From Kribbella aluminosa (GTDB taxonomy: Bacteria > Actinomycetota > Actinomycetes > Propionibacteriales > Kribbellaceae), in assembly GCF_017876295.1 (NCBI RefSeq), contig NZ_JAGINT010000002.1, positions 4,402,001 to 4,466,000 of the forward strand: 64,000 nt of DNA, in the 5' to 3' direction. The position numbers and the translations under genes are program-made. The notes under the pieces were generated by a model. The model saw only the letters and a list, made by a program, of their open reading frames with translations. It was not told the origin of the DNA and ran no database searches. This document shows, piece by piece, positions 1-64,000 of the stretch (position 1 is the first letter of the stretch; every line of letters starts with the position of its first letter).

Positions 1-100
1 ACGGCTCGCCGTCGGCGACGTCGGTACTGGTGACGGTGAACCCGCCGGCCTCCGGGAGCAGCCTGTACGGGTCCGGGGTGACGGGACGATCGAGCGACAT
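1..100 (-). CDS. YbhB/YbcL (PEBP/Raf kinase inhibitor-like) family protein, N-terminal fragment
   Basis: Only the first 33 codons lie in the window; the gene runs off the left edge. Reading leftward from the ATG at 98-100, the protein begins [17 protein letters not shown] and continues with [13 protein letters not shown]. That opening is typical of actinobacterial phosphatidylethanolamine-binding-like (YbhB/YbcL) proteins, small cytoplasmic proteins of uncertain ligand. A GGAGGG ribosome site lies 8 nt upstream of this ATG, so I prefer it over the in-frame ATG at 116-118. The gene is divergent from cobT. The family call rests on the N-terminal signature alone. Confidence 0.6.
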
Positions 101-226
101 CTGTGAGCCCTCCGGCATCGAGAGACGTGTGGTGATTCCGACACTACTGTCCACAGACCGCCGGTCCGTCCGGGGGCACACGCCCGGGGATGCGAAGATC
201 GTGCGGAGGCTACGAGTGGAGGACTG

Positions 227-1261
227 GTGGACGAGTACCTGGAGCGGATCGCTCCCGCGGATCAGGCGGCGATGCGGGCGGCCGAAGAACGGCATGCGCG
301 GCTGACCAAACCGGCCGGCTCCCTCGGCGTACTCGAGGAGCTGTCCGTGAAGCTCGCCGGGATGACCGGCGCGCCCGCCGTACCGGGCCCGGCGGTCGTC
401 ACGGTGTTCGCGGCCGACCACGGTGTGCACGCGCAGAACGTGTCCCCGTGGCCGCAGGAGGTGACCGCCGCCATGCTGGCGAACTTCGCCGCCGGCGGCG
501 CCGCGGTCAACGCGTTCGCCAAGAACAACGGCGTCGACGTCCGGGTGGTCGACGTCGGCGTCGCGACCCCGGTCGACGGCCTGGACATCGTGCACGCGAA
601 GGTCCGCCCGGGCACTCGCGACCTGTCGCAGACCGACGCGCTCACCGAGGACGAGGCACGGGCCGCGCTCGCGGTCGGGTTCGACCTCGCGGACACGCTG
701 GTCCGGGACGGGTACCGCTGCCTGCTGACCGGCGACATGGGCATCGCCAACACCACGGCCTCGGCCGCGCTGATCGCCACCTTCACCGGCGCGACGGCCG
801 ACGCGGTCACCGGCCGCGGTACCGGGATCGACGACGCGGCGCTCGCGCACAAGACGGCCGTCGTACGCGCGGCGCTCGCGCTGCACGACGTACCGCCGAC
901 CGAGCCGCTGCGGGCGTTGCAGGCGTACGGCGGACTGGAACACGCTGCGCTCGCCGGGTACATCCTCGGCGCGGCCGCGAACAAGGTCCCGGTGATCCTG
1001 GACGGTGTGATCGCGGGTGCGGCGGCGCTGGTCGCGCAGGCGTTCCATCCGGCCGTCGTCGACTACTGCGTGGCCGGTCATCGGTCCGCCGAGCCGGGGC
1101 ATGCGGTCGCGCTCAAGCAGCTGGGCCTGCAACCGCTCGTCGACCTGGACCTGCGGCTCGGGGAAGGGACCGGCGCGGTGCTCGCGTACCCGATCCTGAC
1201 CTGCGCGGCGCGGGCGCTCGCCGAGATGGCGACCTTCGAGGACGCGGGGATCGGTTCGTGA
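227..1261 (+). CDS. cobT: Nicotinate-nucleotide--dimethylbenzimidazole phosphoribosyltransferase CobT
   Basis: CobT transfers phosphoribose from nicotinate mononucleotide to 5,6-dimethylbenzimidazole, making alpha-ribazole phosphate for the lower ligand of cobalamin. The 344-aa length is normal. The N-terminal [10 protein letters not shown] segment, the GDMGIANTT loop near residue 170 and [12 protein letters not shown] near residue 312, which carries the family's catalytic glutamate, are all present. The GTG start at 227 follows a GGAGG at 218-222, a rather short spacing, so the exact start is not certain. It overlaps the next gene by 4 nt (GTGA), which suggests translational coupling with cobA. 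No cobalamin riboswitch was recognised upstream. Confidence 0.93.
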
Positions 1262-2532
1262 CGCAGCAGTACCTGTCCGGGCTCGTGCTCGACGGGCGGC
1301 GCGTGGTCGTCGTCGGCGGTGGCGGTGTCGCCCAGCGGCGGCTGCCGCGGCTGCTCGAGTCCGGTGCCCGGATCGACCTCGTCTCGCCGTCGATCACGCC
1401 GACGATCGAAGGGCTGCTCGGCAACCCGGCTCTGACCTGGATCGAGCGCGGGTATCAGCCCGGTGACTTGGACGGAGCCTGGTACGTCGTGGTCGCGACC
1501 GACGACGCCGCGGTCAACGACGAGGTGTCGGCGGAGGCGGAGGAACGGCGGATCTTCTGCGTACGGTCGGACGACAGGTCCCGCGCGACCGCGTGGACGC
1601 CCGCGTCCGGGCAGCTCGGAACCGTGACGATCGGCGTCCTCGGCGGAGGCGATCACCGGCGGTCGGCCGCCGTACGCGACTCGATCCTCGAGGGCCTCCG
1701 GACCGGTGAGCTGGCGGCGCGGGACGCGGAGCGGCGGCCCGGGGTGTACCTCGTCGGTGGCGGGCCGGGCGATCCGGAGCTGATCACGGTGCGCGGGCGG
1801 CGACTGCTGGCCGAGGCGGACGTGGTGGTCGCGGACCGGCTGGCGCCGCAGCAGTTGCTGGACGAGCTGCATCCCGACGTGGAGCTGTTCGACGCCGCGA
1901 AGCTGCCGCGCGGGCGGGCGGCGCAGCAGGAGGAGATCAACCGGATCCTGGTCGACCGCGGGCAGCAGGGCAAGGTCGTCGTACGGCTGAAAGGCGGGGA
2001 TCCGTACGTCTTCGGCCGCGGGTTCGAGGAGGCGCTGGCGTGCGCGGCGGCCGGGGTGCCATGGACGGTGGTGCCGGGCATCACGAGCTCGATCTCGGTG
2101 CCGGCGGTGTCCGGGATCCCGGTCACGCATCGTGGTGTGACGCACGAGTTCACGGTGGTGTCCGGGCACATCCCGCCGTCGCATCCCGACTCGCTGGTGA
2201 ACTGGGACGCGCTGGCCCAGCTGCGCGGGACGCTCGTGCTGCTGATGGCGGTCGAGAACCTGCCGGCGATCACGGCCCGGTTGATCGAGGGCGGTCGCCC
2301 GGCGGATACTCCGGCGGCGGCGATTGCCGACGGCACCCTTCCCGGTCAGCAGCTGGTGACGTCCGAGCTGGCCGGGATCGCCGAGGTGATGAAGGAGCAC
2401 GGCGTCGGCGCGCCCGCGATAGTTGTCATCGGCAACGTAGTCGAGGTGGCCGCGCAACTCGCGGCCGAGCAGAGCCGTGCGGCGGGGCAAGGCCGTCCGG
2501 CGGAGCCGGGTGCCGGGGCGGGGCAGGCGTGA
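1258..2532 (+). CDS. cobA: Siroheme/corrin synthase: precorrin-2 dehydrogenase-like domain fused to uroporphyrinogen-III C-methyltransferase
   Basis: This 424-aa protein has two domains. Residues 1 to about 150 form a CysG-type NAD-binding precorrin-2 dehydrogenase/ferrochelatase-like domain, with [14 protein letters not shown] near residue 20. From about residue 160 there is an S-adenosylmethionine uroporphyrinogen-III methyltransferase domain, with [27 protein letters not shown] and [13 protein letters not shown]. It turns uroporphyrinogen III into precorrin-2 for siroheme or cobalamin. The GTG start at 1258 sits inside the cobT stop (4-nt overlap). The frame stays open far upstream, but that part is the cobT shadow. 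The last 25 residues are a low-complexity Ala/Gly/Pro tail. Confidence 0.9.
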
Positions 2533-3332
2533 CGCTGGTTTCGGTCGAGGACGCGGGGGACCCGCGGCTCGCGGACTACGTGCAGTTGCGGGAGGTGAAT
2601 CTGCGGCGGTTGCTCGAGGAGGAGCACGGGCTGTTCATCGCCGAGGGGGACAAGGTGATCCGGCGGGCGGCCGATGCCGGGTTCGAGCCGCGGTCGTTCC
2701 TGCTGGCGCCGCGCTGGCTCGACTCCTTGCAGGATGTGCTGGAGAAGTGGCCGGACAAGCCCGTGTACCTCGTCTCGGAGGAGCTGGCCGAGCAGGTCAC
2801 CGGGTTCCACGTGCACCGCGGCGCGCTGGCGTCGTACAAGCGGCAGGCCGCCGTACCGCTCCCGAACCTGCTGACGAACGGCGTCCGCCGGATCGCGATC
2901 TTCGACGATATCGTTGACCACACCAACGTCGGCGCCGGCTTCCGCGCCGCGGCCGCGCTCGGCGTCGGGCTCGTCCTGGTGACACCGACCTGTGCCGACC
3001 CGCTGTACCGGCGGTCGATCAAGGTGTCGATGGGGACCGTCTTCCAGGTCCCGTGGACCCGCCTGCAGAGTTGGCCGGGCGACCTGGAGCTCCTGCAGCA
3101 GCACGGGTACGTCGCCGCTGCGATGGCGCTCACAGACGACTCGATCACGCTCGACGACCTCGCCGCCCGCAAGGACGGCAAGCTCGCGCTGATCTTCGGC
3201 ACCGAAGGCCACGGCCTGAAACCCAACGTCCTCCGCCAGGCCGACCTCACTGTCCGGATCCCGATGGCCGGCGGCGTCGACTCCCTCAACGTCGCCTCCT
3301 CCGCCGCGGTCGCGTTCTACGCGACCAGGTAG
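2529..3332 (+). CDS. SpoU/TrmH-family RNA 2'-O-methyltransferase
   Basis: A 267-aa SPOUT-class RNA ribose methyltransferase with a substrate-binding N-terminal domain (residues 1-105) and a C-terminal knotted domain. Motif 1-like IFDDIVDHTNVGAGFRAAAA, motif 2 GTEGHGL near residue 224 and motif 3 VDSLNVASSAAVAFYATR are clear. It should methylate a ribose in rRNA or tRNA; the exact target cannot be read from sequence. The GTG start overlaps the cobA stop by 4 nt, giving an unbroken cobT-cobA-spoU chain. The functional link to cobalamin genes is unclear and may only reflect co-transcription. Confidence 0.88.
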   Translation: MTLVSVEDAGDPRLADYVQLREVNLRRLLEEEHGLFIAEGDKVIRRAADAGFEPRSFLLAPRWLDSLQDVLEKWPDKPVYLVSEELAEQVTGFHVHRGALASYKRQAAVPLPNLLTNGVRRIAIFDDIVDHTNVGAGFRAAAALGVGLVLVTPTCADPLYRRSIKVSMGTVFQVPWTRLQSWPGDLELLQQHGYVAAAMALTDDSITLDDLAARKDGKLALIFGTEGHGLKPNVLRQADLTVRIPMAGGVDSLNVASSAAVAFYATR

Positions 3333-3865
3333 CCACTCGGTGCGACCTCGTCGACGGCGGCGAGGGCGTTGAGGGTGCGGGGGTAGCCGATGAACGGCAC
3401 GAGCACGGTGAGTACGGCGAGCAGTTGGGCGGGGGTGTTGCCGACGGCAAGGTTTCCGCCGACGTGTCCCCTGAGCTGAGGGTCCGCGCCGCCGAGGCCG
3501 GCGAGCATCGCGAACGTGATCAGCTCCCGGGAGGGCAGGTCGAGGCCGCCTCGTCCGACGGACGCCGTCGCCTGGTAGACGAGCTCCTTCAACTCCACCG
3601 GGCTGACGCCGCCGCGCTCGATCGCCGCGGCGGCGAGGACGCGAAACTCGCCCAGCCCGCCCACGGCCAGCGTCGCGGCCAGTTGCACCAGCAGCCGGGT
3701 CCGCAACTCGAGGCTCTCGTCCAGGGCGCCCGCGTCCGCCAGGGTCTCGTCGAAGGCGAAGTTCTCGAAGTACTCGATCAGCTCCGGGTCCGTCCTGGCC
3801 AGCGTCGAGGCCCGGTCGCCGAAGAGCTCGCTGTGGTTGCGCTTGGCGTTGTCGCTGATCGCCAT
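3317..3865 (-). CDS. Carboxymuconolactone decarboxylase (CMD/AhpD-like) family protein
   Basis: A 182-aa protein of the carboxymuconolactone decarboxylase superfamily. It contains two related helical repeats: an SLELRTRLLVQLAATLAVGG segment about residues 52-71, and LPSRELITFAMLAGLGG about residues 110-126. The classical AhpD CxxC pair is absent, so a thioredoxin-like peroxidase role is unlikely. Members often act as lactone decarboxylases or unknown oxidoreductases. The ATG at 3863-3865 overlaps the upstream cupin stop by one base (TGATG), so the two are translated together. Its 3' end overlaps the tail of the convergent methyltransferase gene by 16 nt. Confidence 0.8.
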   Translation of the reverse strand: MAISDNAKRNHSELFGDRASTLARTDPELIEYFENFAFDETLADAGALDESLELRTRLLVQLAATLAVGGLGEFRVLAAAAIERGGVSPVELKELVYQATASVGRGGLDLPSRELITFAMLAGLGGADPQLRGHVGGNLAVGNTPAQLLAVLTVLVPFIGYPRTLNALAAVDEVAPSGYLVA

Positions 3866-4284
3866 CAGGCGTGCACCCCCGCCGCGGTGTGGGCGGCCGC
3901 GTACTGCTCGTCGGTGACCGGTTCCAGCCACGTGGTCGCTTCGGAGTCGCCGGAGGCGTCGAGGATGGCGTAGTGGCACATCATGGTCTGCGTCGTACCA
4001 CCGTGGAAGTGCTCTTCCCCGGCAGGGGTCCACACGCTCTCGCCGGCGCGCAGCACCACGGTGGTGCCGTCCCGGGTGCCGACCAGCCCTGTCCCGTCGG
4101 TGCACACCAGCAGCTGACCGTTGGCGTGGGAATGCCAGTTGGTGCGCGCACCCGGGGTGAACCGGACCAGCCCGCAGACCAGGTGCGAGGTGCCGTCGCC
4201 GTCGAACACCGGGTTCAGGTACACGTCGCCGGCGAAGTTCGCCGCCGGCGTCTTCACGGTCGCACTCGGTACGTTCTTCTCCAT
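3865..4284 (-). CDS. Cupin-domain protein paired with the CMD-family gene
   Basis: A 139-aa single-domain cupin. Motif 1 appears as NWHSHANGQ (His51, His53) and motif 2 as PAGEEHFHGG, giving the usual metal-binding set of histidines and a glutamate. Cupin + CMD pairs are common in bacteria and the two functions are sometimes fused in one chain, so a shared small-molecule substrate is plausible but unknown. The start at 4282-4284 is the first ATG in the conserved part; upstream in-frame codons read as non-conserved sequence. The divergent interval to the P-loop gene holds an inverted repeat at 4348-4381. Confidence 0.8.
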   Translation of the reverse strand: MEKNVPSATVKTPAANFAGDVYLNPVFDGDGTSHLVCGLVRFTPGARTNWHSHANGQLLVCTDGTGLVGTRDGTTVVLRAGESVWTPAGEEHFHGGTTQTMMCHYAILDASGDSEATTWLEPVTDEQYAAAHTAAGVHA

Positions 4285-4347
4285 GTCCCCAACGCTAGGC
4301 TGATTCGCCGCGACCTGGGAGGTACGGTCAGTACCCGGCTCGGCGGT

Positions 4348-4381
4348 GCCTCTCGACTCAGGGTGTGTACCTGCGAGAGGC
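4348..4381. promoter_or_regulatory. Inverted repeat in the divergent cupin/P-loop intergenic region
   Basis: Perfect 8-bp arms GCCTCTCG (4348-4355) and CGAGAGGC (4374-4381) enclose an 18-nt loop that contains a nested CAGG/CCTG pair. It lies between two divergently transcribed genes, so an operator or leader hairpin is possible. No cognate regulator gene is adjacent. Confidence 0.35.
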
Positions 4382-4435
4382 CTACTCGTCATGGGAGGCC
4401 GTCAAACGGCTGGACGGCGATGATCTGATGGGCTC

Positions 4436-4795
4436 ATGCCGAAGGTAGTTCTGGTCACCGGGATGCAGGCCGCCGGGAAGTCCACGATCGCGCCGCTGCT
4501 GGCCGCCCGGATGGGTCCGCCGGCCGCGACGCTCGACGGGGACGTGTTCTACCGCGGCGTCGTCGTACTGGCGCCGTCGGTCGAGTCGATCGTACGGCGG
4601 GAGCTGGGTCGCGGTGGAGGCAACTCCTACCGCGACTGGCAGACCCCGGACGGCTCACTCGAGACTGCCGTACGGGCGCTCCAAGCCGGCCTCGACGAGA
4701 TCCCGCGCCGGGGTCTCTGGCTGGATACCTCCGGCCAGGCCCCGTCCGAGACCGTCGACACGATCCTCACCAAGCTGCCCGGGGCCTGCTGGTAA
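4436..4795 (+). CDS. Short P-loop kinase-like protein, probably internally deleted
   Basis: A 119-aa protein starting with a strong Walker A motif, GMQAAGKST at residues 9-17. After DGDVFYR (34-40) it passes directly into VVVLAPSVESIVRRE and then NSYRDWQTPDGS and LWLDTSGQAPSETVD. In the phosphotransferase/AAA family I recall, the DGDVFYR and VVLAPS segments are separated by some tens of residues that carry the central part of the kinase fold. Here they abut at residue 41 (about position 4556), so the gene looks like an in-frame internal deletion product. It remains open and may be made, but activity is doubtful. Confidence 0.65.
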   Translation: MPKVVLVTGMQAAGKSTIAPLLAARMGPPAATLDGDVFYRGVVVLAPSVESIVRRELGRGGGNSYRDWQTPDGSLETAVRALQAGLDEIPRRGLWLDTSGQAPSETVDTILTKLPGACW

Positions 4796-4810
4796 CCGGG
4801 GGCGTGGCCG

Positions 4811-5428
4811 TCAGGTGGCGGGAGTCTCGTCGTGCTGGTGCTCGTCGTCGTGGTCGTGGTCGATCATGGGGGAGACCGGCCAGTCGGCCGGGTAGTCGGG
4901 GGCGAACTCCTCGGCCTCGGCGAAGAGGCGTTTGCGGTACTTGCGAGAGAGGCGGTCGCCGAAGACCATGCCCTGCGTGTGGTCGGTCTCGTGCTGCAGG
5001 CAGCGCGCGAGCAGGCCATTGCCCTCATACGTGACGGGCTGGTTGTGGTGGTCGACGCCGGTGACCTTGGCGTAGTCGGGGCGGGCGCACTTGGTGAACG
5101 CACCGGGCAGCGACAGGCAGCCCTCGTCGCCCTCGTCGAGGTTCCGGTCCTTGCCTTCCGGAACCTCGAGCTTCGGGTTGCACACGACGCCCTGGACGTG
5201 GTTGCCGTCCTTGTCCGGGCAGTCGAACACGAACAGCTGCAGATCCACACCCACCTGGTTCGCCGCCAGGCCGACGCCTTCGGCCGCGTTCATCGTCGCG
5301 ACCATGTCGGCGACCAGCTTCTGCAGCTCGTCCCCGAAGTCGGTGACAGGCTGATTGACCCGATGCATGACGTCCTCACCCCACCGGGTGATGGGCCGCA
5401 CCGAACCGTCCTGAGGCAACGTAGACAT
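4811..5428 (-). CDS. def: Peptide deformylase
   Basis: Removes the N-formyl group from nascent proteins in the cytoplasm. All three family motifs are intact in the 205-aa protein: GVGLAANQ at residues 51-58, EGCLSLPG at 102-109 with the metal-binding Cys104, and QHETDH at 145-150 with His146, Glu147 and His150. The ATG at 5428 is the first codon of the conserved N-terminus. The C-terminus ends in a His/Asp-rich stretch (HDHDDEHQHDE) that is not part of the catalytic core and could bind metal. It stands alone, convergent with the upstream P-loop gene. Confidence 0.95.
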   Translation of the reverse strand: MSTLPQDGSVRPITRWGEDVMHRVNQPVTDFGDELQKLVADMVATMNAAEGVGLAANQVGVDLQLFVFDCPDKDGNHVQGVVCNPKLEVPEGKDRNLDEGDEGCLSLPGAFTKCARPDYAKVTGVDHHNQPVTYEGNGLLARCLQHETDHTQGMVFGDRLSRKYRKRLFAEAEEFAPDYPADWPVSPMIDHDHDDEHQHDETPAT

Positions 5429-5506
5429 GCCGGAAATCCTACCCAGCCACGCTGCGTCCGAAGAACCGTGGGCTAGAGGCCACAGTTCTTCGGACGCAAG
5501 CGGGTA

Positions 5507-6322
5507 CTACTTGGCGTTGACCTCGTCGCGCCACGCGACCCAGTCGCGGAGCAGACCGAGGTCGTAGTCCGGACCGGAGGCGTGCACGGTGAACAGCCGG
5601 GTGCCGACGTCGAGCAGTTGCTTGCCGACCTCCTCGGGCTTCTTGTCGCCGACGCCGACCGAGCGCTCGATCTCGCCGGGGTCGCGGCCGATCGTCTTGC
5701 AGTGCTCGTCCAGTACGGCGTGCTTGTGCGCGATCGTCTCGGCGTCACCGAAGCCGTGCCAGATGTTCGCGTGCTGGGCGACCAGCTTCAGCGTCTTCTT
5801 CTCGCCGCCGCCGCCGATCAGCACCGGGATGTCCCGGGTCGGCTTCGGGTTGAGCTTGGTCCAGCGCCGCTCGATCCGCGGCAGTGCCTCGCCGAGGGCG
5901 TCCAGCCGGCCGCCCGCCGTACCGAAGTCGTAGCCGTACTCGTCGTAGTCCTTCTCGAACCAGCCGGAGCCGATACCGAAGATCAGCCGGCCGTCACTGA
6001 TGTGGTCGACGGTGCGCGCCATGTCGGCGAGCAGGTCGGGGTTGCGGTAGGAGTTGCAGGTGACCAGGGCGCCGATCTCGACCCGCTCGGTCGCCTCGGC
6101 CCAGGCGGCCAGCATGGTCCAGCACTCGAAGTGCAGGCCCTCGGGCTCACCGCTGAGCGGGTAGAAGTGGTCCCAGTTGAACACCACGTCGACGCCGATC
6201 TCCTCGGCCGCGGCGACGGTCCGCCGGATGTCGGCGTACTGGGCGTGCTGGGGCTGGACCTGCAGACCGATCCGTGCGGGAAACGCGCCGTACGGCCGGT
6301 CGGTGGACTCGGAAGCTGTCAT
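5507..6322 (-). CDS. LLM-class (luciferase-like) F420-dependent oxidoreductase
   Basis: A 271-aa TIM-barrel oxidoreductase of the bacterial luciferase superfamily. Visible signatures are IGLQVQPQHAQYADI at the N-terminus, VVFNWDHFYPL, DHISDGRLIFGIGSGWFEKDY and DIPVLIGGGGEKKTL, all typical of F420-dependent members in actinomycetes. The substrate is unknown. The ATG at 6320-6322 overlaps the stop of the upstream HxlR gene (TCAT on the plus strand, 4 nt), so both are translated from one message. A NADPH:F420-reductase-like gene lies just beyond, divergently, which fits a local F420 theme. Confidence 0.88.
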   Translation of the reverse strand: MTASESTDRPYGAFPARIGLQVQPQHAQYADIRRTVAAAEEIGVDVVFNWDHFYPLSGEPEGLHFECWTMLAAWAEATERVEIGALVTCNSYRNPDLLADMARTVDHISDGRLIFGIGSGWFEKDYDEYGYDFGTAGGRLDALGEALPRIERRWTKLNPKPTRDIPVLIGGGGEKKTLKLVAQHANIWHGFGDAETIAHKHAVLDEHCKTIGRDPGEIERSVGVGDKKPEEVGKQLLDVGTRLFTVHASGPDYDLGLLRDWVAWRDEVNAK

Positions 6323-6708
6323 GGTGGAGATCCTATCCGGCGTTGCGGAGGACCCTCCGGATAGGTCCGGTGGTCTCGGTCCTCGGTCGGGAGCTGGTCG
6401 GCGTACGCGGCGGCCCAGTCGCCGAGGGCGCGGATCGGGACCAGCAGGTCGGTGCCGGCGGTGGTCAGCGAGTACTCGACCCGCGGCGGTGCCTCGGCGT
6501 ACCGGCGGCGTTCGACCAGGCCGTTGTGCTCCAGCCGGCGGAGGGTCTCGGTGAGGACCTTCTGGCTGATGCCGCCGATCTGCCGGCGGAGTTCGCCGGG
6601 GCGGGCGGGGCCGTGGGCGAGCGAGTACAGGACGACCATCGGCCAGCGCCCGCTGATCAGGTCGGCGGCGACCCGCGCCTGGCAGTCGGCGAAGAATCTC
6701 GGTTCCAC
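6319..6708 (-). CDS. HxlR-family winged-helix transcriptional regulator
   Basis: A 129-aa HxlR/MarR-like repressor-type protein. The winged helix is visible in ISGRWPMVVLYSLAHG, RPGELRRQIGGISQKVLTE and TLRRLEHNGLVERR, followed by the wing VEYSLTTAG. The HxlR-typical Cys sits in the N-terminal FFADCQARV. It starts at a GTG (6706-6708); the nearby ATG at 6714-6716 is out of frame. It is co-transcribed with the LLM oxidoreductase and divergent from an F420-reductase-like gene; a 14-bp perfect palindrome in the shared intergenic region is the obvious operator candidate. Confidence 0.87.
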   Translation of the reverse strand: MEPRFFADCQARVAADLISGRWPMVVLYSLAHGPARPGELRRQIGGISQKVLTETLRRLEHNGLVERRRYAEAPPRVEYSLTTAGTDLLVPIRALGDWAAAYADQLPTEDRDHRTYPEGPPQRRIGSPP

Positions 6709-6733
6709 CGGACCATTGTGCGTCGGCCGTTGG

Positions 6734-6747
6734 GCACCTCGAGGTGC
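6734..6747. promoter_or_regulatory. 14-bp perfect palindrome, candidate HxlR operator
   Basis: GCACCTCGAGGTGC reads identically on both strands and sits in the 65-bp divergent interval between the HxlR gene (start 6708) and the F420-reductase-like gene (start 6774). Position and symmetry suit a dimeric winged-helix repressor controlling both directions. This is inferred from context; no binding data are available. Confidence 0.45.
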
Positions 6748-6773
6748 GCATCGAACTGTCTACGGTCGGCGCT

Positions 6774-7424
6774 ATGCGAATCGGGACACTGGGCAACGGG
6801 ATGATGGCCGAGGCTCTTGCCGGCGGATGGGTGCGCGCGGGGCACGACGTGATGATCGGTGGTCGGTCGGTCGAGCGGGCTGCTGCGGTGGCCGAGCGGG
6901 TCGGCGCGGCCGCGGGAACGTTGGAGGAGGCGGCAGAGTACGGCGAGGTGGTGCTGCTGGCTGTGCCCGCGGAGGTTGCGGTTGAGGTGGCCCGGCTGGT
7001 GCTGGACGGTACGACGCTGATCGACTGCACGAATGCCGTGGATCACCGAGACTTCACGCTGGCGCAGGACTCGGTTGCAGAAGCGATCAGCGCGGCGGTG
7101 GGGCCGGGGGTGAGCGTCGTGAAGGCGTTCAACCTGGCGGCCGACACGGTGTGGCGAAACCCGCCGGCCGGCCTCGGCGTGCCGATCTGCGGCGACGTCC
7201 TGGCCGGCCCCGGCGCGCCGATCCGTGGAACTGCCGGGGTGGAGGTTGTGGCGGAGCTGGTCCGGGATCTCGGGTGTGTGCCGGTCGCCGCCGGCGGTCT
7301 GGTCCGCGCGAAGTTGCTGGAGGCAACCGCTGTGCTGGCGATCGGGATCTGGGTCGGCGGGGGAGACGTGCGCGGCATGTTCCCGCCCTTGGCCGTCGCC
7401 ATCGGCACAGTCGCACCCGGCTGA
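6774..7424 (+). CDS. NADPH:F420 reductase-like NAD(P)-binding oxidoreductase
   Basis: A 216-aa Rossmann-fold protein of the F420-reductase/NADP-oxidoreductase family. The N-terminal MRIGTLGNGMMAEALAGGW is a dinucleotide-binding loop, followed by GRSVERAAAV, a typical NADP ribose-phosphate-binding region, then VVLLAVPAEV and SVVKAFN, all hallmarks of the family. It probably moves hydride between NADPH and F420 or an analogue. The family glycine loop is GNGMM rather than the more usual GTGxxG, a small deviation. The ATG at 6774 starts at the conserved strand; upstream in-frame codons are not conserved. It is divergent from the HxlR-LLM pair. Confidence 0.78.
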   Translation: MRIGTLGNGMMAEALAGGWVRAGHDVMIGGRSVERAAAVAERVGAAAGTLEEAAEYGEVVLLAVPAEVAVEVARLVLDGTTLIDCTNAVDHRDFTLAQDSVAEAISAAVGPGVSVVKAFNLAADTVWRNPPAGLGVPICGDVLAGPGAPIRGTAGVEVVAELVRDLGCVPVAAGGLVRAKLLEATAVLAIGIWVGGGDVRGMFPPLAVAIGTVAPG

Positions 7425-7471
7425 CTCGGCGACAACGGCGTGCATTCTGGACAGGAGGTGTCGGCCGGCTG

Positions 7472-7529
7472 GGTAGTGCACCTGAGCGTGAACGCGTCCG
7501 CGCGTACACCGTCTCGCCGGTGCACTACC
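7472..7529. repeat. 11-bp inverted repeat between convergent genes
   Basis: GGTAGTGCACC at 7472-7482 and its exact reverse complement GGTGCACTACC at 7519-7529 are separated by 36 nt. They lie in the 180-bp gap between the convergent F420-reductase and PEP-mutase-like genes. The perfect match suggests a long hairpin (terminator) or a protein-binding pair. No T-tract follows it. Nothing else is seen in this gap. Confidence 0.5.
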
Positions 7530-7604
7530 TGTCCGGCTGCACACAGGTACCCGGGCTGCCAACCCACCGGCGCGTGACGCGAGGCTCGTGGCGGCGGGCT
7601 GGTG

Positions 7605-8420
7605 TCAGCGCTCGCCCTTGGACGAGCGCGCAAAGAGCTGGTTCAGGTCAGCCTGTGGGATCTGGTCGGCGGCGAAGGTGATCGTGCCGTGCGTGGCCAG
7701 TTCCTCGGCGCTGCGCCGGATGAAGCCCAGGGCGGCGCGAGCGATGGATCCGCCGAGGCTGATCCGCGTGACGCCGACGGACTGCAGCTCGGCGACGGTC
7801 AACGTCGACGTACCAAGGCCGATCACGACGTTGAGCGGACCGTCGATCTCCTGCACCAGCGTGCGGATCGTGTCCAGGTCGTTGACACCCGGTACGTACA
7901 GGCAGTCGGCGCCCGCCGTACGGAAGCGGTTCGCGCGGTCGATCGAGTCGGCCAGCGGAACCGGCGTACGCAGCAACTGCCCGTCGGTGCGGGCCGTCAG
8001 TACGAACGACGGGCCGGCCGCCTCCCGGGCCGCGACGATCCGTTCCACCGCGAGCGAAGCGTCGTACAGCTCCCGCCCGTCGTAGTCCTCGATGTTCCCG
8101 CCCGCCAGCCCGGCCTCGCGCGCCAGCCCGATCGTGCCGGCGACCTGCGACGGCGCGGCGCCGTACCCGTCCTCGAGGTCGCCGTTCACCGGTACGTCGA
8201 CGGCCTCGGCGATCTGCCGGACGCGCGCGAACATCTCGTCCCGGGACACCGCCGGTGCTCCGTCCGGCAGCGTGTGATCGCCCTTCGCCAGCGAGAACGC
8301 GATCCCCGCACTGGTCGACGCGATCGCCGGGAACCCGGCTGCTGCGAGCAGCACCGCGCTACCGGCGTCCCACGCGTTCGGCATCACGAACTGGCCGGCA
8401 TGCAACTCACGGAACGTCAT
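7605..8420 (-). CDS. Isocitrate lyase/phosphoenolpyruvate mutase family protein
   Basis: A 271-aa (beta/alpha)8-barrel protein of the ICL/PEP-mutase superfamily, subgroup of small oxaloacetate-decarboxylase/lyase-like enzymes. Evidence: LPNAWDAGSAVLL-like opening (VMPNAWDAGSAVLLAAAGF), AIASTSAGIAFSLAKGD, VPVNGDLEDGYG with the acidic Mg-binding residues, GGNIEDYDG, and FVLTARTD. The KKCGH loop of true isocitrate lyase is absent, so it is not glyoxylate-cycle ICL. The substrate is unknown. It is monocistronic between convergent and co-directional neighbours, 33 nt upstream of the end of pgl. Confidence 0.85.
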   Translation of the reverse strand: MTFRELHAGQFVMPNAWDAGSAVLLAAAGFPAIASTSAGIAFSLAKGDHTLPDGAPAVSRDEMFARVRQIAEAVDVPVNGDLEDGYGAAPSQVAGTIGLAREAGLAGGNIEDYDGRELYDASLAVERIVAAREAAGPSFVLTARTDGQLLRTPVPLADSIDRANRFRTAGADCLYVPGVNDLDTIRTLVQEIDGPLNVVIGLGTSTLTVAELQSVGVTRISLGGSIARAALGFIRRSAEELATHGTITFAADQIPQADLNQLFARSSKGER

Positions 8421-8453
8421 GGCTCCGAGTCTGTCACCGCAACGCTTCGGCGC

Positions 8454-9173
8454 TCACCGAACCTGCTGTGCCGCCGCCTCGTCCAGCAACCACAGCGTCC
8501 GGTTCTCGCCCTTCGGACGGGCCGCCGGGACATCACCGTCGGCCAGCGCCTTCGCGACCGCCTCGGACTTGTCCGCGCCCGACACCACGAACCAGACCTC
8601 GCGCGCCCGGTCGAGCAGCGGCAACGTGAGCGACACCCGGGTCGGCGGCGGCTTCGGCGAATCGTGGACCGCGACCGCCGCCACGTCCGTCACGCCGAGC
8701 TGCGGGTACCCCGGGAACAGCGACGCGACATGCCCGTCGGGACCGACCCCGAGCATCAGTACGTCGAACGTCGGCGAACCGGCCGCCTCCAGCTCGGCGG
8801 CGTACGCCGCGGCGGCTGCCTCCGCGCCCTGGCCGGTGTCGGCCGGCATCGGATGCACCCGCGCCGGGTCGACGTCCAGCGCCGACAGGAACGCGTCCCG
8901 CGCCTGGGTCTCGTTCCGCTCGGGGTCGCCGGCCGGCAGGAACCGCTCGTCGCCCCACCAGAACTCGACCCGCTGCCAGTCGACCTCGACGCGCGCCGGC
9001 GACTCGGCGACCGCGCGGTACACCACCGCGGCCACCCGCCCGCCGGTGAGCACGACGTGCGCGACGCCGCCGGTGCTCTGCGCGTCGACGATCGCCGTGA
9101 TCAGCCGGGCCGCCACCGAGAACGCCAGGTCGTCGGCGTCGGGATGAATCACCAGCTCCGGATCCACAGTCAT
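8454..9173 (-). CDS. pgl: 6-phosphogluconolactonase
   Basis: Hydrolyses 6-phosphogluconolactone in the oxidative pentose-phosphate pathway. The 239-aa protein shows the DevB/SOL family motifs: VVLTGGRVAAVVYRAV near residue 40, VEFWWGDERFLPAGDPERN near residue 68, and DVLMLGVGPDGHVASLFPG near residue 139. It is the last gene of the tkt-tal-pgi-zwf-opcA-pgl operon; its ATG (9171-9173) overlaps the opcA stop by 4 nt. The frame continues open upstream but that is the opcA shadow. Its place directly behind zwf/opcA matches the next pathway step. Confidence 0.93.
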   Translation of the reverse strand: MTVDPELVIHPDADDLAFSVAARLITAIVDAQSTGGVAHVVLTGGRVAAVVYRAVAESPARVEVDWQRVEFWWGDERFLPAGDPERNETQARDAFLSALDVDPARVHPMPADTGQGAEAAAAAYAAELEAAGSPTFDVLMLGVGPDGHVASLFPGYPQLGVTDVAAVAVHDSPKPPPTRVSLTLPLLDRAREVWFVVSGADKSEAVAKALADGDVPAARPKGENRTLWLLDEAAAQQVR

Positions 9174-10300
9174 CGCTTGGCCACCCGCTTGCTCCCGGCA
9201 ACCTTCTTGGCCGCCGCCCTGGTCTCCGCCGTCTTCTTGCCAACAGCCTTCTTGCCAACAGCCTTCTTCGCAGCGCCAGGGGCCTTCGTCGCAGCGCCAG
9301 GAGCCTTCTTCGCGACCACCTTCTTCGCCGCCGCGGACGCCTTCAGCGGCGCTGACTTCCGGGCCGTCTCCGAGACCTTCTTCTTCTCGGCCGGCATGCT
9401 GTCCCGCTCCACCATGCACGCGAGCGTCTTCGCGTACACGTCGTCCGGGTCGAGCCGCCGCAGCTCCTCGCTCAGCAGCTCGGACGTCGTACGCCGCTTC
9501 AACGCGACCGGCCGATCCGGCTGCCCCGGCACGCTGAACGTCGCCACCGCGCCGTCCGGCCGGGTGAGCGCGATCGACCCCGACGGCGTGAACAGCCGTA
9601 CGGCGGTCACCCCCGGCCCGCGCGACGTCCGCTGCTCCACCGGTACCTTCAGCCGCGACTGCAGCCAGGCGGCCATCAGGTCCGCGCTCGGGTTGCCGCG
9701 GGCCGCCGACACCTCGGCGCCGGTCACGCGCGTCGGGTACTGGTCCAGGGCGGCCGCCATCAACGCCCGCCACGGCGTCAGCCGCGTCCACGCGAAGTCG
9801 GTGTCGCCGGGCGCATACCCCTCGGCCCGGGCGCCGTAGTCCACCGACGCCCGCCGGGTCGCCGCCGCATCGGTGACCCGCCGCCGGCCGAGCTTGCCCA
9901 GCGGATCCTCGGCCGGAACCCGCGGCCCGCCGCCCGGCCACCACACGATGACGGGGGAGTCCGGCAGCAGCAGCGGCGTGATCACCGACTCCGGCACCTT
10001 CGCCAGCTCGCCGTGCAGCCGCAGCAGCACCGCCTCACCCGGAATGCCTTCACCCACACGTACTTCGGCGTCCAGCCCGGGCGCGCCCTTACCGGGCCGC
10101 AGGATCGCCACCAGAACCCGCGACGGATGCTCGCGACCGGCCTCGTTCGCGGCCTTCATCGCGTCGTGGTGGGACGCCTCGTCGACGACCACCACGATGG
10201 TTCCGACCATGCCCATCGCCGGCGAACCGGCGTTCCGCCGGGCCTTCAGCAGCGCCGCGGCGATCTCGCTCGACGTGGTGTCGGTCAGGTCGATGATCAT
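9170..10300 (-). CDS. opcA: Glucose-6-phosphate dehydrogenase assembly protein OpcA, with a Lys/Ala-rich C-terminal tail
   Basis: OpcA promotes assembly and activity of glucose-6-phosphate dehydrogenase. The core (about residues 1-305) begins MIIDLTDTTSSEIAAALL and includes PVIVWWPGGGP and TRLTPWRALMAAAL, as in actinobacterial OpcA. From about residue 305 to 376 the protein becomes strongly basic, built from AAKK/AVGKK/VAKR elements reminiscent of histone H1-like tails. This extension is not needed for the OpcA fold and is discussed as a finding. It overlaps zwf upstream and pgl downstream by 4 nt each. Confidence 0.9.
   Translation of the reverse strand: MIIDLTDTTSSEIAAALLKARRNAGSPAMGMVGTIVVVVDEASHHDAMKAANEAGREHPSRVLVAILRPGKGAPGLDAEVRVGEGIPGEAVLLRLHGELAKVPESVITPLLLPDSPVIVWWPGGGPRVPAEDPLGKLGRRRVTDAAATRRASVDYGARAEGYAPGDTDFAWTRLTPWRALMAAALDQYPTRVTGAEVSAARGNPSADLMAAWLQSRLKVPVEQRTSRGPGVTAVRLFTPSGSIALTRPDGAVATFSVPGQPDRPVALKRRTTSELLSEELRRLDPDDVYAKTLACMVERDSMPAEKKKVSETARKSAPLKASAAAKKVVAKKAPGAATKAPGAAKKAVGKKAVGKKTAETRAAAKKVAGSKRVAKR
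9239..9311. repeat. Short tandem DNA repeats encoding the OpcA basic tail
   Basis: Inside opcA, GCCAACAGCCTTCTT occurs twice head-to-tail (9239-9253, 9254-9268), followed by two 21-bp units differing at two bases (9270-9290 and 9291-9311). On the coding strand they give AVGKK-type and APGAA-type peptide repeats. Such arrays can change copy number by slippage, so tail length may differ between strains. Confidence 0.7.
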
Positions 10301-11856
10301 GGCCGCCTCCAGGCACGTCCGTCGCGGGCGAGCATCTCGTGCGCCGAGTCCGGGCCCCAGTCGCCGGACGCGTACTGCTCCGGTTTGCCGTGCCGGGCCC
10401 AGTAGTCCAGCACCGGGTCGAGGATCTTCCAGCCCAGCTCTACCTCGGTGTGCTGCGGGAACAGCGGCGGATCACCGAGCAGTACGTCGAGGATCAGCCG
10501 CTCGTACGCCTCGGGGGAGGACTCCGTGAACGAGCCGCCGTACATGAAGTCCATGTTCACGTCGCGGATCTCCATCGACGTACCGGGCACCTTGGCGCCG
10601 AAGCGGACCGTGATGCCCTCGTCCGGCTGGATCCGCAGTACCAGCGCGTTCTGGCCGAGCTCTTCGGTCTCGGTCTTGGTGAACGGCAGGTGCGGCGCGC
10701 GCTTGAACATCACCGCGACCTCGGTGACCCGGCGGCCGAGCCGCTTGCCGGTCCGCAGGTAGAACGGGACGCCCGCCCAGCGCCGGGTGTCGACGTCGAC
10801 CCGGAGCGCCGCGAACGTCTCGGTCGCGGAGGTCGACGGGATGCCGTCCTCCTGCAGGTAGCCCTTGACCTTCACGCCACCGGCCCAGCCGGCCGCGTAC
10901 TGCCCGCGGGCACTGTGCAGATCCAGGCGCTCCGGCAGTTGTACGGCGTTCAGCACCTTCTTCTTCTCCTGGCGCAGTGACCAGGCGTCGAAGCTGACCG
11001 GCTCCTCCATCGCGACCAGCGCGAGCAGCTGGAGCAGGTGGTTCTGGATCACGTCCCGGGCGGCGCCGATGCCGTCGTAGTACCCGGCGCGGCCGCCGAT
11101 GCCGATGTCCTCGGCCATCGTGATCTGCACGTGGTCGACGTAGTTGCTGTTCCAGATCGGCTCGAACATCGCGTTCGCGAACCGCAGGGCCAGGATGTTC
11201 TGGACCGTTTCCTTGCCCAGGTAGTGGTCGATCCGGAAGACCGCTTCGGGCGGGAACACCGACTCGACGACGTGGTTCAGCTCGCGGGCGCTCTTCAGGT
11301 CGTGACCGAACGGCTTCTCGATCACCACCCGCCGCCAGGAGCCGGGCTTCTCGTCGGTCAGCCCGTGCTCGGACAGCTGCCGGACGACCTCCGGGAACAG
11401 CCCCGGCGGGATCGACAGGTAGAACGCGTGGTTCCCGCCGGTACCGCGGGTGACGTCGAGCTCGTCGACCGTCTCCCGCAGCCGCTCGAACGCCGCGTCG
11501 TCGGTCAGGTCACCCGGCACGAACCGGAAGCCCTCGGAGAGCTGCTGCCAGACCTCCTCGCGGAAGGGAGTCCGGGCGTGCTCCTTCACCGAGTCGTGCA
11601 CGATCTGGGCGAAGTCCTGGTTGGTGTAGTCCCGGCGGGCGAACCCGACCAGGGCGAAACCCGGGGGCAGCAGCCCCCGGTTCGCCAGGTCGTAGACCGC
11701 CGGCATCAGCTTCTTCCGGGCCAGGTCGCCGGTGACCCCGAAGATCACCAGGCCGCACGGCCCGGCGATCCTCGGCAGCCGCCGATCCTGCGGATCGCGC
11801 AGCGGGTTCCGGTAGCCGTCAGCACCTGTCGGCTGTTCGTCGAGCTCAGCGGTCAT
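10297..11856 (-). CDS. zwf: Glucose-6-phosphate 1-dehydrogenase
   Basis: First enzyme of the oxidative pentose-phosphate pathway, reducing NADP+ with glucose 6-phosphate. The 519-aa length is normal. The nucleotide-binding loop FGVTGDLARKKL is near residue 40, and the substrate/active-site signature RIDHYLGKE is near residue 207. The C-terminal beta+alpha domain, including VRFGAKVPG and GDPPLFPQHTEVE, is intact. The ATG at 11854-11856 follows a GGGAGGAAC ribosome site. It overlaps opcA by 4 nt, which fits stoichiometric production of the enzyme and its assembly factor. Confidence 0.96.
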   Translation of the reverse strand: MTAELDEQPTGADGYRNPLRDPQDRRLPRIAGPCGLVIFGVTGDLARKKLMPAVYDLANRGLLPPGFALVGFARRDYTNQDFAQIVHDSVKEHARTPFREEVWQQLSEGFRFVPGDLTDDAAFERLRETVDELDVTRGTGGNHAFYLSIPPGLFPEVVRQLSEHGLTDEKPGSWRRVVIEKPFGHDLKSARELNHVVESVFPPEAVFRIDHYLGKETVQNILALRFANAMFEPIWNSNYVDHVQITMAEDIGIGGRAGYYDGIGAARDVIQNHLLQLLALVAMEEPVSFDAWSLRQEKKKVLNAVQLPERLDLHSARGQYAAGWAGGVKVKGYLQEDGIPSTSATETFAALRVDVDTRRWAGVPFYLRTGKRLGRRVTEVAVMFKRAPHLPFTKTETEELGQNALVLRIQPDEGITVRFGAKVPGTSMEIRDVNMDFMYGGSFTESSPEAYERLILDVLLGDPPLFPQHTEVELGWKILDPVLDYWARHGKPEQYASGDWGPDSAHEMLARDGRAWRRP

Positions 11857-11884
11857 GAGCCACGTTCCTCCCGTGTCAGGTGGC

Positions 11885-13459
11885 TTACTGGAACAGGGAC
11901 AGGAGTTGCCGTACGCCGCTCGCGACGTCCGTCAGGTGCAGCCGCAGCACCGGACGCCCGCGCTCGGCCAGCACGTTCGCGTCACCGGCGGCCTGCGCCG
12001 AGATCAGCGTGCCGAACGTGAACGGCCGATCCGGGATCTCCACGTCGACCGGGTGCGCACCGGTGATCTGCAGGTACACGCCCTCCGGGTGGCCGCCCTT
12101 GTGGTACTGACCCGTCGAGTGCAGGAATCGCGGGCCCCAGCCGAAGGTCGTCGGGCGACCCGTCTTCGTGGCCAGCGCCGGACGGAGCGCCAGCAGGTCG
12201 GCGTCGCGCTCCGAGTCGAGGTACGCCATCACGGCCACATATCCGACGGAGTCGAGCTTGCCGAGCAGCGCGTCCACCGCGCCCTTGAGCGAGTCGACAC
12301 CGTCCAGCAGACCCTCGGAACCGCGGACCTCGACAGCGCCCTCGGTGAAGGCGGCGGCCTCCGGCTTCGGCTGCGCGTCGAGCAGACCGCGGGCCGCCTT
12401 CTTCGCGCTCTCCACGTCCGGCTGGTCGAACGGGTTGATGCCGAGCAGGTAGCCCGCCACCGCCGTCGCCGTCTCCCACAGCAGCATCTGCCCGCCGAGG
12501 GACCCTGACGTCAACGCCGTCGGCACACCGCTCGTCGCCTTGTCCGCCAGCAGCGCGTTGGTCAGGTCGGCCGCTTCGCTGCGCAACTCCGGCGCGGTCA
12601 CCTCGACCGCGACCGGCAGTACGCCGGTGCCGTTCTTGCCAGTGCTCTCCGCGATCAGCTGCTCGGCCCAGTCCGGGAAGCCGACGATGTCGGAGCCGTC
12701 GGCCGTGATGATCGCCTTGTCCCGGCCCGGGCTGGCCGCCAGTACGGCGCCGAGCCAGAGCGCCGGGTTGTCGGTCGAATCGGCCTGCAGCGCCGGAGCA
12801 GCCTCGGCCGCCTGGTCGAGCAGCTCGGCGATGTCGGCACCGGCCAGACCGGACGGCACCAGGCCGAACGCGGTCAGCGCGCTGTACCGGCCGCCGACGT
12901 TCGGGTCGGCGAGGAACGTCTTGCGGTAGCCCTCGTCCTTCGACAGCTTCTCGAACGGCGAACCCGGGTCCGTCACGACGACGATCCGCGAGGCCGCGTC
13001 GATGCCGGCGTCGGTGAACGCCTTCGCGAAGGTACGCCGGTGGCTGTCGGTCTCGACCGTGCCGCCGGACTTGCTGGACACCACGATCACGGTCTTCGAC
13101 AGGTCACCGTCGAGTGCGCGCTTCACGACACTCGGGTCGGTCGAGTCCAGTACGACGAGCTCGACGCCCGCCGTCCGGGTGATGACCTCGGGAGCCAGCG
13201 AGGAGCCGCCCATGCCGGACAGCACGATCCGGGTCAGGCCCTCGGACCGCAGGTCCGCGAGCAGCGCCTCGATCTCGGCCAGCAGCGGCCGCGAGGTCTC
13301 GTGCAGGTCCACCCAGCCGAGCCGGACGGACGCCTCGTGCTCGGCCTCGGGACCCCAGATGGTCGCGTCCTTCGCGGCGATCCGGGACGCGATCTTCTCG
13401 GCGACGAGCTTGTCGACGACCTCGGTCCAGTCGCCGTTCTGAGTCGTTACAGCAGTCAC
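11885..13459 (-). CDS. pgi: Glucose-6-phosphate isomerase
   Basis: Interconverts glucose 6-phosphate and fructose 6-phosphate. The 524-aa protein is the divergent actinobacterial type found next to transaldolase. SIS-fold features are visible: [14 protein letters not shown] near residue 78, [12 protein letters not shown] near residue 125 and [11 protein letters not shown] towards the C-terminus. The start is the GTG at 13457-13459, which overlaps the tal stop by 4 nt; the longer open frame upstream is antisense to nothing conserved and is the tal shadow. Placing pgi with tal, tkt and zwf lets the cell recycle fructose 6-phosphate into the oxidative branch. Confidence 0.9.
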
Positions 13460-14565
13460 TTGGCGGCACCCTTCAGCGCGGCGGTGACGGTGTCCTGCAG
13501 CTCCGACCAGGAGGCGTCGAACTTCGCCACCCCCTCGTCCTCGAGCAGCTGCACGACCTCGTCGTACGAGATGCCGAGCCGCTCCAGGTCGTCGATCACC
13601 TTCCGGTCGGCCGCGTAGTTGCCGCGGACCGTGTCGCCGGTGATCTCGCTGTACTGCTCGACCGCCTTGATCGTTGCCTCCGGCATCGTGTTGACGACCC
13701 CGCGAGTGACCAGGTTGTCGACGTACAGCGTGGGGGAGTACGACGGGTCCTTGGTGCCGGTGGACGCCCAGAGGGGGCGCTGCGGCTTGGCGCCGGCGGT
13801 CTCGAGCTCGTGCCAGCGGTCGGTGTCGAAGATCTCCTCGTACGCCTGGAACGCGAGCCGGGCGTTGGCGATCGCGGCCTTGCCCTTCAGCGCCAACGCC
13901 TTGTCGGTGCCGATCGCGTTCAGCCGCTTGTCCACCTCGGAGTCCACCCGGCTGACGAAGAACGACGCCACGCTGGCCATCTTGGTGACGTCGTGGCCGT
14001 TCTCGACGGCCTGCTCGAGGCCGGTCAGGAACGCGTCCGCGACCGCCTTGTAGCGGTCCAGCGAGAAGATCAGCGTGACGTTCACGCTGATCCCGGCGGC
14101 CAGCGTCCGGGTGATCGCCGGCAGGCCCTCCTTGGTCGCCGGGATCTTCACGAAGATGTTCTCCCGGCCGACGATGTCCCACAGCTGCTTGGCCTGCTCG
14201 ACGGTCTTCGCGGTGTCGTGCGCGAGCGTCGGCTCGACCTCGATCGACACCCGGCCGTCCTGGCCCTCGGAGTCGTCGTACGCCGGCTTGAACACGTCGG
14301 CGGCGTCCCGGACGTCGTCGGTGGTGATCACCCGGATCGCCTCGTCGGTCGACACGCCCTGCGCGGCCAGCCGGCCGATGATCGCCGCGTACGCGTCCGC
14401 GTCCGAGATCGCCTTGGCGAAGATCGTCGGGTTCGTGGTCACGCCGACCACGTGCTTGTCCTCGATCAGCGCCTGCAGGCTGCCGCTGGTCAGCCGCTCG
14501 CGGGACAGGTCGTCGAGCCAGATGGAGACACCCGCGTCGGCGAGTGCTTTCAACCGATCGTTCAT
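13456..14565 (-). CDS. tal: Transaldolase
   Basis: Moves a dihydroxyacetone unit between sugar phosphates in the non-oxidative pentose-phosphate pathway. The 369-aa protein matches the long actinobacterial class. [12 protein letters not shown] near the N-terminus and [13 protein letters not shown] are family signatures. The Schiff-base lysine lies in [10 protein letters not shown] near residue 140, and [14 protein letters not shown] follows. The ATG at 14563-14565 is 51 nt downstream of tkt. The 3' end overlaps pgi by 4 nt. Confidence 0.95.
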
Positions 14566-14616
14566 TTGTCCGATGCCTTCTTCCGAATGTCTGATGTGGT
14601 GTCAGTTGGCCGTGTA

Positions 14617-16782
14617 CTAATCGGCCGGCCCGACCGGCCCGGCGGCGGAACGACCGGGCGGGACACCCGGACCGCTGATCTGTGCGGCGACGGCGATGCT
14701 GTCCTTGGCGGCCTGGACGACGGCGTCGGTGGTGATGCCGAACTCCTCGTACAGCGTCTGGTACGCCGCCGAGGCGCCGTAGTGCTCCAGGCTGACCGAA
14801 CGGCCGGAGTCACCGACGATGTCGTGCCAGCTGAGCGCGATCCCGGCCTCGACCGAGACCCGCGCCCGCACGTCCGCCGGGATGACGGACTCGCGGTAGG
14901 CGTCGTCCTGCTCGTCGAACCACTCCCGGGAGACCATCGAGACCACGCGGGCCTTGATGCCTTCCTCGGCCAGCTTGGCCCGAGCCTCCACGGCGAGCTG
15001 CACCTCGGAACCGGTGCCGATCAGCACCACGTCCGGGGTGCCGCCCGCATGATCAGCGTCGAGCAGCACGTACCCACCCTTGTGCACGTTCTCCGTGGTC
15101 GCGAAACCGTCGGCTCCGCGCGGGAACGTCGGCACGTTCTGCCGGGTCAGGATCAGGCCGGCCGGGCGGTCGGTGTGCTCCAGGATGGTCGCCCACGCGG
15201 CGGCCGTCTCGTTCGCGTCACCCGGGCGGACGACGTCCAGGCCCGGGATCGCGCGCAGCGCCGACAGGTGCTCGATCGGCTGGTGCGTCGGGCCGTCCTC
15301 GCCGAGGCCGATCGAGTCGTGCGTCCACACGTAGGTGACCGGCAGCTTCATCAGCGCGGCCAGCCGGACCGACGGGCGCATGTAGTCGGAGAAGACCAGG
15401 AAGGTACCGCCGTACGGCCGGGTCAGGCCGTGCAGCGCGATGCCGTTCAGGACCGCGCCCATCGCGTGCTCGCGGATCCCGAAGTGCAGCACCCGCCCGT
15501 ACTCGTCGCCGGCGAACTCCTTGGTGGAGAACTCCGCCGGGATGAAGGACGGCTGGCCCTTCGGGGTGGTGTTGTTCGAGCCCGCGAGGTCGGCCGAACC
15601 GCCCCACAGCTCGGGCAGCTCCGGCGCCAGCTTGGTCAGCACGTCACCGGAGGCGGCGCGGGTCGCGACGCCCTTGGCGTCGGCGTCCCAGCTCGGCAGC
15701 GCGTCCTTCCAGCCCGCCGGCAGCTCCCGCTTCGACAGCCGGGCCAGCAGCTCGGCACGCTCGCCGTTGGCCGCCTTCCAGGTCTGGAAACCCTTGTCCC
15801 ACTCGGCTTCGAGGGCCTTGCCGCGGTCCAGCGCCTCGCGGGTGTGCGCGATCACCTCGTCGGCGACCTGGAAGGTCTGCTCCGGGTCCCAGCCGAGGAC
15901 CTTCTTGGTGGCCGCGACCTCGTCGGCGCCGAGCGCCGAGCCGTGGATCTTGCCGGTGTTCTGCTTGCCAGGCGAGGGCCAGCCGATGATCGTGTGCAGC
16001 CGGATGAAGCTCGGCCTGTCGGTGACCGCCTTGGCGGCTTCGAGCGCGTCGTACAGCGCCTGGACGTTCTCCTCGTAGCCCGTGCCGCCGTTCGTCCAGT
16101 CGACGTCCTGGACGTGCCAGCCGTACGCCGCGTAGCGGGCGGCGACGTCCTCGGACAGCGCGATGTCGGTGTTGTCCTCGATCGAGATCTTGTTCGCGTC
16201 GTAGATGAGCGTCAGGTTGCCGAGCTTCTGGTGGCCGGCCAGCGACGACGCCTCGGACGCGACACCCTCCTCGATGTCACCGTCGGACGCGATCACGTAG
16301 ACGTTGTGGTCGAACAGGCTCGCGCCCTTCGGCGTGTCGGGGTCCATCAGGCCGCGCTCGCGGCGGGCCGCCATCGCCATGCCGACTGCGTTGCCGACCC
16401 CCTGGCCGAGCGGGCCGGTGGTGGTCTCGACGCCAGGGGTGTGCCGGTACTCCGGGTGGCCCGGGGTCCTGCTGCCCCAGGTCCGCAGCGCCTTCAGGTC
16501 GTCCAGTTCGAGGCCATAGCCGGCCAGGTACAGCTGGATGTACAGCGTCAGGCTGGAGTGGCCCGCGGACAGCACGAACCGGTCGCGGCCGGCCCAGAGC
16601 GGGTCCGCCGGATTGTGCCGCATGACCTTCTGGAACAGCAGGTACGCCGCCGGCGCCAGGCTCATCGCCGTACCGGGATGTCCGTTTCCGACCTTCTCGA
16701 CCGCATCCATCGCGAGCACCCGTACGGTGTCGACCGCGCGCTGGTCGAGCTCGGTCCATTCAAGCTTGGTCTTCTCCGTCAC
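14617..16782 (-). CDS. tkt: Transketolase
   Basis: Thiamine-diphosphate enzyme transferring two-carbon units; first gene of the pentose-phosphate operon. In 721 aa the ThDP/metal site [14 protein letters not shown] is followed by the [13 protein letters not shown] ligand, as expected. The N-terminal [14 protein letters not shown], the middle-domain [11 protein letters not shown] and the [17 protein letters not shown] loop are also intact. It starts at a GTG (16780-16782) with a GAGGAG-type ribosome site about 10 nt upstream. The C-terminal [18 protein letters not shown] tail extends past the usual end of the fold. It is divergent from ctaB across a 230-bp region. Confidence 0.96.
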
Positions 16783-17012
16783 GCCGGCGGCGCTCCTCTC
16801 GATGGAAGTCTTCAGGGGTGTCTGCTCAGGACGAGCCTACTGTGGCCGACTCTCTCCGTTGCGCACCGCTCGACTGTTTGTCAACCGTTCAGGTCTGCGG
16901 CCTGTTCCCGGCCCGCGGAGGGGGGTGTCCGAACCCTCCTACGGGGCGTCGTAGACTGCTGAATCGTCAGCGCCGGACCTCCGGCGTCAACCCAGATCTG
17001 TTCGAGGTGTTC
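16783..17012. other. Divergent intergenic region between tkt and ctaB
   Basis: This 230-bp interval separates two divergent start codons, so it must hold both promoters. A GGAGGG/CCCTCC inverted pair occurs around 16918-16938. TAGACT at 16952-16957 could be a -10 element for ctaB, and TAGGCT on the minus strand (16834-16839) one for tkt, but neither has a convincing -35. No gene was recognised inside it. Confidence 0.35.
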
Positions 17013-17978
17013 GTGACGGCCGTCGACCCGCGTCCCGCCGCGACGACGTCGTACCCGACGCCGCTGCCGGACGCTACTGCTGTGGTGAGTCCGTCGGTGC
17101 GCGACGTGGTGAAGGCGTACGTCGGTCTGACCAAGCCGCGCATCATCGAGCTGCTGCTGGTGACCACGGTGCCGGTGATGTTCCTGGCCGCCGGCGGAGT
17201 CCCCGGGCTGCGGGTGGTGGCGGCCACCCTGATCGGCGGCATCCTCGCGTCCGGCAGCGCGAACACGATCAACTGCGTGCTCGACCGCGACATCGACGAG
17301 CAGATGCGCCGGACCCGGCGCCGTCCGCTGCCGCGGCACGCGGTCAGCGCCCGCTCGGCGACGGTCTTCGGCGTCGTGCTCGGTGTGCTGGCCACCCTTG
17401 AGCTCGGCCTCCTCGTGAACTGGCTGTCCTCCGGCCTGGCGCTGGCGGCGAACCTGTTCTACGTCTTCGGCTACACGATGCTGCTCAAGCGCCGCACCGT
17501 GCAGAACATCGTCTGGGGCGGGATCGCCGGCTGCTTCCCGACCCTGATCGGCTGGACCTCGGTCACCGGCAAGCTCGCCTGGACCCCGGTCGTGCTGTTC
17601 CTGGTGGTGTTCTTCTGGACCCCGCCGCACACCTGGTCCCTCGCCATGCGGTACCGCGAGGACTACGCGTCGGTCGACGTACCGATGCTGCCCGTGGTCG
17701 CCACCCCGGTCGCCACCACGCGGCAGATCATGGCGTACTCCGTGGTCATGGTCGCCACGTCGATCGCGCTCTGGCCGGTCGCCGGCACCGGCTTCGTGTA
17801 CCCGCTGGCCGCGATCGTGCTGGGCTTCGTGTTCCTCCGCGAGGCCCGCCGGCTGCTGCTGCGTGCCCACACCGGCGCGGACGGCGCAGCCCTGCGACCA
17901 ATGCGCCTGTTCCACTTCTCGAACATCTATCTCGCGCTGCTGTTCATCGCCGCCGCGATCGACCCGCTGCTGCGCTGA
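17013..17978 (+). CDS. ctaB: Protoheme IX farnesyltransferase (haem O synthase)
   Basis: Attaches a farnesyl group to haem B, giving haem O for cytochrome oxidase. The 321-aa membrane protein carries the prenyltransferase metal motif around residues 86-105 ([20 protein letters not shown]) and a later [19 protein letters not shown] segment typical of CtaB, with about eight to nine hydrophobic helices. I take the GTG at 17013, preceded by GAGG at 17004-17007; an in-frame GTG at 17007 is possible. Its partner ctaA lies 2 kb downstream on the other strand. Tail-to-tail contact with the next regulator gene leaves no gap. Confidence 0.93.
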
Positions 17979-18506
17979 TCAGTCCGCTTCCGGAATGAGG
18001 ATGGTGGCGAGGGCGACCCGGCGGGTGTTGGGACGCTCCTGGCGGTATGGCGCCAGTACTTCGTTGAGCTGGTTCTGCAATGCCGGCAGGTCGCCGTCGG
18101 CGACGTACAACTGGCCCATCCCGAAGCCGAGGTAGTCGCGCAGCTCCTGGTCCTCGGCGGCCAGGAAGTTGTCGAACGTCTCGCCGACCAGGCCGAGGAA
18201 CGTCAGGAAACTCGTGCGTAGCTGGGCCGCGTCCATCGCCCGGATCTCGTCCAGATCGGCGATCGCGAGCCGTTCGCCGAGCGCCAGCGTGCGTTCGGTC
18301 GTGCCGCGAACCCTGCGTTCGGCCACCACCGCGAGGATCCCGGCGTCGAGCAGCGCCGCGACGTGCCGGTAGAGCGTCGCCTGGGTGATCTCGGGCAGGG
18401 CCTCGCGGAGCTGGGTCGTGGTCAGCTCCCGGCCGCCGAGCTGCTGGATGATCCGCAGCCGCGCCGGATGCATGACCACGTCCGCGATCGGTGAGTCCTT
18501 CGGCAC
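17979..18506 (-). CDS. ArsR-like winged-helix transcriptional regulator
   Basis: A 175-aa regulator with an N-terminal helix-turn-helix (HPARLRIIQQLGG, TTTQLREALPEITQATLYRHV, LLDAGILAVVAERR) and a roughly 100-residue C-terminal domain of unknown role. It lies divergent from an ABC ATPase/permease pair; a 19-bp perfect palindrome stands between them just upstream of its own ribosome site (AGGAGACGACT before the GTG at 18504-18506). The arrangement suggests a self-controlled repressor of an export system, perhaps sensing the exported compound. That sensor role is inferred. Confidence 0.82.
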   Translation of the reverse strand: MPKDSPIADVVMHPARLRIIQQLGGRELTTTQLREALPEITQATLYRHVAALLDAGILAVVAERRVRGTTERTLALGERLAIADLDEIRAMDAAQLRTSFLTFLGLVGETFDNFLAAEDQELRDYLGFGMGQLYVADGDLPALQNQLNEVLAPYRQERPNTRRVALATILIPEAD

Positions 18507-18520
18507 AGTCGTCTCCTGAT

Positions 18521-18561
18521 CATTATCAGTCTGATAATGTTATTGCTCTCAGGTTGATAAT
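18521..18561. promoter_or_regulatory. 19-bp perfect palindromic operator plus a half-site
   Basis: CATTATCAG-T-CTGATAATG (18521-18539) is a perfect palindrome, strikingly AT-rich for this genome. A related half-site GTTGATAAT follows at 18553-18561 and itself contains a likely -10 hexamer (GATAAT) for the plus-strand ABC genes. The site lies between the divergent ArsR-like gene and the ABC operon, so it could block both promoters. Confidence 0.75.
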
Positions 18562-18580
18562 AGTCGGGGAGAGGACGGCC

Positions 18581-19303
18581 ATGAGCCAAGGACTGCCGAT
18601 ACGGGTGTCGGGGCTGAGCAAGGCCTTCGGGCCGGTGCGGGCCGTGCAGGACGTGACGTTCACCGCGGCCGCCGGCCGGGTCACGGGCTTCGTCGGTCCG
18701 AACGGCGCCGGGAAGTCGACGACGCTGCGGATGCTGCTCGGCCTGATCCGGCCGGACGCGGGCAGCGCGCTGTTCGGCGGCACGCCGTACCGGGAGCTGC
18801 CCGCTCCCACCGGCACGGTCGGCGCCGTACTCGATCTGGCGGCCGCGCATCCGGCGACGAGCGCGCGGGCGCAGCTGCGGACCGTGTGCGATCTGAGCGG
18901 CCACGACCGCTCGCGGGTCGACGCCGTGATCGAGACCGTGGAACTGACCGGGTACGCCGACCGGAAGGTGCGGGGGTTCTCGACCGGGATGCGGCAGCGG
19001 CTCGCGCTGGCGACCGCGCTGCTGGGGGATCCGGGCGTGCTGGTGCTGGACGAGCCGTCGAACGGCCTGGATCCGGCCGGCATCGTCTGGCTGCGGACGT
19101 TCCTGCGGTCGCTCGCCGACGAAGGGCGGACCGTGCTGATCTCCAGCCACGTGCTGACCGAGTTGCAGTACAGCGTCGACGACCTGGTGCTGATCGACCA
19201 CGGACGGATCGCCTGGTCCGGCGGCCTGGCGGACTTCACCGGCCACGGGGCGACGCTCGAGCAGGCCTTCCTCACGCTGACCGCGAACGAGGTGACCGCA
19301 TGA
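18581..19303 (+). CDS. ABC transporter ATP-binding protein (CcmA/NatA type)
   Basis: A 240-aa ABC ATPase with Walker A GPNGAGKST at residues 39-47, signature FSTGMRQRLALA near residue 133 and Walker B VLVLDEPSNGLDPAG. The SNGLD form and FSTGM signature are typical of ABC-2 drug/antibiotic or natural-product exporters. It starts at the ATG 18581 after a GGGGAGAGGA ribosome site and overlaps the permease gene by 4 nt. Expression is probably controlled by the divergent ArsR-like regulator through the palindrome at 18521-18539. The substrate cannot be read. Confidence 0.9.
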   Translation: MSQGLPIRVSGLSKAFGPVRAVQDVTFTAAAGRVTGFVGPNGAGKSTTLRMLLGLIRPDAGSALFGGTPYRELPAPTGTVGAVLDLAAAHPATSARAQLRTVCDLSGHDRSRVDAVIETVELTGYADRKVRGFSTGMRQRLALATALLGDPGVLVLDEPSNGLDPAGIVWLRTFLRSLADEGRTVLISSHVLTELQYSVDDLVLIDHGRIAWSGGLADFTGHGATLEQAFLTLTANEVTA

Positions 19304-20097
19304 CGAACCTGATCCGGGGTGAGCTCACCCGGTTGTTCTCGACCCGGCTGCCGCTCTGGGCGCTGATCGCCGCGGTCGCCTCGGGCGGCGGACTGACCGG
19401 CGTCCTCGCGCTGACCGGTCCGGAGAACGCGACGCCGCCGATGCCCGGCATCGATACCCCGGCGGGCGCCGGTCTGGTGGTCGGTCTGTCCGGCCTGCTG
19501 CTGTTCGTGCCGGCGTTGTTCGGCACGATCGCGATCACCAGCGAGTACCGGCACCGCACGATCGGTACGACGTTCCTGGCGGCACCGCGGCGCGGCCGGG
19601 TGCTGTCCGCCAAGCTGGTCGTCTACAGCGTCGGCGGACTCTGCTACGGGGTGATCGCGTCCCTGACGTCCGGTCTGGCCCTGCTCGGCGCAGCACTCGT
19701 CCGCGGTGTCACGCTGACGGTCGACCCGGCGGACCTGCTGCTCCTGCTGACGAAACTCGCCGTGGTCGCGGCCGTGTACGTCGTCATCGGCGTCGCCGTC
19801 GGTGCGCTGGCCCGGCACCAGCTCGTCGCCGTCGGCATCGTCCTGGGCTACTTCTACTTCCTCGAGTACGTGCTGATGATCCTGCCCGGCGTCAACCGGC
19901 TGTACCCGTACCTGCCCGGCGGCGCGACGTCCTCGCTGACCAGCTTCACGTACCTCACCGACACCATCGCCGACCAGACCTCCAGCCACCTCGGCTCGCC
20001 GCTGCCGCCGGTGTACGCCGCATTCGTGCTGCTCGGGTACGCCGCGGTCGGCGCGATCGTCGCCGCCGTGGTCCCGCTGCGGCGTGACCTCACCTAG
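19300..20097 (+). CDS. ABC-2 type transporter permease
   Basis: A 265-aa integral membrane protein with about six hydrophobic helices (for example near residues 19-38, 60-78, 105-130, 150-170 and 175-195). ITSEYRHRTIGTTFLAAPRRGR after the second helix is the classic cytoplasmic coupling segment of bacitracin/lantibiotic-type ABC-2 permeases. The ATG overlaps the ATPase stop by 4 nt, so the pair forms one exporter. It ends tail-to-tail with ctaA, with a 4-nt overlap of stop regions (CTAG). Confidence 0.87.
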   Translation: MTNLIRGELTRLFSTRLPLWALIAAVASGGGLTGVLALTGPENATPPMPGIDTPAGAGLVVGLSGLLLFVPALFGTIAITSEYRHRTIGTTFLAAPRRGRVLSAKLVVYSVGGLCYGVIASLTSGLALLGAALVRGVTLTVDPADLLLLLTKLAVVAAVYVVIGVAVGALARHQLVAVGIVLGYFYFLEYVLMILPGVNRLYPYLPGGATSSLTSFTYLTDTIADQTSSHLGSPLPPVYAAFVLLGYAAVGAIVAAVVPLRRDLT

Positions 20098-21020
20098 GCC
20101 GCGGGCGTACCGCGTTCGCCGTACACGGCGGTGACGAGTGCGATCAGCAGCCCGGCCAGGAACATGTGGACGAGTACGACGCCCCACGGCAGGCCGGTGA
20201 AATACTGCGTGAAGCCGACGACGCCCTGCAGCAGCTCGATCGCCAGCAGCCAGGCGGCCAGCTTCCGGAGCGTGCGCGAGGTCGCGGTCACCCGGGTCGC
20301 GATCACCAGCGCGATCGTGATGCCGAACAGGCCGAACACGACGTCAGCGTGCAGCTGGCTGACCAGCCCCGGGTCGAACCCGTTGCGGCCGGTCTCCGGG
20401 TCACCCGAGTGTGGGCCGGCGCCGGTCACAATGGTGCCCAGGGCAACGGTCAGCCAGACCGCGACCACCGCGGCGGTGGCCAGCGCGCGGACCACCGGGG
20501 GAGTGTGCGGGTACGGGCTGGTCCGCGAGCGGCGCATCATCGAGACCGTCAGCGTGATGATCACCGGCGAGACCAGGAAGTGCGCCGACACGATCCACGG
20601 GTTCAGGCCGGTGAGCACGCTGATGCCGCCGATGACGCCCTGCAGCGGGACCCCGAGGGCGGCCGCGGTCGCCAGCCGCCGCAGGTCCCGGCGGATCGGG
20701 CGGTAGCGCATCACGACCAGCCAGGTCAGGATCGCGACGATCGCGACCACGAACCCGAGCATCCGGTTGGTGAACTCGATCGCGCCGTGATAGCCGAGCG
20801 CGGCGTGCGGGACGTAGGAGTCGTCGGTGCACGACGGCCAGGTCGGGCAGCCGAGGCCGGATCCGGTCAGCCGGACCAGTCCACCGGTCACCACGATGCC
20901 GATGTTCACCGCGACCGAGGCCCAGCCCCAGCGCCGGACGACGTCCAGGCTCGGCTCGGGAACCAGGCGCCAGAACTTGCTGACCGGCTCGCTCTCCTGG
21001 GGCGGGGTATCCGTGCTCAT
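20094..21020 (-). CDS. ctaA: Haem A synthase (COX15/CtaA family)
   Basis: Oxidises the C8 methyl group of haem O to make haem A for aa3 oxidase. The approximately 308-aa protein has eight predicted membrane helices. RLTGSGLGCPTWPSC near residues 50-65 carries the conserved cysteine pair of class-1 CtaA, and HGAIEFTNRMLG, SAHFL and HADVVFGLFG supply the haem-ligand histidines. I start at the ATG 21018-21020; a GTG nine bases upstream (21027-21029) is in frame. Neither has a clear ribosome site. It is next to an ABC-2 pair and sufR, as in other actinobacteria. Confidence 0.92.
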   Translation of the reverse strand: MSTDTPPQESEPVSKFWRLVPEPSLDVVRRWGWASVAVNIGIVVTGGLVRLTGSGLGCPTWPSCTDDSYVPHAALGYHGAIEFTNRMLGFVVAIVAILTWLVVMRYRPIRRDLRRLATAAALGVPLQGVIGGISVLTGLNPWIVSAHFLVSPVIITLTVSMMRRSRTSPYPHTPPVVRALATAAVVAVWLTVALGTIVTGAGPHSGDPETGRNGFDPGLVSQLHADVVFGLFGITIALVIATRVTATSRTLRKLAAWLLAIELLQGVVGFTQYFTGLPWGVVLVHMFLAGLLIALVTAVYGERGTPAA

Positions 21021-21039
21021 CACCGGCACACTCTAAAGG

Positions 21040-21819
21040 TCAGTCCCATTTGAACGTCCGCGAGACCAGGTATCCGAGCACCGCGGCCCACAACGCCAGC
21101 GAGAGGGCGGCGGCCCACGGCACCACGCCGTGGACCGTCGAGTTCGAGATCCCGCTCGCCAGGGCGGCGCTCGGAAGCAGCCGGACGACGGCCTGCATGG
21201 CGTGCGGGTACTCGTCGACCGGGGTCATGATCGCGCCGCCCACCAGCAGCAGCAGGTACAGCAGGTTGGCGGCGGCCAGGGTCGCTTCGGCCCGGAGCAC
21301 GCCGGCCATCAGGAGGCCCAGGGAGGCGAAGGCCGCCGTACCGCACAGCACGGTCAGGATCACGCCGAAGACGGCGGCGAATCCGCCGACAGGTTTCCAG
21401 CCGAGCGCGAACCCGGTAGCGATCAGAACGGCGAGCTGGATCAGCTGGACGATCAGTACCGCGCCGATCTTTCCGGCGAGGAGGCCGGTGCGGGACAGTG
21501 GCGAGGCGCCCAGGCGCTTGATGACGCCGTACCGGCGTTCGAAGCCGGTGGCGATGGCCAGCGAGGTGAACGACGAGGACAGGATCGCGAGCGCGAGCAC
21601 GCGGGGGACCGCTTCGTCGATCGGGCGGCCGCTGCCCAGCGGCAGGCGGTCGCCGAGGCCGGTGGCGCCGAGCAGCAGCAGGACGCCGAGCGGGATGACC
21701 AGTGCCAGCAGCAGCTGCTCGCCGTTCCGGATCAGGAGCTTGAACTCCATCCGGGTGTGTGAGAGCACCTTCTGGGTCCACGGTGCGCTGCCCGGCTGCG
21801 GTGCGTACGTCGTCGTCAT
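21040..21819 (-). CDS. ABC-2 type transporter permease
   Basis: A 259-aa membrane protein with six likely helices. The segment SLAIATGFERRYGVIKRLGASPLSRTG is the cytoplasmic loop typical of DrrB/ABC-2 permeases. It forms an operon with the ATPase encoded just upstream (4-nt overlap). The pair lies between ctaA and the divergent sufR; similar ABC genes occupy this place in mycobacteria (recalled as Rv1457c/Rv1458c), but what they carry is not known to me. Confidence 0.88.
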   Translation of the reverse strand: MTTTYAPQPGSAPWTQKVLSHTRMEFKLLIRNGEQLLLALVIPLGVLLLLGATGLGDRLPLGSGRPIDEAVPRVLALAILSSSFTSLAIATGFERRYGVIKRLGASPLSRTGLLAGKIGAVLIVQLIQLAVLIATGFALGWKPVGGFAAVFGVILTVLCGTAAFASLGLLMAGVLRAEATLAAANLLYLLLLVGGAIMTPVDEYPHAMQAVVRLLPSAALASGISNSTVHGVVPWAAALSLALWAAVLGYLVSRTFKWD

Positions 21820-22547
21820 TGTTCGTGCCTGGGTGACGTGAGCTCGAGGAAGACGTCCTCGAGCGACTTGGTGTGGTGTTCGGTGAGGGAGTCGGGCGTA
21901 CCGGAGGCGATCACCTTGCCGGCCGACACGACGTGCACCTGGTCGGACAGCTGCTCGGCCTCGTCCATCGCGTGCGTGGTCAGGACGACCGTGACGCCGT
22001 CGTCGCGGAGGTCCCGGATCAGTTGCCAGATCTCCCGCCGCCCGTGCGGGTCCAGCCCGGTGGTCGGCTCGTCGAGGAACACCAGCTCCGGCCGCCCGAC
22101 GATCGCCAGCGCGAACGACAGCCGCTGCTTCTGCCCGCCGGAGAGCCTCCGGTACGGCGTCCGCCCGCAGGTGCCCAGGTCCAGCCGCTCCACGAGCGCG
22201 GGGACGTCGAGCGGGTGCGTGTGCAGCGTCGCGGCGTACCGGAGCATCTCGACGGCCCGGACGCCGGACCAGGCGCCGCCCTCCTGGAGCATCACGCCGA
22301 TCTTCGGCATCAGCTCGTCGTGGTCGGCGAGCGGGTCCAGGCCGAGCACCCGGACGCTGCCCGAGTCCGGGCGCCGGAAGCCCTCACAGGTCTCCACGGT
22401 CGTGGTCTTGCCGGCACCGTTCGGGCCGAGCACGGCCGTCACCGTGCCGGCGGTTACGGTGAGACCGAGACCGTCGACCGCGGTCTTCTCGCCGTACCGC
22501 ACGACGAGGTTGTCGATCTCCACCGCAACTGGCACAAACGGCAGCAT
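21816..22547 (-). CDS. ABC transporter ATP-binding protein
   Basis: A 243-aa ABC ATPase with Walker A GPNGAGKTTT near residue 36, signature LSGGQKQRLSFA and Walker B LVFLDEPTTGLDPHG, then the switch-histidine region VVLTTHAMDEAEQ. These mark the DrrA/NodI-like exporters. It starts at 22547 and is divergent from sufR across 116 bp, so the two may share control. It is coupled to the downstream permease by a 4-nt overlap. The conserved neighbourhood with ctaA and suf hints at a haem or Fe-S related role, which is speculation. Confidence 0.9.
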   Translation of the reverse strand: MLPFVPVAVEIDNLVVRYGEKTAVDGLGLTVTAGTVTAVLGPNGAGKTTTVETCEGFRRPDSGSVRVLGLDPLADHDELMPKIGVMLQEGGAWSGVRAVEMLRYAATLHTHPLDVPALVERLDLGTCGRTPYRRLSGGQKQRLSFALAIVGRPELVFLDEPTTGLDPHGRREIWQLIRDLRDDGVTVVLTTHAMDEAEQLSDQVHVVSAGKVIASGTPDSLTEHHTKSLEDVFLELTSPRHEQ

Positions 22548-22628
22548 AGAGAACGACCGGAAGTGACCTCGCTCACGGTCGGGGTCGTGGCCCCGCGTGG
22601 GCCCGTGAACCGGTTAGGGGAGCCTTAT

Positions 22629-22667
22629 TTGAAGGCCCCGGTGAATTACGCGACACTGATGTTGTGA
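22629..22667 (+). promoter_or_regulatory. sufR promoter with SufR operator overlapping the start codon
   Basis: TTGAAG (22629-22634) and GACACT (22652-22657) are spaced by 17 nt and would place the transcription start at the GTG codon 22664, giving a leaderless message. Across the start lies ACACT-N5-TGTGA (22653-22667), which matches the inverted repeat I recall for mycobacterial SufR. Upstream, around 22614-22630, TTAGGGGAGCCTTATTT partly resembles a DtxR/IdeR iron box; that match is weak. Confidence 0.6.
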
Positions 22668-23398
22668 AAACTTCCGCGACCACCCCTGCACCGAGCGGCT
22701 CCGTGCCGGCCGGAGCCGGTGTCACGCGGGACGAGTCCACCCGGGACCGGGTGGCCAGGTCGATCCTGACCAACGGTCCGTCCAGTGCCGCCGTACTTGC
22801 GGAGCGCCTGGAGCTGACCCCGGCAGCGGTCCGCCGGCACCTCGACCACCTGCTCGACGAGGGTCTGGTCGAGTCCCGGGAGGAGCGCGTCTACGGCCCC
22901 CGCGGCCGCGGCCGCCCCGCGAAGGTCTTCGTGCTGACCGACACCGGCCGGCACGCGTTCCACCAGGCGTACGACGACCTGGCGGCGACCGCGATCCGGT
23001 TCATCGCCGAAGCCGGCGGTGACGAGGCGGTCGGAGAGTTCGCCCGGCGCCGTTCCGCCGAGGTGGAGCGACGGTACCGGGAGCTGCTCGACGCGGCTCC
23101 TGACCACAAGAAGGCGGAGGTGCTCGCCCAGGCGCTCACCGCGGACGGGTACGCCGCGTCCACGGCGAAGGCCGCGCACGGAGAGCAGCTCTGCCAGCAC
23201 CACTGCCCGGTCGCACACGTGGCCGAGCAGTTCCCCCAGCTGTGCGAGGCCGAGACCGAGGTGTTCTCGAGACTCCTCGGCAAGCACGTGCAGCGACTGG
23301 CCACCATCGCCCACGGCGACGGTGTCTGTACGACGCACATCCCGGGCCCAGCCCCTGCGGCCCCTGTAACCGACGGCGAATCTGCGAGGACACGATGA
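22664..23398 (+). CDS. sufR: SufR-type Fe-S cluster transcriptional regulator
   Basis: A 244-aa DeoR/ArsR-like winged-helix regulator leading the suf operon. The DNA-binding domain is visible at about residues 30-85 ([43 protein letters not shown]). The C-terminal half has a CQHHC cluster near residue 177-181, another Cys in QLCEAE near 197 and one in GVCTTH, suited to bind a [4Fe-4S] cluster that senses Fe-S supply. It starts at a GTG with no ribosome site, consistent with leaderless translation. The stop overlaps the sufB start by 4 nt. Confidence 0.9.
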
Positions 23399-24807
23399 CG
23401 CAAACCGCTCACCCCGAACTGGAAGGCCTCGGCAACTACCAGTACGGCTGGGCCGACTCCGACGCCGCCGGTGCGGTCGCCCAGCGCGGCATCAGCACCG
23501 ACGTGGTGCGGGGCATCTCCGCGCTGAAGAACGAGCCGGAGTGGATGCTCGACCTGCGCCTGAAGGGCCTGAAGCTCTTCGACCGCAAGCCGATGCCGTC
23601 GTGGGGCGCCGACCTGTCCGGGATCGACTTCGACAACATCAAGTACTTCGTCCGCTCGACGGAGAAGCAGGCCACCAGCTGGGAAGAGCTGCCCGAGGAC
23701 ATCAAGAACACCTACGACAAGCTCGGCATCCCGGAGGCGGAGAAGCAGCGCCTGGTCGCCGGCGTCGCCGCGCAGTACGAGTCGGAGGTCGTCTACCACC
23801 AGATCCGTGAGGACCTGGAGGCGCAGGGCGTCATCTTCCTGGACACCGACACCGGCCTGAAGGAGCACCCGGAGATCTTCAAGGAGTACTTCGGCTCCGT
23901 GATCCCGGTCGGTGACAACAAGTTCGCCTCGCTGAACACCGCGGTCTGGTCCGGCGGCTCGTTCATCTACGTGCCCAAGGGCGTCAAGGTGGACATCCCG
24001 CTGCAGGCCTACTTCCGGATCAACACCGAGAACATGGGCCAGTTCGAGCGGACCCTGATCATCGTCGACGAGGACGCCTACGTGCACTACGTCGAGGGCT
24101 GTACGGCGCCGATCTACAAGTCGGACTCGCTGCACTCCGCGGTGGTCGAGATCATCGTGAAGAAGGGCGCCCGCTGCCGCTACACGACGATCCAGAACTG
24201 GTCGAACAACGTCTACAACCTGGTCACCAAGCGCGCCACCTGCGAAGAGGGCGCGACGATGGAGTGGATCGACGGCAACATCGGTTCCAAGGTGACGATG
24301 AAGTACCCGGCCGTCTACCTGATGGGCGAGCACGCCAAGGGCGAGACGCTGTCGATCGCGTTCGCCGGCGAGGGCCAGCACCAGGACGCCGGCTCGAAGA
24401 TGGTCCACAACGCGCCGTACACGTCGAGCTCGATCATCTCCAAGTCCGTCGCCCGCGGTGGCGGCCGGACGTCGTACCGCGGTCTGGTCGAGGTCGCGCC
24501 CGGCAGTCACCACAGCAAGTCCACGGTGCGCTGTGACGCGCTGCTGGTCGACACCATCAGCCGTTCGGACACCTACCCGTACGTCGACGTCCGCGAGGAC
24601 GACGTGGCGATGGGGCACGAGGCGACCGTGTCCAAGGTCAGCGACGACCAGCTCTTCTACCTGATGAGCCGGGGCATGGCCGAGGACGAGGCGATGGCGA
24701 TGATCGTCCGCGGCTTCATCGAGCCGATCGCCCGCGAGCTCCCGATGGAGTACGCACTGGAACTCAACCGGCTCATCGAGCTGCAGATGGAAGGGGCCGT
24801 CGGCTGA
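23395..24807 (+). CDS. sufB: Fe-S cluster assembly protein SufB
   Basis: Scaffold subunit of the SufBCD complex, on which nascent clusters are built. The 470-aa protein opens with [14 protein letters not shown], contains [15 protein letters not shown] and the beta-helix core typical of SufB, and shows [20 protein letters not shown] and the late [13 protein letters not shown], which include the cysteines and histidines implicated in sulfur and iron handling. No intein interrupts it, unlike the M. tuberculosis version. The ATG at 23395 overlaps sufR by 4 nt; the sufD start overlaps its stop by one base. Confidence 0.97.
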
Positions 24808-26021
24808 TGCCAGCAGCGGATACTGTTGCTGAAACCCTTGTTGCTACCGGCAACAAACCGCACTCCCACGGGCCGGGTTCCCCGGTCCCGCTCCGGGCCC
24901 GCAGCGAGCGTCCGACGTCGTACGACGTCAACGCGTTCTCGGTGCCGACCGGACGCGAGGAGGAGTGGCGTTTCACCCCGGTCAAGCAGCTCAAGGCCCT
25001 GTTCGAGGACGCGGCCGGCAGCGAGACGCCGAAGGTCGACGCGTCCGGTCCGGAAGGCGTGGTCTTCGAGACCGTCGCGGCCGACTCGTCGAAGGTCGGC
25101 AAGCCGCAGGACCGGTCCGCGGCCGTCGCCTGGAAGCACGCCGGTGACGCGTTCGCGGTCCGGATCCCGGTCGAGGCCGAGCTGACCGAGCCGGTGCACG
25201 TGAACGTCGCGAACCTCGGCGCCCGCGGCTTCAGCCACCTGATCGTCGAGGCCGGCCGGCACAGCCGGGCGATCGTGATCATCGACCACAACGGCGCCGG
25301 TGAGCTGAGCAGCAACGTCGAGATCGTCGTCGGCGACGGCGCCGACCTGCGGGTCGTCTCGATCCAGCAGGCCGACCACGAGTCGATCCACCTCGGCCAG
25401 CACGACGCGCTGGTCGGCCGGGACGCGAAGCTCCACCACGTCGTCGTGACGCTGGGCGGCAGGATCGTCCGGATCGCCACCAACGTCCGGTACGCCGGAC
25501 CTGGCGGCGACGCCGAACTCCTCGGCGTGTACTTCGCCGAGTCGGGTCAGCACCACGAGAACAGGCTGTTCGTCGACCACGAGGCCGTGCAGTGCAAGAG
25601 CAACGCGATCTACAAGGGTGCGCTGGCCGGTGACCACGCCCGCTCGGTCTGGATCGGCGACGTCCTGATCCGGGCCGCGGCCGAGGGCACCAACACCTTC
25701 GAGCTGAACCGGAACCTCGTCCTGACCGAGGGCGCCCGGGCCGACTCGGTGCCGAACCTGGAGATCGAGACCGGCGAGATCGAGGGCGCCGGCCACGCGT
25801 CCGCGACCGGCCGGTTCGACGACGAGCAGCTGTTCTACCTGCAGGCCCGCGGCATCCCCGAGGACGCGGCCCGGCGGCTGGTGGTGTCCGGCTTCTTCAA
25901 CGACATCATCGGCAAGATCGGCGTACCCGAGGTCACCGAGCACCTGCACGAGGTGATCGAAGAGAAGCTGGCCCGGACCGCGGAGTTGAGCGCGTCCGCC
26001 AAGGCGGTCATCGGCCAGTGA
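24807..26021 (+). CDS. sufD: Fe-S cluster assembly protein SufD
   Basis: SufB paralogue that completes the SufBC2D scaffold. The 404-aa protein has the EEWRFTPVKQL opening, the beta-helix region with DHEAVQCKSNAIYKGALAGD, and FDDEQLFYLQARGIPEDAARRLVVSGF at the C-terminus, a signature shared with SufB. About 40 residues before EEWRFTP are Ser/Pro-rich and poorly conserved. The ATG shares one base with the sufB stop, and the stop overlaps the ferredoxin start by 4 nt. Confidence 0.95.
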   Translation: MPAADTVAETLVATGNKPHSHGPGSPVPLRARSERPTSYDVNAFSVPTGREEEWRFTPVKQLKALFEDAAGSETPKVDASGPEGVVFETVAADSSKVGKPQDRSAAVAWKHAGDAFAVRIPVEAELTEPVHVNVANLGARGFSHLIVEAGRHSRAIVIIDHNGAGELSSNVEIVVGDGADLRVVSIQQADHESIHLGQHDALVGRDAKLHHVVVTLGGRIVRIATNVRYAGPGGDAELLGVYFAESGQHHENRLFVDHEAVQCKSNAIYKGALAGDHARSVWIGDVLIRAAAEGTNTFELNRNLVLTEGARADSVPNLEIETGEIEGAGHASATGRFDDEQLFYLQARGIPEDAARRLVVSGFFNDIIGKIGVPEVTEHLHEVIEEKLARTAELSASAKAVIGQ

Positions 26022-26356
26022 GCGACAGCTTCGAGCGTGCCTGCGCCGCCGCCGACGTCCCCGACGAGGGAGTGATCCCGGTCGAGGTCGGCGGCGTCGA
26101 GGTCGCGGTCGTGAAGAGCGAAGGGCAGTTCTTCGCGGTGCGGGACGAGTGCTCGCACGCGCAGATCCAGCTGTCCGAGGGTGACGTCGGCGAGTGCGAG
26201 ATCGAGTGCTGGCTGCACGGCTCCCGCTTCGACCTGCGCACCGGCGAGCCGACCAGCCTGCCGGCGTACGACCCGGTGCCGATCTACCCCGTGCGCCTCG
26301 ACGGCGACGACGTACTCGTCGACGTGAAGAACCCCATCAACCAAGCTTCCCTGTAA
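26018..26356 (+). CDS. Rieske-type [2Fe-2S] ferredoxin encoded inside the suf operon
   Basis: A 112-aa non-haem Rieske ferredoxin. The cluster-binding motifs are present: DECSHAQIQL (Cys-x-His) and CWLHGSRFDLRTGEP (Cys-x-x-His). Such proteins usually pass electrons to aromatic dioxygenases; here the operon position between sufD and sufC, common in actinobacteria, suggests it delivers electrons or acts as a target or carrier in cluster assembly. That role is inferred from context. The GTG start overlaps the sufD stop by 4 nt. It is followed by a 24-nt gap with AACCCGACGGAGA containing the sufC ribosome site. Confidence 0.9.
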   Translation: MSDSFERACAAADVPDEGVIPVEVGGVEVAVVKSEGQFFAVRDECSHAQIQLSEGDVGECEIECWLHGSRFDLRTGEPTSLPAYDPVPIYPVRLDGDDVLVDVKNPINQASL

Positions 26357-26380
26357 ACCCGACGGAGATAGAGAAACCTC

Positions 26381-27138
<758 letters not shown>

Positions 27139-27142
<4 letters not shown>

Positions 27143-28419
27143 CCGACGCCCGGACCTCCAATAGCAGTCCCTTGACTGGGCTTTTTAGTCCGTTGGACGT
27201 GCAGTCGGTCCGGGCGGACTTTCCCATCCTGTCCCGCGAGCTGGCCGGCGGGTTCCCGCTGGTCTACCTGGACTCGGCGAACTCCTCGCAGAAGCCGCGC
27301 CAGGTCGTGCAGGCGATCGAGGACCACTACCTCAAGCACAACGCGAACGTCGCCCGCGCCATGCACCAGCTCGGTGCCGAGGCGACCGCGGCGTACGAGG
27401 GCGGCCGGGACAAGGTCGCCGCGTTCCTCGGGGCCACCAACCGGGACGAGATCGTCTTCACCAAGAACGCCTCAGAGGCGCTCAACCTGGCCGCACACAC
27501 GCTCGGCGCGTCCCTGAAACCGGGCGATGTCGTGGTGGTCTCCGAGATGGAGCACCACAGCAACATCGTGCCGTGGCAGCTCGCCTGTGAGCGGACCGGC
27601 GCGACGCTGAAGTGGTTCGGCGTCACCGAGGACGGGCGGCTCGACACCAGCAACATCGAGGAGCTGCTGACCGAGAACACCAAGGTCGTCGCCCTGACCT
27701 GGGTGTCGAACGCGCTCGGCACGATCAACCCGATCAGCGACATCGCCGCCAAGGCGCACGCGGTCGGCGCGACGATGGTCGTCGACGCGTCACAGGCGGT
27801 CCCGCAGTTCCCGGTCGACGTCTCGACGCTCGGCGCGGACCTGCTGGTGTTCACCGGTCACAAGGTCGTCGGCCCGACCGGTGTCGGCGTGCTCTGGGGC
27901 CGGTACGACCTGCTCGCGTCGCTGCCGCCGTTCCTCGGCGGTGGCGAGATGATCGAGGTCGTCCGGATGACCGGCTCGACGTACGCCGCTCCGCCGGCCA
28001 GGTTCGAGGCCGGTACGCCGCCGATCGCGCAGGCGGTCGGGCTCGGTGCGGCCATCGACTACCTGTCCGGGATCGGCATGGACAAGATCGCCGCGCACGA
28101 GCACGCGATCGTCGAGTACGCGCTGGACGGGCTGAAGACCGTACCCGGTCTGCACCTGCTCGGCCCGACGGACGCCACCGACCACGGCGGTGCGATCAGC
28201 TTCGCGCTGGACGGCGTCCACCCGCACGACGTGTCGACAGTGCTGGACACCCGCGGTATCGCAGTACGCGCGGGGCACCACTGCGCGCGGCCGGTGCACG
28301 AGCGGTTCGGAATGCAATCGTCGACCAGAGCGTCTTTCTATCTGTACACGACGCGCGAGGAGATCGAGGCGCTCGTGGACGGCCTGGGATTCGTGCGCAA
28401 GTATTTCAAGGTGGACTGA
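27139..28419 (+). CDS. sufS: SufS-type cysteine desulfurase
   Basis: PLP enzyme that removes sulfur from cysteine as a persulfide for cluster assembly. The 426-aa protein carries the group-II features: YLDSANSSQKPRQV, SEMEHHSNIVPWQ, the PLP lysine in FTGHKVVGPTGVG, and the persulfide cysteine in RAGHHCARPVH. The GTG start overlaps sufC by 4 nt; about 20 poorly conserved residues precede the core. Being next to sufU suggests the usual SufS-SufU sulfur relay of Gram-positive bacteria. Confidence 0.96.
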
Positions 28420-28420
28420 T

Positions 28421-28891
28421 ATGCAGCTGGACAGCCTCTACCAGGAGATCATCCTGGACCACTACCGCAGCCCGCACCACGCGGGCCTCGCGGAGCCGTA
28501 CGACGTGGAGGTGCACCACGTGAACCCGTCCTGCGGGGACGAGGTCACGCTCCGGGTCGAGCTCGACGGCGACACGGTGAAGTCCGTGACGCACGACAGC
28601 GTCGGCTGCTCGATCAGCCAGGCGGCGACCTCGGTGATGTCGGACCTGGTGATCGGCAAGCCGGTGGCCGAGGGCATGGCGACGTACCAGAAGTTCCTCG
28701 AACTGATGCAGGGCCGGGGGAATGTCCAACCCGACGAAGAGGTTCTGGAGGACGGTGTGGCGTTCGCGGGCGTCGCGCAGTTCCCGGCCCGGGTGAAGTG
28801 TGCTCTGCTGGGCTGGTCCGCGTGGCGCGATGCCACCGCCCAGGCCCTGGCCAACAATGGGCGAGCCGACCAAGGAGTGAGCAATGGCTGA
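28421..28891 (+). CDS. sufU: SufU sulfur-transfer (zinc-dependent) scaffold protein
   Basis: A 156-aa SufU protein that accepts persulfide sulfur from SufS. The zinc ligands of SufU are identifiable: Cys38 and Asp40 in PSCGDEV, the Cys in SVGCSISQAATS and the Cys in RVKCALLGW. The long insertion between the last two cysteines, which separates SufU from IscU, is present (GRGNVQPDEEVLEDGVA). The ATG at 28421 lies one nucleotide after the sufS stop. Its end overlaps the next gene by 8 nt. Confidence 0.95.
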   Translation: MQLDSLYQEIILDHYRSPHHAGLAEPYDVEVHHVNPSCGDEVTLRVELDGDTVKSVTHDSVGCSISQAATSVMSDLVIGKPVAEGMATYQKFLELMQGRGNVQPDEEVLEDGVAFAGVAQFPARVKCALLGWSAWRDATAQALANNGRADQGVSNG

Positions 28892-29255
28892 CCAGACCGA
28901 CGAGAAGATCGAGCTGCCCGAGGTGGACCTCGCGGCCGGCACGTCCCCGGCCAAGGTGGAGGACGTCACCGAGGCACTGAAGGACGTCGTCGACCCCGAG
29001 CTCGGCATCAACGTCGTCGACCTCGGCCTGATCTACGGCATCACGGTCGACGACGCCAGTACGGCGATCATCGACATGACGCTGACGTCCGCGGCCTGCC
29101 CGCTGACCGACGTGATCGAGGACCAGACCCGAATGGCCCTCGACGGCCTGGTCAACGACTTCCGCATCAACTGGGTCTGGATGCCCCCGTGGGGCCCGGA
29201 GAAGATCACCGACGACGGCCGCGACCAACTCCGCGCCCTCGGCTTCAACGTGTGA
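28884..29255 (+). CDS. sufT: SufT/MIP18-family (DUF59) Fe-S assembly factor
   Basis: A 123-aa protein of the DUF59/MIP18 family, which helps mature Fe-S proteins at the end of the SUF pathway. The family core VVDPELGINVVDLGLIYGI and TSAACPLTDVIEDQTRMAL, with the conserved cysteine in the latter, are clear, and WMPPWGPEKITDDGRDQLRALGF closes it. It overlaps sufU by 8 nt and is the last gene of the suf operon. An inverted repeat lies 5 nt after its stop, at 29260-29290. Confidence 0.93.
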   Translation: MADQTDEKIELPEVDLAAGTSPAKVEDVTEALKDVVDPELGINVVDLGLIYGITVDDASTAIIDMTLTSAACPLTDVIEDQTRMALDGLVNDFRINWVWMPPWGPEKITDDGRDQLRALGFNV

Positions 29256-29259
29256 GCCC

Positions 29260-29290
29260 AGCAATCTGCAAGCATTGACAGCAGATTGCT
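29260..29290. promoter_or_regulatory. Inverted repeat between sufT and the toxin-antitoxin remnant
   Basis: AGCAATCTGC (29260-29269) and GCAGATTGCT (29281-29290) are perfect 10-bp arms around an 11-nt spacer. It could terminate the suf transcript, but no T-tract follows. It equally fits the operator of a FitA/VapB antitoxin, since it ends 20 nt before the antitoxin start at 29311 and its layout (arms with an 11-nt spacer) suits a ribbon-helix-helix or AbrB-type dimer. Confidence 0.5.
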
Positions 29291-29310
29291 CGATTCGGTA
29301 AAGGCGGCGG

Positions 29311-29681
29311 ATGGCCACACTCACACTTCGCAACGTGCCGGAGGAAACCCGGCGCGCACTGAAGCGACGTGCAGCTCAGCACAACCGGTCGATGGAGGCG
29401 GAGGCCCGGGTGGACGCCGCTGTGGCTCCGCGGAACTTCATCGAGGCCGTGCTCAGCTGGCCGGCGGACAACGGACCGGACCTCGCCATCACCTCCGTAA
29501 CCGTTCACGAACTGCTGTCCGGCGTCCTCCGCCTTCCCGAAGGACGGCCGGAAAGTCGACCTCGGTCGAGGACAGCATGATCGCCGCCATCGCACTGTCG
29601 CACGGAGTGCAGGTTGCGACCCGGAACGTCGCGCACTTCGCCGGATTCGGCGTCGAGGTTGTCAACCCATGGGACGAATGA
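29311..29681 (+). pseudogene. Decayed FitAB/VapBC toxin-antitoxin locus
   Basis: The reading frame from 29311 begins with a good FitA/VapB-type antitoxin N-terminus (MATLTLRNVPEETRRALKRR, then NRSMEAEAR) but jumps after about 32 residues into PIN-toxin sequence (FIEAVLSW, LAITSVTVHELLSGVLRLPEG). The first toxin strand with its catalytic aspartate (DTNV-type) is missing. After about position 29545 the toxin continues in another frame and resumes at its C-terminus: EDSMIAAIALSHGVQVATRN, then GVEVVNPWDE, ending at 29681. So at least two deletions and a frameshift have destroyed both genes. The remnant overlaps the next gene's start. Confidence 0.8.
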
Positions 29682-30301
29682 CGCGCGTCGTCCACGTTGC
29701 GCCGGAGCGGTTGGACAGGTGGTTGGGCGGCTTCGGCGAGCGGCACGGTGGGGTGCGGTACGACGTGACGCCGACCGCGGTCACGTTGTCCGCCGAGGAC
29801 GGCGAGACGGCCGTTGTGACCGTGCCTTTCGAGCCTCTTGCGGAGTTGTCCCGTGCGGGGCTTGTTGCACATGTACTGCGGCCGCGGCGCCTTGGCGTGC
29901 TGCTGGTTCGGCGGGGCGGGTACGGCGCCGGGGTGTTTGCCGACGGCAAGCTTCTCGACTCGAAGGTCGGGGCCCGGCACGTGCAGGGGACGACCAAGGC
30001 CGGGGGCTGGTCGCAGCAGCGGTATGCGCGGCGCCGGGACAACCAGGCGCGGGAGGCGTTCGCGGCCGCGACCGAGGTCGCGGTGCGGATCCTGGCGCCG
30101 GCGAAACTCGACGTGCTGGTGTGTGGGGGAGACCGGCGGGCCGTCGACACCGTGCTCGAGGACCCGCGGCTGCGTGACCTCGTCCCGCTGGTGCGGGCGC
30201 CGTTCCTCGGCGTACCGGACCCGAAGCAGAAGGTCCTCGAGCAGGCCGGGGCGGACGCCCGCGCGATCCGGATCGCGCTGGATCAGGCCGGGTCCGAGTA
30301 G
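29669..30301 (+). CDS. acVLRF1-family peptidyl-tRNA hydrolase (Vms1/eRF1-like)
   Basis: A 210-aa protein that fits the actinobacterial VLRF1 group, relatives of eukaryotic Vms1/ANKZF1, which cut peptidyl-tRNA from stalled large ribosomal subunits. The family loop is visible near residues 106-126: GTTKAGGWSQQRYARRRDNQ, with the conserved GGWS-QQR residues. DVLVCGGDRRAVDTVL and the C-terminal RAPFLGVPDPKQKVLEQA also fit. ATG at 29669 and 29678 are both possible. It overlaps the toxin remnant upstream and its stop lies inside the tail of the convergent zinc-ribbon gene. Function is known for the wider family, not tested here. Confidence 0.75.
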   Translation: MGRMTRVVHVAPERLDRWLGGFGERHGGVRYDVTPTAVTLSAEDGETAVVTVPFEPLAELSRAGLVAHVLRPRRLGVLLVRRGGYGAGVFADGKLLDSKVGARHVQGTTKAGGWSQQRYARRRDNQAREAFAAATEVAVRILAPAKLDVLVCGGDRRAVDTVLEDPRLRDLVPLVRAPFLGVPDPKQKVLEQAGADARAIRIALDQAGSE

Positions 30302-30813
30302 CTGTCCCGGATCAGCAGCAGCCGTTCGAGCCGGAACCGCCCGGGGTCGAGCGCCCGAACCCCCTGGCCCGGTTCGGTCCAGAACGCCTCGTCGGGTACG
30401 ACGTCGGCGGTCGGAGGGATGAACTTCACGACCTCCTCGACCGCCTGCCGGGCGACGACCATCGCGGCGCGGGCCGTCTCGCTGCGGTCGCCGACCGGCA
30501 CCTGACCGGCGATCCGGTCGGCGACCGCGAGCCATTGCCCGGCGTCGATCAGCTCGGACGGCTCCGGCCCTCCGAACGAGTACAGGCCGTCGTCGCGCGG
30601 CTCCTGTGGAAGCGAGAACAGGTACTCGCGGTGCGTACCGCAGCCCAGGCACACTCCGGCGTAGCCGAGCACCGGCTCGAGCTCGGCCTCGCTCAGCCGA
30701 TCCTGCCAGTCGGCCTGGTCGGAGCCGCAGTCCGGGCAGGCGTTGAGCTCGAGGTACAGCAGGACCTCGGTGGCTGTCCGGGCGATCGCGTACCGCGGGT
30801 CGTAGCCGTTCAC
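30283..30813 (-). CDS. Zinc-ribbon partner protein 1 (follows giant protein 1)
   Basis: A 176-aa protein I do not recognise. It has two CxxC pairs, CPDCGSD near residue 26 and CLGCGTHREYLF near residue 55, suited to bind one zinc ion, then FGGPEPSELIDAGQWLAVADR and DPGRFRLERLLLIRDSY. It aligns along its length with the protein at 38181-38711. The GTG start (30811-30813) lies in the stop of giant 1 (4-nt overlap), so the two must be translated in tandem. No signal peptide or membrane segment is seen. A dedicated chaperone, adaptor or immunity role is possible, but none can be shown. Confidence 0.8.
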   Translation of the reverse strand: MNGYDPRYAIARTATEVLLYLELNACPDCGSDQADWQDRLSEAELEPVLGYAGVCLGCGTHREYLFSLPQEPRDDGLYSFGGPEPSELIDAGQWLAVADRIAGQVPVGDRSETARAAMVVARQAVEEVVKFIPPTADVVPDEAFWTEPGQGVRALDPGRFRLERLLLIRDSYSDPA

Positions 30814-33800
30814 TCGATGCCCACCCCCGATCCCGCCGCGGAACCTCCCGGCCGGAACACCGGCCGCGAGGTCGTGTCCTGGACGGAGGCGGCGCGGCGC
30901 ATCCGTGAGTCGGTACCGGCGAGCGCGGATGCGGCGATCCCACGCTGCCGCAGTGCGTCGACGACCGCGCCGGTGAAGCGGCCCGGCTCGGTCTGCGCGG
31001 CGTGCAGGTCGCGGAGGTCGACCTGGCCTTCGGCGAGCAGGGCGAGTCGCGGATGCACGGTCGCGAGCGCCGCCGCGAAGCCGTTGTCGCCCCGGCAGGT
31101 CAACGTGCCGTCGGCTCCGGCGACGTACAGCCGTCGGGTGCCGTCGGCCTCCCGGACCCGGAGCCGGACGTTGGTGTGGTCGCGACGCGCCTGGTCGAGG
31201 GCGTCGACGAGCGGCCGGTACGGATGCTGCGCATCGGCGATCACGTCGGTCGTCACCGTCCGGACACGGGGCGGCCGATGGTGCCGTGCCGGGTTCGGGG
31301 CCGGGTTCGGGGCCGGGTTCGGGCCCGCAGGCTCGCCGGACTCCATCCGGGCCTGCATCGCCTCGTAGTCGTGCCGGAACATCGTCAGGTAGGCCTGACC
31401 GGTCGCCGCGTGCCGAACCGAGTACGCCCGGTCCACGATCGGGCGGTTGTGCCGATCCGTCCGACGGCGCTCGAAGTCGAGGTGGTAGGCGACGGCGACC
31501 TTGACCGTCACGACCTGACCGGACTCGTACGATCCGGTCTCGTGCCGCGCGCCGACCGTACCGGTGTCCTGTGCGCCGAACTGCCGGCCCTCCGACATCG
31601 TGGCCGCCAGGGCGCCGCCGGGCGTTACCCCGCCGACGGTCCCGGAGCCGGGCAGCAGCCGGTTGCTCCGCGCGGTCAACTGGCTCAGCCGCAACTCCCG
31701 CGTGTTCTCGCCGAGCTGGGTCGTCCACTGCTCGTCCGGGTCCGAGATCAGCTCGAGGCCGGAGACCTCCGCGCGCACCCGCATCGCGACCGTGCGGGCC
31801 GGGTTGCCGGGGACGGCCAGCGGTACGAGTTCGTAGCCGCTCGGGCCGGCCATCTCCTGGAACGCGACCATCCGGTTGCTGCCGCCGAGCAGGCTCTCCA
31901 GAGTGGCCCGGTGCGTCCGGACGCCGCCGGCCCCGAGCAGATCCATCCGGGACAGGCGGGCGCAGACTGCGCCGAACAGCGTGTTCTCCGGCTCGGACGC
32001 CTCCGAATGCGGGATCGTGCCTTCGACCAGATAGTTGTCCGGCAGCCGGACGGTCCGGTGGTCGGACAGCACCGGGCCGGCGCCGACGGGCTCCGAGTCG
32101 AGTACGGACGCCGGGATCGAGAGACTCATCCGCCCGCTGGCCACCCGGCGGGTGGCAGGGCGCCGGGGCGTCCCGCCGGCCTCGTCGGAGTCCTCGACCT
32201 CGACGGTCAGCTCGTAGTCGCGTTCGACCCGGGCCGTCACGACGGACAGGCCGGTGCTGATCCGGGTGTTGAGTTCGCTGCTCGTCGCGGTCGTGGAGGT
32301 CCCGAGCTCCAGTCCGGCGCCCGCGGTCAGTGATGCTCCGTCGGAGAGCGACAGCCCGGCCGATGCGTCGTACGCCGTCCCGCGGCCGGCGCTGCGGTTG
32401 CGCTCCTTCATGCTCCACAGCTGGACGAGGCCGAAACCGTTGCCGGTGTGGCCCTCGGTGCCGCCCGCGTCGGTCGTGATCGGGCCGGTGAACCGGAGCC
32501 GGATCCGGACCCGGAGGTTCCGTGTCCCGGCGCCGTCGCGGACCGGCAACTCGCGGACGAACCCGGCCGGGTCGAGCATGTCGTCCAGCTGCTGACGCCA
32601 GCGGGGACCGGCCAGATCTCCGCGCAGCGCGCTGATCAGCACCGGATCGGCCAGCGCCCGAGGCAGGTGCTCGCCGATGGCGGCAGACACCTCCCGGAAC
32701 GGGTCCGTGTCGTTGCCGTGGCGGTCCTGGAGAGAGGACCGGTCGACCTGCGCGGCTCCCATGAGCTGCTGGTAGTGCCGTGGCACCCGGACCTCGGCCC
32801 GCTGGCGGACCAGTTCCTCGGCCGAGGCGAGGACCGTGTCGAGGCGCTGCTGGTCAGCCGTCTGCCGCAGACCGGCGACGCTTACCAGCAGGTCGGCGAG
32901 CCGCTCCTGCGTATGGCCGGCTGCCAGGTTGTCACTCGCTCCGTCCGGCCCGGCCTTCTCCTGCTGGTAACGCCGTAGCAGCGCGACCGTGGTACGGCGG
33001 GACAGGGCGAGATTGCCATTGAGCAGACGTTCGACGGCATCCGAAACCTGGTGTAGCGGCAGGTCCAGCTCGCGCCGTCCGTACAGCCGCAGCGCGTCGT
33101 GCTCGGGGAGGGTGAGGATCACGGCTCCCGATTCCAGCGGGACGGCCCGCGGCTTCGAGCCCCCGGATCGCAGCTGCGCGGCGAGCACCAGATCGCCCCG
33201 GAACTGATAGTGCTGCCCGTCCCGCATGAGGGTCCGTTCGACACCGGTGGTGGCCGAGTCGGATCCGGCCGCGGTGACGGTGGTCGACCGGGTGCCACTG
33301 ACCGTCCCGCCGATGGCGGAACGGTCGGCCGACACCGAGCCGGCACCGCCACTCGCCCCGGCCGTCGCACCGGACGAGACGCCTGACGTGCTGCTGACGC
33401 CCGCGAGCGTCACGTTGAGCTCGGCGAGGATCGGCCCGCCGGTGCCGACGTACTGGAGGTTCTCGATGCCGGTGGTGATACCGAGCGTCGTCTGTCGCGG
33501 GGCGAGGCTGCGATGCCGCAGGACGTCCAGCGGATCGGACGGACCCGGGCCGATCGCGAGGCCGGTGGTGTACTCGGAGGTGAGCAGCTCCGGGCGGGCG
33601 ATGAGGTTCCGGGGGGCGAGAAAGCCACTCAGGTGGTGCAGTGCCGAGTTGTCGCCGCGTGCGAGTTCCGGGACCGCGGCGGTCAGTCGTGCGATCGGGT
33701 CCCGGGCGTCGACGTGATGGATGGTGGCAGTGTCCAGGAGCCCGGCCCGCACCGGGCCGGGCACGGCGAGCGTCGGCCGGCCGGCCGGGTTGCAGAACTC

Positions 33801-36800
33801 GCTGTCGATCCAGACCTGCGCCGAGCCCTCGGACCTGACCACCGGGACGCTGCCGCCGTCGGCGGTGATCTCACTGATCGTGATGGTGTGCGGTACGTCG
33901 AACACGGCGACCTGTGCGTTCGACTCGGACACCGTCATCCGGTAGGCGCTGCGGGTGGCGGACCAGGCGACGTGGCGGCCGAGGGACGAGCGGCCGGCGA
34001 CGGCTCCGGCCTGCGGCGCGATGCCGGCCCGACCTTCCGCGGGCGGATCGGTCACGCCGACCCGGACCGACCACGGCAGGCTCCGCGAGCGGCCGCCGGT
34101 GCGCCCGGAGGTGCTGACGCCGATGTCGACGTTGACGACCATGTCGTCGTCGGCCAGGCCGATCGGCGTGACGCGGTCGAAGTGTTGCTCGATGGCGATC
34201 CGGTAGCTGCGCACCCGGGGCGGGAGACCGGTCCTGTGCTCGGTGAGCTGGAAGACCAGCTGGTCCTGTGCCGCATGGTCGTACCCGGTCTCCAGCCGCT
34301 GCCTGGCGAGCTGCTGGACGGCCCGCTCCCAGTTCTCCGCGCGGCTGAGCTGCACCGCTGGGTCCCGGCCGGTGAACGCCGCGGGCCGGGGGATCCCGCC
34401 GGGGCCGAGCGGCGGAATCATCGACTGCTGGGCGAGGTGTGCGAGGAAGCTCTCGCGTGCCTGGTCGATGCCGGTGAGATTCCTGATCATCGCCGGGCCG
34501 GCTCCGCGCAGTTGGCCCGGTCCGGAGCCGAGCCAGTCGGGCAGCCGCAGCGGGGCCGCGACCGGGACCGGATCGCCGCGGAGCAGTAGCCGCCCATCGG
34601 TTCCGTGCCGCGGCAGCCCGTCGGCATCACGAACGACGGCTGCGGCCGGTACCGGCAGGCCGTACCGGAACGCGTCCCGCTCGGCGATCCGCAGCCACGC
34701 GTCGCCGGCGCCTTCGATGCTGAACGAGTCGTCGCGGTCGAGACGATGAACGCTGACCTTGTGCCGCAGCCGCACCTTCACACCGACCGTGGGCGCGATG
34801 CGCTGGGTGCTCCACCGGCTGCCGAGATCCGCGGTGGAGGCGCTGTCTTCCCGGCCGGTGCTGCGTCCGGCGCGAAGTCCCGGCGCGACGGCGGCGCCGG
34901 TCGAGCCGATGCCGGCCAGCGCGGAGCCGGCGTACGTGGCAGTGAGGCTGACCGTTCGGGACGAGCTGAACGCCTGGGCGCCGGAGGATCCGGAGTTGCC
35001 GACGCGCCACAGTTCGAGTTTGTGGTCGGGCGAGCTGTCGCTGACCAGCGTCGCCGAGTCCAGTTCGGCCACGGTCTCCAGCTGTGCCCAGGCGACCGGC
35101 TGACCGCCGTTGGTGATCAGCCGCCAGACACCGCCGGGACGGGTGGTCTCGTCCAGGCGGGTCAGTGCGTCCTCGGCGAGCAGGCTGCGGACCCGGTCGT
35201 GTCCGACCCGGTCGAGGGAGCCGAGGCGCCGGCGAAGCTCCGCGACCGTTCGATCGCACAGGTCGTTCAGGCCATCGGCACGGGTGGCCATGTGCTCAGG
35301 CATGACGGTACTGCGGTCCGCGTCCAGGCCCAGGGTCGCGAGGTCGGTCTGCTCGGACGGCGGGGGAACGGTGTAGGTGTGGATGAAGCCGAGGTCGATC
35401 GTCGCCGAGTCGTGGTCCGTGCCGGAATCCACGGTCCGGACCGGCGACCACTCGCCGGCCGCCCCGGTACGGATTCGCCAGCTCCACCGTGGACGCGACC
35501 CGCGGTAGCGCAGGAACTCCCCGCGCAGTGCCTCGACCGCACCTGTCTGGGCGAACTCGGTCGCCCCGCCACTGACCGCGTCGCTCCGACCGGAACCGAC
35601 CTCGAACCCGGGAGAGACCAGGTGTGCGACGGCCTTGAGCTTGCTCGTGTCCGGCAGCGCCGTGGTTACCGAGCGCAGGTCCGCGCCGAGCGTCGTTCCG
35701 GACGTACGGCTCGCGGAGGTGGTGACGCCGAAGCCGGCCTGGACCACCTGCCCTACCTGCGCCTCGTCGATGTTCAGCGGACTGTCCAGCACCTCGTGAA
35801 GCTCGCCCGGGTCGAGTACCAGTTGCAGCTGGATCAGCTCGTCGGCGTCGGCGCGTGGGTCGTTGCCGATCGTCAGTACGACGCCGTCCGGTGCCAGGAC
35901 GCGGCGACTCTCGGCGCGGAGCGCCCGGTGCAGCGCGTCGGGAGTGAACCGGTAGGACGACTTGCGGTCGGCGAGGGCCTGGTTCAGTTCCTGGCAGAGG
36001 GTGGTCAGGTGGGGGAGACGTCCGGACGGTAGTCCGTTGTGCTGTACGTCCGGCCGCGGAAGCGTCGCGGCAGTCGCCCGCTGGTACGCGCGCACGTGGT
36101 CGGCGGCCGCCTTCGTGGCGTGCTGGACGTCGTCGCTGGTGAGCAGTACCCGGTAGGCAGCGGCGGCGGCCCGGGCCTGGCCGGCCGCCGCGGTGCAGGT
36201 ATCGGCGATTGCGGTGTGGCGCGCGGCGATGCGCAGCGTTGCAGTGGCCTTGCCGCGGAGCCGGCGGGTGCGCTCGCCGGCGGATGCGTCGGCTGTCTCA
36301 GCCTGGCGGTCGGCGGCGGCGAACAGCTCGCCGGCCCGGTCGTTCGCGCCCGCCGCGCTACGGGTCCGGACGTCCGCCCGGTGTACGTGGTGCGCGGCGG
36401 CGGACTCGAGCTCGGCGATCTGGCGGCGTACCCGGGTCCGGAAGCGTTCCCCGGCAGTCGTCGCGACCGGCTCGTCCCGGTCCGGTACGACGACCTGGAG
36501 CCCGGCGCCCGGGTGCACAGGCACCGAGTGTCCGGTGCTCCGGATGGCCCGGGAGACGTTCTCCAGGTCGAGTTCGACCTCGGCGAGAGTGCGGCCACCC
36601 AGGCTGTCGCGGGTCTCGTGCCACTCCTTGCTGAGCAGCCGGAACTCGGCGTACCGCGCCTCAGCCAGGCGATCACGCGCCTCGCGGTCGGCCCGGACGC
36701 CGACGCGGATGTCGCGCAGGAGCTCACGCACCCAGCCGAGGGGGCCGGTCGTCGCGACGCCACGGCCAGGCCCGGCGGACGGCACCGCACGATGACTCCC

Positions 36801-37400
36801 GCCGACCGGTGGCCGCGGGCGATCCCGTACCCGAAGCGTCGGGACCGTCTGGCCTGACTGGTGCCTGGCGAGCCGTTCGGCGTCGCGGTTCAGTGCCTGG
36901 GCGCCGGTGCCGAGATCCGCCGCGAGCGGGCGGTCGTCAGGTCGGCGGGCGCGGACCTTCGCCAGCCGCCGCAGGTCGGCGTCGGTGGCCAGCTGGTTGC
37001 CGTCCAGCAGGTTCTGCAGTAGCGCCTGAGCCTCGGCACGCTGCACCTCGGGCAGTCGGGGCAGGTCCAGCAGGGAGTCCAGGGCGGCGATCGCGCCGTC
37101 GGCACGGGAGCCGCCGCGGGCGCGATCGAGTTCAGCGCCGGCGAACGCCACCGCCTCGGCGAGCAGGCGCTGGCTGCTGACCTGTCCGGTCGCGCGTGCG
37201 GTGAGCCTGCGCTCCAGCCGGCGCAACGCTCTGCCGGGCAGCCGGTCCTTGGCGCTGCCCAGCCGCAGACTGCCGTCGCGGAGGACGACTGCCTCGGGCG
37301 CGACGATGCCGAATGCCAGCGCAAGTGCCTGCCGTGCCCGGGCCTGTGGGCGGCCCTCCAGAACCGTCGCGGTCGTCAATCGAGCATCCCCGTTCAGCAC
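30810..37400 (-). CDS. Giant multimodular protein 1 (2,196 aa), unknown family
   Basis: Layout: residues 1-150, Ala/Arg/Leu-rich helical N-domain (ARARQALALAFGIVAPEAVV); about 150-470, basic linker and helical segments; then six Ser/Thr/Gly-rich segments near 550-610, 800-860, 1085-1155, 1320-1380, 1650-1710 and 1900-1960, for example SGRTGGRSRSLPWSVRVGV. Each alternates small polar and hydrophobic residues around a Gly-rich turn, as in amphipathic beta hairpins. ALLRRYQQEKAG occurs near 1480, and a conserved domain with ADGTLTCRGDNGF and HAAQTEPGRF lies at about 2065-2160. It is paralogous to the giant at 38753-45889. No signal peptide, WXG, enzymatic or toxin domain was recognised. The start is a GTG without a good ribosome site; no upstream in-frame start exists before a long non-start stretch. 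Confidence 0.85.
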   Translation of the reverse strand: MLNGDARLTTATVLEGRPQARARQALALAFGIVAPEAVVLRDGSLRLGSAKDRLPGRALRRLERRLTARATGQVSSQRLLAEAVAFAGAELDRARGGSRADGAIAALDSLLDLPRLPEVQRAEAQALLQNLLDGNQLATDADLRRLAKVRARRPDDRPLAADLGTGAQALNRDAERLARHQSGQTVPTLRVRDRPRPPVGGSHRAVPSAGPGRGVATTGPLGWVRELLRDIRVGVRADREARDRLAEARYAEFRLLSKEWHETRDSLGGRTLAEVELDLENVSRAIRSTGHSVPVHPGAGLQVVVPDRDEPVATTAGERFRTRVRRQIAELESAAAHHVHRADVRTRSAAGANDRAGELFAAADRQAETADASAGERTRRLRGKATATLRIAARHTAIADTCTAAAGQARAAAAAYRVLLTSDDVQHATKAAADHVRAYQRATAATLPRPDVQHNGLPSGRLPHLTTLCQELNQALADRKSSYRFTPDALHRALRAESRRVLAPDGVVLTIGNDPRADADELIQLQLVLDPGELHEVLDSPLNIDEAQVGQVVQAGFGVTTSASRTSGTTLGADLRSVTTALPDTSKLKAVAHLVSPGFEVGSGRSDAVSGGATEFAQTGAVEALRGEFLRYRGSRPRWSWRIRTGAAGEWSPVRTVDSGTDHDSATIDLGFIHTYTVPPPSEQTDLATLGLDADRSTVMPEHMATRADGLNDLCDRTVAELRRRLGSLDRVGHDRVRSLLAEDALTRLDETTRPGGVWRLITNGGQPVAWAQLETVAELDSATLVSDSSPDHKLELWRVGNSGSSGAQAFSSSRTVSLTATYAGSALAGIGSTGAAVAPGLRAGRSTGREDSASTADLGSRWSTQRIAPTVGVKVRLRHKVSVHRLDRDDSFSIEGAGDAWLRIAERDAFRYGLPVPAAAVVRDADGLPRHGTDGRLLLRGDPVPVAAPLRLPDWLGSGPGQLRGAGPAMIRNLTGIDQARESFLAHLAQQSMIPPLGPGGIPRPAAFTGRDPAVQLSRAENWERAVQQLARQRLETGYDHAAQDQLVFQLTEHRTGLPPRVRSYRIAIEQHFDRVTPIGLADDDMVVNVDIGVSTSGRTGGRSRSLPWSVRVGVTDPPAEGRAGIAPQAGAVAGRSSLGRHVAWSATRSAYRMTVSESNAQVAVFDVPHTITISEITADGGSVPVVRSEGSAQVWIDSEFCNPAGRPTLAVPGPVRAGLLDTATIHHVDARDPIARLTAAVPELARGDNSALHHLSGFLAPRNLIARPELLTSEYTTGLAIGPGPSDPLDVLRHRSLAPRQTTLGITTGIENLQYVGTGGPILAELNVTLAGVSSTSGVSSGATAGASGGAGSVSADRSAIGGTVSGTRSTTVTAAGSDSATTGVERTLMRDGQHYQFRGDLVLAAQLRSGGSKPRAVPLESGAVILTLPEHDALRLYGRRELDLPLHQVSDAVERLLNGNLALSRRTTVALLRRYQQEKAGPDGASDNLAAGHTQERLADLLVSVAGLRQTADQQRLDTVLASAEELVRQRAEVRVPRHYQQLMGAAQVDRSSLQDRHGNDTDPFREVSAAIGEHLPRALADPVLISALRGDLAGPRWRQQLDDMLDPAGFVRELPVRDGAGTRNLRVRIRLRFTGPITTDAGGTEGHTGNGFGLVQLWSMKERNRSAGRGTAYDASAGLSLSDGASLTAGAGLELGTSTTATSSELNTRISTGLSVVTARVERDYELTVEVEDSDEAGGTPRRPATRRVASGRMSLSIPASVLDSEPVGAGPVLSDHRTVRLPDNYLVEGTIPHSEASEPENTLFGAVCARLSRMDLLGAGGVRTHRATLESLLGGSNRMVAFQEMAGPSGYELVPLAVPGNPARTVAMRVRAEVSGLELISDPDEQWTTQLGENTRELRLSQLTARSNRLLPGSGTVGGVTPGGALAATMSEGRQFGAQDTGTVGARHETGSYESGQVVTVKVAVAYHLDFERRRTDRHNRPIVDRAYSVRHAATGQAYLTMFRHDYEAMQARMESGEPAGPNPAPNPAPNPARHHRPPRVRTVTTDVIADAQHPYRPLVDALDQARRDHTNVRLRVREADGTRRLYVAGADGTLTCRGDNGFAAALATVHPRLALLAEGQVDLRDLHAAQTEPGRFTGAVVDALRQRGIAASALAGTDSRMRRAASVQDTTSRPVFRPGGSAAGSGVGIE
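31291..31326. repeat. Three 12-bp tandem repeats in giant gene 1
   Basis: GGGTTCGGGGCC is repeated head-to-tail at 31291-31302 and 31303-31314, with a third copy at 31315-31326 that has one changed base near its end. On the coding strand it gives an NPAP-type Pro/Asn/Ala linker just before the conserved C-terminal domain. Giant 2 lacks it. Copy number may vary by slippage without breaking the frame. Confidence 0.8.
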
Positions 37401-37433
37401 GCGGCGCCGACGGTGGCACCGATGATGTCGGGG

Positions 37434-37442
37434 ACGATAGCA
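37434..37442 (-). promoter_or_regulatory. Candidate extended -10 promoter of giant gene 1
   Basis: On the minus strand the sequence reads TGC-TATCGT, fitting an extended -10 (TGnTAnnnT). It would start transcription near 37427, about 27 nt before the GTG. The 147-bp gap 37401-37547 is noticeably AT-richer than its surroundings. A similar element stands before giant gene 2. No clear -35 is visible. Confidence 0.35.
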
Positions 37443-37547
37443 ACCGGATGTTCAACTTTTCGCCATGTTTCCCATCAAACAGACGTCGAACGCGGGTGGA
37501 GATTCTCACCCCGGAATCGGTTGCGAAGAGCCCGTCGATGGGCTGTC

Positions 37548-38177
37548 TCAGTCGACGGCGTCGTAGAAGTTGTCGAAGTCCTCGAGCATTCCGCGGAAGG
37601 TCTCCAGGTCTTCCTCGAGCCGGGCCCGGGTGACCAGGTACGGGTCCGCCAGCTTGGCGCTGCGGCCGAACTGCGACCAGATCTCCGAGTCCGGGACCTG
37701 GTCGCCGCCGTGGTCGCCCTCGGGCAGGAACGCCGTCGCCTGCAGGAGCGCGTCGACCGCGAGCTCCCAGCCGAGCCGGATGTGGCGGCGCCGCTCGGTG
37801 TGCTGGAAGTCGTTGCTCGCCGGGTCGGGCTCGCCGGCGTACTTCAGCATGTCCGCGAGCGCCCAGTTCTGGTACAGGTACGCGACGTGCACCCATTCCG
37901 CGGCGTCGATCAGCCGGGACCGGCCGATCCCGAACGGTGCGCCGACCTGGATCGTGGTCTTCTCGGACACGTACGGGATGACGATGTCGCCGACCGGTGA
38001 CTGGTAGGTCCAGGAGTCCGGACCCTCGATCAGGTTCGTGCCGAGCTTCATCGGCGCCGCACCGCCGAGCGACAGCGCCGGCACCGGCTGGCCCGGCTCG
38101 CCCGGTGGTTGCTCCCGCTCCGAGAGCCGGAGACTCACGTAGGTCTGGGCTTCCCAGATACTCCGCGCCATCAGCAT
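37548..38177 (-). CDS. 209-aa protein of unknown function in the giant-protein operon
   Basis: I do not recognise this 209-aa protein. It has no signal peptide or membrane span. The middle reads SWTYQSPVGDIVIPYVSEKT then AAEWVHVAYLYQNWALADML, followed by RRRHIRLGWELAVDALLQATAFLPEGD, and it ends in an acidic, amphipathic helix (LEEDLETFRGMLEDFDNFYDAVD). Unlike its neighbours it has no second copy in the window. It starts 3 nt after the stop of zinc-ribbon protein 2 and so is likely co-translated with it. ATG at 38175-38177 or 38169-38171 (same frame) may be used. It stops 147 bp before giant gene 1. Confidence 0.72.
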   Translation of the reverse strand: MLMARSIWEAQTYVSLRLSEREQPPGEPGQPVPALSLGGAAPMKLGTNLIEGPDSWTYQSPVGDIVIPYVSEKTTIQVGAPFGIGRSRLIDAAEWVHVAYLYQNWALADMLKYAGEPDPASNDFQHTERRRHIRLGWELAVDALLQATAFLPEGDHGGDQVPDSEIWSQFGRSAKLADPYLVTRARLEEDLETFRGMLEDFDNFYDAVD

Positions 38178-38180
38178 CGG

Positions 38181-38711
38181 TTATCTCGCTCCTACTTCTC
38201 TGGCCAGCTTGGCGTATGCGTCTCGGGTCAGCTGCAACCGGTGCAACCGGAACCGGCCGGGATCCAGCTCCCTGGCGGCCCGTCCCTCCGGCGTCCAGAA
38301 CTCCTCGTCCGGTACGGCGTCGAGGCCTCCGGGGACGAACTTGATCACCTCGGCGACCGCGGCCTGCGCGATCGCCAGCGCCCGGCCCGCCTCGGCAGGA
38401 TCCGTGGGCACCGCGGACACGAGCCGCTCGGCGACGTCCAGCCACTGGCCGGCGTCGATGATGTCCGACGGCTCCGGCCCGCCGAACGTCGGCCAGCCCT
38501 GCACCGGCGTCTCCCCATCCGGTACGCCGAACAGGTACTCGCGTCCGGCGCCGCAGCCCGGGCAGACCGCGGTGTAGCTGATCGACAGCTCACCGTCGAC
38601 GTCGGCCAGCGCCTGCTGCCAGGGTGCCTCGTCGGTCCCGCAGTCCGGGCAGGGATGCAGCTCGAGGTACAGGTGTGCCTCGTCCCGGGTGCGTGCCACC
38701 GAGAATCCCAT
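38181..38711 (-). CDS. Zinc-ribbon partner protein 2 (follows giant protein 2)
   Basis: Paralogue of the protein at 30283-30813, also 176 aa. Both share LYLEL-x-x-CPDCG, a second pair CPGCGAGREYLF, FGGPEPSDIIDAGQWLDVAER and ELDPGRFRLHRL, and a DEEFWTPEG segment. The four cysteines can form one zinc ribbon. It begins at the ATG 38709-38711, 41 nt after giant gene 2, with GAGAGGGG upstream as ribosome site, and is followed at once by the 209-aa gene. The repeated giant + zinc-ribbon order suggests that each giant needs its own partner. Confidence 0.82.
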   Translation of the reverse strand: MGFSVARTRDEAHLYLELHPCPDCGTDEAPWQQALADVDGELSISYTAVCPGCGAGREYLFGVPDGETPVQGWPTFGGPEPSDIIDAGQWLDVAERLVSAVPTDPAEAGRALAIAQAAVAEVIKFVPGGLDAVPDEEFWTPEGRAARELDPGRFRLHRLQLTRDAYAKLAREVGAR

Positions 38712-38752
38712 GAAGCCCCTCTCGCTGAAGTCCAGCAGTATCCATCATCGGC

Positions 38753-41700
38753 TCACGGCCCGGCCAGCGACGGGCCGTGGCCGGTTGGTGAAATCGTTCG
38801 TCCGGCGGATCCGCCCGAATGGGTGCGCGCCGAATGGCTGACCACGTAGGCCATCTGCTGCACGGTCGTCTGGTAGTCCAGCCCCTTGAGCACGTCCCGA
38901 GGTACGCCGTTCTGCACCAGCGCCTCGGCCACCTGCGCGTTGAAGTTGCCCGGCGGCAAGGTGTTGTGCAGCTCGCGGAGGTCGACGCGTCCCTCGGCCA
39001 TCCGGACGACGGTCGGGTGCAGCCGCTCGAACGCAGGGCCGAAGCGCGGGTCGCCCTCGCACTCCAGCGTGCCGTCCTTCGTGGCCCGGTACTTCTGCTC
39101 CTGACCGTCGGCCTGCCTGACCAGCAGCACCATGGTCCGCTCCTCGGCCTTCGCCTGCTGGATCAGCTCGAGCAGCGGCGTGTACGGCCGGCTGACCACG
39201 CCGGACTTCCCCTGCTGCAGCTCGTCGGCGACGACGTCCGGCCGCCCGAAGTCCGTCGGCTCCGCGCGCAGTTGCGCGTCGGCGAGTGCGGTGTCGAGGG
39301 TGGCGCCGCGCTCCATCTGCCGGAGTACGTCGAGGTACTGGTGCCCGAGCATCCTTACGAACAGCTCGCCGCGGGCCAGGTCCCGCACCTTCGTCGTGTC
39401 CCGGGTCACCGGTTCGCCGCGGCCCTTGTCGGTACTCGTCCGCACGGTCGCGTCGTACCGGACCGGGATCCGGACCGTGACCAGCTGGCCCTCCAGGAAC
39501 CTGCTGGTCTCCAGCCGGGTGCCGTTCGCGTCCGACGCCTGCTCCTTGACCTGCTCGCCGATCGAGCCGCTGACCCCCACGAGGCCGCCCTCGAGGCCGC
39601 CGGTCGCGGTGAGCGGAGTCAGCCGGTTGCCGGAGTTGGAGGACCGGTACGTCTTCTGACGCCGCCAGACCCGGCCGACCTGCCCCTCGACCTCGGGCCC
39701 GTCCAGCTCGAAGCCGATCGCCGTGGCCTGGAGACGTACGTCGACCGTCTTGTTGCCGTTGCCGGTTTTCGTCATCGACTGCAGGTCGATGCCCGGGCCG
39801 AACATCCGTCCGGCCTTGGCCGCCAGCGCGGTCGCGGACAGGTTCGCGTGCAGCAGATGCTCGTACGCCGCCGTGCCGTTCTCGCCCAGCACACCGGGCT
39901 GCTCCAGGTACTCCGTGAGGTTCTCCAGCAACTCGTGCCGGCGTTCCCGGTCCCTGCCGTGCAGCGCGACCCGGATCGCGACTGCGCCCTCCGGCAGGTC
40001 GATCTGCCGGTGGTCGGCGATCGCCGCCTCCGCCGACGCGCTGCCGGCCGGCGGCGGTCCGTCCATCACATCGCCGCGCGGGATCCACTGGACCAGGTCG
40101 GCGCGGACCTCGGCGCGCTCGGACACGGTCGTGACGTCGGCCGGATCGACCCGGCCGAGCCGCCAGCGGAGGCTCGCCTGCGCGGCGGAGCCGGCGTTCC
40201 GGATCCGCACGACCTCGGTGGTGAAGACCGCCGCCCGGTGGGTCTTGACCAGATCGAAGTGGCCGAGGCGGTCGAGGGTCGTGTTCTGCTCGCCGCTGCC
40301 GGCCGTGGTGTTCCGGGTCTGGTCGGTCGACAGGCCGCCGGACGCATCCGTTCCGCCGCCGAGGCCGCCCTTCCCGTCGATCCCGCCGGACACCGTCGTC
40401 GTGTGGCCGGTCGACCGGTCCACCGACTGGTAGTCGTACTTCTGCCGCGCCTTTCCGACGTCCTCCTGGGGGATGTCGGGCTCCGTGCCGGCGTCCGGGT
40501 TGTCCTCGTCGACGGGCTTGTCCGGGACGTTGTCGATGGTGCGCGGTCCGGTGAACCGCGCCCGTACCCGGACGAACAGCACGTCCGGCCGGGCCTGTCC
40601 CTGCACCGGAACCTCGATCGGCGCGTAGAAGCCCCCGGCGCCGAGCATGTCGTTCAGGTGACCCGGGAAGCTGCGCGGGTCCAGATCGACGTCGATGTCG
40701 TTCTGCAGCTGCAGACTGGCGGCCCGCAGCCCCGGCGCCACGGCGTCGACCTGCGGCTCGACCAGCGTCCGCGGGTCGAACGGCCGGCCTGCGACGGTGA
40801 CCGACTCCATCACGGACGCCCCGAGGCCGTCCTCGTACGCGTCCGAGGTGTGTACCTCGCGGCGTTCGTCGGCGTGGGCGATGACCTGTTGTGCCACTGC
40901 GTCGAGCTGCGCGGGCCCGATCGGGGACTGCGAGGCAGGAAGCTGGTTCTGCTGGAGGAGCTTCGCCATCAGCCGCTCGTTGGTGTGCTCCGCGGCCAGA
41001 CCGGTGGTCACCCCGGCCTTCTCCTGCTGGTACCGCCGCAGCACACCGGCAGCCGTCCGCCGGCTGATCGGCAGCCGGTCGTTCAGGTACCGCTCGGCGA
41101 CGTCGGACACCACCCACAACGGCAGGTCGAGCTTCTTGTCCGCGTACAGCTCCAGGGCCCGCCGCTCGGCCATCACCTTCTGCACGCGGGCTTCCGGCAG
41201 CTCGACCTGCCCGACCACCTCACCGTTGTGCACGATGTCGGCGGTCATCGCGTACCGCTCCATGAACTCGTGGTGGGTGCCGGGGTTGATCAGCAGATCC
41301 TCGTCGCCGGACGTCTCGCTGATCGTCGTCGACTGCGACCGGCCGCCGGTCCGGGAGACCGACACCCCGCCGCTCCGGCTGACGGCGTCGGCGCCCACTG
41401 CGCCGACATGGCCGCCGCCGGCGCTGCCGCCGAACCCGCCGGACGACGACGTACCGGAGGTGGAGCCGACGTCGTTCATCGGGAACTCGATGTCGACGCT
41501 GTTCTGCTGGCTCATCGCGAGGTGCGTCAGGCTGACCGCCTTGCCGCGGATGACGATCTGGTACTCCTGCGGCAGGATCGTCCGGTCCCGCAGCATGTGC
41601 ACCGGGTTGCCCGGGGCGCGGACCACCGTGAACGGCAGCCGGTACCCGCCGTTCAGCCACTCCCGGTTCGCGAACAGGCTGGTGGGGGCGAGGTCGGCGT

Positions 41701-44700
41701 GCAACGACGGCAGTGCGGTCGAGTCGGCGCGGATCGCAGGGATCGCCTTGCACAGCGCGTCGGCCAGGTCGCCGGCGTCGACGGCGACCGGGAAGGCCTG
41801 CTGTACGGCGTCGGCGTGTGGCGCCTTCGGGTCCTTCTCGTAGACCGGCGTGCCGACGCGGGTCATCGAGCTGTCGTACGCGACCTCCATGCTGCCGCGG
41901 ACATCGGCCAGCGGTACTGCGTCGCCCTTGCCGGTGATCTCCGCGAACTTGATCCGGATACCCTGCGCGAGCCGGTCGAGCGGCTCGGTGGACTCGCTCA
42001 GCGTGACCCGGTTGACCCGGCGCCCGGCGGTGTGGCTGAAGTTCCGGCCGCGGGCCGTCCGGGTGCCGGTCAGGCCGAGCCGCCCCATCAGGCCGCTGAC
42101 CCCGGCCGCCGGGCCGCGGGACCCGCCGAGCCCGGCCGACAGCGGCAGCGCCTTCGACCGCCCGGAAGTCCGCCCGGTGGCCCGGGAGCTGATGCCCAGC
42201 AGTACGACGTTCTCGTTGTCGCTGACGCCGGCGCCCTGGGTGGTCAGCCTGCCGGTGGCCTCGTCGTGGTCCTGCGTCACGGTCAGCCGGAACGGCCGCC
42301 ACTTCGGCGTACCGGCGATCCCGCGGTCCTCGAGCATCACGATCAGGCCGCCCTGGCAGGCCTGGTTGATGCCGGCCTCGATCCGCGGCGCGTTGATGTT
42401 CTGGATGATCCGCTGGTAGTTCCGGTTCTGCAGGTCGTCGCCGCTCGTCGCACCGTGCGGCGGGACCAGGCCGAGCTTGCGGAGTCCGTCGAGCGCCTGC
42501 AGCTGGGCCGCTTCGGCGCCCTTGAGGTTCTGCGGCAGCGCCTTGCCGGCACCACGGATCTGGTCCGGGCCGTAGCCCATCCACGGCGGCACGTGCTGCG
42601 GATCGGTGGTCGGCGCCGGGTCGCCACGGAGCAGCAGCCGGCCGTTCGGGTCGAGCTTGACCGACTTGTCAGGGTCGTCGGCGTTCCGCGGTACGGCGTC
42701 CTTGTCCGCGCGTCCGCCGACCCGCAGCAGGTCGTTCTCCGGGACCCGGAGCAGCGCCTTGCAGGTGTCCGTCTCGACGATCGGGGCGGCCTTCGGGTCG
42801 CCGGCCTTGCGCAGCGTCGCGCGGACGTTCAGGCCGACCAGGACACCCTGGGTCGGTCCCTGGTTGCGGTGCACGGCCGGGGTGATCGTGGTCATGCTGA
42901 CGCTCTGCCCGCCGGTCCGGGACACGTTGCGGCCGGCCGACACGTTCGGCGCCAGGTTCACGCCGCTGCCGCCGACGTTGTTCAGCACGGTCGCCGCGCC
43001 CAGCGGGTTCACCGCGTCCGGCTTGCCCGGGAAGGCCAGCCCCGCGGTCGCGGTTGCCGACGTACCGAACGTCTGGCTCGCGTTCGAGCCGGCGAAGTCG
43101 ACCAGGACCTCTTCCTGCCACATCTCCGAGCTGGACTCACCGACGAGTTCGACGTCGGCCCAGACCGGCTCGATCTCCCAGGTCAGGTCGTACTCGGTCG
43201 CGCCGCCGGTCGGGATCCGCCGGGTGATGCCGCCGGGCTGACTCATCTCGCGGAGCAGCCGGTGCGAGTCGTTGACCATCAGGCCGGCGATGTGGTCGTA
43301 CGCGACCCGGTCGAGGCCGCCGTACTGCTGCTGGGCCCGGCGTACCAGGCGGTCCGTCACGTCCTGCAGGCCGGTGATGCTGGTGACCGCGTGCCGCGGG
43401 AACTCGCCGGTGACTTCCTGGCCGTGGCCGATCTCGTCGAGCGAGACCGTCTCCTTCGGCGGCTGCACCGTGTACGCACTCGACACCCAGGTCTGCTGCC
43501 GCCCGGCGTCGAGGGTCTCGACCGCCGACCAGGACTCGGTGGGGGCGTTCCGTACTTCGATCTCCCAGGTGCCGGACCACTCGTACAGCAGCGATTCGCC
43601 GCGGTTGTCGTCGACCCAGCCGGACTGGTAGTGCGCGGTGGCCCCGCTGCTGTCGGCCAGCGTCCGGCCGCGGGACACGTCCACACGCGGCGACACCAGC
43701 TGGGCGGCCGCGTGCAACGGCGTACCGGGGGCGGCCAGCGCGATGAACGGCTGCAGGCTCAGGCCGAAGTTCGTGCTGGTGGAGTGGGTGTTGGTGGTGC
43801 CGACACTGGTACCGCCCTCGCCGAGCGTGCCGGACATCTGCTCGGCCATCTCGTAGTTGCGGTTGGTGATCTCGGTGAGATCGCGCGGCACCAGCCGCAG
43901 CCGGACCTGGGGGAGCGTCGAGACGTCGGCGTCCGGGTCGTGGCCGACGGGGAACACCATCCCGTCGGTGGACATCAGCCGCCGGTACTCCGCGCTGGGC
44001 ATCGGCGCCGGACCGCGGCCCGGGATCTGCTGGTCGATACCGTTCGCGGCCAGGATCCGGTTGATGTCGTCGGCCGGCAACGTGACCGGCTGCCCGTCCG
44101 GGGTGCCGGTCATCAGCAGGTCCTTGACCGGCATCGCCCGGTCGAGGCTGCGTTCGTACGCGAGCACCTGGCGCTCGGCCGAACCGGCGAGCTCGGCGAT
44201 CCGGGCCGGCGCGGCGCCCGCGTCGATCTGGGTCAGCAGCTGCCGGTACTCGGCGAGCGCCTTGTGTGCGGTGCCGGCGGCGGTCTCGTACCCGTCGGCG
44301 ATCTCGGTATGCCGCTCTGCCTTGCGCCGGGCTTCGTCGGAGAGAACCCGGAGCTTGCGGGCCCGCTCGGGCGCGCCGTGGTCGTGCTGCCGGTCCTCCT
44401 CCGCGGCCGCCGCGTCGGACTGGTCGGCGTCGGTGGTGGCGTCGAGCGAGCTGTTCCGCTTGGTGGCGACGTCCATGTCGAGGTCCTGGGCGGCGGCCTC
44501 GAGGATCTCGATCTGCTGGACGACCTGGCGACGAAGGTGTTCCGGCGTGTGCGGGGCGGCGTTGGAGGCCGCGGCGGCACGGCCGGCCGCGACTCCGAAG
44601 GCGGCGGCCTGCGGGTCCACGACCACGCCGTCGGTCCAAGGCAGCGCCGGCTCGGAGCCGCCGTGCCGCCGGATCGTCCGGGCGAGGCCCTCCAGGTCGC

Positions 44701-45889
44701 GCTGCAGGTCCGTGACCGGCTGGCCGTCGGCCCGTGCCTCGTGCCAGTCCCGGAGCAGCAGCTGGAAGCTCGCGACCTCCGCCTGGACCCGGCGGTCCCG
44801 GCGTTCGCTGCCGAAGGCGGACCTGAGCTTGCCGAGCAGGCCGTGCGGGCGCTCGGCCCGGCCGGCGGTGACGTCCTGCGACAGCTGCGAGGTCTGGTTC
44901 GCCCAGACCACGCGGAGTTGCTGGTCGGTGAGCCTCGACGACAGCTGTACGACGTGCGGGTCGGTCGCCGTACCGGCGTGCCGCACGCTGCTCGCGAGGG
45001 CGCCCAGCGGGATGTCGCCGACCTCGATGCGGACGTGCTGCGGGTCGTCGATGCCGGGCATCCGCAGTACGGCGAGCTGGTCCGCCTGCAGCCGATCGGT
45101 CAGGGTCGCCGCGACGTCGTCCTGGTTCATCGACCCGAGTACGTCGAGCGCGCGCGTCGAGGTGAGGTCGTCCTCGGACGCGGGCCGCTCGCGGCGTTCC
45201 AGCCTGGTGCCGCGGATCTGCGAGGTCCAGAGCCGGCGACCGGTGGTGCTCTGCTGCCGGCTGCGTTTCGGGGCGCGGTGCCGTCCGCCCACGTTGCCGC
45301 GCTGCCGGCGGTGCGACGTCGGCGTACTGCGCGCCGTACGGGCGTCGAGGTACTCCGCGTCGCGGCTGATCAGGCCCGACGTACCGACGATCTCCGAGGT
45401 CCGCACGACCGGTCCCGGCTGCGGGATCCGGCGGAGCCGCTCGGCGGCCTCCGGGTCGTGCGCCGCGGCCCCGGCGAGCGCCACCTGCAGCATCGCCTCG
45501 GCCTCGGCGCGTTGCGACGGGCTGAGACCCGGCCCGCCGAGGTAGCGGTCGAGCGCGTCGGTCGCACCGCGGGCCGCTTCCTGCCCGCGGGCGCGCGCGA
45601 CCTCGGCGCCGAGGATCGCGACGGACTCGGCCAGCAGGCGGTCCTCGGTGACCCGGTCGGCGGCCCGGCGGGTGAGCTGGCCCTGCAGCGACCGCAGCAC
45701 GTCCGCGTCCAGCAGATCGTCGCGGGTACTCAACCGGACCCGGCCGTTCCGCAGCGGCACCGCCGACGGGTGCAGGATCCCCAGGGCACTTCCGACCGCC
45801 CAGCGGGCACGGACCCTCGCGTCCGCGGCGGACAAAGTGGGTGTGGTCAGCCGAATCACCGCCTCCCCGTTCAGTGCCCCGGTGCTCAC
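38753..45889 (-). CDS. Giant multimodular protein 2 (2,378 aa), unknown family
   Basis: The N-domain (residues 1-150; LTTPTLSAADARVRARWAVG, GILHPSAVPLRNG) aligns with giant 1, but about 135 extra residues, including a long polar helical region near 480-600, precede the modules. Six Ser/Gly/Thr-rich segments lie near 685-745, 930-1000, 1225-1300, 1460-1530, 1815-1880 and 2075-2140, with nearly the same spacing as in giant 1; examples are SSRATGRTSGRSKALPLSAG and SVSRTGGRSQSTTI. VLRRYQQEKAG lies near 1620. The C-terminal domain (about 2230-2320; DGTLECEGDPRF, DLRELHNTLPPGNFNAQVAE) matches giant 1. No signal peptide, WXG motif or catalytic domain was seen. A function as a pore or surface structure is conjecture. 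Confidence 0.87.
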   Translation of the reverse strand: MSTGALNGEAVIRLTTPTLSAADARVRARWAVGSALGILHPSAVPLRNGRVRLSTRDDLLDADVLRSLQGQLTRRAADRVTEDRLLAESVAILGAEVARARGQEAARGATDALDRYLGGPGLSPSQRAEAEAMLQVALAGAAAHDPEAAERLRRIPQPGPVVRTSEIVGTSGLISRDAEYLDARTARSTPTSHRRQRGNVGGRHRAPKRSRQQSTTGRRLWTSQIRGTRLERRERPASEDDLTSTRALDVLGSMNQDDVAATLTDRLQADQLAVLRMPGIDDPQHVRIEVGDIPLGALASSVRHAGTATDPHVVQLSSRLTDQQLRVVWANQTSQLSQDVTAGRAERPHGLLGKLRSAFGSERRDRRVQAEVASFQLLLRDWHEARADGQPVTDLQRDLEGLARTIRRHGGSEPALPWTDGVVVDPQAAAFGVAAGRAAAASNAAPHTPEHLRRQVVQQIEILEAAAQDLDMDVATKRNSSLDATTDADQSDAAAAEEDRQHDHGAPERARKLRVLSDEARRKAERHTEIADGYETAAGTAHKALAEYRQLLTQIDAGAAPARIAELAGSAERQVLAYERSLDRAMPVKDLLMTGTPDGQPVTLPADDINRILAANGIDQQIPGRGPAPMPSAEYRRLMSTDGMVFPVGHDPDADVSTLPQVRLRLVPRDLTEITNRNYEMAEQMSGTLGEGGTSVGTTNTHSTSTNFGLSLQPFIALAAPGTPLHAAAQLVSPRVDVSRGRTLADSSGATAHYQSGWVDDNRGESLLYEWSGTWEIEVRNAPTESWSAVETLDAGRQQTWVSSAYTVQPPKETVSLDEIGHGQEVTGEFPRHAVTSITGLQDVTDRLVRRAQQQYGGLDRVAYDHIAGLMVNDSHRLLREMSQPGGITRRIPTGGATEYDLTWEIEPVWADVELVGESSSEMWQEEVLVDFAGSNASQTFGTSATATAGLAFPGKPDAVNPLGAATVLNNVGGSGVNLAPNVSAGRNVSRTGGQSVSMTTITPAVHRNQGPTQGVLVGLNVRATLRKAGDPKAAPIVETDTCKALLRVPENDLLRVGGRADKDAVPRNADDPDKSVKLDPNGRLLLRGDPAPTTDPQHVPPWMGYGPDQIRGAGKALPQNLKGAEAAQLQALDGLRKLGLVPPHGATSGDDLQNRNYQRIIQNINAPRIEAGINQACQGGLIVMLEDRGIAGTPKWRPFRLTVTQDHDEATGRLTTQGAGVSDNENVVLLGISSRATGRTSGRSKALPLSAGLGGSRGPAAGVSGLMGRLGLTGTRTARGRNFSHTAGRRVNRVTLSESTEPLDRLAQGIRIKFAEITGKGDAVPLADVRGSMEVAYDSSMTRVGTPVYEKDPKAPHADAVQQAFPVAVDAGDLADALCKAIPAIRADSTALPSLHADLAPTSLFANREWLNGGYRLPFTVVRAPGNPVHMLRDRTILPQEYQIVIRGKAVSLTHLAMSQQNSVDIEFPMNDVGSTSGTSSSGGFGGSAGGGHVGAVGADAVSRSGGVSVSRTGGRSQSTTISETSGDEDLLINPGTHHEFMERYAMTADIVHNGEVVGQVELPEARVQKVMAERRALELYADKKLDLPLWVVSDVAERYLNDRLPISRRTAAGVLRRYQQEKAGVTTGLAAEHTNERLMAKLLQQNQLPASQSPIGPAQLDAVAQQVIAHADERREVHTSDAYEDGLGASVMESVTVAGRPFDPRTLVEPQVDAVAPGLRAASLQLQNDIDVDLDPRSFPGHLNDMLGAGGFYAPIEVPVQGQARPDVLFVRVRARFTGPRTIDNVPDKPVDEDNPDAGTEPDIPQEDVGKARQKYDYQSVDRSTGHTTTVSGGIDGKGGLGGGTDASGGLSTDQTRNTTAGSGEQNTTLDRLGHFDLVKTHRAAVFTTEVVRIRNAGSAAQASLRWRLGRVDPADVTTVSERAEVRADLVQWIPRGDVMDGPPPAGSASAEAAIADHRQIDLPEGAVAIRVALHGRDRERRHELLENLTEYLEQPGVLGENGTAAYEHLLHANLSATALAAKAGRMFGPGIDLQSMTKTGNGNKTVDVRLQATAIGFELDGPEVEGQVGRVWRRQKTYRSSNSGNRLTPLTATGGLEGGLVGVSGSIGEQVKEQASDANGTRLETSRFLEGQLVTVRIPVRYDATVRTSTDKGRGEPVTRDTTKVRDLARGELFVRMLGHQYLDVLRQMERGATLDTALADAQLRAEPTDFGRPDVVADELQQGKSGVVSRPYTPLLELIQQAKAEERTMVLLVRQADGQEQKYRATKDGTLECEGDPRFGPAFERLHPTVVRMAEGRVDLRELHNTLPPGNFNAQVAEALVQNGVPRDVLKGLDYQTTVQQMAYVVSHSARTHSGGSAGRTISPTGHGPSLAGP

Positions 45890-45918
45890 CAGTTGTCACC
45901 GGGACGCTCTGGTTCCGG

Positions 45919-45927
45919 AATGTAGCA
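45919..45927 (-). promoter_or_regulatory. Candidate extended -10 promoter of giant gene 2
   Basis: The minus strand reads TGC-TACATT, an extended -10 that would start transcription near 45912, about 23 nt before the ATG at 45889. A TTGCTG lies 20 nt further upstream, too far for a standard -35. The element resembles TGC-TATCGT ahead of giant gene 1. The 118-bp interval 45890-46007 is divergent and AT-rich (for example TGTTAACAATTTAC at 45967-45980) and must also drive the 159-aa gene. Confidence 0.35.
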
Positions 45928-46007
45928 AAGAATCGGTTACTTGCCAGCAACACGGAGCACACGTGCTGTTAACAATTTACGCCGTCCGTTCACCTACCAT
46001 CCGCAGC

Positions 46008-46487
46008 ATGACTGAGACGTTCGGTGCGTCGGAGTGGACGGTCAGCGACGCACGCCAACTCGTCCACGAACTCCGGCGGATCGCGGAGGGTGACCGGGAG
46101 TACGACGCCATCGAACTGTTCGTCGCCCTGTGCGAGTACCTGGACGAGCTGCACGGCACCGACACGGCCCGCGGCCGGTACGGGTTCGGCTCCTTCTACA
46201 CAGGCGCACAGCTCGACCAGCTCGCCGCCGCGGTCCAGGCCGTCCGCGGTCCGAGCACCGCCTGGGACCCGGCGTCGAACCGGATGGACCAGCCGGTGAA
46301 CGCCGCCGTCACGCTGGCCGACGGCCGCGAGCTGGCCGGCTGGATGGAAGGACGTCCGGCATGGGAACGACAGGTCGGCCTCTGCCTTCGGGCGCTGTAT
46401 GCCTATCTAGACCAGTTGTACGGCGGTCCGGGACTGTTCAACCAGCTGCTCACGCCGCTCGAGCGGGAGCGGGTCGCGGCGCGGTAA
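46008..46487 (+). CDS. 159-aa protein of unknown function, divergent from giant gene 2
   Basis: Not recognised. The 159-aa soluble protein is acidic and mostly helical: DARQLVHELRRIAEGDREYDAIELFVALCEYLDELHG, then YGFGSFYTGAQLDQLAAAVQAV and a C-terminal VGLCLRALYAYLDQLYGGPGLFNQLL. The two YLDEL/YLDQLYG stretches look like a weak internal duplication. It lies between the divergent giant gene and the Tad locus, 62 nt before the SAF gene, so it could belong to either. The ATG at 46008 is the first in the frame. Codon use looks normal for the region. Confidence 0.7.
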   Translation: MTETFGASEWTVSDARQLVHELRRIAEGDREYDAIELFVALCEYLDELHGTDTARGRYGFGSFYTGAQLDQLAAAVQAVRGPSTAWDPASNRMDQPVNAAVTLADGRELAGWMEGRPAWERQVGLCLRALYAYLDQLYGGPGLFNQLLTPLERERVAAR

Positions 46488-46549
46488 CAGGGTGGAAGAA
46501 GGCCCGGCCGCTGGCGCGATTGGTACCTCCCTGCCATTACGGTAGGCGC

Positions 46550-47287
46550 GTGAGTCTCTCGTCCTCCACGCGCACTTCTTCCCAAGGGTCCCGGGCCACG
46601 GGCCGACCGGCGGGTGGCGGCTCGACCCGCCTCCCGAGCGGCCGGGAACGACGTCCGGCGCTGGCCGCGCTCGCGGTCATCCTGATCCTGCTCGGCGCCG
46701 CCGGATCCGCGCTGATCGCGCTGAACAGCGGCAACCGGTCCGACTTCGTCGCGATCTCCGCCGGCGCGCTGCCGCCCGGCCACCGGATCGAGCCCAAGGA
46801 CTTCTCCCGCGGCGACCTGGCCGGCGCCACCGGCGGGCTGGTCCCGTGGTCCGAGGCCGGCAAGTACGTCGGCCGGTACACCACCAGCTGGCTGTACAAG
46901 GACCAGTTCGTCACGCCGGAGAACTTCACCAAGGACGGCCAGCAGCCGATCCCGCAGAACGGTGCCCTTGTCGGTGTCAGCCTGGACGCCGGCCACGCGC
47001 CGTCCGACGGGCTGAGCGTCGGCGACATCGTGCAGGTCGTCCGGGTCCCGGGTGGCAACGACGGCGGCGGCAACTCGACGCTGCTGGTCGGCGCGGCCAT
47101 GGTGACCTCGAGCGCCGGCGCGATCACCGACAGCAAGACAAGTGCGAACAGCTCGCTCAACGTGACGATCCTGGTCCCGCAGTCGAAGGTCAACCTGGTC
47201 GCTGCTGCCGCCGCGGCGAAGACGTTGTCGGTCGCGAAACTGGCGCCCGGTACCAAGACCGACGTGGCGAGCGGCGGGTCGAACTGA
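46550..47287 (+). CDS. SAF-domain (CpaB/RcpC-like) pilus assembly protein
   Basis: A 245-aa protein with a Ser/Thr/Arg-rich cytoplasmic N-terminus, one membrane helix (ALAALAVILILLGAAGSALIAL, about residues 43-64) and an extracytoplasmic SAF domain (FVAISAGALPPGHRIEPKDFS, LVGVSLDAGHAPSDGLSVGDIVQVV). CpaB/RcpC proteins with this layout help anchor Tad pili to the cell wall or modulate pilus biogenesis. In a monoderm no outer-membrane secretin is expected. The GTG at 46550 starts the soluble tail; the frame upstream overlaps the 159-aa gene and is not conserved. It is followed at one-base overlap by the CpaE-like gene. Confidence 0.82.
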   Translation: MSLSSSTRTSSQGSRATGRPAGGGSTRLPSGRERRPALAALAVILILLGAAGSALIALNSGNRSDFVAISAGALPPGHRIEPKDFSRGDLAGATGGLVPWSEAGKYVGRYTTSWLYKDQFVTPENFTKDGQQPIPQNGALVGVSLDAGHAPSDGLSVGDIVQVVRVPGGNDGGGNSTLLVGAAMVTSSAGAITDSKTSANSSLNVTILVPQSKVNLVAAAAAAKTLSVAKLAPGTKTDVASGGSN

Positions 47288-48090
47288 TGGCACTGGTGGC
47301 GCTGGCGAGCGCGAAGGGCTCTCCGGGCGTGACCACGGCGAGCCTGGTCCTCGGCGCCCTCTGGCCGCGGCAGGTGCTGCTGGCCGAGTGCGACCCGGCC
47401 GGCAGCGACGTCGCGATCCGGATGACCGGCCCGGCCGGTGCGGCGCTCGACTCCGACCGCGGTCTGGTCAGCCTGGCCGCCGCGAGCCGGAAGGGCCTGG
47501 GCGACGAGGTGATCCTGGCCCACAGCCAGCAGCTGGACGGCGGACTCGACGTGCTGCTCGGTGTGCGGTCGCCCGAGCAGGTTGGCGGTATGGGCGGGCT
47601 GTGGCACCCGCTCGGCATCTCGTTCAACCAGATGCAGCAGAGCGACGTACTCGCGGATTGCGGGCGGATCGGCGCCTCGTCGCCGCAGCTCCCGGTGATC
47701 CAGGCCGCGCGTCTGGTCGTGATGGTGTGTACGGCGACCGGCTCGTCCGTGGCGCACCTGCGCGAACGGCTGTCCACGCTCGTGCATCACGTGGACGCCC
47801 AGCTCGGTGTCGTGGTGGTTGCCGACCCGAAGCAGCGGGACGGTGTGAAGCAGGTGTGGTCCGTGCTGGACGCCATGTCGCTGCCGGTGCGGCACCGCTG
47901 GCACCTGGCGTACGACCCGGCCGGGGCGGCGTTCTTCGACGGCCGCGGCCACGGACGGCTCGACAAGACCCAGCTGATCCGGTCGGCGAGCGTGATCGCC
48001 GCGGAGATGGCGTCGCTGGTCGCCGCCCCGCCGCCGCAGGACTTCGACATGGCGAACGCGGCGTTCCCGCCAGGGGACTACCGACCGTGA
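47287..48090 (+). CDS. CpaE/MinD-like ATPase of the Tad system
   Basis: A 267-aa P-loop protein of the ParA/MinD superfamily, as found in CpaE. The N-terminus ALASAKGSPGVTTASLVLGAL carries a deviant Walker A (KGSPGVTT, residues 10-17), and LLAECDPAGSDVAIRM gives the conserved aspartate. LVVMVCTATGSSVAHLRERL follows. CpaE proteins place Tad machines in the cell. The receiver domain of Caulobacter CpaE is absent, as in other actinobacteria. The ATG overlaps the SAF stop by one base. The stop overlaps a mini-ORF (48087-48161) that links to tadA. Confidence 0.85.
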   Translation: MALVALASAKGSPGVTTASLVLGALWPRQVLLAECDPAGSDVAIRMTGPAGAALDSDRGLVSLAAASRKGLGDEVILAHSQQLDGGLDVLLGVRSPEQVGGMGGLWHPLGISFNQMQQSDVLADCGRIGASSPQLPVIQAARLVVMVCTATGSSVAHLRERLSTLVHHVDAQLGVVVVADPKQRDGVKQVWSVLDAMSLPVRHRWHLAYDPAGAAFFDGRGHGRLDKTQLIRSASVIAAEMASLVAAPPPQDFDMANAAFPPGDYRP

Positions 48091-48161
48091 GCGAGCGAAG
48101 CGAGGTCACCATCAAATACAGCGCCACCCTCCGCTCATCGGCGTCCGGAGGACGTCGATGA
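48087..48161 (+). CDS. 24-codon bridging mini-ORF with a SERSE motif
   Basis: A GTG at 48087 overlaps the CpaE-like stop (GTGA), and the ORF VSERSEVTIKYS and so on ends in a TGA at 48159-48161 that overlaps the tadA ATG (ATGA). So it joins both genes by 4-nt overlaps at each end. Its opening GTGAGCGAGCGAAGCGAG resembles the element at 61975-62058. It may allow ribosomes to run on into tadA, or may be an incidental repeat; no product is known. Confidence 0.35.
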   Translation: MSERSEVTIKYSATLRSSASGGRR

Positions 48162-49468
48162 GCGCAGACCAGGAGCTGGTTCGGCGCTTGCGGGTCCAGG
48201 TCGCCGAGCGGCTGAACGAGCAGCGCCGCCGCGACCAGGTGAACGGCGTACCGCCGATGAGCGCGGAGGACGAGCGGGAGTACGCGCGGTCGCTGATCGT
48301 GCAGGTGCTCGAGGACCACGCGCGGTACGAGCTGGCCGAGGGGCGGACGCCGCCGACGCCGGACGACGACGCGCAGATCGCCGGCGCGATCCACTCCGCG
48401 CTGTTCGGGGTCGGCCGGCTGCAGCCGCTGATCGACGACCCCGACGTCGAGAACATCGACATCAACGGCTGCGACCAGGTCTTCGTGCAGTACGGCGACG
48501 GCCGCGAGGAGACGCCCGGCCCGGTGGCCGAGAGCGACGAGGAACTGATCGAGCTGATTCAGGTACTGGCCGCGCACGCCGGCCTGACCAGCCGTCCGTT
48601 CGACTCCGCGAACCCGCAGCTGGACCTGCGGCTGCCGGACGGCTCCCGGCTGTCGGCCGTGATGGGCGTGACGTCGCGGCCCGCGGTGTCGATCCGCCGG
48701 GCCCGGCTCGGCCGGGTGTTCCTCAAGGACCTGGTTGCCAACGGCACCATGACCGACGACGTCGGCTCGTTCCTCCGGGCGGCGGTCGCGGCCCGGAAGA
48801 ACATCATGATCGCCGGCGCGACGAACTCCGGGAAGACCACGATGCTGCGGGCGCTGGCCAACGAGATCCAGCCGCACGAGCGGCTGGTCACCGTCGAGCG
48901 CTCGCTCGAGCTCGGGCTCGGGGAGTTCAAGGACCTGCACCCGAACGTGGTCGCGTTCGAGGAACGGCTGCCGAACTCCGAAGGCGTCGGCGAGGTGACG
49001 ATGGCCGATCTGGTCCGGCGATCGCTGCGCATGAACCCGAGTCGCGTCATCGTCGGTGAGGTGCTCGGCGACGAGATCGTCACGATGCTGAACGCGATGA
49101 GCCAGGGGAACGACGGCTCGCTGTCGACGATCCACTCGAACAGCTCGATGGAGGTGTTCAACCGGATCAGCACGTACGCCATCCAGGCGAGCGAGCGGCT
49201 GCCGATGGACGCCACCCAGATGCTGATCTCCGGAGCGCTCGACTTCGTGGTGTTCGTCCGCCGGCACAACGACTACCAGCGCGGCGGCGGCGTCAGCCGG
49301 TACATCGAGAGCATCCGCGAGGTGACCGGCTGGGACGGGCGGGTGCTGTCCGGCGAGGTGTTCGCGCCGGGACCGGACGGCCGGGCCGCGGCGCACGCGC
49401 CGATCGCGTGCATGAACGAGCTCGAGCACTTCGGGTACCAGCCGCTCGTGCACGGAACCTGGGCGTGA
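48158..49468 (+). CDS. tadA: TadA/CpaF-type secretion ATPase
   Basis: A 436-aa type II/IV secretion ATPase that powers Tad pilus assembly. Walker A is IAGATNSGKTTML near residue 220, followed by ERLVTVERSLELGLG (Asp/Glu box), Walker B-like PSRVIVGEVLGDEIVTML and the His box GNDGSLSTIHSNSS. The N-terminal half contains DPDVENIDINGCDQVFVQYGDG, as in CpaF. The ATG at 48158 has GGAGGACG upstream. It is followed 4 nt later by tadB. Confidence 0.95.
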   Translation: MSADQELVRRLRVQVAERLNEQRRRDQVNGVPPMSAEDEREYARSLIVQVLEDHARYELAEGRTPPTPDDDAQIAGAIHSALFGVGRLQPLIDDPDVENIDINGCDQVFVQYGDGREETPGPVAESDEELIELIQVLAAHAGLTSRPFDSANPQLDLRLPDGSRLSAVMGVTSRPAVSIRRARLGRVFLKDLVANGTMTDDVGSFLRAAVAARKNIMIAGATNSGKTTMLRALANEIQPHERLVTVERSLELGLGEFKDLHPNVVAFEERLPNSEGVGEVTMADLVRRSLRMNPSRVIVGEVLGDEIVTMLNAMSQGNDGSLSTIHSNSSMEVFNRISTYAIQASERLPMDATQMLISGALDFVVFVRRHNDYQRGGGVSRYIESIREVTGWDGRVLSGEVFAPGPDGRAAAHAPIACMNELEHFGYQPLVHGTWA

Positions 49469-49472
49469 TGCG

Positions 49473-50378
49473 ATGACCAACGAGACCTTGGCGGCGCTGG
49501 TCTGCGGCGCGGTGGTGGGCGGCGCCGTACTGCTGCTGATCGTCGCGATCCGCGGTACCGAGCCGAAGGACGAGACGCCCTCGCTGTTCCGGAACCGGAG
49601 CGCCGAGAACCGCAAGAACATGATCCGGCTGGGCGCCGGTGTCGCGACCGGCCTGCTGGTGCTGGTGGTGACCCGCTGGCTGGTGCTCGCGGTCGCCCTG
49701 GGCCTGCTGGCCGGGATGGCGGACCGGTTCTTCGGCGGCAGCGGCGAGGAGCGCCGGGCGATCGACCGGCTGGAGGCGCTGGCCACCTGGACCGAGGCGC
49801 TCCGCGACACCATCGCCGGTGCGGTCGGCCTGGAGCAGGCCATCCCGGCCACCGCGGTGAACGCCGCCCCCGCGATCAAGCCCGGCCTGAACCTGCTGGT
49901 CGACCGGCTGCGGATCCGGGAACCGTTGCCGTCAGCACTGATGCGGTTCGCCGACGACCTCGACGACCCGTCCGCGGACCTGATCGTCGCGGCCCTGGTA
50001 CTGAACGCCCGGCTCCGCGGACCCGGCCTGCGGGAGGTGCTCAGCGCGCTGGCGGACTCGGCCCGCGAGGAGCTCGACGTCCGCCGGAAGGTCGCGGCCG
50101 AACGCCGGTCCACCCGGCGCAGCGTGCAGGTGGTGGTCGCGATCACGCTGATCATGGCGGCCGGCCTGGTGCTGTTCAACCCGACGTACATGGCGCCGTA
50201 CACGAGCTTCATCGGGCAGGTCGTGCTGGCCGTGGTGATCGGCCTGTACGCGCTCGGCCTGATCTGGCTGCGGCGGCTGGCGAAGATCGAGGTACCGGAG
50301 CGGTTCCTGATCGGCGTCTCCAAGGACCACGGATATCACCGCCCGGGTGACGAGCGGATGGAGGTGGTGAACGGATGA
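49473..50378 (+). CDS. tadB: TadB-like inner-membrane pilus assembly protein
   Basis: A 301-aa membrane protein with the T2SF/GspF domain. Hydrophobic helices lie near residues 8-26, 52-85 and 221-245 with another near 248-266; the cytoplasmic core has EALATWTEALRDTIAGAVGLEQAI and VLNARLRGPGLREVLSALA, as in TadB. It forms the membrane platform together with TadC. The ATG at 49473 begins 4 nt after tadA, with a TGATGCG context; the stop overlaps the tadC start by 4 nt (ATGA). Confidence 0.9.
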   Translation: MTNETLAALVCGAVVGGAVLLLIVAIRGTEPKDETPSLFRNRSAENRKNMIRLGAGVATGLLVLVVTRWLVLAVALGLLAGMADRFFGGSGEERRAIDRLEALATWTEALRDTIAGAVGLEQAIPATAVNAAPAIKPGLNLLVDRLRIREPLPSALMRFADDLDDPSADLIVAALVLNARLRGPGLREVLSALADSAREELDVRRKVAAERRSTRRSVQVVVAITLIMAAGLVLFNPTYMAPYTSFIGQVVLAVVIGLYALGLIWLRRLAKIEVPERFLIGVSKDHGYHRPGDERMEVVNG

Positions 50379-51295
50379 CGTGGGCCTTCATCACCGGCGC
50401 GATCGCCGGGCTCGGCGTGTACGTGCTGGTGCGGATGTTCATCAGGCCACGGGCCAACGTGCTGTCCACGATCGCCCGGATCGACGCCGGCCGCGGCGGC
50501 TTCGCCGGCGGGGCCACCACGAGTGCGGCCGGCGAGCGGGTGCTCGGCGGCGTCGACCGGGCCCGGGAGACGCTCGGCCGCCGGCTGGAGGCCGAGGCGA
50601 ACGCCCGCGGCTGGGCGTTCGGCAAGCTCCGCCGGGACCTCGCGGTGATGAACCAGCCGTTCGCCGCGATGCTCGCCACCAAGGTGTTCTTCGCGCTCGG
50701 CGCGATGGTCTTCATCCCGATCGTGCTGTTCCTGTTCTCCGCGATCGGCCTGACCGCTCCCAGCGCGACACCGGCGATCGTGACGCTCGCCTTCATGGGC
50801 GTGGCGTTCTTCCTGCCGGACCTGGCCCTGCGCCAGGAGGCGGAGAAGCGGCGGCGGGACTTCCGGCACGTGGTCGGCAGCTTCCTGGACCTGGTCGCGA
50901 TGAACCTGGCCGGCGGCCGCGGCCTGCCGGAGGCGCTGATGACCGCATCCACGATCGGTGAGCACTGGGCGATGGCCCGGATCCGGCAGGCGCTGGCGAA
51001 CGCGCGGCTGATCGGCATCACGCCGTGGGACGCGATGGCCCGGCTCGGCGAGGACCTGGGCGTCGAGGAACTGCGGGACCTGGCGTCGGCGCTCGCACTG
51101 GCCGGCGACGAGGGCGCGAAGATCCGGTCGTCGCTGCTCGCCCGGGCGGCGTCGCTGCGCCGCAAGGAGCTGGCCGACGTCGAAGGCAAGGCCGGCGAAC
51201 GGTCCCAGTCGATGCTGGTCGCGCAGCTGGTGATGATCGCGGCCTTCTTCCTGTTCCTGGCCTTCCCGGCAGGCGTGGCGATCCTAGGCAGTTGA
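50375..51295 (+). CDS. tadC: TadC-like inner-membrane pilus assembly protein
   Basis: A 306-aa GspF-domain protein paired with TadB. It has membrane helices at the N-terminus (residues 2-17), near 105-150 and at the very end (LVMIAAFFLFLAFPAGVAIL), and the T2SF core VVGSFLDLVAMNLAGGRGLPEAL. The ATG overlaps tadB by 4 nt. A stable hairpin begins 5 nt beyond its stop and separates it from the pilin-like gene. Confidence 0.9.
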   Translation: MTWAFITGAIAGLGVYVLVRMFIRPRANVLSTIARIDAGRGGFAGGATTSAAGERVLGGVDRARETLGRRLEAEANARGWAFGKLRRDLAVMNQPFAAMLATKVFFALGAMVFIPIVLFLFSAIGLTAPSATPAIVTLAFMGVAFFLPDLALRQEAEKRRRDFRHVVGSFLDLVAMNLAGGRGLPEALMTASTIGEHWAMARIRQALANARLIGITPWDAMARLGEDLGVEELRDLASALALAGDEGAKIRSSLLARAASLRRKELADVEGKAGERSQSMLVAQLVMIAAFFLFLAFPAGVAILGS

Positions 51296-51300
51296 CATAC

Positions 51301-51320
51301 TGGGGCCGGTTTCGGCCCCA
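51301..51320 (+). terminator. Stem-loop between tadC and the pilin-like gene
   Basis: TGGGGCCG (51301-51308) and CGGCCCCA (51313-51320) form a perfect 8-bp GC-rich stem with a GTTT loop. No U-run follows, so it need not end transcription. It may be a partial terminator or a 3' stabiliser/processing site that allows more pilin than machinery to be made from one transcript. The pilin ATG lies 14 nt downstream. Confidence 0.55.
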
Positions 51321-51333
51321 CGAATCGGAAGGC

Positions 51334-51558
51334 ATGCGGATGACCTCGGAGTTGATGTTCTGGCGGGCGATGGCCGGCTACGCGGTGGCGCGAGCCCAGG
51401 CGCAGCGCGCCCGTCAGCGCGCCGGACAGACCGAGCTTGGCGCCTCCGCACTGGAGTGGGCGATCATCTCGGCGATCCTGGTCGCGGCCGCGCTGGCGAT
51501 CGGCGTGGTCGTGAAGCGCGTGATCAGCAAGCGCACGTCCGAGATCGACCAGGGCTGA
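51334..51558 (+). CDS. Flp-type pilin-like small protein
   Basis: A 74-aa protein with a basic N-terminal leader of about 35 residues and one hydrophobic segment: TELGASALEWAIISAILVAAALAIG. The Gly followed by A-S-A-L-E, with glutamate at +5, is the layout of a class IV prepilin cut after the glycine. The short tail KRVISKRTSEIDQG follows. So the mature protein would be under 45 residues, like Flp pilins. ATG at 51334 or 51340 can start it. It follows the hairpin and precedes the TadE-like genes. Confidence 0.8.
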   Translation: MRMTSELMFWRAMAGYAVARAQAQRARQRAGQTELGASALEWAIISAILVAAALAIGVVVKRVISKRTSEIDQG

Positions 51559-51569
51559 CGGCCACACCG

Positions 51570-51998
51570 ATGCGGCTGGGGCGCGGCAGGCGGCGGAAAC
51601 GGTCCGAGCGGGGAGTCAGCACGCTGGAGCTGGCCATCCTCGCGCCGGCCATCCTCGCGCTGATCTTCATCTCGATCCAGACCGCCCTCTGGCTGTACGG
51701 ACGGTCCGTCGCGCTGAACGCCGCACAGGAAGGCGTGTCCCGCCTGCGGCTCGTGCAGCCGACGGTCTACACCGACGCGGTGGGGGAGAAGGTGCGTTCG
51801 GACATCCAGTCCTACGCCCAGCAGCTGGGCGGTACGACGTTGCAGAACACCGCCGTGCCGTTCCCGTCGTACAACAGCCCGCAGGGCATGGTCTCGTTCA
51901 CCGTCACCGGTGACACCGTCTCGCTGGTGCCCGGCCTGAAGCTGACGGTGAGCCGGACCGCCACCGGCCCGATCGAGCAGTTCCAAGCCGACAAGTGA
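51570..51998 (+). CDS. TadE-like pseudopilin
   Basis: A 142-aa protein with an Arg-rich start (MRLGRGRRRKRSERG), then the prepilin-like VSTLELAILAPAILALIFISIQTALWLYGRSVAL. The ERGVSTLELA segment shows the TadE cleavage and Glu+5 motif. The rest (about 95 residues) is a soluble extracytoplasmic domain with many Thr/Val. It overlaps the next gene slightly. TadE and TadF are minor pilins needed for Tad pilus assembly. Confidence 0.85.
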   Translation: MRLGRGRRRKRSERGVSTLELAILAPAILALIFISIQTALWLYGRSVALNAAQEGVSRLRLVQPTVYTDAVGEKVRSDIQSYAQQLGGTTLQNTAVPFPSYNSPQGMVSFTVTGDTVSLVPGLKLTVSRTATGPIEQFQADK

Positions 51999-52009
51999 GG
52001 ATTCCCACG

Positions 52010-52441
52010 ATGCAGCTTCGGCGGCGCCGTGAGCGCGGCACGATGGCGCTGGAGATGGTGATCCTCGCGCCGGTGCTGCTGGCGCTGTTCATGTTCCTGC
52101 TCGCCTGCGGCCGGTACTTCCAGACCTCCTCACTGCTGGAGGGTGCAGCCCGCGACGGTGCTCGCGGCGCCAGCCAGTCGCGGTCGGTCCAGGAGGCGCA
52201 GGGCCGGGTCGACCAGGCCGTCAGCGACGCGCTGGGCCAAGCGGTGAAGTCCTGCAAGGAGACCGCGAGCGGCTCGATCACCACCGGGTTCGTTGCCGGG
52301 TCGCCGTTGTCCGTCGAGGTCACGTGCACGATCAACTACCGCGACCTGGGCCTGCTCGGGCTCGGTGGCGACACCAAGATCACCAAGCGCTTCACGTCGT
52401 CGCTCGACCCGTACCGGGGGGTGCGCGGTGCCGGCTCCTGA
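52010..52441 (+). CDS. TadE/TadF-like minor pilin
   Basis: A 143-aa protein beginning MQLRRRRERGTMALEMVILAPVLLALFMFLLACGRYFQ; the ERGTMALE motif followed by a long hydrophobic helix is the TadE signature. Three more cysteines occur further on (KSCKE, VTCTIN, plus ACGRY in the helix). The ATG at 52010 has GAGG 9 nt upstream and starts right at the basic region; a GTG at 51995 in the same frame overlaps the previous gene by 4 nt and is also possible. The last 14 nt overlap the following TadG-like gene. Confidence 0.82.
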   Translation: MQLRRRRERGTMALEMVILAPVLLALFMFLLACGRYFQTSSLLEGAARDGARGASQSRSVQEAQGRVDQAVSDALGQAVKSCKETASGSITTGFVAGSPLSVEVTCTINYRDLGLLGLGGDTKITKRFTSSLDPYRGVRGAGS

Positions 52442-53204
52442 CCACCTGAGGTCGCGGCTCGTCGAGTTCCTGCGGATCGACGCACCGCGGCCGCACCGGC
52501 GGTTCGCGCGCGGCGCACTGAGCCCCGCCGTGGCGATCCTCGCGGTGATGATCTTCACGCTGGCCGGCCTGGTGATCGACGGCGGCCGGCAACTCGGCGC
52601 CCGGTCCCGCGCGGTCGGCTACGCGCAGGAGGCCGCCCGGGTCGGCGCCGCCGCCATCCAGCTGAACTCGGCCGAGGCGAAGATCGACACCGCCAAGGCC
52701 GCCACCGCGATCGCCGGGTTCTGCGGCCAGGTGCAGTCCAACGATCCGGCCGTGACCTCCTGCGGCCCGACCACGCTGACCGACAAGGAGGTCGACATCC
52801 AGGTCGACATCCAGAACCGGACGACCTTCCTCGGCCTGATCGGCAAACAGTCCCTGAAGGCGGTCGGCACCGGCCAGGCGCACGCCGAACAGGGCGTCAA
52901 CAAGGCCGACGACAGCCCGACCATCCCGTCGATCGTGGTGAACACGAGCCCCGACGGCCCGGGCAACATCCCGATCACCACCGCGGTCCCGCCGACCATC
53001 GACCTGCCGTGCCCGACCTGGACCGTCGGCTCCCCACGCCCGACCTGGACGCTGACCCCGTTCCCGTTCCCGGCCACCTGCTCTCCGAACGTGACCCCGA
53101 CGCCGACGCCGGGTCCGTCCGGGACACCGACCACGACGCCGACCACCCCGCCCAAGTCCGTGCCTACCGGCCGCCCCAAGCCCTCTAAGACGCCTCGGCG
53201 CTAG
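52428..53204 (+). CDS. TadG-like protein with a Pro/Thr-rich C-terminal tail
   Basis: A 258-aa protein with an N-terminal hydrophobic helix of TadG/Flp-like type (ALSPAVAILAVMIFTLAGLVIDGGRQLGARSRAVGYAQEAAR, with the conserved DGGR and AQEAAR features of TadG), a soluble core with FCGQVQSN and VTSCGPTT, and from about residue 190 a low-complexity tail rich in Pro, Thr and Ser. Such tails span peptidoglycan. The GTG at 52428 is the first start in frame past the upstream overlap; the frame extends further upstream as a shadow of the previous gene. Confidence 0.8.
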   Translation: MPAPDHLRSRLVEFLRIDAPRPHRRFARGALSPAVAILAVMIFTLAGLVIDGGRQLGARSRAVGYAQEAARVGAAAIQLNSAEAKIDTAKAATAIAGFCGQVQSNDPAVTSCGPTTLTDKEVDIQVDIQNRTTFLGLIGKQSLKAVGTGQAHAEQGVNKADDSPTIPSIVVNTSPDGPGNIPITTAVPPTIDLPCPTWTVGSPRPTWTLTPFPFPATCSPNVTPTPTPGPSGTPTTTPTTPPKSVPTGRPKPSKTPRR

Positions 53205-53224
53205 ACAACGGAGGATCGTTCTTC

Positions 53225-53875
53225 GTGCATACGTTTGCCATCCCCGCCGCGGTGCTCTGCGGAGTACTGCTGCTGAGTGCCTGCGGCAAGGACTCGAACG
53301 ACGGCGGCCACCCGGTCCCGGCCGGCGGCGACTCCGGTACGTCGACGTCGAACACGCCGACCGGTGGGCCGTCGTCCGGGCCGAGCGAGACGGCCACGAG
53401 CGCCCCGACCCAGCCCGCGACCAGCGAGAAGCCGGCCGCCAAGCAGGTGATCGTCCAGGCCGGGAACTTCGGGTCGAACCCCGCCGTCCAAGGGCTCGTG
53501 ACCAGTTACCCGCTGTACTTCAAGGCGCTCGTCGACCGCGACGACACGATCCTGAAGCAGCGGTTCCCGTCGTTCTTCTACGCCGACGTCGCGCAGGGCA
53601 TCGTGGATGCCAAACGCAACGGCTGGGTGATGAAGCCGCCGGGCAGCGTGGTCGTGGTCGGCGCCCGCAGTACGCCGCAAGGCACCGTGACGGTGCAGAC
53701 CTGCCGCTCGCAGAGCACGCAGTACTGGGACCCGAAGGCACAGAACTGGACCGTCGCGGCACCGCACGGATCGGCCGAGGTGATCGAGATGGTGAAGACC
53801 GGGATGGGCTGGCTGCCGTACCGGCTGGTCACGAGCAAGGGCGTGAACTGTGCGGGCATCCGCTATCCGGCCTAG
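53225..53875 (+). CDS. Predicted lipoprotein in the Tad locus
   Basis: A 216-aa lipoprotein. The signal peptide MHTFAIPAAVLCGVLLLSAC ends in a clear lipobox with Cys20, followed by a Ser/Thr/Pro/Gly-rich linker of about 50 residues. The remaining domain (PLYFKALVDRDDTILKQRF, VVVVGARSTPQGTVTVQTCRSQ) resembles short NTF2-like folds that lipoproteins of actinobacterial Tad loci carry, but I cannot name a family. The GTG at 53225 lies 21 nt after the TadG-like stop behind an ACGGAGGA ribosome site. Confidence 0.75.
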   Translation: MHTFAIPAAVLCGVLLLSACGKDSNDGGHPVPAGGDSGTSTSNTPTGGPSSGPSETATSAPTQPATSEKPAAKQVIVQAGNFGSNPAVQGLVTSYPLYFKALVDRDDTILKQRFPSFFYADVAQGIVDAKRNGWVMKPPGSVVVVGARSTPQGTVTVQTCRSQSTQYWDPKAQNWTVAAPHGSAEVIEMVKTGMGWLPYRLVTSKGVNCAGIRYPA

Positions 53876-53983
53876 ATCAGAACGCCGATTTTCAGGTTGC
53901 GAAGAGGTGACGGGGCACTGGGCAACGGGCATGATGCCCCTGGTCGAAGATAATCTGCGGGAAGACGAGTCTGGGGAGTGAGG

Positions 53984-54916
53984 ATGCACAACCGGGTAGG
54001 CCGCGCGCTGCTCGCCTTGAGCGCAGTTCTCGCACTGCTGGTGGCAGTCCCCGCCACGACCGCCTCCGCCGAGACCATCACCACCGGCAACTCGGTCTGC
54101 AGCATGTACGTCAACTCGGTCGGCTTCGGCTCCTACTGCAGCTCCGGCCAGCCGTACCTCGGTGACGGGCCTCCGCCGCCGACCTGGAAGACGCGGCTCG
54201 AGGGCAAGCCGTTCGTGCCCTGCCGGAACTTCGAGATCCCGCCGGGCATCCGGCTGCCGAAGGCTCCGGACGGCAAGAAGTGGGTGCTCCGGGTGACCAT
54301 CACGGATTACAACCTGGACACCTACAACGGCGGGGACAAGGCGCACCTGGAGCGCGCGTACATGCCGGTCGACGCGGCCGAGGAAGCCCAGTGCCCGTTC
54401 CCGGACTACATGAAGCAGTTCTGGTACCGGTTCCAGACCAACTACCCGGACCCGGCCTTGCAGGTCATGCCGACGTTCACGCCGCGGGTGAACGTCCCGG
54501 CCTACTTCACGCTGACGCCGCAGACCGCCGAGGTGTACGAGACCGACGGGACGACGAGCAGCTACTTCAGCCCGGGGCACAACCTGACCATGCGCGGCAT
54601 GGTCGTGGAGCTGGCGATCGATCCGGGTGACGGCACCGGTGAGTTCACCTGCCTGACCGGGACGACGCCGCTGGACGACCCGACGGGATACGACCAGACG
54701 AAAGACCCGTACCACCAGCTCAACCCGTGTTTTCACAAGTACGCGAAGTCGAGTGCGAGTCAGCCGGACGGGATGTACACCGTGAAGCTGACGATCACCT
54801 GGGAAGTGTCCTATTGGATCGGCAAGGACGCGGGTGGCTGGAAGCCGATCGGGAAGGCGAGCGTTCACGCCGTACAGCGGTTGCCGGTGCAGGAAGTCGA
54901 GGCCATCGGTGGTTGA
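53984..54916 (+). CDS. Secreted protein of unknown function
   Basis: A 310-aa protein with a textbook signal peptide: positively charged start, hydrophobic core (ALLALSAVLALLVAV) and AxA cleavage after residue 29 (TTASA-ETI). The mature domain has several cysteines (SVCSMYVNS, SYCSSGQ, VPCRNFE, AQCPFP, FTCLTG, NPCFHK), suggesting disulfides, and many beta-rich stretches (WVLRVTITDYNLDTY, YTVKLTITWEVSYWIG). No catalytic motif was recognised. Genes like this accompany Tad loci in related actinomycetes. The ATG at 53984 is used with GGAG upstream; a GTG at 53978 is in frame. About 100 nt before it no gene was seen. Confidence 0.75.
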   Translation: MHNRVGRALLALSAVLALLVAVPATTASAETITTGNSVCSMYVNSVGFGSYCSSGQPYLGDGPPPPTWKTRLEGKPFVPCRNFEIPPGIRLPKAPDGKKWVLRVTITDYNLDTYNGGDKAHLERAYMPVDAAEEAQCPFPDYMKQFWYRFQTNYPDPALQVMPTFTPRVNVPAYFTLTPQTAEVYETDGTTSSYFSPGHNLTMRGMVVELAIDPGDGTGEFTCLTGTTPLDDPTGYDQTKDPYHQLNPCFHKYAKSSASQPDGMYTVKLTITWEVSYWIGKDAGGWKPIGKASVHAVQRLPVQEVEAIGG

Positions 54917-54949
54917 TCCGGTGGCTGATGGCGGGGGTATGGAGGAGCG

Positions 54950-57900
54950 ATGGTAAGGACGAATGATCCGGTGCGCGCGGCGCGGCTGCCGCAGCGGCGG
55001 TCGACGAGTCCGGGCGCGGACCGGCTGAAGGGCTTCCTCGCGCTGCTCGCGATCCTCGCGATCGTCGGCGGTGTGCCGTACGTGCTGCTGCGATTCTTCG
55101 GTACGCCGTGGCCGGACAGCATGCCCACCAAGAGCATGCTGTTCAGCGAGCTGAACGTCCGGACCGTGCTGGGCATCATCGCGTTCTTCGTCTGGATCGC
55201 CTGGCTGCACTTCGTGGTCTGCCTGATCGCGGAGGCGGTCGCGGAGGTCCGCGGCCACGGCCTGTCCCCACGGGTCCCGCTCGGCGGCGGCTCGCAGGCG
55301 CTGGCCCGGCGGCTGATCGGCACCGTCGTACTGATCGCGGCCGGCGCGGGCGTGAGCCTGCCGGTGGCGAGCGCCGCCACGACGAGCGGCCCGGTCGCCC
55401 CGACCGCGGTCACGGCGCGGCACAGCACGCAGGATTCGACGTCGTCGCAGTTCCGCCAGACCGAGGCGTCCAGCACGATCCTCAGCGGCAGCAACCAGCA
55501 GGCGAACAAGACCACCACCGGCGTCCGGACGAACCATGACCACAAGGGTCAGGTGATCAAGTACACCGAGGTGCGCCCGCCGCACGGCCGCAACTACGAC
55601 TGCCTGTGGGACATCGCGGAGCGGCATCTCGGCGACGGTCGCCGATACAAGGAGATCTACGACCTCAACAAGGACAAGCTGCAGCCGGACGGCCGCCGGC
55701 TGACCAACCCGGACCTGATCATGCCGGGCTGGCAGGTACGGCTGCCGGCCGACGCGAAGGGCCCGGGGGTGCACACGGTCCGGGTGAGCATCGGCGACCA
55801 CACGTCGACCACCGAGACCAAGACCCACACCACTCAGGCCCGGACGAAAACGACCGGGACCAAGACGACGGCCAAGCCGAAGGTCGCGGTCGACCACAGG
55901 ACCGAGACCGGGACCAGCGGTCCGGGGCGCTACGCGGAGCAGGGCATCGAGAAGGGGTCCTCGCTGGGGATCGTCAGCTCGACGACCGACCCGGGCGCGA
56001 AGAACGTCAAGCCGGGCGGCCCGAACGTGACGGCCGAGCCGCACATCCCGGGCACCGGGACGAACACGCAGGGCGAGCCGGCCGGCGGCGGTACCCAGGT
56101 GCCGGTGGCGGCACCGATCGCCGCGCACAGCGGCGGCATCAGCCTGCAGGAGGCCGGCATCTTCGGCTTCGGCGCGACATTGCTCGCGGCCGGCCTGGCG
56201 CTGGCGCTGAAGCGCCGCCGCGGCTGGGCGCAGGGACCGGGGCCGAAGGCCGCCGGTCAGCGGCAGACCGAGATCGACCTGCGGCTGGCGGCCGACGTAC
56301 CGACCGCGCAGTTCGTGGACAACTCGCTTCGCAAGCTCGGCGCGGACATGACCCAGCTCGGGCGCCCGATGCCGAACGTGGTCGCCGCGCTGGTGACCGG
56401 CCGCGCGCTGACCCTGGTCCTGGACCCGTACGAGGCGCAGCCCGCCCCGCCCGGTCCGTGGCAGGCGATCGCCGAGGGCACCCGCTGGACGCTGCGGCGC
56501 GGCTACGGACCGTCCGGCGAGGTGAATGCGCCCGCGCCGTACCCGACGCTGGTCACGGTCGGCCAGAACGCCGACGGTGCCACGGTCCTGATCGACCTCG
56601 ACACCGCGAACGGGATCGTCGCGTTCGGCGGCGTGACCAACGCGTCCCGCGACGTGGTCGGTTCGCTGGCCGTCGAGCTGGCCACCAACCTGTGGTCGGA
56701 GGGCGCGCACATCAGCATGGTCGGATTCGGTGACGACCTGTCGTCGCTGTCGCCGAGCAGGCTGAGCTACTGGGTGCGGCTGGACGACGCGATGGGCGAG
56801 GTGGTCCGTCGTACCGAGGCGCAGGTCCAGGCCTGCCAGCGGCGGAACGCCGGCTCGGTCGCCGAGGCCCGGATGACGCACCCGGACGCGGCGCTGTGGG
56901 GCGCGGAGATCATCTTCGTGTCGGCGCCGCCGTCACCGGAGGAGCAGGACCAGCTGAACCGGGTGGCCGCGGACACCAAGCGCAGCATCTCGGTGGTCGT
57001 GGTCGGTGACGTGCTGAACGCGCCGTGGCGGTTCGTCGTGGACGAGAAGGACCAGGCGGTCTGCCGGCTGCTCGGCCTCGAGGTCGATGCCCACAGCATC
57101 GACCCGGAGCAGTTCGCGGACCTGGTCCAGCTGTTCGACGCGGCCGAGGCGGATGCTCGCGACAAGCGCCGGTCGGAGCAGGACATGCCGGCGTACGAGT
57201 TCTCGGCCACCGACCTGAGCCAGCCGGCCCCGGTCGAGGTGGACCTGCTCGGCCCGGTCGAGGTGGATGCACGCGGCGTGATCGACGAGGGCCGGATCGC
57301 GCTCGCGACCGAGATCATCGCGTTCCTGGCCAGCCAGGACTACGGCGTACACCCGAACGTGCTGGCCGGTGCGATCTGGCCGCGCGGCATCAGCCAGGAG
57401 CTGCGCGACTCGGCGCTCGAGCACACCCGCCGCTGGGTCGGTGTGGACGCGATGTACGCCGACGAGTCCGGCCGCTGGATGCTGAACCGCAGCGTGGTCC
57501 GGGTCGACTGGGACGTGTTCCGGACGCTGGCGAAGCAGGCGTCGATGGTCGACGACCCGCGTGGCCCGCTGTCGACGGCGCTCAGCCTGGTGCACGGCGC
57601 CGCCTGGTCGAACCTGCCCGGCGGCCGCTACTCGTGGCTGGCCGCGTCCGGCATCGAGCGCCGGATGGTCGAGGCCGTCGTCGACGCCGCCCTGCGGCTC
57701 GCCGAGGCGTCCCTCGGCCACAACGACGGCAACCTGGCCCGCACCGCCCTGCAGACCGGCCTGAGCTTTTCGCCGGCCTCCGAGGAACTGTGGCGGGCCA
57801 CCCTCCGGCTCGCGGCCCACTTCGGCACCACCGAAGACGTCACCAACGTCGCCGGCCAGATGTACGCCGCCCTCACCAAACACGGCGCCCCCCGCGGCCC

Positions 57901-57970
57901 CGAAGCCGAAACCGACGCCCTCGTCGACGAGCTCCTCCCCGGCTACCACCGCCCCGCCCAGGTCGCCTGA
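54950..57970 (+). CDS. Membrane protein with LysM and C-terminal BTAD-like domains
   Basis: A 1,006-aa protein. Two membrane helices lie near residues 27-52 and 73-98 and a third near 120-142; a LysM peptidoglycan-binding domain spans about 215-267 (CLWDIAERHLGDGRRYKEIYDLN, NPDLIMPGWQVRLP). A Thr/Lys-rich stretch follows, then a fourth helix near 397-420 and a long cytoplasmic part. From about 762 the chain shows PVEVDLLGPVEVDARG, the start of a SARP-like winged helix, and a bacterial transcriptional activation (BTAD) domain to the end. So it could bridge cell wall and cytoplasm and signal between them. It starts at an ATG with GGAGGAGC upstream. The family is typical of actinobacterial Tad clusters. 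Confidence 0.85.
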   Translation: MVRTNDPVRAARLPQRRSTSPGADRLKGFLALLAILAIVGGVPYVLLRFFGTPWPDSMPTKSMLFSELNVRTVLGIIAFFVWIAWLHFVVCLIAEAVAEVRGHGLSPRVPLGGGSQALARRLIGTVVLIAAGAGVSLPVASAATTSGPVAPTAVTARHSTQDSTSSQFRQTEASSTILSGSNQQANKTTTGVRTNHDHKGQVIKYTEVRPPHGRNYDCLWDIAERHLGDGRRYKEIYDLNKDKLQPDGRRLTNPDLIMPGWQVRLPADAKGPGVHTVRVSIGDHTSTTETKTHTTQARTKTTGTKTTAKPKVAVDHRTETGTSGPGRYAEQGIEKGSSLGIVSSTTDPGAKNVKPGGPNVTAEPHIPGTGTNTQGEPAGGGTQVPVAAPIAAHSGGISLQEAGIFGFGATLLAAGLALALKRRRGWAQGPGPKAAGQRQTEIDLRLAADVPTAQFVDNSLRKLGADMTQLGRPMPNVVAALVTGRALTLVLDPYEAQPAPPGPWQAIAEGTRWTLRRGYGPSGEVNAPAPYPTLVTVGQNADGATVLIDLDTANGIVAFGGVTNASRDVVGSLAVELATNLWSEGAHISMVGFGDDLSSLSPSRLSYWVRLDDAMGEVVRRTEAQVQACQRRNAGSVAEARMTHPDAALWGAEIIFVSAPPSPEEQDQLNRVAADTKRSISVVVVGDVLNAPWRFVVDEKDQAVCRLLGLEVDAHSIDPEQFADLVQLFDAAEADARDKRRSEQDMPAYEFSATDLSQPAPVEVDLLGPVEVDARGVIDEGRIALATEIIAFLASQDYGVHPNVLAGAIWPRGISQELRDSALEHTRRWVGVDAMYADESGRWMLNRSVVRVDWDVFRTLAKQASMVDDPRGPLSTALSLVHGAAWSNLPGGRYSWLAASGIERRMVEAVVDAALRLAEASLGHNDGNLARTALQTGLSFSPASEELWRATLRLAAHFGTTEDVTNVAGQMYAALTKHGAPRGPEAETDALVDELLPGYHRPAQVA

Positions 57971-57982
57971 TCCCCTGTCGCA

Positions 57983-58085
57983 CAACCCTCCAGTTCAGGG
58001 GATATCCCCTGAACTGGAGGCTTGCCCACTGAAAATGGCGGCAGACAACCCTCCACTTGAGCGGGCAACCCTCCGCCTGAGTGGG
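57983..58085. repeat. 20-bp repeat cluster with a 34-bp perfect palindrome
   Basis: Three direct copies of a CAACCCTCC-type unit occur at 57983-58002, 58046-58065 and 58066-58085 (the last two are adjacent, period 20 bp). A fourth, inverted copy makes a perfect 34-bp palindrome at 57987-58020 with GATATC at its centre. It lies between the convergent LysM-BTAD and metallopeptidase genes and could be a bidirectional terminator or a mobile repeat. No gene lies within 57971-58094. Confidence 0.75.
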
Positions 58086-58094
58086 CGGGCCGCT

Positions 58095-58997
58095 TCAGAG
58101 GGAGCGGGCCGACCAGGTGTCGCAGGCGGTTAGGTCGCCGGAGTCCATGCCGGCCTTGAACCAGCGCATGCGTTGGGCGGCGGTGCCGTGGCTGAAGCTT
58201 TCCGGGGTGACCTGGCCCTGGGTCTTCTGCTGGATGCGGTCGTCGCCGACGGATGCGGCGGCGTCCAGGCCGCGTTCGATGTCGTCCTGGGTGAGGCCGA
58301 TGATCAGCGGCTTGCCGTTCTTGCCGGGGACCGTGGTGGCGTGGTTGGTCCAGATGCCGGCAAAGCAGTCGGCCTGGAGTTCGGAGCGGACCGAGTCCGA
58401 CGTCGGGCCGTTCCGGGTCTTGATCCGGTCCAGGATGCCGTACAGGTTCTGGATGTGGTGGCCGTACTCGTGCGCGACGACGTACGCCTCCGCGAACTCG
58501 CCGCCCTTCGCGCCGAGATCGGTCTGCAGCGTCTGGAAGAAGCCGAGGTCCAGGTACACGCGCTGGTCGGGCGGGCAGTAGAACGGGCCGACCGCGCTGG
58601 TCGCCGGGCCGCAGCCGGTGTTCACCGAGCCGTCGAAGACCCGCAGCGGGGCGCGGGTGTACTTCTTCCCGTGCCGGGGGAGCTCCGCGGCCCAGAAGTT
58701 CTCGATCGAGTTCTGGTAGAAGACGAACCGGCAGTCCGAGTTCGACTGCAGGTCGGTGCCCTTCGTGCAGGAGCTGAGGTTGCCCGCTGCCGTGTTCTGC
58801 GTGACCGGCTCGTCACTGCCACCTCCGCCTGGCAGACCGCCGCTCAGGAGCAGGATGACGACCAGCAGGATCAGGCCGCCGATGCCGCCGCCGACCGGGA
58901 TCACCCCGCCCGGCAGCCCGCCGCGACCCCCGCCACCGCTACCGCGGGTGTCCTCGACACCGCTGGTGTCGAGATCCGCATCCGGATTGAATTTCAC
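58095..58997 (-). CDS. Neutral zinc metallopeptidase (YpfJ family), membrane-anchored
   Basis: A 300-aa protein with a Gly-rich soluble N-terminus, one membrane helix (GGLILLVVILLLSGGLPG, about residues 40-58) and an outer zinc peptidase domain. The HExxH motif is HEYGHH near residue 174, with downstream SELQADCFAGIW supplying the third ligand region and several cysteines (NTGCGP, FYCPPDQ, TACDTW). YpfJ-type proteins have an undefined substrate. The GTG at 58995-58997 is the only start next to the conserved VKFNPDADLDTSG opening; the frame extends upstream as a shadow of the ABC-F gene. Confidence 0.85.
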   Translation of the reverse strand: MKFNPDADLDTSGVEDTRGSGGGGRGGLPGGVIPVGGGIGGLILLVVILLLSGGLPGGGGSDEPVTQNTAAGNLSSCTKGTDLQSNSDCRFVFYQNSIENFWAAELPRHGKKYTRAPLRVFDGSVNTGCGPATSAVGPFYCPPDQRVYLDLGFFQTLQTDLGAKGGEFAEAYVVAHEYGHHIQNLYGILDRIKTRNGPTSDSVRSELQADCFAGIWTNHATTVPGKNGKPLIIGLTQDDIERGLDAAASVGDDRIQQKTQGQVTPESFSHGTAAQRMRWFKAGMDSGDLTACDTWSARSL

Positions 58998-59060
58998 GGC
59001 ACATACACTAGAGCAGCCAACCCGGCCGGACCCCAGCGTAAGGACCCCTGCGTACCCCCG

Positions 59061-60659
59061 ATGATCACTGTTTCCAATCTCGAGGTTCGCGTCGGTGCCC
59101 GGCAGTTGCTGGCGCCCGCGTCGTTCCGGGTCGGCCCGGGTGACAAGGTCGGGCTGGTCGGCCGTAACGGTGCCGGCAAGACCACGTTGACCAAGATCCT
59201 CGCCGGCGAAGGGCTGCCGGCCTCCGGGTCGGTGACCTCGTCGGGCGAGATCGGCTACCTGCCGCAGGATCCGCGCACCGGCGACCTCGACATGCTGGCC
59301 CGGGACCGGATCCTGTCCGCCCGCGGGCTGGACGATGTCGTACGGCGGTTGCGCAGCGCCGAGAAGTCGATGGCCAGCGACGACGAGAAGACCCGCGCCA
59401 AGGGCATGCGGCGGTACGAGCGTGCCGAGGCGGACCTGCACGCCGCCGGTGGGTACGCCGCCGAGTCCGAGGCGGCCCGGATCGCGGCCAACCTCGGCCT
59501 CCCGGACCGGGTCCTCGGCCAGCCGCTGTCCACCCTGTCCGGCGGTCAGCGGCGGCGCGTCGAGCTGGCCCGGATCCTGTTCGCGCAGGCCGGGACGCTG
59601 CTGCTCGACGAGCCGACCAACCACCTGGACGCGGACTCGATCATCTGGCTGCGGGACTTCCTCAAGTCGTACGCCGGTGGCGTGATCATGATCAGCCACG
59701 ACGTGAATCTGCTGGAGGAGACCGTCACCCGGGTCTTCCACCTGGACGCGAACCGCGCCGAGATCGACGTCTACAACGTCGGCTGGAAGGCGTACCTGAG
59801 CCAGCGCGAGACCGACGAGCGGCGCCGCAAGCGCGAGCGCGCGAACGCCGAGAAGAAGGCCACCCAGCTGGTCGACCAGGCGAACAAGATGCGCGCCAAG
59901 GCGACCAAGGCGGCGGCCGCCCAGCAGATGCTGCGCCGCGCCGAGCGGTTGATGTCCTCGCTGGAGGACGAGCGCCAGACCGACCGGGTCGCGAAGATCT
60001 CGTTCCCGACGCCGGCGCCGTGCGGCAAGACGCCGTTGATGGCGCGCGAGCTGTCGAAGTCGTACGGCTCGCTGGAGATCTTCACCGACGTCGACCTGGC
60101 GATCGACAAGGGTTCCCGGGTCGTGGTCCTCGGGCTGAACGGTGCCGGCAAGACCACACTGCTGCGCATCCTCGGCGGGATCGAGAAGGCCGACACCGGC
60201 GAGGTCATCGACGGCCACGGCCTCAAGCTCGGGTACTACGCCCAGGAGCACGAGACGCTCGACGTGAACCGGACCGTGCTGGAGAACATGAAGTCCGCGG
60301 CCCCGGATCTGAACGAGACGCAGGCGCGCAGTGTGCTCGGCTCGTTCCTGTTCACCGGCGACGACTCCGACAAGCCCGCCAGCGTGCTCTCCGGTGGTGA
60401 GAAGACCCGTCTCGCCCTCGCGACCCTGGTCGTCTCCGCGGCGAACGTCCTGCTCCTCGACGAGCCGACCAACAACCTCGACCCGGCGTCCCGGGCAGAG
60501 GTGCTGAACGCGATCCGCTCGTACACCGGCGCGATCGTGCTCGTCACCCACGACGAGGGCGCGGTCGAGGCCCTCGAGCCCGAACGCGTCGTCCTGCTCC
60601 CCGATGGCGTCGAGGACCTGTGGACGAACGAGTACGCCGACCTGGTCTCGCTTGCCTGA
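59061..60659 (+). CDS. ABC-F family ATPase (translation factor type)
   Basis: A 532-aa protein with two ABC domains in one chain and no membrane segment. First domain: Walker A GRNGAGKTTL near residue 34, signature LSGGQRRRVELARIL, Walker B LLLDEPTNHLD. Second: GLNGAGKTTL near residue 358, SGGEKTRLALATLV, LLLDEPTNNLD. Between them is a charged helical linker with ERRRKRERANAEKKATQL, the P-site tRNA interaction motif region of ABC-F proteins. They act on ribosomes to relieve stalling, or give antibiotic protection; which applies here is open. ATG at 59061; 63 nt separate it from the divergent metallopeptidase start. Confidence 0.93.
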   Translation: MITVSNLEVRVGARQLLAPASFRVGPGDKVGLVGRNGAGKTTLTKILAGEGLPASGSVTSSGEIGYLPQDPRTGDLDMLARDRILSARGLDDVVRRLRSAEKSMASDDEKTRAKGMRRYERAEADLHAAGGYAAESEAARIAANLGLPDRVLGQPLSTLSGGQRRRVELARILFAQAGTLLLDEPTNHLDADSIIWLRDFLKSYAGGVIMISHDVNLLEETVTRVFHLDANRAEIDVYNVGWKAYLSQRETDERRRKRERANAEKKATQLVDQANKMRAKATKAAAAQQMLRRAERLMSSLEDERQTDRVAKISFPTPAPCGKTPLMARELSKSYGSLEIFTDVDLAIDKGSRVVVLGLNGAGKTTLLRILGGIEKADTGEVIDGHGLKLGYYAQEHETLDVNRTVLENMKSAAPDLNETQARSVLGSFLFTGDDSDKPASVLSGGEKTRLALATLVVSAANVLLLDEPTNNLDPASRAEVLNAIRSYTGAIVLVTHDEGAVEALEPERVVLLPDGVEDLWTNEYADLVSLA

Positions 60660-60661
60660 CG

Positions 60662-60744
60662 GAGGGTGTCCGGGAGATCTGCGCCTACTGCGCGGCACTC
60701 GGCGGGCACCTGATCGCTACGGCGCAGATTTCCCGGACACCCTC
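60662..60744. repeat. 24-bp inverted repeat downstream of the ABC-F gene
   Basis: The arms at 60662-60685 and 60721-60744 are reverse complements over 24 bp with one mismatch, around a 35-nt spacer. They fill most of the gap between the ABC-F stop and the enoyl-CoA hydratase start. It may be a strong terminator or a palindromic mobile unit. No T-tract is seen. No ORF inside it was recognised. Confidence 0.7.
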
Positions 60745-60754
60745 TACTTCTGAG

Positions 60755-60760
60755 TAATAT
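60755..60760 (+). promoter_or_regulatory. Candidate -10 element, possibly leaderless hydratase start
   Basis: TAATAT at 60755-60760 is the best -10 hexamer in this GC-rich stretch. Transcription would begin about 7 nt later, at the ATG codon at 60768, giving a leaderless message; no ribosome site precedes this ATG. A -35 is not evident because the region is occupied by the inverted repeat. Confidence 0.45.
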
Positions 60761-60767
60761 CCGTCCT

Positions 60768-61541
60768 ATGACTGGTCTGCGACTGAGTGTCGACGGTGCG
60801 GTGGCCCGGGTGGTGCTGGATCGGCCCGAGGTGCGGAACGCCCAGACGCCCCGGATGTGGAGCGAGCTGGCGGACTTCGGTACGTCGCTGCCGGACGGCG
60901 TCCGCGTGGTGATCGTGTCGGGGGAGGGGCCGTCGTTCTCGGCCGGGCTCGACCGGCGGCTGATCATGGGCGAGAACGACCTCGGCGAAGAGCCGCTGCT
61001 GAACCTCGGCGCCAAGCCGACCGCCGAGGTCCTGGAGCTGATCGCGCACTTCCAGTCCGGCTTCTCCTGGCTGCGGCGGCCGGAGATCGTCAGCATCGCG
61101 GCCGTCCAGGGGCACGCGGTCGGCGCCGGCTTCCAGCTCGCGCTGGCCTGCGACCTGCGGGTGGTGACCCCCGACGCGCGGTTCAGCATGCGCGAGCCGT
61201 CGCTCGGCCTGGTCCCGGACCTCGGCGGCACGAAGCCGCTCGTCGAGCTCGTCGGGTACTCCCGGGCCCTCGAGATCTGCGCCACCACCCGCTGGGTCGA
61301 GGCGGCCGAGGCGAAGGAGCTCGGCCTCGCGAACATCGTCGTACCGGCGGACGAGCTGGAGGCGACGGTCAAGGACTTGTCCGACGCCGTGCTCGGCCCG
61401 CTGCCGGGCGCGATCCGCGAGACCAAGGCATTGCTCCTCGGCGCCGCGGACCGCACGTACGACGACCAGCTCAAGGCCGAGCGTGAGGCCCAGGAGCGCC
61501 GCCTGAAGGAACTCCTCGCCGCCTTCGGCTCAGGGAGCTAG
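60768..61541 (+). CDS. Enoyl-CoA hydratase/isomerase (crotonase) family protein
   Basis: A 257-aa crotonase-fold protein, hydrating or isomerising an enoyl-CoA. The CoA/oxyanion motifs are seen as FSAGLDRRLIMGE near residue 63 and VQGHAVGAGFQLALACDLRVV near residue 111; FSMREPSLGLVPDLGGT contains the position of one catalytic glutamate. In strict hydratases a second Glu sits just before GGxxG-type loops; here the region reads LVPDLGGT, so isomerase activity cannot be excluded. The ATG follows a likely promoter; the stop overlaps the convergent SRPBCC gene by 4 nt. Confidence 0.9.
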   Translation: MTGLRLSVDGAVARVVLDRPEVRNAQTPRMWSELADFGTSLPDGVRVVIVSGEGPSFSAGLDRRLIMGENDLGEEPLLNLGAKPTAEVLELIAHFQSGFSWLRRPEIVSIAAVQGHAVGAGFQLALACDLRVVTPDARFSMREPSLGLVPDLGGTKPLVELVGYSRALEICATTRWVEAAEAKELGLANIVVPADELEATVKDLSDAVLGPLPGAIRETKALLLGAADRTYDDQLKAEREAQERRLKELLAAFGSGS

Positions 61542-61978
61542 TGCCAGTTGCTGACGAGTACGTCGTTCGGGGCCGGCTCGCCCTTGCCGGTTTCGACGTA
61601 CCGCTTGAGGCTCATCAGGAACGTGGCCCACTTGGTGCTGCAGTGGTACATGAACTCGACCGGCTCCCGCCAGCCCTCGTGCTTGAACAGGACGATCGTG
61701 AAGTCGTCGGCCCGGGACAGCGTGAAGCTGACCTGGGTGCCGATCCATTCGTCGGGGCCACCAACGACCTCCCAGCGGATCAGCTCCGGGGTGGTCTCCA
61801 GGACCTTCATGTCGAACCCGTCGCCGCCCGCACTGGCGAAGCGGAACGCGATCACGCCGTCGACGTCACCGGTGGTGTCCTCGGTCCACCAGCCGGCCAG
61901 GCCGTCGATCGTGGTCAGCGCGTCGTAAACGTCCTTGCTCGGGGCAACGATGCCCACGCGGTGCAGGATATCGCTCAC
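61538..61978 (-). CDS. SRPBCC (AHSA1/START-like) domain protein
   Basis: A 146-aa protein with the AHSA1/START-like fold: ILHRVGIVAPSKDVYDALTTIDGLAGWWTED at the start, VIAFRF and WEVVGG strands, and a C-terminal helix WATFLMSLKRYVETGKGEPAP. Proteins of this type bind hydrophobic ligands and often follow ArsR regulators. The GTG at 61976-61978 has GGTGGAGGC as a good ribosome site and overlaps the stop of a 27-codon mini-ORF. The longer open frame upstream is not conserved. Confidence 0.87.
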   Translation of the reverse strand: MSDILHRVGIVAPSKDVYDALTTIDGLAGWWTEDTTGDVDGVIAFRFASAGGDGFDMKVLETTPELIRWEVVGGPDEWIGTQVSFTLSRADDFTIVLFKHEGWREPVEFMYHCSTKWATFLMSLKRYVETGKGEPAPNDVLVSNWH

Positions 61979-62058
61979 GCCTCCACCTCGCTGCGCTCGG
62001 CTCTGGCCTGAGCGATGTGATCGGCTCTGCTTCTTGTTCGCTCGCTGCGTTCGCTCAT
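61975..62058 (-). CDS. 27-codon bridging mini-ORF with SERSE motifs
   Basis: Reading on the minus strand, ATG at 62056-62058 opens MSERSERTRSRADHIAQARA, then ERSEVEA and a TGA at 61975-61977 that overlaps the SRPBCC GTG (GTGA). It starts 5 nt after the ArsR gene stop, so it fills the whole gap between the two genes. It shares its opening with the mini-ORF at 48087-48161, though the loci are unrelated. A peptide product is not shown; translational linking is the simplest idea. Confidence 0.35.
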   Translation of the reverse strand: MSERSERTRSRADHIAQARAERSEVEA

Positions 62059-62063
62059 CGGAA

Positions 62064-62390
62064 CTACCTTTCCTTCCGTTCGATCGCCTCGGCGATCGTC
62101 TTGATGCGCTGCAGCCGCCGGTCCCAGGCATGGGTCACGTCGGCCAGCTGATGGATGGCGTGGGTGAGGCGGTCCTCGTCCACGGTGTAGCGGCGCTCCC
62201 GGCCGTACGGCGCGGAGTGCACCAGGCCGGCCCGGTCCAGGACGCCGAGATGTTTCGCCACCGCCTGCCGGGTGACGGGCAGCCGCTCGCTGAGCCCGGT
62301 CGCCGTGCCGCCGCCGTCCGCGAGCAGCAGGTCGAGCATCCGCCGCCGGGTCGGGTCGCCGATCGCGGACCAGAGCTCGTCGTCGATCAC
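62064..62390 (-). CDS. ArsR-family transcriptional repressor
   Basis: A 108-aa winged-helix repressor, short and complete: AIGDPTRRRMLDLLLADGG, ATGLSERLPVTRQAVAKHLGVLDRAGLV (recognition helix) and RRYTVDEDRL (wing). It has no metal-binding cysteines, so it belongs to the group that works with SRPBCC partners rather than metal sensing. The GTG at 62388-62390 overlaps the upstream SRPBCC stop by 4 nt. The two palindromes at 62843-62857 and 62888-62902, upstream of the operon, are its likely binding sites. Confidence 0.9.
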   Translation of the reverse strand: MIDDELWSAIGDPTRRRMLDLLLADGGGTATGLSERLPVTRQAVAKHLGVLDRAGLVHSAPYGRERRYTVDEDRLTHAIHQLADVTHAWDRRLQRIKTIAEAIERKER

Positions 62391-62827
62391 GGCCTGGCGA
62401 CCAGCCGGGCGACGTACGGCGCGATCCGCGGCAGGAAGTAGTCCCAGCCGTTGGTGTGGTCGGCGAACAGTTCGTCGGACTTGGCGGCCTCGTCGAACCC
62501 GGTCTCGGCGAACCGGAGCAGCGTGCCGCCGGCGTCCGGGACGAGCTCGAAGGTGACGAGCACCGAGTTCTGTGCGGTCGCGGTCTCGCCGTCGTAGTCC
62601 CAGCGGAACACGAACCGGCGCGGCGGCTCGGCCTCGAGCACGGTCAACGGGACCTGCATGACGTCTTCGCCCTGCCGGAAGCCGATCGTGCCGGTGCCGC
62701 CGGGAACCACCGTGAAGTCGGCCTCTTCCGGCCACCACTCGCGCAGGTGCTCCGGCGAACTGACCACCTCGTAGACCACCTCCGGCGCGGCCTCGATCCG
62801 AATCTCCCGCTCGATGCTCCTGCTCAT
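62387..62827 (-). CDS. SRPBCC domain protein, first gene of the ArsR operon
   Basis: A 146-aa AHSA1-like protein: IEREIRIEAAPEVVYEVVSSPEHLREWWPE, FVFRWDYDG, LVTFELVPDAGGTLLRFAETGFDE, and a final helix DYFLPRIAPYVARLV. It differs from its neighbour at 61538-61978 in sequence but shares the fold and length. Its ATG (62825-62827) lies just downstream of the first operator palindrome. Regulators of this kind more often precede their SRPBCC gene; here one SRPBCC lies on each side of the ArsR gene. Confidence 0.88.
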   Translation of the reverse strand: MSRSIEREIRIEAAPEVVYEVVSSPEHLREWWPEEADFTVVPGGTGTIGFRQGEDVMQVPLTVLEAEPPRRFVFRWDYDGETATAQNSVLVTFELVPDAGGTLLRFAETGFDEAAKSDELFADHTNGWDYFLPRIAPYVARLVARP

Positions 62828-62842
62828 GCCCCTGATCCTTTC

Positions 62843-62902
62843 GCAACCTTTGGTTGCTCATGACTGTAGACCACCCGGACTGGAAGTGCAACCAAAGGTT
62901 GC
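62843..62902. promoter_or_regulatory. Two 15-bp palindromes: probable ArsR operators
   Basis: GCAACCTTTGGTTGC (62843-62857) and its exact reverse complement GCAACCAAAGGTTGC (62888-62902) have centres 45 bp apart. They lie in the divergent region between the SRPBCC-ArsR operon and the ABC exporter gene. The first is 16 nt before the SRPBCC ATG. Two identical sites, about four helical turns apart, suggest cooperative or looping control of both directions. Confidence 0.8.
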
Positions 62903-62959
62903 GGGAAGCGTTCCCAGGCCCCGGCTGTTGAGATGATCAGTGAAAAGGGAGGCGGCGCG

Positions 62960-64000
62960 ATGTCGATGATGGGCGGGATGGCCGCGGCGGGCTGGCGGCG
63001 GCAGGACGCGTCCGTCGTCGGGCGCAAACTGGCGAAGGGCACGGTACGGCGGATCCTCCGGTTCGCGAAGCCGTTCCGGTGGCAGATCACGGCGTTCCTG
63101 GTGCTGGTGATCGCGTCCGCGTTCCTGGTGATCGCGTCGCCGCTGCTGTTCAAGAAGATCGTCGACGACGGGATCACCAAGGGGAACGCCGGTCTCGTCA
63201 CCGCGCTGGCCCTGGTGGTCGCGCTGCTCGCGGTCGTGGAGGCCGTGCTCGGCCTGGTGCAGCGTTCGTTCTCGGCGCGGATCGGCGAGGGGCTGATCTA
63301 CGACCTGCGCACCAAGGTGTTCGGGCACGTGCAGCGGATGCCGGTCGCGTTCTTCACCCGGACCCAGACCGGCGCGCTGGTCTCGCGGCTGAACAACGAC
63401 GTCATCGGCGCCCAGCAGGCCTTCACCACGACGCTGTCCGGCGTGGTCTCGAACATCATCAGCCTGATCCTCGTGGTGGGTGCGATGCTGGTGCTGAGCT
63501 GGCAGCTGACCCTGGTCGCGATCGTGCTGCTGCCGATCTTCCTGATCCCGGCGCGGGTCCTCGGCCGCCGGCTGGCCGCGATGACGCGCGAGCAGATGAA
63601 CCTGAACGCCGAGATGTCGACCGCGATGACCGAGCGGTTCAGCGTCGGCGGCGCGCTGCTGGTGACGCTGTTCGGGCACCCGGCGCTGGAGGAGCGCGAC
63701 TTCGGTGAACGCGCCGGGCGGGTCCGCGACCTGGGCATCCGGATCGCGATGCTCGGCCGGGTGTTCTTCACCGCGCTGACGCTGGTCGCGGCGCTCGCGA
63801 CGGCATTGGTGTACGGCGTGGGCGGCAACCTGGCCGTCCGCCAGACTCTGACGGTCGGGACGCTGCTCGCCCTCGTCGCGCTGCTGGGCCGGCTGTACGG
63901 TCCGCTGACCGCGTTGTCCAACGTGCGCGTCGACGTGATGACCGCACTGGTGTCGTTCGAGCGCGTCTTCGAGGTGCTCGACCTGGAGCCGATGATCAAG
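62960..64000 (+). CDS. ABC exporter, transmembrane half (truncated by window end)
   Basis: The first 347 residues of a fused ABC exporter of the MsbA/multidrug type. After a basic N-terminus, six membrane helices are expected; seen are FRWQITAFLVLVIASAFLVIASPLLFKKIVDDG, the long cytoplasmic loop DLRTKVFGHVQRMPVAFFTRTQTGALVSRLNNDV, and SWQLTLVAIVLLPIFLIPARVLGRRL. The nucleotide-binding domain would follow beyond 64000. I use the ATG at 62960, which has AGGGAGG upstream; an in-frame ATG at 62933 exists. It is divergent from the ArsR operon and may share its operators. Confidence 0.85.
   Translation, partial: MSMMGGMAAAGWRRQDASVVGRKLAKGTVRRILRFAKPFRWQITAFLVLVIASAFLVIASPLLFKKIVDDGITKGNAGLVTALALVVALLAVVEAVLGLVQRSFSARIGEGLIYDLRTKVFGHVQRMPVAFFTRTQTGALVSRLNNDVIGAQQAFTTTLSGVVSNIISLILVVGAMLVLSWQLTLVAIVLLPIFLIPARVLGRRLAAMTREQMNLNAEMSTAMTERFSVGGALLVTLFGHPALEERDFGERAGRVRDLGIRIAMLGRVFFTALTLVAALATALVYGVGGNLAVRQTLTVGTLLALVALLGRLYGPLTALSNVRVDVMTALVSFERVFEVLDLEPMIK

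What the first reader, a model, noticed from the sequence alone, without database searches (positions are those of the whole stretch)
54950..57970. Wall-binding LysM protein with a cytoplasmic BTAD transcription-factor-like end
One 1,006-aa chain joins several membrane helices, a LysM domain and a SARP-like/BTAD C-terminus. This is an unusual topology, as BTAD domains normally sit in soluble regulators. A membrane-tethered regulator that senses the wall or pilus state is conceivable. Domain positions are read by eye.
Basis: partly seen in the sequence, partly recalled or inferred. Interest (0 to 1): 0.5.

Follow-up and report, generated by a model that had tools for sequence, protein, structure and literature searches.

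The report
Wall-anchored Tad pilus subunit, regulator-like end
A large membrane protein with a predicted wall-binding part outside, and a dead motor fold plus a transcription-factor-like fold inside, is a regular but unstudied partner of one type of pilus in actinobacteria.

Summary
Window 54950-57970 encodes one 1,006-aa chain: three N-terminal membrane helices, an outside LysM domain, a fourth helix, and a cytosolic half ending in winged helix plus BTAD (SARP fold; AfsR and EmbR are the top solved matches). The gene closes a Tad pilus gene run. 70 of 79 complete relatives have TadZABC within 10 kb upstream; in 25 genomes of the genus it pairs one-to-one with one TadA subtype (29 and 29). The LysM+BTAD pair is already annotated and in print (Kasimatis 2013, Table 2), without function. 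The C-terminus is predicted inside. The winged helix is the most constrained segment (omega 0.085), but several AfsR DNA-contact positions are changed, and the acidic D71 that AfsR needs for activation is acidic in 1 of 87 (7 of 7 control SARPs). DNA binding stays open. Best reading: wall-anchored scaffold of monoderm Tad pili; main rival: tethered regulator. My capped open-access searches showed no functional study.

The parts
54950..57970 (+). 1,006-aa LysM / pseudo-FtsK / SARP-fold membrane protein gene
   Evidence: relatives
54941..54947 (+). GGAGGAG, ribosome-binding-site-like sequence before the ATG
   Evidence: read
55034..55090 (+). membrane helix 1 (residues 29-47), N-terminus predicted inside
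55175..55231 (+). membrane helix 2 (residues 76-94)
55313..55369 (+). membrane helix 3 (residues 122-140)
55565..55759 (+). LysM domain (about residues 206-270), predicted outside
56153..56209 (+). membrane helix 4 (residues 402-420), followed by KRRR
56270..57154 (+). pseudo-ATPase domain of FtsK/HerA/EccC fold (residues 441-735)
56624..56653 (+). degenerate P-loop site (residues 559-568, FGGVTNASRD), no GK[ST]
   Evidence: position inferred from the strand/helix order
57227..57523 (+). winged-helix domain of SARP/OmpR type (residues 760-858)
57395..57439 (+). recognition-helix equivalent (residues 816-830)
57524..57949 (+). BTAD helical (TPR-like) domain (residues 859-1000)
46562..47287 (+). 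putative RcpC/CpaB-like (SAF) gene, start uncertain; no Pfam match; named by position only
   Evidence: SAF-annotated genes at the like place
47287..48090 (+). TadZ-like gene (no Pfam match; named by position)
48158..49468 (+). TadA/CpaF pilus ATPase
   Evidence: T2SSE E 2.3e-32
49473..50378 (+). TadB platform protein
   Evidence: T2SSF E 3e-9
50375..51295 (+). TadC platform protein
   Evidence: T2SSF E 3.5e-9
51334..51558 (+). Flp-like small pilin (no Pfam match; by size, position and relatives)
51570..51998 (+). TadE minor pilin
   Evidence: Pfam TadE E 3e-10
51995..52441 (+). TadE minor pilin
   Evidence: Pfam TadE E 9.7e-12
52440..53204 (+). TadG-like gene (Pfam Tad), start uncertain
   Evidence: E 1.2e-5
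53225..53875 (+). putative lipoprotein gene between TadG and the LysM gene; labelled only in the Kribbella-type loci
53978..54916 (+). putative secreted protein gene in the run (no Pfam match)

Best explanation
It is a dedicated, wall-anchored membrane subunit of one type of monoderm (actinobacterial) Tad pilus machine. Outside, the LysM domain on a flexible stalk binds peptidoglycan and fixes the machine where the pilus must cross the wall. Inside, a catalytically dead FtsK/EccC-fold domain and a SARP-fold module form a docking scaffold for the pilus ATPase and platform. Shown or predicted here: gene association, domain order, topology, missing Walker A, purifying selection on the folded domains. 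Inferred: peptidoglycan binding, oligomer formation, docking to TadA/B/C, and that scaffolding rather than transcription is the main job.
For: TadZ, A, B and C lie upstream on the same strand in 70 of 79 complete loci. Of the other 9, five are cut by a contig end under 2 kb upstream, and four have a 70-71% TadA whose coordinates lie 11-23 kb upstream on the same strand (that the contigs are the same is assumed). 7 of 7 loci taken from the plasmid collection show the four genes too (7 of 216 matched records). One-to-one with TadA of >= 70% identity: 29 and 29 in 25 genomes, the same four genomes carrying two of each. Nine genomes of the order with only 35-43% TadA-type matches lack it. In 75 loci with a Tad label upstream, 43 lie within 100 bases of it and 11 of these touch or overlap; 21 lie 1.5-1.9 kb away. 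FtsK/EccC fold Z 15.5 and 14.3; 0 of 87 have GxxxxGK[ST]. LysM is the best-conserved domain to other chromosomal relatives (60% mean identity over 59). AfsR D71, whose change diminished activation, is matched by an acidic residue in 1 of 87 members but 7 of 7 control SARPs.
Against: The winged helix is the most constrained segment (omega 0.085); R819 is kept in 81, A821-type A in 77 and W829 in 85 of 87, so its surface does something specific, possibly DNA. Other actinobacterial Tad pili assemble from tad clusters whose paper never mentions LysM (M. luteus, PMC4322843, passages), so it is not needed for every Tad pilus. No interaction or pilus defect was tested. A pseudo-ATPase plus SARP is also what a sensor-regulator could look like.
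Confidence: 0.5

Rival explanations
1. Membrane-tethered transcription regulator: LysM and the pseudo-ATPase sense wall or pilus state and the SARP end binds the tad promoter, in the manner of ToxR/CadC-type one-component regulators (recalled).
For: True SARP fold; predicted cytosolic; strongest purifying selection on the winged helix; the window keeps R94 and has R at the K95 position; AfsR also joins its SARP domain to a nucleotide-binding (NOD) domain (PMC10936776, abstract start, passages).
Against: AfsR R87 position is D in 72 of 87, S91 is A or E in 75, T88 is A in 77, R94 is R in only 38. D71 position is acidic in 1 of 87 against 7 of 7 control SARPs. Domain net charge -7 in the window, family mean -3.7, controls -2 to +3, though 34 of 87 members are at -2 or higher. 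Some contacts (T88, R92, E76) also vary in the controls, so this is no proof. It lies at the end of the pilin gene run. Promoter repeats were not searched for.
Confidence: 0.3
2. DNA-handling subunit: an FtsK-like membrane protein with a winged helix that receives or holds DNA next to a Tad pilus used for DNA uptake or transfer.
For: TcpA coupling protein and FtsK motor are the top fold matches; 216 plasmid records match, only 3 of them over 80% of the query; M. luteus tad genes are required for transformation (PMC4322843, abstract and passages) and an FtsK-family gene adjoins its tad-1 cluster (PMC8467076, passages).
Against: No Walker A in 87 of 87; the M. luteus FtsK is reported with GTTGSGKS, so it is not the same protein type.
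Confidence: 0.1
3. Active FtsK-type translocase motor for pilus or cargo.
For: Fold. The Walker B position holds an acidic residue in 36 of 87 members and two in a row in 6 (L061, L066, L080, L085, L087, L112), so this site is not dead everywhere.
Against: Walker A absent in 87 of 87; the window has no acidic residue at the Walker B position (FVSAPPS).
Confidence: 0.03
4. Chance fusion or annotation artefact.
For: Weak Pfam scores for the window protein alone.
Against: 79 of 80 fetched loci hold one complete ORF of 910-1,627 aa matched by the profile; omega 0.085-0.20 in the folded domains; confident models.
Confidence: 0.01

Closest known systems
LysM + BTAD protein of a Cutibacterium acnes plasmid tad locus (PAGK_2369, Kasimatis 2013, PMC3666418 Table 2)
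   Same: Pfam LysM and BTAD in one protein, at the same place after the TadE genes of a tad locus
   Different: Listed there as 'TadB'; no topology, FtsK-like domain or test of function in the table and section seen. Its sequence was not fetched here
SARP regulators AfsR and EmbR
   Same: Winged helix plus BTAD fold
   Different: Here behind membrane helices, LysM and a pseudo-ATPase; several AfsR DNA contacts and the D71 position are changed
FtsK motor, TcpA, EccC/EssC ATPase domains
   Same: FtsK/HerA-type fold, here behind N-terminal membrane helices as in FtsK (recalled)
   Different: No Walker A; a SARP module follows
RcpC, the Tad alignment complex of P. aeruginosa (PMC12307814, abstract and passages)
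   Same: Analogy only: links the inner-membrane pilus machine to the envelope
   Different: A periplasmic dodecamer that meets an outer-membrane secretin; no shared fold is claimed or was tested

Membership tests
SARP (Streptomyces antibiotic regulatory protein) transcription factors | OmpR-type winged helix followed by BTAD | tested here: met
SARP (Streptomyces antibiotic regulatory protein) transcription factors | DNA-contact residues of the winged helix as in AfsR | tested here: inconclusive
   W74 and R94 kept in the window, R at K95; R87, T88, S91, R92 changed; loop shorter. The 7 control SARPs also vary at several of these but keep R94 in 7 of 7
SARP (Streptomyces antibiotic regulatory protein) transcription factors | acidic RNAP-contact residue at AfsR D71 | tested here: not met
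   G807 in the window; acidic in 1 of 87 members, 7 of 7 controls
SARP (Streptomyces antibiotic regulatory protein) transcription factors | binds direct repeats and activates transcription | not testable with these tools
   needs binding and reporter assays
FtsK/HerA ATPases | FtsK/HerA fold | tested here: met
   Z 15.5, rmsd 3.4, 221 residues to 2ius
FtsK/HerA ATPases | Walker A GxxxxGK[ST] | tested here: not met
   0 of 87
LysM peptidoglycan-binding proteins | LysM sequence signature | tested here: met
   window E 1.1e-5 to the LysM part of PRK11198, under that model's whole-protein cut-off; 6 of 30 members match Pfam LysM, best 7.3e-12, the window not among them
LysM peptidoglycan-binding proteins | binds peptidoglycan | not testable with these tools
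   needs pull-down with wall material
Tad pilus machinery (as an associated component) | encoded with tadZABC and pilin genes | tested here: met
   70 of 79 loci; 29/29 pairing
Tad pilus machinery (as an associated component) | needed for pilus assembly | not testable with these tools
   needs a deletion mutant

The most novel reading that the evidence does not exclude
A wall-sensing, membrane-tethered SARP: LysM reports peptidoglycan contact or pilus extension through a pseudo-FtsK ring to a DNA-bound SARP end, so that a pilus machine controls its own genes from within its basal body.
Probability: 0.22. Interest if true: 0.75.

Novelty: new variant of a known kind. Interest (0 to 1): 0.45.

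Why it matters
How Tad pili are anchored in bacteria without an outer membrane, where the secretin is absent (PMC6668835, passages), is to my knowledge open. This family offers one defined candidate with a wall-binding part, matched in 27 of 98 sampled genomes of the class (a few over LysM alone) and in 216 plasmid records including 5 of Cutibacterium. A dead FtsK fold joined to a SARP fold is also a clean test case of a transcription-factor fold used either as a tethered regulator or as a structural adaptor.

Tried and rejected
Viral contigs: 8 stretches matched a pattern, none confirmed as a relative. Sequence searches of solved structures: nothing with the whole protein; the profile of 757-1006 found only designed TPR proteins; the profile of 428-745 found nothing credible, best E 0.12. 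The fold claims therefore rest on the models. The weak Pfam hits DUF2975 and YukD were set aside as noise. An active motor was judged unlikely, although 36 of 87 members have an acidic residue at the Walker B position. SARP-type direct repeats were not searched for: transcript starts could not be fixed without gene calling; only a first blastn of the Kribbella upstream regions was made. Profile labels drift (a downstream 'TadA' label in Kribbella loci lies where the window has an ABC-type ATPase gene; TadE and TadG labels mix), so only TadZ/A/B/C were counted; the RcpC-like query failed in that script, so that gene was not searched for. One of 80 loci (L088) was dropped because it has no complete ORF. 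AfsR numbering was carried over through sequence alignments; helix 1 contacts (S46, Q48) are too uncertain to count. The paper searches list only part of what they found (for example 25 of 239, 15 of 155, 12 of 37).

Full report
What is there. The ORF 54950-57970 (+) encodes 1,006 aa, starting at an ATG with a good ribosome-binding-site-like sequence. The organism is not told; the named best relatives are Kribbella proteins over the full length (up to 87% identity), and 22 other genomes of the genus carry it at 73-88%. Hydropathy gives four membrane segments, at 29-47, 76-94, 122-140 and 402-420. Charges over 87 aligned members follow the positive-inside rule for N-terminus in, LysM out and C-terminus in. 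Median net charge is +4 at the N-terminus, +2 at 98-120 and +6 at 421-440, each at least +1 in every member; it is -2 in the loop 51-71 and -4 at 271-400, though +1 in the outside linker 142-205. No dedicated topology program was available.

The folded parts. LysM is weak for the window protein by curated models but clear in relatives, and it is the domain best conserved to the 59 other chromosomal relatives (60% mean identity). The cytosolic half was modelled from 52 sequences (A3, chosen from the window and 79 complete loci): mean pLDDT 85, pTM 0.54, so the domain arrangement is uncertain. Its central part alone reached pLDDT 90, pTM 0.88. The central part matches TcpA, FtsK and EccC (Foldseek E from 3.6e-8; VIA Z 15.5 to FtsK 2ius, rmsd 3.4 over 221 residues, and 14.3 to EccCb1 9jv8, rmsd 3.1 over 210). 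The strand and helix that should frame the P-loop read FGGVTNASRDVV. No member of 87 has GxxxxGK[ST] in the cytosolic part, although the first glycine is kept in 85. At the Walker B position the window reads FVSAPPS; 36 of 87 members have an acidic residue there, 6 of them two in a row. I read it as a pseudo-ATPase. The C-terminal 250 residues match AfsR (Z 14.7, rmsd 4.8 over 233) and EmbR (Z 14.1, rmsd 5.0 over 226).

Context. The gene closes a same-strand run with TadA, TadB, TadC, two TadE and a TadG-like gene by Pfam. The RcpC-like, TadZ-like and Flp-like genes are named by position or relatives only (no Pfam match). Of 80 fetched loci 79 hold a complete gene; 70 of 79 have TadZ, A, B and C upstream on the same strand within 10 kb. 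Five of the remaining nine have under 2 kb before the contig end. The last four have a 70-71% TadA whose coordinates place it 11-23 kb upstream on the same strand, if the unnamed contigs are the same as. Of 75 loci with a Tad label upstream, 43 have it within 100 bases, 21 at 1.5-1.9 kb. Seven loci of the plasmid collection, of 216 matched records, show TadZ, A, B and C too. In 25 genomes of the genus, 29 copies face 29 TadA genes of at least 70% identity, and the same four genomes have two of each. Five of 14 further genomes of the order carry it within about 7 kb of a 40% TadA; the other nine have only 35-43% TadA-type matches and none of it. In a sample of the class 27 of 98 genomes match, a few over LysM alone.

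Is it a transcription factor? AfsR contacts DNA through S46, Q48, W74, P79, S80, Q81, R87, T88, S91, R92, R94 and K95; changing R59, D71, E76 or R173 diminished activation (PMC10936776, passages). Carried over by alignment, W74 is W in 87 of 87; R87 is D in 72; T88 is A in 77; S91 is A in 49 and E in 26; R92 is R in 61 and H in 22; R94 is R in 38; K95 is D in 35 and R in 18. The window has D, S, E, H, R, R at R87, T88, S91, R92, R94, K95, and no counterpart of the P79-Q81 loop. The D71 position is G in 70 and acidic in 1 of 87, while 7 of 7 canonical SARPs of the same genome are acidic there. These controls vary at T88, R92 and E76, but keep R94 in 7 of 7 and have no acidic residue at R87 (0 of 7). 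Net charge of the domain is -7 in the window, -3.7 on average in the family and -2 to +3 in the controls; 34 of 87 members are at -2 or higher. Against a mere relic, the winged helix has the lowest omega of nine segments (0.085; eight close Kribbella pairs). The surface is under strict selection, but the AfsR way of binding DNA and RNA polymerase is not evident. DNA binding stays open.

Literature. Kasimatis 2013 (PMC3666418; one section and table passages seen) lists PAGK_2369 with LysM and BTAD in the C. acnes plasmid tad locus, so the domain pair is in print. The M. luteus studies (PMC4322843 and PMC8467076, passages) do not mention LysM. My full-text searches (listings, several capped) showed no functional study of the family and no report of its FtsK-like domain. 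They cover open-access papers only.

Verdict. The most likely role is a wall-anchored scaffold of a monoderm Tad pilus subtype (0.5), with a tethered regulator next (0.3). I rate it a new variant of a known kind: a Tad pilus subtype with a composite LysM / pseudo-FtsK / SARP subunit.

Noticed in passing
window 38753-45889 (-): A 2,378-aa ORF reads away from the tad gene run; not identified here.
   Followed up: no
window 53978-54916 (+): Putative secreted protein; an iterated profile also labels genes just downstream of the LysM gene in many Streptosporangiaceae loci. Profile drift is possible.
   Followed up: partly
G003, G015, G018, G021: Four genomes of the genus carry a second copy (33-34% identical over its C-terminal piece, 42-45% over its N-terminal piece) with its own TadA of 70-71%, so two pilus systems of this type coexist.
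   Followed up: partly
window 46097-46157 (+): A 61-base stretch in the small gene before the RcpC-like gene (ATG at 46008) stays 79-84% identical in three Kribbella loci (L046, L048, L050) whose other upstream matches are broken up.
   Followed up: no
L085, L087 and L116: In two loci labelled Streptomyces and one Actinomadura the LysM gene appears separated from its TadA by 14-23 kb instead of adjoining the run (contig identity assumed).
   Followed up: partly
L051: A record titled Streptomyces sp. SID13031 carries a Kribbella-type locus (71% identity, gene order as in Kribbella); the record may be misnamed.
   Followed up: no
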